Source: Archaeoglobales archaeon (GTDB lineage Archaea; Halobacteriota; Archaeoglobi; Archaeoglobales; Archaeoglobaceae). From it: a stretch of 25,184 nt of DNA. A model generated the notes under the pieces. The model did no database searches. It was not told the origin of the DNA and worked only from the letters and a program-made list of their open reading frames with translations. Numbering within the stretch: position 1 is the first letter of the stretch; each line of letters starts with the position of its first letter. A program made the position numbers and the translations under genes. The DNA lies in assembly GCA_003662985.1 (NCBI GenBank), contig QMZD01000001.1, positions 1 to 25,184 of the forward strand. Reading direction: 5' to 3'. Below are positions 1 to 25,184 of the stretch, one piece after another.

Positions 1-39
1 CACTAAGATTAAACTAACCCCAAGTTTTAGCGGATCCAT
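1..39 (-). CDS. Start of a membrane or secreted protein, cut by the window edge
   Basis: Only the first 13 codons are present, reading MDPLKLGVSLILV, which looks like the beginning of a signal peptide or membrane helix. The ATG is at 39-37, preceded by a GAGGGAT ribosome binding site that overlaps the end of the upstream gene at 48-404. It would be the third gene of a minus-strand membrane-protein operon beginning at 903. Nothing can be said about its function. Confidence 0.5.
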   Translation of the reverse strand, partial: MDPLKLGVSLILV

Positions 40-47
40 GTTATCCC

Positions 48-404
48 TCAAATTGTAACTCCTCTTTCTGCTTCGAAGTAGCTTCCAACGTATTTTGCCG
101 TACCGGTTGGAGGAGGAGTTGGACTAGGGGTTGGTGTCGGTGTTGGTGTGGGTGTAGGTGTTGGAGTTGGCGTTGGAGTAGGTGTAGGAGTTGGACTTGC
201 TGTAGGAGTTGGATATGGCGTACCAGTTGGAGTTGGTGTTGGACCTGGTGTTGGAGTTGGTGTCGGAGTGGGCTGTGGTAGACCCGGGAACCACTCCTTC
301 CAAGGACAGTTGTAGTTCATCTGGTAGCAGATTATATGGTTCAAAGCTAAAGCAACCAAGAGTATTCCTACTGAAGCGACAACCCAATCAACTTTTTTAC
401 TCAT
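48..404 (-). CDS. Membrane-anchored protein with a long Pro-Thr repeat stalk
   Basis: A protein of 118 residues. A hydrophobic helix at about residues 8-26 follows a short basic N-terminus (MSKKVDW) and probably anchors it with the C-terminus outside. Residues about 44-100 are almost pure Pro-Thr dipeptides with a few Gly, Ala and Ser, an extended stalk rich in possible O-glycosylation sites. The last 18 residues are ordinary sequence. The same PT-type linker occurs next to the anchors of the proteins at 7814-9910 and 11330-12001, so this looks like a free stalk of that kind. A GAGGTGAT site precedes the ATG, and only about 10 bases separate it from the upstream gene, so the two are probably co-transcribed. 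Its function is unknown. The DNA repeat may vary in length between strains. Confidence 0.8.
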
Positions 405-414
405 TCAATCACCT

Positions 415-903
415 CTACTCTCTGTATGTTTCTACGCACTCTCTCGTGTCTGGATTTGTCGGGTCGTAGATTTTCACACCCTCAAAGTACACCACAATGA
501 AGTAATGCTGGAACGGTGCCCACCAGGGTTCGCCGGTTATGTCGTTTGTTGTGGTTGTGAAGGTTCCAATCTCAAATGTTTTTGTCTCGCCCGAACTTAG
601 GCTAATGTATTTTGTAAGTGTTGCATAGTTCTCATCAGGCCAGTTTGCCCATGCTTTTCTTACATAGACGGTTATATATCCATCAACTGAACCTCCTGTA
701 GCTTTTAGAGTTGTATAAAGGGTAACCTCCTCTCCCGCTGGGACTCTGATTCTTGACCCCCTCACGAAGGCGAGCCCAGGATTACTATTCTGCTCGGCCA
801 TGACGAAGCTGGTGTATGCAACCAGAAGAATTGCTGCAATCAGAAGAAGTACTGCAATCTTCTTAGCATTTTTTATTTTTGGCAGCGGTTTTTCTTCAGG
901 CAT
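415..903 (-). CDS. Secreted or membrane-anchored beta-domain protein
   Basis: A protein of 162 residues. A basic N-terminus (residues 1-15, several Lys) is followed by a hydrophobic segment at about 16-36 ending VMA, either an uncleaved anchor or a signal peptide. The rest alternates hydrophobic and polar residues as a beta-sandwich does, including a VPAGEEVTLYTTL strand and a SLSSGETKTFEIG hairpin like those of CARDB or Ig-like archaeal exodomains. No catalytic motif is visible. The ATG has no ribosome binding site, but a TATA-like box lies about 26 bases upstream, so the transcript is probably leaderless. It is the first gene of a minus-strand cluster and diverges from the membrane winged-helix gene at 939, which may regulate it. 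Confidence 0.8.
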   Translation of the reverse strand: MPEEKPLPKIKNAKKIAVLLLIAAILLVAYTSFVMAEQNSNPGLAFVRGSRIRVPAGEEVTLYTTLKATGGSVDGYITVYVRKAWANWPDENYATLTKYISLSSGETKTFEIGTFTTTTNDITGEPWWAPFQHYFIVVYFEGVKIYDPTNPDTRECVETYRE

Positions 904-908
904 AAAAA

Positions 909-916
909 TTTAAATA
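909..916 (+). promoter_or_regulatory. TATA box for the 939 regulator (leaderless)
   Basis: TTTAAATA is centred 26-27 bases upstream of the GTG at 939, the archaeal TATA-to-start distance. No ribosome binding site lies between them, which predicts a leaderless mRNA. The box lies next to the divergent ATG at 903. Confidence 0.55.
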
Positions 917-924
917 CTTCCAAC

Positions 925-933
925 TTTAAAAAA
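925..933 (-). promoter_or_regulatory. TATA box for the 903 secreted-protein gene (leaderless)
   Basis: On the minus strand an A/T-rich box (TTTTTTAAA) sits about 26 bases upstream of the ATG at 903. It interlocks with the plus-strand promoter at 909-916, so one bound protein could affect both genes. Confidence 0.5.
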
Positions 934-938
934 TTTTT

Positions 939-1400
939 GTGGCAAGCTTTGAGGAAGTTAGGCTCAAGGTTATAGAATACCTGAGAGATAACGGTTCTGC
1001 CAACATCTCCGAGCTTGTTAGGGAAATAGGATGCGGTAAGCAGACTGTTTATGATGTCGTTGCTTCACTAGAAGCAGAAGGGAGGGCAAAATCCTCAATA
1101 GTGAGGGGAAAGAGGATTGTAAGGCTGACGGCAATCATGCCGGATTATCTGAAGGTTTTAACAAGCGTGACAATCTTACTCTTACTCTTCACCAGGATCC
1201 CTCTGCTCAAACCATCCCTCGTGGTGCATACCGATGCCGAGGGATGTTTAGTCGTCTACCCATCAATTGCGGTCTTCTTGCTATCTATTGTGTTTGGGTT
1301 CTGGATGGCGGTTGTTGTTTTAAAGCAGGAGGATCTAATTGAAACTTACCACTCAATCAAGGTCAATATCAAGAGGATAATTGGTGTTTTGAGAGAATAA
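939..1400 (+). CDS. Membrane-tethered winged-helix transcription regulator
   Basis: A protein of 153 residues starting with GTG. Residues about 4-66 form a winged helix: helix EVRLKVIEYLRDNG, a recognition pair ISELVREIGCGKQTVYDVV, then a basic wing (RGKRIVRL). Two hydrophobic helices follow at about 71-86 and 107-127, with a short loop between them and a basic cytoplasmic tail. This is the layout of archaeal membrane-bound wHTH regulators, which keep the DNA-binding domain inside the cell. It diverges from the secreted-protein operon at 903 and stands just upstream of the large exoprotein block starting at 1558. Control of one or both by a membrane-sensed signal is plausible but inferred. 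Confidence 0.85.
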   Translation: MASFEEVRLKVIEYLRDNGSANISELVREIGCGKQTVYDVVASLEAEGRAKSSIVRGKRIVRLTAIMPDYLKVLTSVTILLLLFTRIPLLKPSLVVHTDAEGCLVVYPSIAVFLLSIVFGFWMAVVVLKQEDLIETYHSIKVNIKRIIGVLRE

Positions 1401-1413
1401 GACCTCAGACACC

Positions 1414-1429
1414 TCTTTTAGATAAAAGA
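1414..1429. repeat. Perfect 7-bp inverted repeat (operator or weak terminator)
   Basis: TCTTTTA and TAAAAGA are separated by GA, just after the stop of the regulator gene and about 40 bp upstream of the TATA box of the exoprotein block. The position suits an operator for a dimeric winged-helix protein or a 3' end signal. Confidence 0.5.
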
Positions 1430-1462
1430 CCGTTTCTGACGCCCCAAGACACGGGCTGACTT

Positions 1463-1479
1463 GGAAATATTTATATAAA
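1463..1479 (+). promoter_or_regulatory. Strong BRE/TATA promoter of the exoprotein block
   Basis: A purine-rich GGAAA at 1463-1467, suitable as a BRE, precedes TTTATATA at 1470-1477, which lies inside the 12-bp palindrome ATTTATATAAAT. The predicted transcription start is near 1500, giving a leader of about 57 bases before the ATG at 1558. It is the clearest promoter in the window and stands ahead of the long plus-strand gene series. Confidence 0.75.
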
Positions 1480-1502
1480 TACATCACTAATAATCAACCG
1501 AT

Positions 1503-1523
1503 CCCCATGCGGGGAGGCATGGG
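1503..1523 (+). other. Hairpin at the predicted 5' end of the exoprotein mRNA
   Basis: CCCATGC at 1504-1510 pairs perfectly with GCATGGG at 1517-1523 around a GGGGAG loop. An alternative, mutually exclusive hairpin pairs CCCC at 1503-1506 with GGGG at 1511-1514 around ATGC. If transcription starts near 1500, the structure caps the mRNA, followed by an A-rich stretch and the ribosome binding site. It may protect the mRNA or act in control. It does not match a riboswitch class that I know. Confidence 0.6.
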
Positions 1524-1557
1524 TTTTAAAAAAAAGGTAAAATAAGAGGTGGTGAGA

Positions 1558-2166
1558 ATGGGACAGACGGGTAAGATGTTATTGGTCGCACTTGTTGTTG
1601 CGGCCCTGGCTGTGTCTGCGACATGGCTGTATATGAATGGATACATAACGACCAGCTACCAGCAAGGCTACCAGGCCGGATATACGGCCGGACAGGCTGC
1701 CACGACTGCTGCTGTTGCAACACCGGTTAGCCTGACAATAACCCAGGCTGCGACGAGTTTCAACCACTCGAGTAATGTATCTGCTGATGGTTCCGCAAAG
1801 GCTGGAGACCTGAGCCTGCTTGTTACAATAACCAACAACGACAACGAGTCTGCAAATGTTGTAATCACAGCACAGAATCCAAAGACCGGAACCGATGGAA
1901 TCCCATCAGCCCTTGAGAAGGCCTACTTCAACGTCTACGCCGGCAGTATGAGCCTGAGGAAGTACCTGTACGTTGATGGCAGCTACACAGACGGAGCTGC
2001 TATGGTTATTGATGGCAACTCAGTAGTGAGCTTCTACATAGGCACCGAGTTTGAGACCGCCCCGGCCGGAACATTCAGCGACAACCAGACCTACACGCTC
2101 CACATCTACGTGTATCAGCCAAATGCGAACTATGTGCAGGAACTGACGTACACACTACTGACCTAA
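1558..2166 (+). CDS. N-terminally anchored exoprotein, first gene of the exoprotein block
   Basis: A protein of 202 residues. The ATG at 1558 is preferred over the upstream GTG at 1549 because GAGGTGGTGA lies at the right distance before it. A hydrophobic helix at about residues 8-24 is followed by a Tyr/Gln/Gly/Ala motif (YQQGYQAGYTAG), reminiscent of a flexible or coiled stalk. Then comes an Ala/Thr-rich stretch and a domain of about 140 residues that looks all-beta, with two Asn-X-Ser sequons early on. There are no enzyme motifs. As the promoter-proximal gene with a capped leader, it may be the most abundant product, as a major structural protein would be. A similar AGYKAG motif follows the anchor of the protein at 24704-25132. 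Confidence 0.8.
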   Translation: MGQTGKMLLVALVVAALAVSATWLYMNGYITTSYQQGYQAGYTAGQAATTAAVATPVSLTITQAATSFNHSSNVSADGSAKAGDLSLLVTITNNDNESANVVITAQNPKTGTDGIPSALEKAYFNVYAGSMSLRKYLYVDGSYTDGAAMVIDGNSVVSFYIGTEFETAPAGTFSDNQTYTLHIYVYQPNANYVQELTYTLLT

Positions 2167-2194
2167 TTCAAATTTTTTACAGGGGTGTAAAAGC

Positions 2195-3325
2195 ATGAAC
2201 AGAATTGCAAAGAGTACGGTACTTGTCAGTCTAGCTCTTATAGCGATTGCAGCGATGTCAGCGAGTGCAATGGCCGCAACGATTACTCCAAGCTTTGTGG
2301 GTGATGTGAGTTATGCGAATCAGATTAATGGGACTCTAAACTCTTCAAATTCTCCCTACAATGGGATCTTCTACTTCCCATTCACTCTCGAGGCCTTGAA
2401 CGACTCCGGGGGGTCGCTCTACCTCAACATAACCTGTGGATCCAATGGGGCAACCTTTAACCTGACAATAAACGGCAATACAATCGTTACGAATTACAGC
2501 TGCCCTGCAAACACCGTCTCCTACACGAACCTAACGCTTCTGAACAACTCGATTAGCCTTGACACGAACTATATGAACATAACTATAGATGTGAGTGCAA
2601 ACTCGACAACCGCAACATGGCTGAACATAACCGGGACCGATGTACCCCTGAGCGGAGGTAACTTCAGCTTCACAACAAGCGAGACGAACCTTTCGGACAT
2701 CTACATAGGATTCTACCCGCAGGACACCTACTACACCGTCAGAGACACAATTACGGTAACGCAGAACTCCTCGCTCAACCTCACAAACGTTACGGCAACC
2801 TACAGCTACCCATCTAACGCTCTTAACTCGCCGGAGACTTCACACTCGTTCGGCACACTGAACACATCACAGTCCAAGTCTGATACCGTCGATTATCAGA
2901 AGCAGGGACCCTATGTTGGAGCGATCCAGACAAAACTGAAGGGCACGACATACACGACAACAATGGACATCTACGCTCCGGAAGCGGTAAATGCCTACTT
3001 GAGCTTTGACCCAAGTGAGAAGCCCTGGAGCAAATACTTCGCCGAGTTTAACAAATCAAACATAGTCAGCATAGAGCTAAACGATGTTGATGTTGATTGG
3101 ACGGATCCACCATCAACCGTAACAACCGAAACCATGACGCTAACTGCCAACTGGAACGAGCTTGTTGTAACCTACACCAAGCCAACAGCCCCAAGCGGTC
3201 CGGTGATTATAAACGTTGAGGAGACACCCTGGTACATGGACACCTTCCTGATGGTGCCAATTTACATCTGGATAATCGTGGTTGTCGCGGCGGTTCTAGT
3301 GGGCGTATACATGGCGAGGGGGTGA
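2195..3325 (+). CDS. Heavily glycosylatable surface or spike protein with C-terminal anchor
   Basis: A protein of 376 residues. A signal peptide occupies residues 1-27 with an AMA cleavage site, and a membrane helix lies at about 355-373, followed by a short ARG tail. The ectodomain between is rich in Asn, Thr and Ser and appears all-beta. I count about 18 Asn-X-Ser/Thr sequons, mostly in residues 45-230, which would give dense N-glycosylation. This is typical of archaeal S-layer or enveloped-virus spike proteins: signal peptide, beta ectodomain, single C-terminal anchor. AGGGGTG precedes the ATG. Its stop overlaps the ribosome binding site of the next gene, so translation is probably coupled. 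The spike or envelope role is inferred; no family is recognised. Confidence 0.85.
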   Translation: MNRIAKSTVLVSLALIAIAAMSASAMAATITPSFVGDVSYANQINGTLNSSNSPYNGIFYFPFTLEALNDSGGSLYLNITCGSNGATFNLTINGNTIVTNYSCPANTVSYTNLTLLNNSISLDTNYMNITIDVSANSTTATWLNITGTDVPLSGGNFSFTTSETNLSDIYIGFYPQDTYYTVRDTITVTQNSSLNLTNVTATYSYPSNALNSPETSHSFGTLNTSQSKSDTVDYQKQGPYVGAIQTKLKGTTYTTTMDIYAPEAVNAYLSFDPSEKPWSKYFAEFNKSNIVSIELNDVDVDWTDPPSTVTTETMTLTANWNELVVTYTKPTAPSGPVIINVEETPWYMDTFLMVPIYIWIIVVVAAVLVGVYMARG

Positions 3326-3327
3326 AC

Positions 3328-3876
3328 ATGAGGGCACTAATTGCAATAGTTTTGGCCATGCTGATTGCAGGGATCCCACTTGCAGTAGCACAGTCGAGCT
3401 ATCAGCTTGCGAAGGCGAACTTTGACGTTGCAGCCGATGGGCAGAAGAACATCTGGGGAGTTGTCTATGTAAACTACGGAGAGGGCATACAGGTTAATGT
3501 AAAGGTTGAGAACACCGGAACAGTAACGCTCAACGGTTTCAAGGTTGGTATAAACCTACATAAGCCTGATGGAACTTGGTGGCCCGGCCCTTCAAGTACA
3601 AATTATCAGTGGTACACCTTCTCAGACACCCTCTCTCCTGGGCAGTCGGTGACAAAGGGTATTCAGACGGGTGTGACTGCAGATCAGACTGGTTGGTGGA
3701 GTGTTGGGGCAAAGCTCACGATGACAGACGGCACTTACCTGAGTTATGATTCTGGAGACTTTGAGGTGGAAGCTCTCGAGGCAACAATCACAATACAATC
3801 AGTGGTGGGATACACAATAGCCGGACTGATATTCATCGGACTTGCTTGGGCAGTTAGGAGAGCATTCGGTGGCTAA
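3328..3876 (+). CDS. C-anchored CARDB-like exoprotein, paralogue of the 5388 gene
   Basis: A protein of 182 residues. The ATG at 3328 has the site GAGGGGGTGA; the GTG at 3322 is less likely. A signal peptide ends at AVA (about residue 23), then comes one beta-sandwich domain with the CARDB-like core IQVNVKVENTGTVTLNGFKV, then a membrane helix at about 154-175 and a basic RRAFGG tail. CARDB-type domains are common adhesion or spacer modules in archaeal exoproteins. The protein encoded at 5388-5897 has the same architecture and a closely matching core (IQVNVQVQNTGTSIINGFWI), so the two are duplicates lying on either side of the subtilase gene. They may be subunits or substrates of that protease. 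Confidence 0.85.
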   Translation: MRALIAIVLAMLIAGIPLAVAQSSYQLAKANFDVAADGQKNIWGVVYVNYGEGIQVNVKVENTGTVTLNGFKVGINLHKPDGTWWPGPSSTNYQWYTFSDTLSPGQSVTKGIQTGVTADQTGWWSVGAKLTMTDGTYLSYDSGDFEVEALEATITIQSVVGYTIAGLIFIGLAWAVRRAFGG

Positions 3877-3900
3877 GGAGGTGCCACACAGGGTGTTCAG

Positions 3901-5394
3901 ATGCGAATGCGAATACAGACAGTACAAATCATCGGCCTGCTACTGATAGCCACGGGCTTCATTGCTTTTATTTATTTATCACTACCGCAGGGAAACATTG
4001 AAGTAATAGGGTACAATTTGCAGCAGGCTTTTGGATTGCAAACGTTTCCACTGAGCAGTGCAACCCCGGAGCAGAAGATCTCTCCACTTTTACAGCAGGC
4101 CATTTCAAGGGCATTACCCGGGGAGAGAATTCCAGTTGTTATAGTACTCACTGCACCAAAACAGATGGCCGTTGCGCAGCAGCAGGCTTTACTTCCCAGG
4201 CTTCAAGCATATCAGTTTCAACTCGTTTCTCAAACAATTTACGTTGCCAACACAATGGCTGGATACGTTCCGGCCGATAAGGTAGAAGATATGGCCTCAG
4301 AGGAGTACATTGAGAAAATACTCTACGATGGGAAAATCTTCAGGGTTTCGTGGGACTGGCCGTGGTCAGGAAATAAGGTGAGGGTTTCAAACCTTCAGCA
4401 ATCAATACAGCAAATTGGAGCGGACAAGGCCTGGCAGCTTGGCTACACAGGCCAGGGTGTTAAGGTCATCATCATAGACAGTGGAATTGCAAACAACCAC
4501 CCTGCCTTGCAGCGGAACGGAAAGAGCCTCGTCATATACGAGGAATCATTTGTCCCAGGGGCCAGCGACTACACCCACTGGCATGGAACTCACGTTGCCG
4601 GGATAATAGCCTCCCAGGATGCAACCTACAAGGGAGTAGCTCCAGGGATTGAGGGGTTCATAGATTTGATAGCATTCGACTCCGATGGATCTGCATCACC
4701 ATCTTGGTTGCTAAAGGCATTAGATGAGGCCTACAGGATCGTTACCAGCCAGCCTGGGACCTACGTCTCCTCTAACTCTTGGGGGACTGACTTCGTTGAT
4801 GCACCGGAGGCTGAGGAAATGAGGATGGCAGCGATGAATTTAGCAGACAAGATACCCGTGGTGTTTGCGGCCGGAAACACGGGGCCAGGAACCTCTACAA
4901 TCTGGGCTCCTGGAGATGCCGACAGGAATGGAAATGAGGTTATAACCGTTGCCGCAGTCGATACCTCTGGAAACATTGCAACCTTCTCATCCAGAGGGCC
5001 AGACACGGCTGGAGAGGAGCACAACGAACCTGATGTTGCAGCACCGGGGGTTAACATAATGTCCACGGTACCAACAGGATTCGAGGCAGCAAGCGGAACA
5101 TCGATGGCAACACCCCACGTTGCTGGAGTTATTGCATTAATGCTTTCGAAGAATCCATCTCTGAGCAACAGGGATTGCCTTAGGGTACTGGAGCAGACGG
5201 CAAGTGGGGGAGGATTCAACTACGCCACCGGATATGGAATAGTGCAGGCTGACGAGGCCGTTCAGGCAGCCAGTCAGACTTTCATAACGCCCACGGTTCC
5301 TGAGTGGGTGTATCAGGCAATCAGCATCGCGATAATTTTAGTAGGAATTGTGTTGGTTTTAAAACCCAAATTGGAGGTGATGGGAATATGGTGA
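3901..5394 (+). CDS. Membrane-anchored subtilisin-family (S8) serine protease
   Basis: A protein of 497 residues. It has an N-terminal hydrophobic segment (about 9-27), an inhibitor-like propeptide (about 60-150, including RIPVVIVLTAP and YVPADKVEDMASEEYIEKI) and a catalytic domain at about 168-460. The triad is complete: Asp193 in VIIIDSGI, His228 in HGTHVAG and Ser401 in GTSMATPHVAG, with the oxyanion Asn326 in VFAAGNTGPG. A C-terminal membrane helix lies at about 470-488. The protease should therefore be active and held outside the membrane. It probably matures by cleaving its own propeptide and acts on neighbouring surface proteins. AGGGTGTT precedes the ATG. Its last 7 bases overlap the next gene, so the two are translationally coupled. 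Confidence 0.96.
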   Translation: MRMRIQTVQIIGLLLIATGFIAFIYLSLPQGNIEVIGYNLQQAFGLQTFPLSSATPEQKISPLLQQAISRALPGERIPVVIVLTAPKQMAVAQQQALLPRLQAYQFQLVSQTIYVANTMAGYVPADKVEDMASEEYIEKILYDGKIFRVSWDWPWSGNKVRVSNLQQSIQQIGADKAWQLGYTGQGVKVIIIDSGIANNHPALQRNGKSLVIYEESFVPGASDYTHWHGTHVAGIIASQDATYKGVAPGIEGFIDLIAFDSDGSASPSWLLKALDEAYRIVTSQPGTYVSSNSWGTDFVDAPEAEEMRMAAMNLADKIPVVFAAGNTGPGTSTIWAPGDADRNGNEVITVAAVDTSGNIATFSSRGPDTAGEEHNEPDVAAPGVNIMSTVPTGFEAASGTSMATPHVAGVIALMLSKNPSLSNRDCLRVLEQTASGGGFNYATGYGIVQADEAVQAASQTFITPTVPEWVYQAISIAIILVGIVLVLKPKLEVMGIW

Positions 5395-5897
5395 GTAAAA
5401 AAATAATCGGACTTGTGGTGTTGCTAGTGATTGCAATTGCAACAGCAACAGCCTCAGCAACCTCAACGGCATCGATGTCGGCTAGCGTTGGGGCGAAGAC
5501 CTTCACCGGGGCCTATGCTGTCAACAAGGGCGACTTCATCCAGGTTAACGTTCAGGTGCAGAACACCGGCACGAGTATAATAAACGGCTTCTGGATTAGC
5601 GTTAAGTTTCTGAAGCCAACTGGAGAGTTCACGGACGAGGAGTACTTCGACTACACGAATGTTACCCTTCAAGCAGGACAGACCTATTCTGCAAGCATAA
5701 AAACCTCAACCCAGGCAGATGCTGCGGGGAACTGGGTTGCATTGGTGTATTTGAGATCAAACGATGCCTCAAGGAGTGTTATTGCGAGCGATGATGCAAC
5801 CTTCGTAGTCAGCGAGCCGTATACGGACTGGATAGTCTATGGAATCCTGGCGGTTGGAGCGGTTGCTTTAGGGTACATCATCGTGAGAAGGAAGTGA
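5388..5897 (+). CDS. C-anchored CARDB-like exoprotein, paralogue of the 3328 gene
   Basis: A protein of 169 residues. The ATG at 5388 is chosen because GGAGGTGA precedes it by seven bases and because the signal peptide (MVSKKIIGLVVLL onwards, about residues 1-24) starts there; an in-frame ATG at 5304 would put hydrophilic sequence ahead of it. One beta domain with the core IQVNVQVQNTGT is followed by a membrane helix at about 147-165 and a VRRK tail. The gene overlaps the protease stop by 7 bases. Its likeness to 3328-3876 in length, topology and core motif shows duplication. A structural or scaffolding role at the cell or virion surface is inferred. Confidence 0.88.
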   Translation: MVSKKIIGLVVLLVIAIATATASATSTASMSASVGAKTFTGAYAVNKGDFIQVNVQVQNTGTSIINGFWISVKFLKPTGEFTDEEYFDYTNVTLQAGQTYSASIKTSTQADAAGNWVALVYLRSNDASRSVIASDDATFVVSEPYTDWIVYGILAVGAVALGYIIVRRK

Positions 5898-5927
5898 TAA
5901 GCATATAAGCAAAAGGGGAATGAGGCG

Positions 5928-5966
5928 ATGGGAGCAGTAAAGCGTAAAAGGAGAGTGGTAAGATGA
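5928..5966 (+). CDS. Possible 12-residue basic micro-ORF
   Basis: An ORF reading MGAVKRKRRVVR runs from an ATG at 5928 and ends at a TGA that overlaps the ATG of the next gene (ATGA). Its only upstream purine stretch is GAATGAGGCG. It might couple translation into the next gene, or it might be chance. I see no independent support for it. Confidence 0.2.
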   Translation: MGAVKRKRRVVR

Positions 5967-6442
5967 CAGAACAGAGGCGCTCGATGATGTTTTTAGGGAT
6001 AGTCGGAGTCCTCATCTTCTTCATACTTTTTACCCAGATGGGATGGTGGACTCCAGCACCACCACCGGCATCATCACCGCCTGGGGATTATCCGGAGATT
6101 ACTTACCTCACGGAGGTTAGGCTCGAGGAGCCCTGGTGGACCGCCCAGCCACACATTGAGTGGATAAAATCATCGCAATCATCCACACCATACACAGCTG
6201 CAAAGGCCGACCTCGTTGCCTTTCCCTGGGGTGGCAAGCTGAAGCTCACAATTACCTATCCTGGTGGGCAGGTGATTCAACTCCAGCAGAATGTGAAGGT
6301 GGAGTGGAACTCCGGGAAGACTGTTCCCTTCTACTGGAAAACAAAGCAGGTTGGAACCCATCTCATTACGGCAGAGCTATACAACGGTGACGGGATGCTG
6401 ATAGACAGCAAGACTGTAAGCGTTGATGCACCCTATAGGTGA
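5963..6442 (+). CDS. N-anchored exoprotein with Pro-rich neck
   Basis: A protein of 159 residues. A hydrophobic helix at about 8-24 follows a basic N-terminus (TEQRRS). Next comes a Trp/Pro-rich neck (residues 26-43, WWTPAPPPASSPP) and a beta-rich domain of about 110 residues with strands such as KLKLTITYPGGQVIQL and HLITAELYNGDG, resembling an Ig-like or CARDB-like fold. It probably faces outward. GAGAGTGGTAAG precedes the ATG. The stop overlaps the start region of the following membrane protein gene. There is no catalytic motif. Its role is unknown, with context placing it in the surface assembly. Confidence 0.82.
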   Translation: MTEQRRSMMFLGIVGVLIFFILFTQMGWWTPAPPPASSPPGDYPEITYLTEVRLEEPWWTAQPHIEWIKSSQSSTPYTAAKADLVAFPWGGKLKLTITYPGGQVIQLQQNVKVEWNSGKTVPFYWKTKQVGTHLITAELYNGDGMLIDSKTVSVDAPYR

Positions 6443-6453
6443 TGGTGGTAAGG

Positions 6454-6843
6454 ATGTCGTGGAAGGATGATATCCTGGACGTGGCGCTTGCAACCGCACT
6501 GTTTGCTCTATCGATTTTACTCTCGTATGCGGTAATCAGGGCACTGGACTGGTTACTCATGGTCATCAGCTTTGCAGCACTCTACATATGGCTCGTGAGG
6601 CTCGTGCTTGGCTACTTCAACATCAAGGGGTTTGCAATAGCAGCCTTGATGGATTTTGGCTGGGTTGCTGTGGTTGTGGCTCTTGGGCTTCCGGCTATAG
6701 TTGCTGCAGTTGTTGTACTAACCCTTGGAGAGCTGATAAAGCTGGTAACAATCTTCCTGCTTGCTTGGTTAATCTTCAGGCTCCTCGTTAGTATCCTTAT
6801 ACCAAGTCTATCAGAGGAGCTTGATAAAATATGGGAGGATTGA
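6454..6843 (+). CDS. Small multi-span membrane protein
   Basis: A protein of 129 residues, almost entirely hydrophobic, with four or five helices at about 10-28, 32-50, 62-88 and 93-115, and an acidic C-terminus (EELDKIWED). The ATG at 6454, with GGTGATGGTGGT upstream, is preferred over start codons at 6439 and 6442 that overlap the previous stop. No transporter signature is visible. Small proteins of this kind are major membrane components of several archaeal enveloped viruses, and they also occur as assembly factors in hosts. The sequence does not settle which applies here. Confidence 0.8.
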   Translation: MSWKDDILDVALATALFALSILLSYAVIRALDWLLMVISFAALYIWLVRLVLGYFNIKGFAIAALMDFGWVAVVVALGLPAIVAAVVVLTLGELIKLVTIFLLAWLIFRLLVSILIPSLSEELDKIWED

Positions 6844-6881
6844 ATTTTTAATTAGAAAAATTGGAGAATTGGAGGTGAATT

Positions 6882-7370
6882 ATGGATTGGGAGTGGTTTA
6901 AGTTTGGAGGCGTGAGAGGATTAATTGGCTTCATCGTGCTAGCGTTCCAGGCAGCGTTCCTGTCGAGCATTGCCATCCCATCCCTGCAAATCGGCACACA
7001 GGACATAGTGAACTCCTTCGACATCCAGCAACTCTGGCTGTTTGCGATAGTGCTGATGGTGATAGTGTCGTGGGCAGCATCTGGAATCGTTTACTGCATT
7101 GGCGGATATCTTGTTAAAGCTGCCAATGTTAGAACCACGGGATTCTGGAGGGTTGCCTTGGCTGGAGTTATAGGAGCCGCCATAGTCGGCTTGATTCTCG
7201 TGGTTTTGCTCTACCTGCTCAATGCAACGGTTTGCATAGACTCGACATGCAGCCAGACCTACATCATCACGGCCCTCGTCGGTTTACCCTCGGCTCTGAT
7301 TGCTGAGGTTGGGTTCGCAGCCCTTACGTGGTGGTTCTACAAGGGGATGGAATGGCAGGTTCCCCAGTGA
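6882..7370 (+). CDS. Four-helix membrane protein
   Basis: A protein of 162 residues with hydrophobic helices at about 11-34, 50-75, 86-113 and 124-152. The loop before the last helix carries two Cys (VCIDSTCSQ) that could form a disulfide outside. The start has a very good GGAGGTGAATT site. The stop TGA overlaps the ATG of the signal peptidase gene (TGATG), so the two are translationally coupled. It has the same size class and topology as the preceding protein, but I see no obvious sequence identity between them. I do not recognise a family. Confidence 0.82.
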   Translation: MDWEWFKFGGVRGLIGFIVLAFQAAFLSSIAIPSLQIGTQDIVNSFDIQQLWLFAIVLMVIVSWAASGIVYCIGGYLVKAANVRTTGFWRVALAGVIGAAIVGLILVVLLYLLNATVCIDSTCSQTYIITALVGLPSALIAEVGFAALTWWFYKGMEWQVPQ

Positions 7371-7801
7371 TGTACAAGCAGTCTAACCTACACAAAGTTT
7401 TATTTTTAGGAATAGCCGTGGTTATCGGATTTTTCCTCCTCTCGTGGTTAACGCTAGGGGAGTGCTTCATCCTAACAATCACGCTTCAGGATCATTATTT
7501 ACTCGGTGTGGGTGAAGGAACATCGATGTATCCCTTAATAAAGCCCGGAGATTATTTACTAATCGATACTTCTCCCGAGGATTTGAAGGTGGGAGATATT
7601 ATTGTTTATTATTATCAGGGGAAGTTCGTGGGCCACAGGATAATCGGCATCACCGATGAGGGATATATAACCAAAGGGGATAATAATCCTCAACCAGATC
7701 CAGTAGTTAAAAAATCCATGATAATTGGTGAAATTGATAAAATTGTGGGAAATGATTTATCGAAGAAGATTGCAGAACTGTATTATGTGAGGGTGAAATA
7801 A
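7370..7801 (+). CDS. Type I signal peptidase, archaeal Ser-His-Asp type (S26)
   Basis: A protein of 143 residues. It has one N-terminal membrane helix (about 9-27), then the S26 boxes: Ser52 in GTSMYPLIKPGDYLLI, His89 in VGHRII replacing the bacterial Lys, and Asp104 in TKGDNN. All catalytic residues of the ER/archaeal type are present. It would remove signal peptides from exported proteins at the outer face of the membrane. The ATG at 7370, overlapping the previous stop, is preferred; an in-frame start at 7352 is possible. Cells normally have their own housekeeping enzyme, so a copy embedded among exported-protein genes suggests that it is dedicated to them. Confidence 0.95.
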   Translation: MYKQSNLHKVLFLGIAVVIGFFLLSWLTLGECFILTITLQDHYLLGVGEGTSMYPLIKPGDYLLIDTSPEDLKVGDIIVYYYQGKFVGHRIIGITDEGYITKGDNNPQPDPVVKKSMIIGEIDKIVGNDLSKKIAELYYVRVK

Positions 7802-7813
7802 TGGGGTGAAATA

Positions 7814-9910
7814 ATGATTGGCTCAAGAGTGTGGTTTAAAGAGATGAAAAAACTTCTATTTGGGTTTGTTTTGATTATAACCCTGATGGGAACAGTCGTG
7901 GCTACGGATTATTACGTCTCACCAACGGGAGACGATTCAAACACCGGAACGTCTGTAGAATCTGCTTGGAGAACTTTAAGCTATGCATGCTCTCAGCTAA
8001 CCGCAGGGGATACGCTGTGGGTAGTCAATGGGACTTATCAAGATGATTACTGCAGCCTATCGGCGAGTGGAACGAGCACATCTTGGATAACAATCAGAGC
8101 CTATAATGGAACCCCAGTAATAAACGGCACATTCAACGAAACAGCCGGAACTTGTTCCCCATCTTATGCCGTGAGGTTCAACTACAACGACTATATAAGA
8201 ATAATCGGATTGAGGATTAGGTATGTTGATGACGGGTTGGTGAGGTTTGGTAGCCATGTGAAAGTTGAAGATGTTGATGTTGGACAAATCTGCGGTTATG
8301 CAATTTTCATCGACTCTCACCTGTATGCCATCAATACGGGAAACGCATTAAACCACATCTGGATCAACAACAGTTCGATTCACGATACAGCGATTAACGG
8401 CGATACTGGACCAAACCTAATCCATATAGCGGGGGCACAGGCCGATGAGGGAGAACCTGCGGGACATCACATCTTTTTATACAACAACAACATTTATGGA
8501 TCCGGGCTACACCAGATTTTGAATTTTCAAAACTACAACCCTCCAGATTATACAAACGTCGGGCTTCACAGCGTGTTTGTGATAAACAACACCATCCACG
8601 ACCTAGGTTTCAACCCGTCTGGAATGTGGACGATATATGGGGCTTTGGTGAACTCAACTTTCGAAAACAACACGTTTCAGAACATTAACAAATACGGCAT
8701 AGCCGGCCAGATGATTAACGTAACCTTCAGAAATAATATACTCAACAACACGGATGGGTTATATCTCTGGGGCAAGCTTGATAACTGTATCTTTGAGAAT
8801 AATATAATAAGAAACGTGAATAATTACTTTGCGTTTGGCGTGTACGATGGAATTAACACAACCTTCAGAAACAACACAGTAGAGGGCGTTCACTACGGGA
8901 GGTTCAGGGGCAGTAGCACAAATCACACTATAGAAAACCAGACCCAGCCAGTGAGCTTTATACTCGGTAGTGGAGCCACAATTATGGTTAGCTACCCATC
9001 CGGAAGGTATTTCGAGCTCAGTTACACATCTGGAGATACAAGCTATACGATGAGTAAACACCACACCGCAGATGGATGTGTGGCAAAGCTTCAAAACACC
9101 GGAACAACGGAGTCCTACTTTACCCTAACCCCATATAACTTCAGTGCCATACCTCAGTATCAACCTGGAACGATAACCCTCAACTCGTATGATTTACCAT
9201 CGAGTTTAAACTTCACGGCAAACTTCACCACAGCCTCGGGAAATGTAAACTTTAGCGTTTGGAGCTTGAGACCCAACCACCTTTATACAATCAAAAGAAG
9301 CGATGGGAAATATTGGGACGGCTCTGGTTGGGTAGACACAATAACAGCCATCTCTTCAGGTGCTGATGGTGAGATAAGCTTCAGCAACTCTGAGTGGAGT
9401 ACGGAGACTTTTGTAGTCACGGACCAGGGACCGGTTGGTGAGCCCCTTATAACAAGCGTGTGGAATAGCGTTACCCAGGACTCCTCGAGTGAGATTACAA
9501 TCGAAGAAGGAACGACAGTAGAGTACAGGGTTGTTGCTGACCAGACGATAAACACATGGACCTGGAGCGGAGTCGACTCTCATACCGGTGATGGGAGCGA
9601 TACCAGTGAGGCGACTAAATACTACGGCACGCCCGGAACGTTCTATGTTACCGTCTATGGCAGCAATGCAAACGGCAACACACAAACTGTAACCTGGACA
9701 ATTGATGTCAATCGCAAACAGACAGAATGGCCAAGTGAGCCAACTCCTCCGCCTAGCACTGGACCATCACCATCACAGCCTTTGCCAACCCCAACACCAC
9801 CTATAGTCGTGCCCCCTCCGCCTGAACAAGGTATGACGAATGAGCAGCTGTTCGCCATAGTTGTTATAATAGTTTCCGCAATAGCGTTAGTAATAATTAT
9901 AAAATCGTGA
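7814..9910 (+). CDS. Large parallel beta-helix exoprotein with PKD-like domain and C-terminal anchor
   Basis: A protein of 698 residues. The ATG at 7814 follows GGGGTGA. A signal peptide lies at about 11-31. The mature protein opens with YYVSPTGDDSNTGTSVES, the DUF1565-type start of right-handed parallel beta-helix proteins, and runs to about residue 400 with repeated FRNN/FENN Asn-ladder turns. Next come a module at about 400-545 shared with the protein at 11330-12001 (RSDGKYWDG and WSTETFVV motifs), a PKD-like beta domain at about 548-640, a Pro-rich linker and a membrane helix at about 679-696. Such helices bind or cut polysaccharide or form viral fibres. No catalytic residues can be assigned by eye. 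It has many N-glycosylation sequons. Confidence 0.9.
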   Translation: MIGSRVWFKEMKKLLFGFVLIITLMGTVVATDYYVSPTGDDSNTGTSVESAWRTLSYACSQLTAGDTLWVVNGTYQDDYCSLSASGTSTSWITIRAYNGTPVINGTFNETAGTCSPSYAVRFNYNDYIRIIGLRIRYVDDGLVRFGSHVKVEDVDVGQICGYAIFIDSHLYAINTGNALNHIWINNSSIHDTAINGDTGPNLIHIAGAQADEGEPAGHHIFLYNNNIYGSGLHQILNFQNYNPPDYTNVGLHSVFVINNTIHDLGFNPSGMWTIYGALVNSTFENNTFQNINKYGIAGQMINVTFRNNILNNTDGLYLWGKLDNCIFENNIIRNVNNYFAFGVYDGINTTFRNNTVEGVHYGRFRGSSTNHTIENQTQPVSFILGSGATIMVSYPSGRYFELSYTSGDTSYTMSKHHTADGCVAKLQNTGTTESYFTLTPYNFSAIPQYQPGTITLNSYDLPSSLNFTANFTTASGNVNFSVWSLRPNHLYTIKRSDGKYWDGSGWVDTITAISSGADGEISFSNSEWSTETFVVTDQGPVGEPLITSVWNSVTQDSSSEITIEEGTTVEYRVVADQTINTWTWSGVDSHTGDGSDTSEATKYYGTPGTFYVTVYGSNANGNTQTVTWTIDVNRKQTEWPSEPTPPPSTGPSPSQPLPTPTPPIVVPPPPEQGMTNEQLFAIVVIIVSAIALVIIIKS

Positions 9911-9937
9911 AATAAAGTATAGTGAGGTGGATAAAAG

Positions 9938-11317
9938 ATGGTAAGCACACAAGGTGGTAAGATGAAAATAGGAAAAATAGGGTGGGTTTTGGTAGGATTG
10001 ATGGTTTTAGTGGGGATAGTGATTGCTGCCAGCTCGGTTGTGCACATCGATGATACAATTACCTATGATGACTCTCCAGTTCTCGATTTGGCCAACAAGG
10101 AAATTACGGTGAACAAGCTTACATCGCCGCAGGTGACGTGGAACTTCTCAGCGGGGGATGCTCCCACTTCTGCTGCTACGGTGATAGTCAGCAAGGAGGG
10201 GAGCTATACGGTGGCGAGGTGGTATAATGGTACTGTTCTTTACAAAAGCAATGATGGGTACGATGACGATGATATTCAAGTTGCAATAAATGCTGTTGGT
10301 GCATTGGGTGGTGGGAAAGTAAAATTAGGACAAGGGATCTTCGAAGTAGATAATAGTATTCTGATAAATAAGAGTGCAATTACTTTGGAAGGAGAAGGAA
10401 CAGATGCAACAACATTAAAATTATCAAATTCGGCAAATTGTGATATTATAAGAGTAGGAAATCCAAGTGAAAATGTATTTTTTGCAAGAGTGGAAAAGTT
10501 AACGATTGATGGAAACAGGGTAAATCAATCTGCGACAAACCTAGCTGGTATACGTTTCATAAAATCATGCAGCGATTATGTTTTGAAGGAGTTATATATA
10601 AAGTCGGTCTCTGGAAGTGGTGTAGTTTTGGAGTATGGGTGGTATGGGAGATTTACTAGGCTATGGCTCGAGGGAAATCTTGATGCGGGATTAAAAACGA
10701 ATGGGACATCTTCATCTGCTGTAACTGAGCTAACTGTGACTGATTCTACAATGAGTATAAATGATTACGGGTTATACCTAGAAGGTAAGTTGAATGGAGG
10801 TAATTTTGTTAATTTAATAATAAAAAATAATGAAAAGGATGGAGTCTTTATAACGCAAAATTACCCAAACACGGACACACCGAGATCTCTTTATTTCTTA
10901 AATTGTCGGATTTTGGATAATTCCCATTCAAGTCCAAATACATACAATGCGATAACATTGGATACATTTGAGACAGGCTATTTAAGGCTCGTATTTACCT
11001 CTTGTGAGATATATAATTCTGGAGATAGCAGTTATGCACAAAAATATTTATTCGAGGCTAAACAGTGGTCGGCTACAAAGGGGATTGTCTTTGTGAATAA
11101 TCATCTTGCCCTGAATGGTGTTGGGACAGATTACTTTAATGAAAGAGGCTCAACACTTAGCATTTATCGAAACATTGGTTACCACTACACATCCCAGTTT
11201 GACTTCCCAACCTCAGCACCAAGCTCACCACAAACCGGAGATGCCTACTTCGATGTGGCAACAAACACCCTTTATGTTTACAACGGCACGGCATGGGTTT
11301 CCACGACGCTGAGCTAA
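9938..11317 (+). CDS. N-anchored pectate-lyase-like beta-helix protein with phage-fibre-like tip
   Basis: A protein of 459 residues. There are two plausible starts, 9938 (GAGGTGG upstream) and 9962 (AAGGTGGT upstream). A membrane helix lies at about 15-32. Residues about 110-400 form a parallel beta-helix beginning with the pectate-lyase-3-like entry DDIQVAINAVGALGGGKVKL. The C-terminus, about residues 430-459, carries GDAYFDVATNTLYVYNGTAW, a pattern familiar from tail-fibre and receptor-binding proteins of many phages. The middle of the gene (about 10230-11150) is clearly more A+T-rich than both ends, which suggests a swapped-in receptor or substrate-binding module. A role as an adhesin or receptor-binding fibre is inferred. 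Confidence 0.88.
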   Translation: MVSTQGGKMKIGKIGWVLVGLMVLVGIVIAASSVVHIDDTITYDDSPVLDLANKEITVNKLTSPQVTWNFSAGDAPTSAATVIVSKEGSYTVARWYNGTVLYKSNDGYDDDDIQVAINAVGALGGGKVKLGQGIFEVDNSILINKSAITLEGEGTDATTLKLSNSANCDIIRVGNPSENVFFARVEKLTIDGNRVNQSATNLAGIRFIKSCSDYVLKELYIKSVSGSGVVLEYGWYGRFTRLWLEGNLDAGLKTNGTSSSAVTELTVTDSTMSINDYGLYLEGKLNGGNFVNLIIKNNEKDGVFITQNYPNTDTPRSLYFLNCRILDNSHSSPNTYNAITLDTFETGYLRLVFTSCEIYNSGDSSYAQKYLFEAKQWSATKGIVFVNNHLALNGVGTDYFNERGSTLSIYRNIGYHYTSQFDFPTSAPSSPQTGDAYFDVATNTLYVYNGTAWVSTTLS

Positions 11318-11329
11318 CGGAGGTGACCA

Positions 11330-12001
11330 ATGAAGGCAAGGAGGACAAGGATAACACTGATGGCAACAACCTTACTCCTTTATATTTTAGCCTTAGCCAC
11401 CGCATCCGCTGACGTAACAGTCAACGAGAACACCAGCATTTCGCCATTAGCTGTTAACACCACCTTTTACTTTGCAACAACCTTCACATTCAGCTACATC
11501 GACATCTACGACGACCACGTCGACTTCGGCGGGTTCGATTTCTATGCTATTCCTTCTCCGGCAACTAACCCTGTTAATATAACTTTATCGAAGCTAACTC
11601 AGACGGATTCTAGGTTTACCGCTAATAGCTTAGGAGAAGTAACCTTCACAATTGGAGGTTTACAACCAGATTTTACATACCTCATCCAGAGGAGCGATGG
11701 TTTATACTACGATAGCAAGCACAACTCCTGGACTACTGAGAAAACCACAGCCCTTACAAACCACTCCGGCTACATAAGCTTTACAAACAGTCAGTGGAGT
11801 GAGAAGGGGTTTACGATTACTTTATACAACCCAGGTGGTGAGGTTCCAACTCCCACTCCACAGCCAACGCTAACACCAACTCCAGCACCAACAATACCTC
11901 CAATCCCACCGCCTGAACATGAGCCAGACTATAAGCTATACTTCACAATAGCTGTGGCAATTGTCACCCTAGCTGCGACAGCATACCTGTTGAGAAAGTA
12001 G
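11330..12001 (+). CDS. C-anchored surface protein carrying a module copied from the 7814 gene
   Basis: A protein of 223 residues: a signal peptide (1-28), one domain (about 29-170), a Pro-Thr linker (about 171-194), a membrane helix (about 203-220) and an RK tail. The domain contains YLIQRSDGLYYD and ISFTNSQWSEKGFTI, which match YTIKRSDGKYWDG and ISFSNSEWSTETFVV in the protein encoded at 7814-9910. The linker and anchor are also of the same kind, so this is a stand-alone copy of that protein's C-terminal part. GGAGGTGACC precedes the ATG. It appears to close the plus-strand exoprotein block. Confidence 0.87.
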   Translation: MKARRTRITLMATTLLLYILALATASADVTVNENTSISPLAVNTTFYFATTFTFSYIDIYDDHVDFGGFDFYAIPSPATNPVNITLSKLTQTDSRFTANSLGEVTFTIGGLQPDFTYLIQRSDGLYYDSKHNSWTTEKTTALTNHSGYISFTNSQWSEKGFTITLYNPGGEVPTPTPQPTLTPTPAPTIPPIPPPEHEPDYKLYFTIAVAIVTLAATAYLLRK

Positions 12002-12042
12002 CTTAACCATAATTAAGCGAAATCTCCATTGATTGCTCTTTC

Positions 12043-12051
12043 TTATATTAA
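12043..12051 (+). promoter_or_regulatory. Probable TATA box of the DUF5667-like gene
   Basis: TTATATTAA would place the transcription start near 12073-12077, giving a leader that includes the GAGGTTTA site before the ATG at 12099. A second T-rich box at about 12069-12077 is less suitable because the ribosome binding site would then not be transcribed. Confidence 0.4.
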
Positions 12052-12098
12052 ACCTTTGCGATAGAAAACGTTTTATTTTTGTTATGTGAGGTTTAACC

Positions 12099-12893
12099 AT
12101 GAGAGGTTTGATGGTCTTGGTAGTTTTGGCTGTAGTATCGATGATGTCAATAGCTGTGGCACAGACACAGGCGGATCCTGGTTTAATCACCCCAAACAGC
12201 CCGCTTTACCAGCTCGACATATGGTTCGACAACCTGAAGCTGATGTTTTCTCCCAACAAGGCTTTAACTGCCGTTGGGATAATGAACGAGAGGATTGCAG
12301 AGTATCAGCTTACGCAATCCAATGCAGCGATAGATGACTACCTCGATAAGATGAACACGGCCAAAATTCACGCATCTGATACTACAACAAAACAAATAGT
12401 TGAGGAGGTAATCTCCCAGCATGTAAATACCCTAAAGCAGGTCAGGCAGAAAGTTCCAGATGAGGCAAAGAAGGCAATAGACAGGGCCATAAATGAGTCG
12501 CAGAGGGTTATTGATGTTATAAAGAAGGTACTACAACCGGAAGAGCAGGATGTTATTCAGATTGACATTCCAACAAGTGTAAAGGTTGGGGAGAACGTAA
12601 CCGCTTCCTGGACCATATGCAACCCGTTCAACTCAACTCTCGAATATGTTGTTGTGAAGATGCACATCAGGAAGGCAGACTTCAGTGGGATTATTGTAAA
12701 GAGGGACATTGAGGAAACCTACAGCCTAAACTTGGCCCCAGGAGCTTGCAAGTCTGACAGCATGTCGATAACAGTTCCAGAAACAATATGGGGAGTTCCG
12801 ACAAGGGGGACCTGGATTGCTGTGGTTGAGGTTGTTGCAGAGCCGCAGGATGTTGTAATCTACCACACGATGGAGACGTTGCAGGTTTCTTAA
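12099..12893 (+). CDS. Secreted DUF5667-like helical protein with C-terminal beta domain
   Basis: A protein of 264 residues with a signal peptide (1-21, ending AVA) and no later membrane helix. Residues about 25-155 are helical and contain PGLITPNSPLYQLDIW, then the F-SPNKA and IMNERIAEYQ pattern of DUF5667, a domain of unknown function found in secreted archaeal and bacterial proteins. Residues about 160-264 form a beta domain with a CARDB-like SVKVGENVTASWTICNP strand pair and two Cys that may bridge (TICNP and GACKS). It has its own promoter and lies about 100 bases beyond the exoprotein block. It could equally be a host-type gene. Confidence 0.8.
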   Translation: MRGLMVLVVLAVVSMMSIAVAQTQADPGLITPNSPLYQLDIWFDNLKLMFSPNKALTAVGIMNERIAEYQLTQSNAAIDDYLDKMNTAKIHASDTTTKQIVEEVISQHVNTLKQVRQKVPDEAKKAIDRAINESQRVIDVIKKVLQPEEQDVIQIDIPTSVKVGENVTASWTICNPFNSTLEYVVVKMHIRKADFSGIIVKRDIEETYSLNLAPGACKSDSMSITVPETIWGVPTRGTWIAVVEVVAEPQDVVIYHTMETLQVS

Positions 12894-12907
12894 TTCAAAG
12901 ATTTCAA

Positions 12908-12920
12908 ATTCTTTTAGAAT
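12908..12920. terminator. Short hairpin between convergent genes
   Basis: ATTCT and AGAAT flank a TTT loop inside the 64-bp T-rich gap between the plus-strand gene ending at 12893 and the minus-strand gene ending at 12958. Archaeal terminators need mainly T-tracts, so this is only a weak call. Confidence 0.3.
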
Positions 12921-12957
12921 CTTCTACCACTTTTGCAACTACATAAAAATAGAAGAT

Positions 12958-14121
12958 TTACTTGTTTATAACTGTGAACTCCTTTTTATTTCCCACTCTG
13001 AGGTGCGGTGCTATTGTTTCTATAACACTGAAGATTGGTAGTAAAATAATATACTTCAGCCTTGAGAAGCCTTTAAGCCTCATCGCTCCATATATATACG
13101 CTATGTAATAGTACACTGCTCCAATTAGTCCAAAAAGCTTTATCTCAAGTGGTATAGGTAGGAAAAACCACAATGGTGCAAATGCCCAGCTTCCAATGAT
13201 ACCAACTTTCCAATCTAAGATTCGGATTCCCGCTATGAGTTTCACACCCAGAGTTCCACTCCAAACATCCTTTATCAAGCCCCTATACCACCTGTTTCTC
13301 TGCTTTAGTAAGTCCTTAACGCTGTGCGGGCTGAGTATTGATACTCTTGTGGCCGACTGCCATGTTCTGTATCCTCTCTTGAGCAACTCTCTTGCAAAGG
13401 CGAAATCTTCAGTTATTGACTCTCTATTAAAGCCGACCTCTCTTAAAACCTTCCCCTTCGCTAGTAAAAGCTCCCCGTGGAATCCATTATACGGCCTCCC
13501 AAGTAACCCGCTACAGGTTCTAAATATGGTTAAATCATCGAAATATCTCAGGCTGTCAGCGACGAAGGTTGTCTTACTATCACCAACTCTCGGAAATAGA
13601 ATTGCATTGGCTGCTAGGTGACCGTTTGGTTCAAAGTGTGGGATCTCATAAAGGAATCTGTCGTCTAGAATTAGATTATCATCGTCTATGAAAGCATACC
13701 ACTTATCTTCCTCAACGTGGTTTTGTATAAACCACTCTATTGCTCTTCCTTTTGCTATCGCCTGGCACTTGAAACTTTCTGGAACAACGAGGAGTCTGAC
13801 GTTTTTGAACATCTTTATCGAGGTGAGCTTCTCAAGTTCACTAATAAGATCTGATCCTTCATCCACTATCACGTTTATCCTATACTCTTTGAACTTTGTA
13901 GCATTGTGCCTTATTCCTTGCATCAGAGCTGATTTGACATTGTTGCAGGCCTTTGAGACAATACAAATCTCTACGTTTTTTGCCTTTTTCTCACTCTTTG
14001 GGGCCCTATACAATATCCATCCAAGCGAGCCAAATATAACGTAGAAACTCACAATGCTCCAGTGGATGGCTATCAGCCAAGACAGTACCCATACTATCTG
14101 CTCTATACCAACTATTACCAC
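12958..14121 (-). CDS. Membrane family-2 glycosyltransferase with QxxRW motif
   Basis: A protein of 387 residues starting with GTG at 14121, with AGGGGTGATT upstream. An N-terminal helix (about 11-37) is followed by a cytoplasmic GT-A domain with the metal-binding FIDDDN (Asp146-148), the acceptor-side ITED (238-239) and QRNRW at 274-278, which fits Q(Q/R)xRW of processive glycosyltransferases such as cellulose and hyaluronan synthases. Two or three C-terminal membrane helices follow (about 305-350 and 357-372). It probably adds or polymerises sugars on a lipid or glycan at the membrane. It lies about 30 bases after the ATPase gene and is probably in the same operon. A link to glycosylating the sequon-rich surface proteins is suggestive only. 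Confidence 0.9.
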   Translation of the reverse strand: MVIVGIEQIVWVLSWLIAIHWSIVSFYVIFGSLGWILYRAPKSEKKAKNVEICIVSKACNNVKSALMQGIRHNATKFKEYRINVIVDEGSDLISELEKLTSIKMFKNVRLLVVPESFKCQAIAKGRAIEWFIQNHVEEDKWYAFIDDDNLILDDRFLYEIPHFEPNGHLAANAILFPRVGDSKTTFVADSLRYFDDLTIFRTCSGLLGRPYNGFHGELLLAKGKVLREVGFNRESITEDFAFARELLKRGYRTWQSATRVSILSPHSVKDLLKQRNRWYRGLIKDVWSGTLGVKLIAGIRILDWKVGIIGSWAFAPLWFFLPIPLEIKLFGLIGAVYYYIAYIYGAMRLKGFSRLKYIILLPIFSVIETIAPHLRVGNKKEFTVINK

Positions 14122-14151
14122 ACAATCACCCCTTTAAAATCTTTAAAATAA

Positions 14152-15891
14152 CTAGGAGACCACCAGACGTATTAGCTCTTCAACTATCTTATCAATAGCC
14201 TCATCCGGAGCAGATGGATCTATCTTTCTGATTGAGTTGGTCACCCAAAGGCTTAACCCGTTGCGGAACTTTCCGTTGTCCTCTATTAACAAACCCATCC
14301 TTGCCAGGTCTTTTAAATACTTGCGCCTTGTTTCTACGGTAACTTCAGCCTCCACATCCTCTGGTCTAATTTTTACAGACGGATCCAGCACGATTACCTG
14401 CTTCAGAATTTTCGGAAACACTCCGGACTTGAGCTTTAGCCTCTCAAGGAATACTCTCATTCCCCTAACCCGCTCTTTTACACCAATTTTGTTCAGCGTC
14501 TCCTCAACCCTCAGCCTCCTCTCCTTCTCGGTTGTCTCATAGATCCTAAGCTTCTGTTCAAGCTCCTCGAGTCTCTTCTTCATCTCAATTGTATCCTGCG
14601 GGATTACATCCAGTCCCAGCACATCAACGAAGTCTATAATATCATCTGCCAAATTCTTTGCTGCCTGCCTTATGCGCTCTAATTCGTCTTCCAGCCTGCT
14701 AGCCTCTGCAAGCTGCTCTTTGTACTCCTTGATTTTGCCCTCAAGGGTGGCAATTCTCCTGTTTAGATCTTCTATTTCCTCCTTGTATGCTTCAACGCTA
14801 ACCCCTTGGAGTTTTGCCTTAAGGCTTTCGTTCTCCTTCCTCAGCCTCGAGTTTTCAACCTTCAATTGCTCTATCCTAATCTCCATCTCCTCAATTACCG
14901 TGTCCCTCTCAATCGTTAGCTCGTGGATCTTCTGCTGCATTTGTGCAATCTTCTTCTTAAGCTCCTCATATTCTGGTGTTATTTGTTTAGGTTTGGGTCT
15001 GGCCTCAGCCCTCTCGAGCTTTTGCATAATTTTTCTCAGCCTTGAGATGTCAACCTTCTTCAGCTTTCCCGGTTCTAAAACAAGATCGGGAGTCCTCCCG
15101 GCTGGGGTTGTTCTCCTCTCCCCAACTTTGAAGAATATTTCTTCCTCATCAGCAACCAGAACGGCCTCCCCGGTCTCAAGTGAAGGAAGTTTATCGAGGG
15201 TTTCTTTCGTGAGCCGGCCGGCTAAATACTTAATATCAGCCCCGCTCATTCTGAAGTAAATCTGCACCTCACTCTGAGTGATTACGGTTTTGGCCGTCTC
15301 GGCCTCCCTCTGCCCGGCTATGATGTATCCAATGCCGTGGTTTCCTCCAGTCCTGGCTATGTCTGTAACCCAGTAGGTTACCTTCTTTATCAAATCTGCA
15401 AGCTCCTTAAGGCGAGCGGTTGATTTTTCTGGCACTAAGCGGTGGATCTCATCTATGATTAAAATAATCGGCTTCTTTTCGTGCTTGCAGGCTTCGTAAA
15501 ACTCCTCCAGGAATTCAACAAGGAACTCATACTGCTCGAGCATTCTGGCCTCGCTCAAATCCACTATGCAGCTCTGCCTTGCTTCGACAATTGCCCTCGC
15601 CAGGGTTCTCGCCATCTCCGGAGTGATGTTTGGCAGGTCAGCATAGCTCCTCTCTCCAACGCTTGCAACAATTACGGGATATTTTTCCTTCAGGGTGTAG
15701 TAGTTGCCCATTACATCTATAACAATAAACGGTTGGTTGATCTCAGACAGCTTCTCGCAGATGAGGCCAACTAGGTATGTTTTACCGCTTCTCCTTTTAC
15801 CGAAAATGGATAACCCGTAGGAGATTAAATCCCTCCAGACATCAAGGTAAACTGGCCGTCCGTCTGATTTGCCAATTTCAATCTGGACCAT
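14152..15891 (-). CDS. HerA/FtsK-type ATPase with long coiled coil and C-terminal winged helix
   Basis: A protein of 579 residues. Walker A is GKRRSGKT (31-38) and Walker B is IILIIDEIH with Asp147-Glu148. The following HxLxP-type region and GYIIAGQREAETAKTVITQS match the DUF87/HerA family of hexameric DNA translocases. The ATPase starts almost at the N-terminus, so the HAS-barrel of cellular HerA is missing. Residues about 290-480 are a strongly charged coiled coil, and about 490-579 look like a winged helix (VRPEDVEAEVTVETRRKYLKDLARMGLL-type region). It may package or segregate DNA, as HerA-like ATPases of archaeal viruses and plasmids do. TAGGTGGAAGA precedes the ATG, with tiny Cys-rich genes upstream. 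Confidence 0.92.
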   Translation of the reverse strand: MVQIEIGKSDGRPVYLDVWRDLISYGLSIFGKRRSGKTYLVGLICEKLSEINQPFIVIDVMGNYYTLKEKYPVIVASVGERSYADLPNITPEMARTLARAIVEARQSCIVDLSEARMLEQYEFLVEFLEEFYEACKHEKKPIILIIDEIHRLVPEKSTARLKELADLIKKVTYWVTDIARTGGNHGIGYIIAGQREAETAKTVITQSEVQIYFRMSGADIKYLAGRLTKETLDKLPSLETGEAVLVADEEEIFFKVGERRTTPAGRTPDLVLEPGKLKKVDISRLRKIMQKLERAEARPKPKQITPEYEELKKKIAQMQQKIHELTIERDTVIEEMEIRIEQLKVENSRLRKENESLKAKLQGVSVEAYKEEIEDLNRRIATLEGKIKEYKEQLAEASRLEDELERIRQAAKNLADDIIDFVDVLGLDVIPQDTIEMKKRLEELEQKLRIYETTEKERRLRVEETLNKIGVKERVRGMRVFLERLKLKSGVFPKILKQVIVLDPSVKIRPEDVEAEVTVETRRKYLKDLARMGLLIEDNGKFRNGLSLWVTNSIRKIDPSAPDEAIDKIVEELIRLVVS

Positions 15892-15899
15892 TCTTCCAC

Positions 15900-16040
15900 C
15901 TATAAATCCAGCTCCTTAATTTTTTTAAGCTCAATTGCGGCGGAGATTGGGTCTATTATAAAACACGAATCGCTCAGCAAGCATTCTCCATTCTTCCAGG
16001 CCGGACAGCCCTCCTCTGAGCAGTGGTTAATCTTGGGCAT
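15900..16040 (-). CDS. Tiny Cys-rich protein, 46 residues
   Basis: The ORF starts with ATG at 16040-16038, preceded by GAGGAGGTCG, and ends about 9 bases before the ATPase gene. The sequence begins MPKINHCSEEGCPAWKNGEC and goes on to another Cys near residue 26, giving four Cys (7, 12, 20, 26) in a compact knuckle that could hold zinc or an iron-sulfur cluster. The C-terminus is a charged helix (AAIELKKIKELDL). It is co-directional with the ATPase and within its operon. A similar four-Cys arrangement, but no clear identity, appears in the product of 17250-17438. Its function is unknown. Confidence 0.7.
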   Translation of the reverse strand: MPKINHCSEEGCPAWKNGECLLSDSCFIIDPISAAIELKKIKELDL

Positions 16041-16190
16041 TTAATCGACCTCCTCTATTATATTCCCAAACTCATCATATTCAACTTCCTCAAACTCATC
16101 ACAGACTTCAGTCCGATACCAACTTCTCACAAGACTCGGTGGAAATTTATCACAACAGAATTTGTTTTTACAATTATAACACGTTGGCAT
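16041..16190 (-). CDS. Tiny Cys-rich acidic protein, 49 residues
   Basis: The ATG at 16190-16188 follows GAGGTGGCTGATTCTG, a member of the junction cassette described separately. The stop TAA lies directly before the start of the next gene. The protein begins MPTCYNCKNKFCCDKFPPS, with a CxxC and a CC pair, a further Cys near residue 30, and ends in a very acidic tail (DEFEEVEYDEFGNIIEEVD). It resembles half of a zinc ribbon. The start overlaps the end of the upstream gene by 17 bases in another frame. Its function is unknown. Confidence 0.65.
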   Translation of the reverse strand: MPTCYNCKNKFCCDKFPPSLVRSWYRTEVCDEFEEVEYDEFGNIIEEVD

Positions 16191-16431
16191 CAGAATCAGC
16201 CACCTCTTTAGAGATCTCTTTTAAGATTTTATTAAAGCAGTTAATGCATGCTTTCCATCGTGGTAAATCTGGCATGTACGGATATTCAAAGTTCTTCACA
16301 AACTCCTCTCCTCCCGGGATGTTTTTACCGCAAAATATACAGTTCCGACGCTTATTATTCCGGAAACAAATGGTTATTTCGAAGTCTCCACCTTTGATGT
16401 CTTCGATTGCTTGCTCTTTAGTTGCCATCAT
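16174..16431 (-). CDS. Small zinc-ribbon protein, 85 residues
   Basis: The start is ATG at 16431 (the next codon is also ATG), after GGAGGCTGATTTGA. A zinc ribbon is formed by CIFC (31-34) and CINC (62-65) with a 27-residue connector containing aromatic residues. The N-terminus is helical and the C-terminus ends KEVADSDANVL. The last residues are encoded by the cassette that serves as the ribosome binding site of the next gene. It could bind nucleic acid or another protein. No family was recognised by eye. Confidence 0.8.
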   Translation of the reverse strand: MMATKEQAIEDIKGGDFEITICFRNNKRRNCIFCGKNIPGGEEFVKNFEYPYMPDLPRWKACINCFNKILKEISKEVADSDANVL

Positions 16432-16452
16432 TCAAATCAGCCTCCGTCAGAA

Positions 16453-16695
16453 TTAATCTCCGTGTTTCTCAAATATTAGAGAGCCCATGTATACTTCAAT
16501 TGGCTTACCTCTCTTCTTTAAGCAATCAGAACAAATAATCACCAATCGATAACCTATCGTTACAGCGTGAGTTATCGCACAAGTCTTTATCGGAACTTCA
16601 AAAGCTTCCCAATCCTTTCCTCTTTCAGCTTTATAAGGAATCTCTTTATGACAGCTATCGCATTCCCACCAAGTCTTTCTCTCCCAATCAGACAT
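16453..16695 (-). CDS. Small zinc-finger protein, 80 residues
   Basis: I choose the ATG at 16695 (MSDWERKTWW) because GGAGGAGGCTGATTCCG stands directly before it; an in-frame ATG at 16719 lies within the upstream gene without such a site. It has two Cys pairs, CDSC and CSDC, about 40 residues apart, enough for one zinc site, with a single Cys between them. The chain between them is beta-like (HAVTIGYRLVIICSDC). The gene overlaps the upstream stop by 8 bases. It is likely a nucleic-acid or protein adaptor, by analogy only. Confidence 0.75.
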   Translation of the reverse strand: MSDWERKTWWECDSCHKEIPYKAERGKDWEAFEVPIKTCAITHAVTIGYRLVIICSDCLKKRGKPIEVYMGSLIFEKHGD

Positions 16696-17053
16696 CGGAA
16701 TCAGCCTCCTCCAATCCATGGATCTTCAAGAGGGTTTCCGAGTCGTCTTTAACATTAGACTCGGTGTTCAAACACTCTTCTAAAAAACCCTTCAATCTCT
16801 TCCACGAGTTTTGATAATATTGCCTTATTTCGTCAATGCTCATCTCCCTATCTTCTTCAGAGAATAATACCATTGATAAAGTCCATACCTCGGCAATCCT
16901 TAACAACAGAGATACATCACGCTTCGGGCTGTTCTGTTTAATCTCGTTATAAACAGCCCAGAATAGCTTACAAGGCGGTGTGTTGGTTAGTGTTCTATTC
17001 CTCGGATTGGGTATATACAACAAAACCTCTCTTAGCAATCTATCATCCGGCAT
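16688..17053 (-). CDS. Helical protein of 121 residues, unknown
   Basis: The ATG at 17053 is preferred: GGGTGATATT precedes it and the upstream mini-gene stops there. The protein is mainly helical and soluble (RLLREVLLYIPN, SLLLRIAEVWTLSMVLF, EIRQYYQNSWKRLKGFLEECL) and ends EEADSDV, residues encoded by the junction cassette. The stretch at residues 27-40 resembles a small helical bundle start (PPCKLFWAVYNEIK). There are two Cys but no zinc motif. It is embedded among zinc-protein genes in the same operon. I do not recognise a family. Confidence 0.72.
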   Translation of the reverse strand: MPDDRLLREVLLYIPNPRNRTLTNTPPCKLFWAVYNEIKQNSPKRDVSLLLRIAEVWTLSMVLFSEEDREMSIDEIRQYYQNSWKRLKGFLEECLNTESNVKDDSETLLKIHGLEEADSDV

Positions 17054-17057
17054 AATA

Positions 17058-17174
17058 TCACCCAGATTCAAATTCAGAACATTCTAGCATCTCAGATCCA
17101 CATTTCGGGCATTTATCCGGTTTATTGTCGAAATAGCCATAAAAACCACAAACCGGACACTCAAAGCACAGCAC
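17058..17174 (-). CDS. Mini zinc ribbon of 38 residues
   Basis: GTG at 17174 is preceded by GGGAGGCTGATTCGA, the fourth junction cassette. The product reads MLCFECPVCGFYGYFDNKPD and continues with CPKCG and one more Cys: CxxCPxCG followed by CPKCG with about a 12-residue spacer, a rubredoxin-like or ribosomal-type zinc ribbon reduced to little more than the two knuckles. It stops 5 bases before the ATG of the next gene, and its stop codon forms part of that gene's GGGTGA site. One of the smallest zinc ribbons I would call a gene; coding is supported by the Cys pattern and the ribosome binding site. Confidence 0.72.
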   Translation of the reverse strand: MLCFECPVCGFYGYFDNKPDKCPKCGSEMLECSEFESG

Positions 17175-17249
17175 TCGAATCAGCCTCCCAGCATGGACAA
17201 ATAACCTTATCAAGCCCAACCGCTCACCGAAAGCATTTTCTCACCTTAT

Positions 17250-17438
17250 TTATAGTTGCCTGTGACCCAAAATAGCCTCCAAGGCTAAAACTTGGCCATT
17301 GCCCAAGGCTTTTAACACCTGGTCTATCTTCTCCTCCCTCGTGTTTATCTCGCACAAGGTTCTCTCTCCTTCTTGGCGCAAAAAGCTACAAATGCCAAAC
17401 CAAGAACACGCACTTCCATCTTCCTTGATACACGGCAT
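17250..17438 (-). CDS. Small Cys-containing protein, 62 residues
   Basis: GGAGGTTAAACTCT precedes the ATG at 17438. It has four Cys at residues 3, 11, 17 and 29 in MPCIKEDGSACSWFGICSF and ERTLCEINT, a possible metal knuckle, followed by a helix (EEKIDQVLKALGNG) and a hydrophobic end. It follows the upstream gene by 5 bases, so it is in the same operon. Its Cys layout resembles that of the product of 15900-16040. The C-terminal helix may pack against a partner. Function unknown. Confidence 0.72.
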   Translation of the reverse strand: MPCIKEDGSACSWFGICSFLRQEGERTLCEINTREEKIDQVLKALGNGQVLALEAILGHRQL

Positions 17439-17443
17439 AGAGT

Positions 17444-17773
17444 TTAACCTCCTTTGGATTTACTCTGGTCTTTTTCTTTTCTCTTCTTCAGCTTTTCTAT
17501 TACCTTCTCGGCTGTAGATTCTGCAATTGTTTCAGCAAACGACTCCAATTCGGGTTCCGTCAAATCAAACCTCCCGTGGACGATCCAGTTGTAGAAGTAG
17601 AGCGTTAGATCCTTGACCTCTTCGATTTTATCCTTGTAGGTTTTAGTAGTGTTCTTCAGCAACTCAACAGCACACTGAAGAGAAACCTGCCTTGCAATCC
17701 TCTCCTGCTTCGCCTGGTGCATTAACTCAATCTTCTCCTCCCTTGTTAGTTTCCTCTCCTCCTTATCGGTCAT
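17444..17773 (-). CDS. Helical charged protein of 109 residues
   Basis: GAGAGGTGTG precedes the ATG. The chain is helical and highly charged (TDKEERKLTREEKIELMHQA at the start, a Lys-rich tail KLKKRKEKDQSKSKGG). A central segment (VKDLTLYFYNWIVHGRFDL) then ETIAESTAEKVIEKLKK is typical of small virus or plasmid helical proteins that may bind DNA or form dimers. It has no membrane segment and one Cys. It lies 11 bases after the upstream gene and 5 bases before the downstream gene. I do not recognise a family. Confidence 0.78.
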   Translation of the reverse strand: MTDKEERKLTREEKIELMHQAKQERIARQVSLQCAVELLKNTTKTYKDKIEEVKDLTLYFYNWIVHGRFDLTEPELESFAETIAESTAEKVIEKLKKRKEKDQSKSKGG

Positions 17774-17784
17774 TTACACACCTC

Positions 17785-18270
17785 TCACTTAACCCACCCA
17801 TCCAATCTTCTCCAGATTAGATCTATCAATCCCCTATAATCCATCTCGAGAATTTTCCTTATGCCCATCCGTTTTATCTCCCTCACCAAATCGAGGATAG
17901 ACCTGTTCCACTCGGTTATACTCTCGAAGGAATCCGATATGTCAAACTCTATTTTCTTCTTGTTCCTGGTAATCCCGAACAGACTTGGGGTTCGAACGTA
18001 CTCAGCAGCAACTAGTTTACCATCTACCAAGATTATCTTTCCCAGCCTCCTGTCTATGTACTTGGCCAGCTCCTCTTTGGTGTCTACTATCAAAAACTCA
18101 TCAGTACTGGGATTAAAGAGGTAATAGGCAACGATGCATGCAGCGATTTTGCTCTCAGCCTCTCTCACAAGTTCGCTCTCGTCCTTCTTGATGCACTCCT
18201 CATACATGGGGCACTTCGTGCATGGCTGGCCAAAGAGTATCAACTTGTTTTTCCTTCTAATGCTTATCAT
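17785..18270 (-). CDS. Soluble protein of 161 residues with a Cys cluster, unknown
   Basis: The ATG at 18270 is chosen: GGAGGGATATTT precedes it and it overlaps the stop of a small membrane-protein gene (ATGA). The longer in-frame reading starts with TTG at 18447 and has a low-complexity, unlikely N-terminus. Near the start, PCTKCPMYEEC is a compact CxxC-x5-C group (about residues 17-26) that could bind metal. An alpha/beta middle (YYLFNPSTDEFLIVDTKEEL and KIILVDGKLVAAEYVRT) follows, with a helical C-terminus ending in WRRLDGWVK. No family assigned. Confidence 0.75.
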   Translation of the reverse strand: MISIRRKNKLILFGQPCTKCPMYEECIKKDESELVREAESKIAACIVAYYLFNPSTDEFLIVDTKEELAKYIDRRLGKIILVDGKLVAAEYVRTPSLFGITRNKKKIEFDISDSFESITEWNRSILDLVREIKRMGIRKILEMDYRGLIDLIWRRLDGWVK

Positions 18271-18392
18271 AAATATCCCTCCATCCAGGCCTCGTAAACA
18301 ATCAGCACCATCAGAATTATGGTTAGCAGAATTAGCAGCTTGTCCGAGGTGTCGAGCTTTATGGGTCTTACCGGCAGGAGGCTCCTCATCAT
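18267..18392 (-). CDS. Single-span membrane peptide of 41 residues
   Basis: The ATG at 18392 (with a second ATG following) is preceded by GGTGGTGTGAT. The product begins MMRSLLPVRPIKLDTSDKLL and continues into a hydrophobic run LILLTIILMVLIVYEAW, ending MEGYL. Its TGA overlaps the ATG of the next gene (ATGA), a coupling junction that supports it as a real gene. It probably lies in the membrane with a basic N-terminus inside. Function unknown. Confidence 0.65.
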   Translation of the reverse strand: MMRSLLPVRPIKLDTSDKLLILLTIILMVLIVYEAWMEGYL

Positions 18393-18510
18393 GCTTTATC
18401 ACACCACCAGCAGGAGCAGAAGCCAGAAGGGGCCTGGAATTCCCCAAGGGAGGTGCTCAAGCGTTAAAGGACAAGAGGAAAGAGCGGTGACGCTACCATG
18501 GCCACCCTTT
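18393..18510. other. Gene-free 118 bp between the AbrB gene and the membrane peptide
   Basis: No good gene is visible. On the minus strand an 11-codon ORF starts with ATG at about 18499, and another frame without a usable start ends in a hydrophobic run (FWLLLLLVV) just before the membrane peptide gene. A short inverted repeat (CCCT-AGAA-AGGG) overlaps the AbrB stop. It may be a decayed small membrane-protein gene. Confidence 0.35.
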
Positions 18511-18672
18511 CTAGGGTCCAGGCCCCACCTTTTTTAGCTTAAGCTCTACTAGACACCCTGGCTCAATCCTCAGCAGCTTCCTTACGGGAGCTGGGATATA
18601 TATCCTTCCCTTGGATCCAACCTCAACAACTCCAGCGTTAATCCACCCATTTTTCTCGTGTTTTGGCTCCAT
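18511..18672 (-). CDS. AbrB/SpoVT-type swapped-hairpin DNA-binding protein, 53 residues
   Basis: The ATG at 18672 follows GGAGGG, and a TATA box lies about 38 bases upstream. The core VGSKGRIYIPAPVRKLLRI, then EPGCLVELKL, is the AbrB/MazE signature (GR-Y-IPA-VR-LL-I--G--V) that forms a swapped-hairpin dimer binding DNA. It is the first gene after the TATA box at 18707-18714, so it leads the minus-strand operon that runs down to the ATPase and glycosyltransferase, as expected of an autoregulator. It could also be the antitoxin half of a pair, but no toxin follows directly. Confidence 0.85.
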   Translation of the reverse strand: MEPKHEKNGWINAGVVEVGSKGRIYIPAPVRKLLRIEPGCLVELKLKKVGPGP

Positions 18673-18706
18673 AACTACCCTCCTAAACCCTATTTTATCC
18701 TTAATG

Positions 18707-18714
18707 TATTTAAA
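18707..18714 (-). promoter_or_regulatory. TATA box heading the AbrB operon
   Basis: On the minus strand TTTAAATA at 18714-18707 predicts a transcript start near 18685, 13 bases before the AbrB ATG, with GGAGGG in the leader. The gap of 71 bp between the AbrB start and the upstream gene's stop at 18744 leaves room for a real promoter. It would drive the operon toward 12958. Confidence 0.55.
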
Positions 18715-18743
18715 GGTTAGCCTTTTATTTTGTTTATTTTAAC

Positions 18744-19394
18744 TTATTGCTCGATTTCCCACGGTGTTCCTATAACCTCAGACTCCAGTTTAAGCTTGTC
18801 GATGTTCTGCTTCCTGAGCTCCCCGTAGGAGTGCTTCACAACCACAATTTTATTCTTCACCCTCTCTATTGATGCGTCGAAGTCCACGTGAGCAAAGACC
18901 CTAATCAGGCCGAGGGCCTGCTGGTACTTAACCTCCAGTCCATGTTTGCCGGCCTCCTCAATTAAATCCCTTACGGTGAACCTCTCAGGGAGGCTGTCGA
19001 AGATTGATTTGATCATCTTATAGGAATAGGTCCATTTGGAGTTTGCAGGCTTGTAGTGGACTCTTATTCTATCGTTCTCCTTGTCGACTGTGTATACGTA
19101 GTCTGAGACCTCAACCCTCACCTCTTTTCCCTCTCTGCTGATTTCTGGTTTAATTTCTTTAATTTCAATCTCTCCAATCTCTCTTATCTCTTTTATCTCT
19201 TTGATTCCACTCTTACGCTTTCTCTTTTTGGCGGGCTTTGCTGGTTTTAACTCTGGTTTTAACTCTGGCTCTATCTCCGGCTCGATCATCTCCTCCAGCA
19301 TTTTCAAAACCTTCCTGAGCAGGACTAAAGCCTCAGCTGATCTTGCAATCTTGAGGTCCAGCTCTTCCATCATGATAACAATTTTGTCATCCAT
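18744..19394 (-). CDS. Winged-helix-like protein with a repetitive charged linker
   Basis: A protein of 216 residues. An N-terminal helix (residues 1-38) is followed by a low-complexity linker: IEPEIEPELKPELKP, a basic PAKPAKKRKRKSG stretch, and KEI/REI/GEI repeats to about residue 85. The C-terminal half (about 90-200) contains a hairpin (YVYTVDKENDRIRVHYK) and a winged-helix-like unit (MIKSIFDSLPERFTVRDLIE then QQALGLIRVFAHV). It may be a DNA-binding protein with a flexible arm. The start at 19394 is preceded by a duplicated RBS-containing 12-mer. Unrecognised family; function inferred from the fold-like pattern only. Confidence 0.8.
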   Translation of the reverse strand: MDDKIVIMMEELDLKIARSAEALVLLRKVLKMLEEMIEPEIEPELKPELKPAKPAKKRKRKSGIKEIKEIREIGEIEIKEIKPEISREGKEVRVEVSDYVYTVDKENDRIRVHYKPANSKWTYSYKMIKSIFDSLPERFTVRDLIEEAGKHGLEVKYQQALGLIRVFAHVDFDASIERVKNKIVVVKHSYGELRKQNIDKLKLESEVIGTPWEIEQ

Positions 19395-19415
19395 CTAATC
19401 ACCCATCTAATCACC
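19392..19415 (-). repeat. Exact 12-bp tandem duplication carrying the ribosome binding site
   Basis: On the plus strand CATCTAATCACC is repeated twice back to back, the first unit starting on the ATG of the 18744-19394 gene. On the minus strand this gives GGTGATTAGATG twice, so the ribosome binding site and an ATG are doubled; the extra ATG opens only an ATG-GGT-GAT-TAG three-codon ORF. Confidence 0.85.
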
Positions 19416-19462
19416 CATCACTCATTAAATTCCATTGTACCCATCAAATCCGTACCTTGAAC

Positions 19463-19546
19463 TCAGACAACATCTGGAGAGAAGTCATCCTGCTTCATGT
19501 CTTCCTTTACCTGCTCAACCGCCTTCTTCGACAGCTTCAGCCTCAT
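19463..19546 (-). CDS. Possible 27-residue ORF in frame behind a TAG
   Basis: It reads MRLKLSKKAVEQVKEDMKQD and seven more residues. The ATG lies six bases after the TAG stop of the 19553 gene, in the same frame and without a clear ribosome binding site of its own. It could be a separate tiny helical protein, a readthrough tail or the remains of a longer gene. The rest of the gap 19416-19552 has only trivial ORFs. Confidence 0.35.
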   Translation of the reverse strand: MRLKLSKKAVEQVKEDMKQDDFSPDVV

Positions 19547-19552
19547 CGTGTG

Positions 19553-19756
19553 CTAGAATGTTACTGAGTATAGAGGCTCACCCTTATCGTTTAGGGTGGA
19601 GAGCCTTACAACCTCAGCCGCTCCAACACTCATTATGATTTTGGTCCCGTCTTCCACCTCTACAACGAGCTCGGCGGGCTTCTGCTTGAATCTCATCCTT
19701 TTTGCTTTTACCCTCTTACCATCTGGCCCAATTGTGTAGAACTCGTTAAAATCCAT
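19553..19756 (-). CDS. Small beta-rich basic protein, 67 residues
   Basis: GGGAGGTGA precedes the ATG at 19756, overlapping the stop of the 43-residue gene upstream. The product is alternately basic and hydrophobic (MDFNEFYTIGPDGKRVKAKR, then KPAELVVEVEDGTKIIMSVG), suggestive of a small beta-barrel such as those that bind nucleic acid. It ends VRLSTLNDKGEPLYSVTF with TAG. It has no Cys. It lies in a short minus-strand operon that begins at the divergent promoter near 19921. Family not recognised. Confidence 0.75.
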   Translation of the reverse strand: MDFNEFYTIGPDGKRVKAKRMRFKQKPAELVVEVEDGTKIIMSVGAAEVVRLSTLNDKGEPLYSVTF

Positions 19757-19759
19757 TCT

Positions 19760-19891
19760 TCACCTCCCACCACTAAAAATTGGCTCAACCTCGTTTCCAG
19801 TCTTTTTATTTATCCAAATCCATTTTCCATTTCTTTTAACCTTACGCAAAAAGAATTCTCGTATAATTTTCTCTCCTCTAATATTACCCAC
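19760..19891 (-). CDS. Small basic protein, 43 residues, near-leaderless GTG start
   Basis: A longer reading frame extends to 20083, but that part overlaps the PIN-domain gene and runs antisense to it. I take GTG at 19891 (product MGNIRGEKIIREFFLRKVKR and onward with NGKWIWINKKTGNEVEP) because a minus-strand TATA box lies about 30 bases upstream. The protein is very basic with aromatic residues typical of a nucleic-acid binder. Its stop TGA is part of the next gene's GGGAGGTGA. It could be a small partner of the divergent PIN protein, but that is speculation. Confidence 0.5.
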   Translation of the reverse strand: MGNIRGEKIIREFFLRKVKRNGKWIWINKKTGNEVEPIFSGGR

Positions 19892-19915
19892 CTCTTTTAA
19901 AAATTGTTCGAAAAA

Positions 19916-19926
19916 TCTTTTATATT
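19916..19926. promoter_or_regulatory. Shared TATA element for two divergent genes
   Basis: TTTTATATT at 19918-19926 on the plus strand stands 25 bases before the ATG at 19947, and its complement (ATATAAAAG) stands about 30 bases before the minus-strand GTG at 19891. Neither start has an SD sequence just before it in the right place, so both transcripts are predicted leaderless or nearly so. The same A/T box may serve both directions. Confidence 0.6.
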
Positions 19927-19946
19927 TTTTTGCCAATGTAAAACTG

Positions 19947-20522
19947 ATGCAGATTGTCCCCGACACGAACATCATCCACGAGCTGAACAACAACTGCCAC
20001 AGGATCAGAGACAAGGGCAGGAGGATCTCCTGCCTCGAGAGACAGAAGAAGATAGAGAGTATAATGGAGGGAAAGGGGTGCACTCTGGTGCCTGGATTTC
20101 TCGAGGAGGAGCTTAGATACAGAAACGTCTCGTCTAAGAACGGAAAGTATGTTATCTTTACCTACGATGTTGATGGTAAGAAAATTGCTGCCGTGTGTGA
20201 TTCAAAAAAGCTCAGCAGCAGTGAGAGGGAGTTCGTCGAGAGGTTTGTCTCAAGGCTCGCAGAGGAGGCAATAGACAACCAAAGATTCTTTGTAGCCTGC
20301 ACCCAGGAAGCCAGGCAAAATGAGCCAAAGATGGAAGCCATAAGGAGAAGCATGAGACACGACTGGAAAGCTGTAGCCTCCTCAATGCTAATTGAGGATG
20401 ATGTTAGGCTTCTTAGCTATGATAGGGATGTTACCGACGAGTATTGTAAGAGTGTTTATGTCTCCGCAGCAAAGCATGTTGGTGGTGCTAAGGCAAACTC
20501 GTGGGATGCTGTCAGGCCCTAA
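19947..20522 (+). CDS. PIN-domain ribonuclease-like protein, 191 residues
   Basis: It starts IVPDTNIIHEL, the first PIN acid (Asp6) in its usual context. An acidic group EEEL lies at 53-56, and near the end HDWKAVASSMLIEDDVRLLS then YDRDVTD supply Asp139 and Asp159, matching the D--AA-AL-----LLT-D-D pattern of VapC-type PIN nucleases. The domain has a large charged insert between, and the chain (191 residues) is longer than the usual 120-150 of a VapC. It is predicted to cut RNA with bound metal. It is leaderless from a TATA box at 19918-19926, and alone on its strand between two minus-strand gene groups. No typical antitoxin gene precedes it; the divergent basic gene at 19891 is the nearest candidate. 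Confidence 0.72.
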   Translation: MQIVPDTNIIHELNNNCHRIRDKGRRISCLERQKKIESIMEGKGCTLVPGFLEEELRYRNVSSKNGKYVIFTYDVDGKKIAAVCDSKKLSSSEREFVERFVSRLAEEAIDNQRFFVACTQEARQNEPKMEAIRRSMRHDWKAVASSMLIEDDVRLLSYDRDVTDEYCKSVYVSAAKHVGGAKANSWDAVRP

Positions 20523-20643
20523 AAATATCTCAAAATATTTAAACAACATGGGCCTCCACGAACTCGAGGAGTATTCTAATATATCCCTCCACTAAATTTG
20601 GCCTCAGACGAATTTTCTCTAAAATAGAAATAAAAATTTTTAG
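20523..20643. other. A/T-rich gap between convergent genes
   Basis: This 121-bp stretch separates two gene ends. AAATAT and ATATTT form a small inverted repeat at 20524-20541, and T-runs occur on both strands, as expected for terminators. A 15-codon ORF from the ATG at 20551 ends at 20595; it has no credible ribosome binding site and I do not call it. Confidence 0.4.
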
Positions 20644-20772
20644 CTACTCTTTACGCCCGAAGACCTCTCTTAATATTTTAATAATCTCGTAGCTATCTAT
20701 CTCTATTTCAATCTTCTCACAGGGCGTGTTCCACGACTTATCGATGTTGTACTTGTAAATCTTAATCATCAT
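20644..20772 (-). CDS. Small protein of 42 residues, unknown
   Basis: GACGAGGTGATAGAAG precedes the ATG at 20772 (the second codon is also ATG). The product starts MMIKIYKYNIDKSWNTPCEK and continues in a strand (IEIEIDSYEIIKIL), so it is a short beta-hairpin-like plus helical end (REVFGRKE). Its start overlaps the end of the upstream zinc mini-gene by 11 bases in another frame. It probably terminates this minus-strand operon. No motif is recognisable. Confidence 0.6.
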   Translation of the reverse strand: MMIKIYKYNIDKSWNTPCEKIEIEIDSYEIIKILREVFGRKE

Positions 20773-20869
20773 CTTCTATCACCTCGTCTAAAAATACTCC
20801 TTCACTGTCTACATAAACAAACAATTTCTTACCACAACATGGGCATTTCCTCACAGCGCTGACCGGCAT
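20762..20869 (-). CDS. Mini zinc-knuckle protein of 35 residues
   Basis: GAAGGTGAAATA with the stop of the upstream gene (TAATG overlap) precedes the ATG at 20869. The product begins MPVSAVRKCPCCGKKLFVYV, with a CPCCG knuckle followed by a basic strand, and ends in an acidic tail (LDEVIEDDD). It has one CxxC and so would need a partner or a dimer to complete a zinc site. The spacing, coupling and Cys pattern argue for a real gene. Function unknown. Confidence 0.65.
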   Translation of the reverse strand: MPVSAVRKCPCCGKKLFVYVDSEGVFLDEVIEDDD

Positions 20870-21117
20870 TATTTCACCTTCTTAATATCATAACCTTGTT
20901 TTGCAGATCCGTGGAAGTGCCTGCCAAGGATGTGTAGGGATAAGCACTCCTTGCAGAATTTATCCCCGCAAACTGGACACTCGTCGTAGTTCTTCTGAAA
21001 CTCTCCCTCCTGGCAGAATCCCCAGAAGAGCTCCCTGTCGCAAACTCCACACCTTCCAACGAAGAACTCAACAGGCTCTTGACACTCTTTATAGTTTAAC
21101 CTTCTCATCTTCTCCAT
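20869..21117 (-). CDS. Small double zinc-finger protein, 82 residues
   Basis: I start at ATG 21117 because GTGGAGGGAGC lies just before it; the longer frame to 21180 would overlap the upstream gene by 92 bases. Cys and His are arranged CGVC, then FC, then CPVCGDKFCKEC and HILGRHFH, enough for two treble-clef or B-box-like zinc sites (about residues 22-65). The C-terminus is basic. It probably binds nucleic acid or protein. It overlaps the previous gene by 29 bases and couples to the next one at its stop codon. Confidence 0.75.
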   Translation of the reverse strand: MEKMRRLNYKECQEPVEFFVGRCGVCDRELFWGFCQEGEFQKNYDECPVCGDKFCKECLSLHILGRHFHGSAKQGYDIKKVK

Positions 21118-21403
21118 TATAAGCTCCCTCCACTCTCCATAAGTCTGTCCAATTATATAAAAGTGCTCTCTTTCTCTCAACTATTCCACGCTCTTCAAGC
21201 TGGACTAAATACTTGTAAACCGTGTTTCTTACTAGTTTCATCTCTTGTGCAAGTTCTTCTACAGTCTTAGGCCTGTTGAGCAGAGAAATCAGCCTTCTCA
21301 AATTTCTAAATTTCTTCTGTGTCTTCCTGTCGAGCTCATCGTTACAATCTTTACAAACAAGGGAGTCCTCCATTGCCTCTTTATTGCAGTACCAGCATTT
21401 CAT
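21089..21403 (-). CDS. Zinc-ribbon plus winged-helix transcription regulator
   Basis: GAGGTGAAATT precedes the ATG at 21403; an upstream in-frame TTG adds five residues. The product of 104 residues has an N-terminal zinc ribbon (MKCWYCNKEA and VCKDCNDELD), then a winged helix at about 30-85: LRRLISLLNRPKTVEELAQE, then MKLVRNTVYKYLVQLEERGI and the wing VERKR. It is a compact archaeal transcription factor in the style of ArsR/MarR-like phage or plasmid repressors. Its own operon neighbours are zinc proteins, and it lies near the repeat tract at 21630-21709, a candidate target. Confidence 0.85.
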   Translation of the reverse strand: MKCWYCNKEAMEDSLVCKDCNDELDRKTQKKFRNLRRLISLLNRPKTVEELAQEMKLVRNTVYKYLVQLEERGIVERKRALLYNWTDLWRVEGAYNGEDEKVKL

Positions 21404-21422
21404 AATTTCACCTCGCAAGGAG

Positions 21423-21445
21423 ACCCCGTTTCTTTAGAGCGGGGT
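21423..21445. repeat. Hairpin ACCCCG...CGGGGT with an 11-base loop
   Basis: ACCCCG at 21423-21428 pairs with CGGGGT at 21440-21445. The flanking context (CTCTAAAG in the loop, then AGTTTACAG) recalls the stem-loops at ends of some IS200/IS605 or TnpB elements, but there is no transposase gene. It may also be a transcript end or operator between 21403 and the gene at 21469-21618. Confidence 0.45.
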
Positions 21446-21468
21446 AGTTTACAGCCCCACCTAAAATC

Positions 21469-21618
21469 TCAAATAAACCTCAGCCCAACGTCAATAAACC
21501 TCTCACAATCTGCAGCCGGGTTCTCCCAGAATATCTCAATTTTGTCCCTTCTTATGCACCTGCCCTCTACCAGGTTTTTCCTCTCGAAGAATATACACAA
21601 AACACAAACCTTCTCCAT
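21469..21618 (-). CDS. Tiny four-Cys protein, 49 residues
   Basis: GGAGGTGGAGA precedes the ATG at 21618. The product starts MEKVCVLCIFFERKNLVEGR and goes on CIRRDK, then PAADCERFIDVG: Cys at 5, 8, 21 and 38, a plausible metal site. The pattern C-x2-C-x12-C-x16-C recalls small uncharacterised archaeal proteins with a CxxC start. It is the first gene after the 10-bp repeat tract, so that tract is its upstream region. Confidence 0.7.
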   Translation of the reverse strand: MEKVCVLCIFFERKNLVEGRCIRRDKIEIFWENPAADCERFIDVGLRFI

Positions 21619-21629
21619 TCTCCACCTCC

Positions 21630-21709
21630 TTATTTCAGTCAGTCTCAGTTGCTTCTAATCTCTTTCTGTCTCTTTCAACTACTCTCTATCAGTTTCTATC
21701 AGTTTCAAC
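21630..21709. repeat. Eight degenerate 10-bp tandem repeats, pyrimidine-rich
   Basis: Split into tens from 21630, the plus strand reads TTATTTCAGT, CAGTCTCAGT, TGCTTCTAAT, CTCTTTCTGT, CTCTTTCAAC, TACTCTCTAT, CAGTTTCTAT and CAGTTTCAAC. A central TTTC/CTC with flanking pyrimidines recurs every 10 bases, about one helical turn. The minus strand is dense in TGA and TAG, so the tract is not coding. It looks like stacked binding sites or an origin/partition iteron array. Confidence 0.6.
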
Positions 21710-21864
21710 AGCTTTTAGTTTGCCACTACTTTCGTCTACTTCAACCATCTCCCGGAATGGCCCCCAAGCCGGCTGCTCTAAAAGGGGGGATCGATGGGGC
21801 AAAACAGCACCGGTCTTGGGTCTTGCCCCGGAAGAAATTTATATTTTGAAGCTAATTTATACCC
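21710..21864. promoter_or_regulatory. Gene-free control region with inverted repeats and a leaderless promoter
   Basis: Besides the repeats at 21630-21709, this stretch holds the palindrome AGCCGGCT at about 21768-21775, and GGGGCAA at 21796-21802 pairing with TTGCCCC at 21823-21829 around a 20-base loop. Then comes TTTATATTT at 21838-21846, about 23 bases before the ATG at 21865. The G+C-rich inverted repeat upstream of the TATA box looks like an operator, or part of an origin between diverging transcripts. Confidence 0.55.
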
Positions 21865-22104
21865 ATGGAACACATCAAGCTCGCAAAGAAACACAAGGCA
21901 GACCTTGTTCTTGTTCAGCGCGATGATGCTTTAATCGACATCTACGATAAGGATGGTGGTCTCATTGATAGTGGTTTAGATGCAGAGTCTGCCTTATCCA
22001 TAGCCGACTCGGTTAAAAGATTCCTCTTCTGCCACAAAAACGTTTGCGATCTTGTAGAAGATGAGGAAATAAAGGATGTAATCGATCTCTCGGATACAAG
22101 GTGA
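21865..22104 (+). CDS. Small acidic protein of 79 residues, leaderless
   Basis: The ATG has a TATA box about 23 bases upstream and no ribosome binding site. The product starts basic (MEHIKLAKKHKADLVLVQRD), then is acidic and helical (DALIDIYDKDGGLIDSGLDA, SALSIADSVKRFLFCH) with two Cys (FCHKNVCDLVEDEE). No family is recognised. It is followed after 4 bases by the 242-residue gene and probably co-transcribed with it. It may be a small accessory subunit of that protein. Confidence 0.75.
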   Translation: MEHIKLAKKHKADLVLVQRDDALIDIYDKDGGLIDSGLDAESALSIADSVKRFLFCHKNVCDLVEDEEIKDVIDLSDTR

Positions 22105-22108
22105 TTTA

Positions 22109-22837
22109 ATGGGTATAAAAGTTGGAGAGAGGTGGCTAAAGCTTGGGAAGAAATACATGGACTACAGCCGCAATCTCGATGAGTACACAAGCTTCCTCCA
22201 CGGGTTTGTTCACACAAACAGCCTGCAAACAATCAGCAAAACAGGCAGCGCCAGGAGTGCTGTTGTTGTTTCCACTTTTAAGGAAGTATTCGACGATCCG
22301 CAGACAGCAATAGCCGTGTGCAGGAACAAGGACAAAATCAAGGGGAGAATATACGACACCAGGAAGAACCAAACGGTGGACTGGTTCTGCGACAGCATCG
22401 AACACTTCGACGAGGTGAAAAAGGCTATAAGACTCTGCAAGGAGGATCCCTCGAAGACCGAAGAGGCTAGGAAGATCTTAATGGACCTCCACAAGCAGGG
22501 GAAGCTTAAGGGGTTCAACCAGAAAGGCATAGACATGCTCCTGCTAGATTCCGGCTGCGATACCACAGTGCTTGATATGTGGATGCTCAAGGAGTTCTAC
22601 GGGGTTCCAACGAATGATCTTGCAGCCAGGAGAGGAATCCAACTCACAAAGAAGTATCCTGTTTTGAGGGATGACCTCGAGAGGAGAGTAATGGAGAAGA
22701 AGGCCGACCGTGGCTATGGCCTCGGGGCCTGGCACGTGGCAAAATGGCTCGAACTCTCAACTGGTGGAAATTATAGAAGGGCGGAAAACTTCATGAAGGA
22801 TTTGTTTAGCCAGACGAGGCTTAGCGAGTTCTTATAG
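22109..22837 (+). CDS. Divergent HhH-GPD-like protein, possible DNA glycosylase
   Basis: A protein of 242 residues; AGGTGATTTA precedes the ATG. Residues 133-160 carry LKGFNQKGIDMLLLDSG and, after a short loop, VLDMWML. This matches, by eye, the helix-hairpin-helix and catalytic Asp of endonuclease-III-type glycosylases (LPGVGRKTAN then VDTHI), with Lys139 and Asp156 spaced like the catalytic Lys and Asp. There is no iron-sulfur Cys cluster at the C-terminus. The N-terminal half is helical and unassigned. If right, it would remove or cut at modified bases. The neighbouring methyltransferase makes a modification-related role conceivable. A structural search would settle it. Confidence 0.5.
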   Translation: MGIKVGERWLKLGKKYMDYSRNLDEYTSFLHGFVHTNSLQTISKTGSARSAVVVSTFKEVFDDPQTAIAVCRNKDKIKGRIYDTRKNQTVDWFCDSIEHFDEVKKAIRLCKEDPSKTEEARKILMDLHKQGKLKGFNQKGIDMLLLDSGCDTTVLDMWMLKEFYGVPTNDLAARRGIQLTKKYPVLRDDLERRVMEKKADRGYGLGAWHVAKWLELSTGGNYRRAENFMKDLFSQTRLSEFL

Positions 22838-23107
22838 TTTTTTGATTAACCTATCTGCAACCATCCCCCCAATGCGGAACATAATGTAGGCGAAGGCAAA
22901 CAGCATCATTAGACCAAAAACCAAAGCGTGGTACTTTGGCTCATAGGCCAGGATTACCAAGCCTGGGGAGATGGTTCCAAACTTTTTAAATTTATCCTTG
23001 AAGCACTCCCTGCAGTATATTTTACCCATGTACCTCACCCAGTTGTCCTTAACCGGCTTCCCACACTCGCAGCAGTTCTTCACATTGCCCACAGCAAATA
23101 TAACCAT
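22832..23107 (-). CDS. LIM-like zinc finger joined to a membrane helix
   Basis: A protein of 91 residues; AGGTGGTG precedes the ATG at 23107. Cys are at CCECGKP (12-15) and YCRECF (32-35) with a hydrophobic spacer (VKDNWVRYMGKIY), like one zinc site of a LIM finger. A linker is followed by a membrane helix at about 62-80 (LVFGLMMLFAFAYIMFRIGG) and a basic end. The finger is probably cytoplasmic. It is downstream of the methyltransferase gene and 17 bases away, likely co-transcribed. It overlaps the end of the plus-strand 22109-22837 gene by 6 bases. Confidence 0.78.
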   Translation of the reverse strand: MVIFAVGNVKNCCECGKPVKDNWVRYMGKIYCRECFKDKFKKFGTISPGLVILAYEPKYHALVFGLMMLFAFAYIMFRIGGMVADRLIKKL

Positions 23108-23124
23108 AACACCACCTTTAAATT

Positions 23125-23928
23125 TTATTGAAACTCAATTAGTTTTTTCTGATATAAATAAGGCTCAATCCTTCTCGCTGCCATCTCACAATACTCCTTC
23201 TTCAGTTCAATCCCTATAAACCTTCTCTCAGTTTTAACAGCAACTAATGCTGTAGTCCCCGAACCCAAGAAGGGATCTAAAACAACATCCCCAACAAAAC
23301 TAAAAAGTTTAATACACCTATATGGCAGTTCTTCAGGGAACGGTGCCGGATGGCCAATTTTTTTCTTCGATGCTACCGGCATCCCCCAAAGGTCTAAAAC
23401 AAATCTCAAGAACTCATCCCTAGTCAAATCTGTTTCGCCTTTGTTTTGTTTCTTCCATGTTTCCTTGTAAGCCACTATTATCGCCTCAGTCATGTGCCTC
23501 ACCCAAGGAGCTGATGCAGAACACCAGCTACCCCACGCTGTATCATTGTCCGTGTTTAGTTGATTCCACGTAATATTGTCTCTAAACTTTAAACCAGCCT
23601 TTCTTAAAGCTTTAAAAGAACAATACCATGGTGAAAAGATCTCCCTTTTTGAGCTAATCATTGAGTATGGAACATTCCAGCATATTCTTCCATCTGGCTT
23701 TAACACTCTCTTCAACCCTTTAAACACGTCTGTTAGAAATTTTACATACTCTTCCTCGGTTAAATCCTCCTCATACTCTTTTCCAACATTATATGGTGGA
23801 GATGTGACCACTAGATCTATGCTACCTTTTGGCAGAAGATTTAAAACTTTAACACAATCACCATGGATTATCTTATTCACTGGTAATTTTGCTCGTAATC
23901 TATTCAATTCATCCGCAGCCATTAACAT
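23125..23928 (-). CDS. Beta-class DNA methyltransferase (SPPY type)
   Basis: A protein of 267 residues. Catalytic motif IV, TSPPYN (42-47), comes first, followed by the target-recognition part, then motif X/I with DPFLGSGTTA (218-226) and FIGIEL (237-242), the beta order of N4-cytosine and N6-adenine amino-methyltransferases. SPPY rather than DPPY favours N4-methylcytosine, though N6-adenine enzymes with SPPY exist. HGDCVKVL at 22-29 starts the domain as usual. GAGGGGTGTCTAG precedes the ATG at 23928. No restriction endonuclease is recognisable beside it, so it looks like an orphan enzyme that protects or marks the element's DNA. Confidence 0.93.
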   Translation of the reverse strand: MLMAADELNRLRAKLPVNKIIHGDCVKVLNLLPKGSIDLVVTSPPYNVGKEYEEDLTEEEYVKFLTDVFKGLKRVLKPDGRICWNVPYSMISSKREIFSPWYCSFKALRKAGLKFRDNITWNQLNTDNDTAWGSWCSASAPWVRHMTEAIIVAYKETWKKQNKGETDLTRDEFLRFVLDLWGMPVASKKKIGHPAPFPEELPYRCIKLFSFVGDVVLDPFLGSGTTALVAVKTERRFIGIELKKEYCEMAARRIEPYLYQKKLIEFQ

Positions 23929-23962
23929 CTAGACACCCCTCACTTTCAAAACACAGACAATT

Positions 23963-23970
23963 GATAAAAA
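23963..23970 (+). promoter_or_regulatory. TATA-like box for the 23992 gene (leaderless)
   Basis: GATAAAAA is centred about 25 bases before the ATG at 23992, with no ribosome binding site between. It is weaker than the other boxes in the window. Confidence 0.4.
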
Positions 23971-23991
23971 CCTTTAGTCCAATCAATCAGC

Positions 23992-24240
23992 ATGGTCGTG
24001 TATGTGATAGATGACCTCGAGCATTTCAAGGAATGCGCCAGGTCTGCAAGAATAAAACTATGGAAGGAGAAAAAGCTCAACGGAGAAGTTGAAATTAGGA
24101 TGAAAGCCGGCACAGTTGGCTTCCGCAAGGTTTACGAAACATCCGACCCAGAGCTGGCAGAAGTTAGGAAGATGATTGAGGTCGAAGATTTTGTCGAGCT
24201 TGTGGATGTTGAGTCCGATGATACGTTTTTTCTCTTCTAA
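23992..24240 (+). CDS. Small charged protein of 82 residues, leaderless
   Basis: It diverges from the methyltransferase gene across 63 bp. The product begins MVVYVIDDLEHFKECARSAR and is helical and charged, then beta (GEVEIRMKAGTVGFRKVYE), then an acidic tail (EVEDFVELVDVESDD) ending TFFLF. The order is that of a compact alpha/beta regulator or anti-host protein, but no family is recognised. No Cys pairs. The downstream gene has its own TATA box, so it is probably a single-gene transcript. Confidence 0.75.
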   Translation: MVVYVIDDLEHFKECARSARIKLWKEKKLNGEVEIRMKAGTVGFRKVYETSDPELAEVRKMIEVEDFVELVDVESDDTFFLF

Positions 24241-24272
24241 GAAATCCATGACGAACATGGCGACGAAACACT

Positions 24273-24280
24273 AATATAAT
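24273..24280 (+). promoter_or_regulatory. TATA box for the 24301 gene (leaderless)
   Basis: AATATAAT is centred about 24-25 bases before the ATG at 24301, and there is no ribosome binding site. Same pattern as 909, 19918, 21838 and 23963. Confidence 0.55.
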
Positions 24281-24300
24281 ATTCTACCAAACTTATCTCC

Positions 24301-24723
24301 ATGAAGTATGACAGGCAGTTCACAATAGTCGTGCCGAAGTACTCAAACGCCGGGGAGAGGATTGATACAAGCTTTGCCAAAAAATTCTCGCTAAGGATGG
24401 CTGAGGAGTTCGGCGGTGTTACTGTCCATCCAACTGTTTTGGGATGCTGGGAGGCCAGGAGGGATGGAAAACCAGTATTGGAGTGTGAGGAGAACCTTCT
24501 GATTACCTCTGCAGTCGACTCGAGCAACATGAGCAAAGATGAATTAGAGAGGAAAAGAAAATTTGTCGAAAGGCTTGCGAAGGAGATTGGCAACGAGCTC
24601 GGCCAGGAGAGTGTGATGGTTGTCGAAGATTTAATTGATAGGGTTGAGTTCGTAGAAGGGCACTACAGAAAAAGCCTCCCTGCTAAAACCGAGAGGGACT
24701 TTTTCAAGAAGTTGCTTGACTAA
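24301..24723 (+). CDS. Alpha/beta protein of 140 residues, leaderless
   Basis: The first half is beta-rich (FTIVVPKYSNAGERI, RMAEEFGGVTVHPTVLGCWE, GKPVLECEENLLITSAVD) and the second a long charged helix (ELERKRKFVERLAKEIGNEL) plus a final strand (SVMVVEDLIDRVEFVEG). The GGVTVHPTVLGCW and EEN signatures remind me of small uncharacterised archaeal proteins that I cannot place. It has no membrane part. It converges with the 24704-25132 gene and overlaps it by 20 bases. Confidence 0.8.
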   Translation: MKYDRQFTIVVPKYSNAGERIDTSFAKKFSLRMAEEFGGVTVHPTVLGCWEARRDGKPVLECEENLLITSAVDSSNMSKDELERKRKFVERLAKEIGNELGQESVMVVEDLIDRVEFVEGHYRKSLPAKTERDFFKKLLD

Positions 24724-25132
24724 TATTTCCCTTTACAACAGCCGTTGCGACGAAATCTCCTCTAATAACTGCAGTCCACGGACCAAAAAACGATGGAAGT
24801 ACCACTGTTACTTCTTCTTCATCATAATCGATCGTAATGTTTTCAACAGTTAAGTTGTGTTTCACAGCAAATTTGTTTATTTCTTTCACTAGCATATCTG
24901 TTGCATTACCATATTTTGTGCTTAGCTTAAAATAGTACACCCCTTCAGAGAGATTATAAACAACCAACCTTTTTACTCCGTACTTTTCAGTAAGTAAAAT
25001 ATCTCTGTCTTTCGAACCGGCTTTGTATCCTGCTTCTAAACTCGATCCAGCAAGGTTAATCCCTGTATATACTATAGCCACAAATAAAAACGCAGTAATC
25101 ACCAAAACCCCTACCTTTTCAAATCTTTTCAT
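24704..25132 (-). CDS. N-anchored exoprotein with AGYKAG stalk motif
   Basis: A protein of 142 residues; GGAGTGAAAGT precedes the ATG at 25132. An N-terminal hydrophobic helix (about 8-28) leads to SSLEAGYKAGSKDRDILL, which resembles the YQAGYTAGQA stretch after the anchor in the protein at 1558-2166. A soluble alpha/beta domain of about 95 residues follows, with several strands (KRLVVYNLSEGVYYFKLS, NLTVENITIDYDEEEVTVVL) and three or four Asn-X-Ser/Thr sequons. It is probably displayed outside the membrane. The 52 bases beyond 25132 show only the possible tail of another minus-strand ORF. Confidence 0.8.
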   Translation of the reverse strand: MKRFEKVGVLVITAFLFVAIVYTGINLAGSSLEAGYKAGSKDRDILLTEKYGVKRLVVYNLSEGVYYFKLSTKYGNATDMLVKEINKFAVKHNLTVENITIDYDEEEVTVVLPSFFGPWTAVIRGDFVATAVVKGNISQATS

Positions 25133-25184
25133 ACTTTCACTCCATTTAGCAAACTTACAAATCTAAGCTAGCCGCTGAAACTCC

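Follow-up and report, generated by a model that had tools for sequence, protein, structure and literature searches.

Relation to described systems

The haloarchaeal plasmid vesicles of the pR1SE type are, in composition, the closest known system to the locus described here. These elements (apHPVs) carry a subtilase within a surface-protein cluster, together with a HerA/VirB4-type ATPase; pR1SE vesicles contain a subtilase, which has been proposed to mature vesicle proteins, and the group is described as confined to Halobacteria (PMC10818511). For the Archaeoglobi, the sections of the 2025 ICTV summary used here name one virus family, the Thalassapleoviridae (PMC12451623), and the excerpt used of a further report describes a sphaerolipovirus-like provirus, ArcVen-P3 of A. 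veneficus (PMC4158269).

The stretch of DNA analysed (the window; 25,184 nucleotides) shares with the apHPVs an S8 subtilase inside a cluster of exported or structural proteins (at 3901-5394 in the window), a PKD/lectin-type candidate for host recognition, integration into host replicons and an ATPase that may be of the HerA/VirB4/packaging type (PMC10818511). The statement of a first-pass annotation that no described system has this exact set of genes therefore needs a qualifier. Differences are found in the proteases: the apHPV core table, unlike the window, shows no signal peptidase, and the subtilase of pHALXA03, a plasmid that we take to be an apHPV, has a Tat-like start by eye and no anchor by the same hydropathy scan that places anchors in the window enzyme. 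The pHALXA03 subtilase matches that of the window at E 0.001 and that of a related element (G004:C34, see below) at 2e-8, and the plasmid encodes a homologue of the window ATPase (27% over 422 aa), which may be of the ORF25 type but lies outside the peptidase cluster. The other pHALXA03 products gave short matches only (E 3e-4 to 0.007, 15-107 residues), and the profiles A2, A4 and A5 reached at best E 0.015. No homologues of the apHPV core structural ORFs (ORF6, 8, 9, 17, 21, 23 and 24) were found in the window by comparison with 21 pHALXA03 products, whose correspondence to these ORFs is not established.

The Thalassapleoviridae (AvPV1 and relatives) share with the window the probable host group, a C-terminally anchored, glycosylated spike with many sequons (VP4) and, as a model, an enveloped particle (PMC10919331). 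One window protein with four spans has the size of VP3, and in related elements a small gene and the family of the integrase are shared with GacPV1/ThalV2. It is nevertheless very unlikely that the element is a thalassapleovirus, or another pleolipovirus-type virus, too diverged to be recognized, because hmmsearch with VP3, VP4, ORF6-like and NTPase profiles gave nothing significant in the window. The best window ORF against a profile of five VP4 proteins, a comparison at the sequence/profile level, had E 1, and that against VP3 had E 1.5 and lay outside the block; the HerA-like ATPase matched the morphogenetic NTPase at E 0.27. The hhalign probabilities were 1.2 for the spike against VP4 and 2.3 for the ATPase against the NTPase, the latter covering the Walker A region alone. 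The element is also larger, at least 35.9 kb as against 13.4-18.0 kb for the thalassapleovirus records. Spindle viruses, in the excerpt used of PMC9894754, are like the window by description: they are large elements from hydrothermal archaea whose structural arm is separate from the enzymatic one and whose coat proteins are highly hydrophobic. Neither four-span protein of the window has a PHROG match at E 0.01.

Gene series and promoter

Twelve plus-strand genes lie between 1549 and 12001, spaced by at most 65 bp or overlapping slightly, and a thirteenth (12099-12893) follows 97 bp past 12001; the tight plus-strand packing noted at first pass was thus correct, but the count of eleven genes was not. 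An archaeal TATA/BRE-like promoter occupies 1463-1485 (plus strand), where the exact sequence TTTATATA at 1470, its sole plus-strand occurrence in the window, stands 79 bp ahead of the series. In the region 15-120 bp upstream of each, the other 12 genes lack a TATA sequence even at one mismatch, although sites at up to one mismatch are common (25 observed versus 17 in shuffles). These observations agree with the earlier proposal of one strong promoter, and the whole block is probably a single transcript.

Every one of the 13 products has at least one membrane or signal segment in a simple hydropathy scan, on which all the anchors given below are based, compared with 78 of 233 ORFs (33%) on 16 further contigs from this genome, which contain at most five anchor-bearing ORFs in a row. 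The packed series of exported and membrane proteins reported from the first reading is thereby confirmed. Taking both strands from 48 to 14121, 17 consecutive genes have such a segment, a run that depends on our own choice of genes, against 4 of 19 in the remaining window. The flanking genes in this run encode a proline-rich anchored protein (48-404, minus strand), an N-anchored protein (415-903, minus strand), a winged-helix membrane protein (939-1400, plus strand) and a membrane GT2 glycosyltransferase (12958-14121, minus strand, convergent with the block; PF13632, 5.4e-18).

Spike, small anchored proteins and proteases

All genes of the block are on the plus strand. The first product (1549-2166; 205 aa) has an N-terminal anchor (residues 10-28) and a beta-rich ectodomain, for which the single-sequence AF2 model (pLDDT 44) was too poor for use. 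Among the remaining products the first-pass annotation had recognized a sequon-dense spike, two multi-span proteins, a signal peptidase and a membrane-anchored subtilase, all of which were upheld. The spike (2195-3325; 376 aa), with a signal segment and a C-terminal anchor, has 18 sequons, or 4.8 per 100 residues, which is above the 99th percentile (4.06) and below the maximum (5.76) of 218 host ORFs. The multi-span proteins (6439-6843, 134 aa; 6882-7370, 162 aa) each have four predicted spans; a protein search with the second returned only itself, on two contigs, the longest of 59,920 bp. Two further products with a signal segment, a beta domain and a C-terminal anchor (3322-3876, 184 aa; 5388-5897, 169 aa) are paralogues (33% identity, E 1.6e-13), the first of which has a weak match in one of 118 other genomes. 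The series also includes an N-anchored protein (5963-6442; 159 aa) and, as its thirteenth gene, an exported DUF5667 protein (12099-12893; 264 aa; PF18915, 37.4 bits, cut-off 27).

The archaeal signal peptidase I (7328-7801, with a possible ATG start at 7370) scores 74.6 bits with TIGR02228, over the equivalog cut-off of 51.85. The subtilase (3901-5394; PF00082, 166 bits, 1.4e-48) has membrane segments close to both termini, and its residues D193, H228 and S401 align with the same residues in the G004:C34 copy.

These proteins might instead serve an element that remodels the host cell surface, for adhesion, biofilm formation, glycan degradation or the exclusion of rival viruses, and that makes no particle. 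This reading, to which we give a minor but appreciable likelihood, is favoured by the adjoining GT2 gene, by the lack of a recognized capsid gene in the window and by the occurrence of beta-helix, proline-rich-stalk and DUF5667-type anchored proteins among the surface proteins of the host and its relatives. Surface decoration, however, needs less than a signal peptidase and a doubly anchored subtilase in one gene run, and does not call for conservation of a spike family, for a pair of four-span proteins or for the tailspike-like mosaicism described next.

Fibre proteins and mosaic exchange

Three consecutive genes encode larger or related surface proteins. The first product (7814-9910; 698 aa) consists of a putative pectate-lyase-like helix, a PKD domain above cut-off, a proline-rich stalk and a C-terminal anchor (residues 678-696); the second (9938-11317; 459 aa) is an N-anchored, tailspike-like beta-helix protein with PF13229 above cut-off; and the third (11330-12001; 223 aa) is C-anchored and akin to part of the first (38% to a region of it), and 66% identical to the product of L072:4791-5447. 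Of the two beta-helix proteins originally proposed, that at 9938 is therefore well founded, whereas the helix at 7814 is indicated by a weak NF041903 match (4.2e-5), far under the cut-off, and by reading of the sequence.

The protein at 9938-11317 has a mosaic homologue (L072:5460-6962, contig C3) that belongs to another element present in this genome. The two have in common their N-terminal part (approximately residues 9-163, with 79% across the best 77 aa) as well as their C-terminal tip (85% over 47 aa), with no detectable similarity in the middle. PHROG families of viral virion-structural and pre-neck appendage proteins (4775 and 20787) match at the start of the beta-helix (121-200) and at the C-tip (427-457), and the conserved ends and swapped middle are those of viral tailspikes, with the difference that the N-terminus here is a membrane anchor. 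The N-terminal segment recurs on two small contigs from other genera, one of which has a neighbour from a tail-fibre family. The fibre-tip motif of the first-pass annotation gains from these matches and from the relative in a co-resident element, and the pattern lends support, at the sequence level, to a role at a particle surface or in receptor binding.

The mobile element and its ATPase

At its end the window is joined to contig C27 by an exact overlap of 123 bases, giving an element of at least 35.9 kb, and an ORF on C27 resembles sliding clamps (1e-12) but had no Pfam match at E 0.01. Intact matches to the spike family were absent from 391 other genomes of the phylum and present in public metagenome-type assemblies. 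From this join to a clamp-bearing contig and this distribution we conclude that the contig is a mobile element; the self-contained block with its own proteases, proposed earlier, thus stands as an export and surface module belonging to such an element. There is only the slightest likelihood that the block is an ordinary chromosomal surface operon of the host: the contig is binned with the genome and its tetranucleotide distance falls inside the range of host contigs, but the block is not seen in relatives, its neighbours are the clamp-like ORF, an orphan-type methylase and small zinc-type and winged-helix genes, and another element of this bin shares its fibre.

A 30 kb element in a related species of the same genus (G004:C34) has a parallel series of part types, comprising anchored proteins of 781 and 569 aa with proline-rich stalks, a doubly anchored subtilase, a DUF87 ATPase and a DUF5667-like protein, and encodes a recombinase with relatives in GacPV1/ThalV2. 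This recurrence of the same part types also speaks for a particle surface. No relative was confirmed among viral contigs scanned with three window proteins, a set from which near records may be left out; in phage records the fibre protein had no match and the ATPase matched one phage (24%).

The HerA-like (DUF87) ATPase (14152-15891, minus strand; PF01935), which has a coiled coil, has eight homologues spanning 99-100% of its length (38-46%). As a canonical HerA helicase it was rejected, scoring 40.2 bits against the NCBIfam equivalog cut-off of 800 with residues 136-277 alone matched. Its match to PHROG 2666, 'terminase large subunit' (8.3e-14), favours the earlier use of this gene as support for a virion, but the same type of ATPase is found on haloarchaeal plasmids. 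It can occur independently of the block, because homologues are present on G209:C83 (22.4 kb seen), which has no block homologue, and outside the peptidase cluster of pHALXA03. The ATPase, with its weak CedD match, and the multi-span proteins could also be read as machinery for DNA transfer through cell contact, accompanied by surface adhesins, in an integrative-conjugative element. We consider this improbable: no relaxase, VirB4 or TraG is among the Pfam matches listed, with 30 of the 36 window ORFs scanned (25 of 31 matches for the ATPase) in an incomplete element of which C27 was covered by one ORF, and 33 of the 35 plasmids with a HerA match are typed non-mobilizable.

Proposed role and implications

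The block probably serves a mobile genetic element, whose host is most likely a member of the Archaeoglobales, as its particle-surface (envelope) module. The presumed single transcript would yield beta-rich proteins that carry signal peptides and membrane anchors: a C-anchored, glycosylated spike, small proteins with a C- or N-terminal anchor, beta-helix proteins, also anchored in the membrane, that may bind receptors or act on glycans, and two four-span proteins of a possible matrix type. The element's own signal peptidase could release the precursors and the doubly anchored subtilase could trim them on the outside, after which the studded membrane might bud as an enveloped virion or a plasmid vesicle; the HerA-like ATPase plausibly moves the DNA. 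The putative particle, predicted here from its genes, would be one or the other of these. The first-pass proposal of a virion envelope or fibre layer is supported as far as a surface and export module with fibres is concerned; a virion envelope lacks the same support, since neither profile searches nor hhalign recognized in the window a capsid protein or fusogen from any known family of viruses.

More tentatively, and at somewhat less than even likelihood, the element may represent a previously undescribed lineage of Archaeoglobales elements, either enveloped and virus-like or of the plasmid-vesicle type, unrelated in sequence to pleolipovirus-type viruses and haloarchaeal vesicles, with its own signal peptidase I and doubly anchored subtilase, and with membrane-planted, tailspike-like receptor-binding proteins swapped as cassettes with co-resident elements. 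If so, plasmid vesicles, or a second, independent lineage of enveloped viruses, would exist outside the haloarchaea, the element-encoded signal peptidase and anchored subtilase would show particle maturation without reliance on the host, and the mosaic fibre would make host recognition between elements that reside together directly accessible to study.

Gene organization

The first-pass annotation had described eleven packed plus-strand genes behind one strong promoter; the packing and the promoter stood, but we counted one gene more, with twelve plus-strand genes lying between 1549 and 12001, spaced by overlaps or gaps of at most 65 bp, and a 13th, preceded by 97 bp, ending at 12893. Upstream of the block, TGGAAATATTTATATAAATA (1463-1485) contains the window's sole exact plus-strand TTTATATA, and no one-mismatch TATA was found 15-120 bp upstream of the other block genes. 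A hydrophobic segment is present in all 13 block products, compared with 78 of 233 ORFs on 16 other contigs of the bin, a background in which two contigs yielding just a few giant surface-type ORFs were retained. The longest background run of segment-bearing genes was five; with our choice of genes, that in the window is 17 (48-14121). The observation of a self-contained surface block was both confirmed and enlarged.

The window is the complete contig C1 (25,184 bp), first-numbered among the 383 contigs of a 2.15 Mb bin, 80.7% complete. At its left, 48-404 encodes a proline-threonine repeat stalk protein with similar DNA in eight other bin contigs, and this gene is likely to be an assembly break point. 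Giant host reading frames with a repeat or beta-helix look occur on contigs C2 (L096) and C18 (L111) of the bin; they reach 3961 codons stop to stop, the longest running off its contig's start, and some end, by eye, in a C-terminal anchor.

Processing enzymes

The two proteases proposed for the block, a signal peptidase and a membrane-anchored subtilase, were borne out. The product of 7328-7801 is an archaeal signal peptidase I (74.6 bits against the NCBI cut-off of 51.85), in which, by reading of the sequence, the conserved Ser, His and Asp boxes are GTSMYP, GHRI and KGDNN, respectively; used as a query, it found no second match across the incomplete bin. The S8 subtilase of 3901-5394 (PF00082, 1.4e-48) has hydrophobic segments at residues 10-28 and 469-487, and its D193, H228 and S401 align with the same residues in the copy on G004:C34, a contig from the same genus.

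Fibre and related elements

The fibre protein (9938-11317) has an N-terminal anchor followed by a beta-helix (PF13229, above cut-off); residues 121-200 match a PHROG 'pre-neck appendage protein' (2e-5), and the fibre-tip motif noted earlier gained support from a hit of the C-terminal tip to PHROG 20787 (1.6e-5), annotated 'virion structural protein'. A 500-residue homologue is encoded on C3, a 23.8 kb contig of the same bin representing a second element, whose sequence shows by eye a tyrosine recombinase and an SF3-type helicase-like ORF, as well as a P-loop ATPase with weak matches to AAA families. Residues 9-163 of the window fibre match this homologue at 55% (79% over the best 77 residues), and the C-terminal 47 residues of the homologue match at 85%. 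Local searches left the middle part unmatched; the comparison also included a forced global alignment. A swapped middle between conserved ends is a usual mark of receptor-binding proteins; in the window fibre, it is a membrane anchor that forms the attachment end. The following gene (11330-12001) has a 66%-identical copy after the C3 homologue, and the fibre N segment recurs in two small contigs of other genera (44% and 32%), beside a tail-fibre-family protein (2.7e-6) in one. C3 also carries two large C-anchored paralogues (3840-4760 and 7209-8345; 33%), whose C-tails resemble by eye the tail of window 3322-3876, and a multi-span CPBP-like ORF (by eye).

We take the window to be part of a mobile element. 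Its right end shares an exact 123-base overlap with contig C27 (10.9 kb), where a protein set among small ORFs matches sliding clamps (1rwz, 1e-12) and no Pfam family at E 0.01. The window encodes an adenine methylase and winged-helix regulators, and its 6882-7370 protein is present as well on a 59,920-bp contig. Outside its own genome, the product of 3322-3876 was matched in one of 118 other genomes (64 residues, E 4.5e-5); the DUF5667 protein (12099-12893) gave weak matches in 11 of the 118, and we therefore regard that domain as common.

G004:C34 (30.5 kb) shares with the right half of the window short stretches of 49-131 bp at 72-88% DNA identity. A single run on it includes two anchored proteins, C-anchored proteins of 781 residues (resembling a glycoside hydrolase, by eye only) and 569 residues with proline-rich stalks, a doubly anchored subtilase (28% overall to the window's), small membrane proteins, a DUF87 ATPase scoring 24.1 bits (cut-off 23.2) and a DUF5667-like protein slightly below cut-off (25.9 against 27). 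The run precedes a tyrosine recombinase, 32-34% to those of the viruses GacPV1 and ThalV2; a second recombinase was seen by eye. The parts of G004:C34 are alike in kind to those of the window, at low sequence identity. Between its ATPase and DUF5667-like genes, 7956-8336 (L075) encodes a very basic 126-residue protein, possibly DNA-condensing.

The HerA-like ATPase

The ATPase (14152-15891, minus strand) forms a family with eight homologues. Relatives lie in archaeal bins (L021, L022) and on contig G209:C83, which also bears a serine recombinase (by eye); more distant ones were found in 35 plasmid records; of the 30 records listed, 21 are haloarchaeal. Judged by the NCBI cut-offs, the window ATPase does not qualify as canonical HerA. 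It matches PHROG 2666 (8.3e-14), a family with the label terminase large subunit. Because it is found away from the block too, a DNA-loading role is a guess; HerA-like helicases are listed as possible viral DNA pumps in a survey of archaeal dark matter (PMC4158269). A GT2-type glycosyltransferase directly adjoins a HerA-like ATPase both in the window (12958-15891) and on G020:C48 (L002 1354-3698; by eye), and on the Bathyarchaeota contig (L022) FHA-like and Ser/Thr kinase-like ORFs adjoin the HerA homologue (by eye). Near the homologue on G209:C83, 9743-10051 (L039) encodes a small protein with some 70% identity to one in ThalV2 and GacPV1, a sign that these elements share genes with pleomorphic viruses.

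Comparison with known particle systems

The Thalassapleoviridae, presented as the first viruses of Archaeoglobi, are enveloped and have VP4 fusogens (PMC10919331); profile searches detected none of their profiled structural proteins in the window. The haloarchaeal plasmid-vesicle elements (apHPVs) are described as having core surface proteins and as encoding both a subtilisin-like protease, detected in the vesicles and proposed to mature vesicle proteins, and a VirB4/HerA/packaging-type ATPase, reported as not found there; the family is apparently limited to Halobacteria, and Halopiger xanaduensis is named in the same paper (PMC10818511). The H. xanaduensis plasmid pHALXA03, presumably the one meant, encodes a homologue of the window ATPase and an S8 peptidase amid a run of hypothetical proteins, the others of which gave no convincing match to window proteins; its subtilase has no anchor in the same hydropathy scan, whereas the window's is anchored. 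The block would thus function much as the surface module of a plasmid vesicle or enveloped virus does, but it can be assigned to neither family. The claim that no described system has this exact set has to be qualified, because apHPVs likewise combine a subtilase, lying among surface-protein genes, with a HerA/VirB4-type ATPase.

The proposal of a virion envelope or fibre layer is supported in kind, as an element-encoded particle surface with its own processing enzymes, with the virion as a candidate; we lean towards the view that the block would specify a particle envelope, either of a virion or of a plasmid vesicle.
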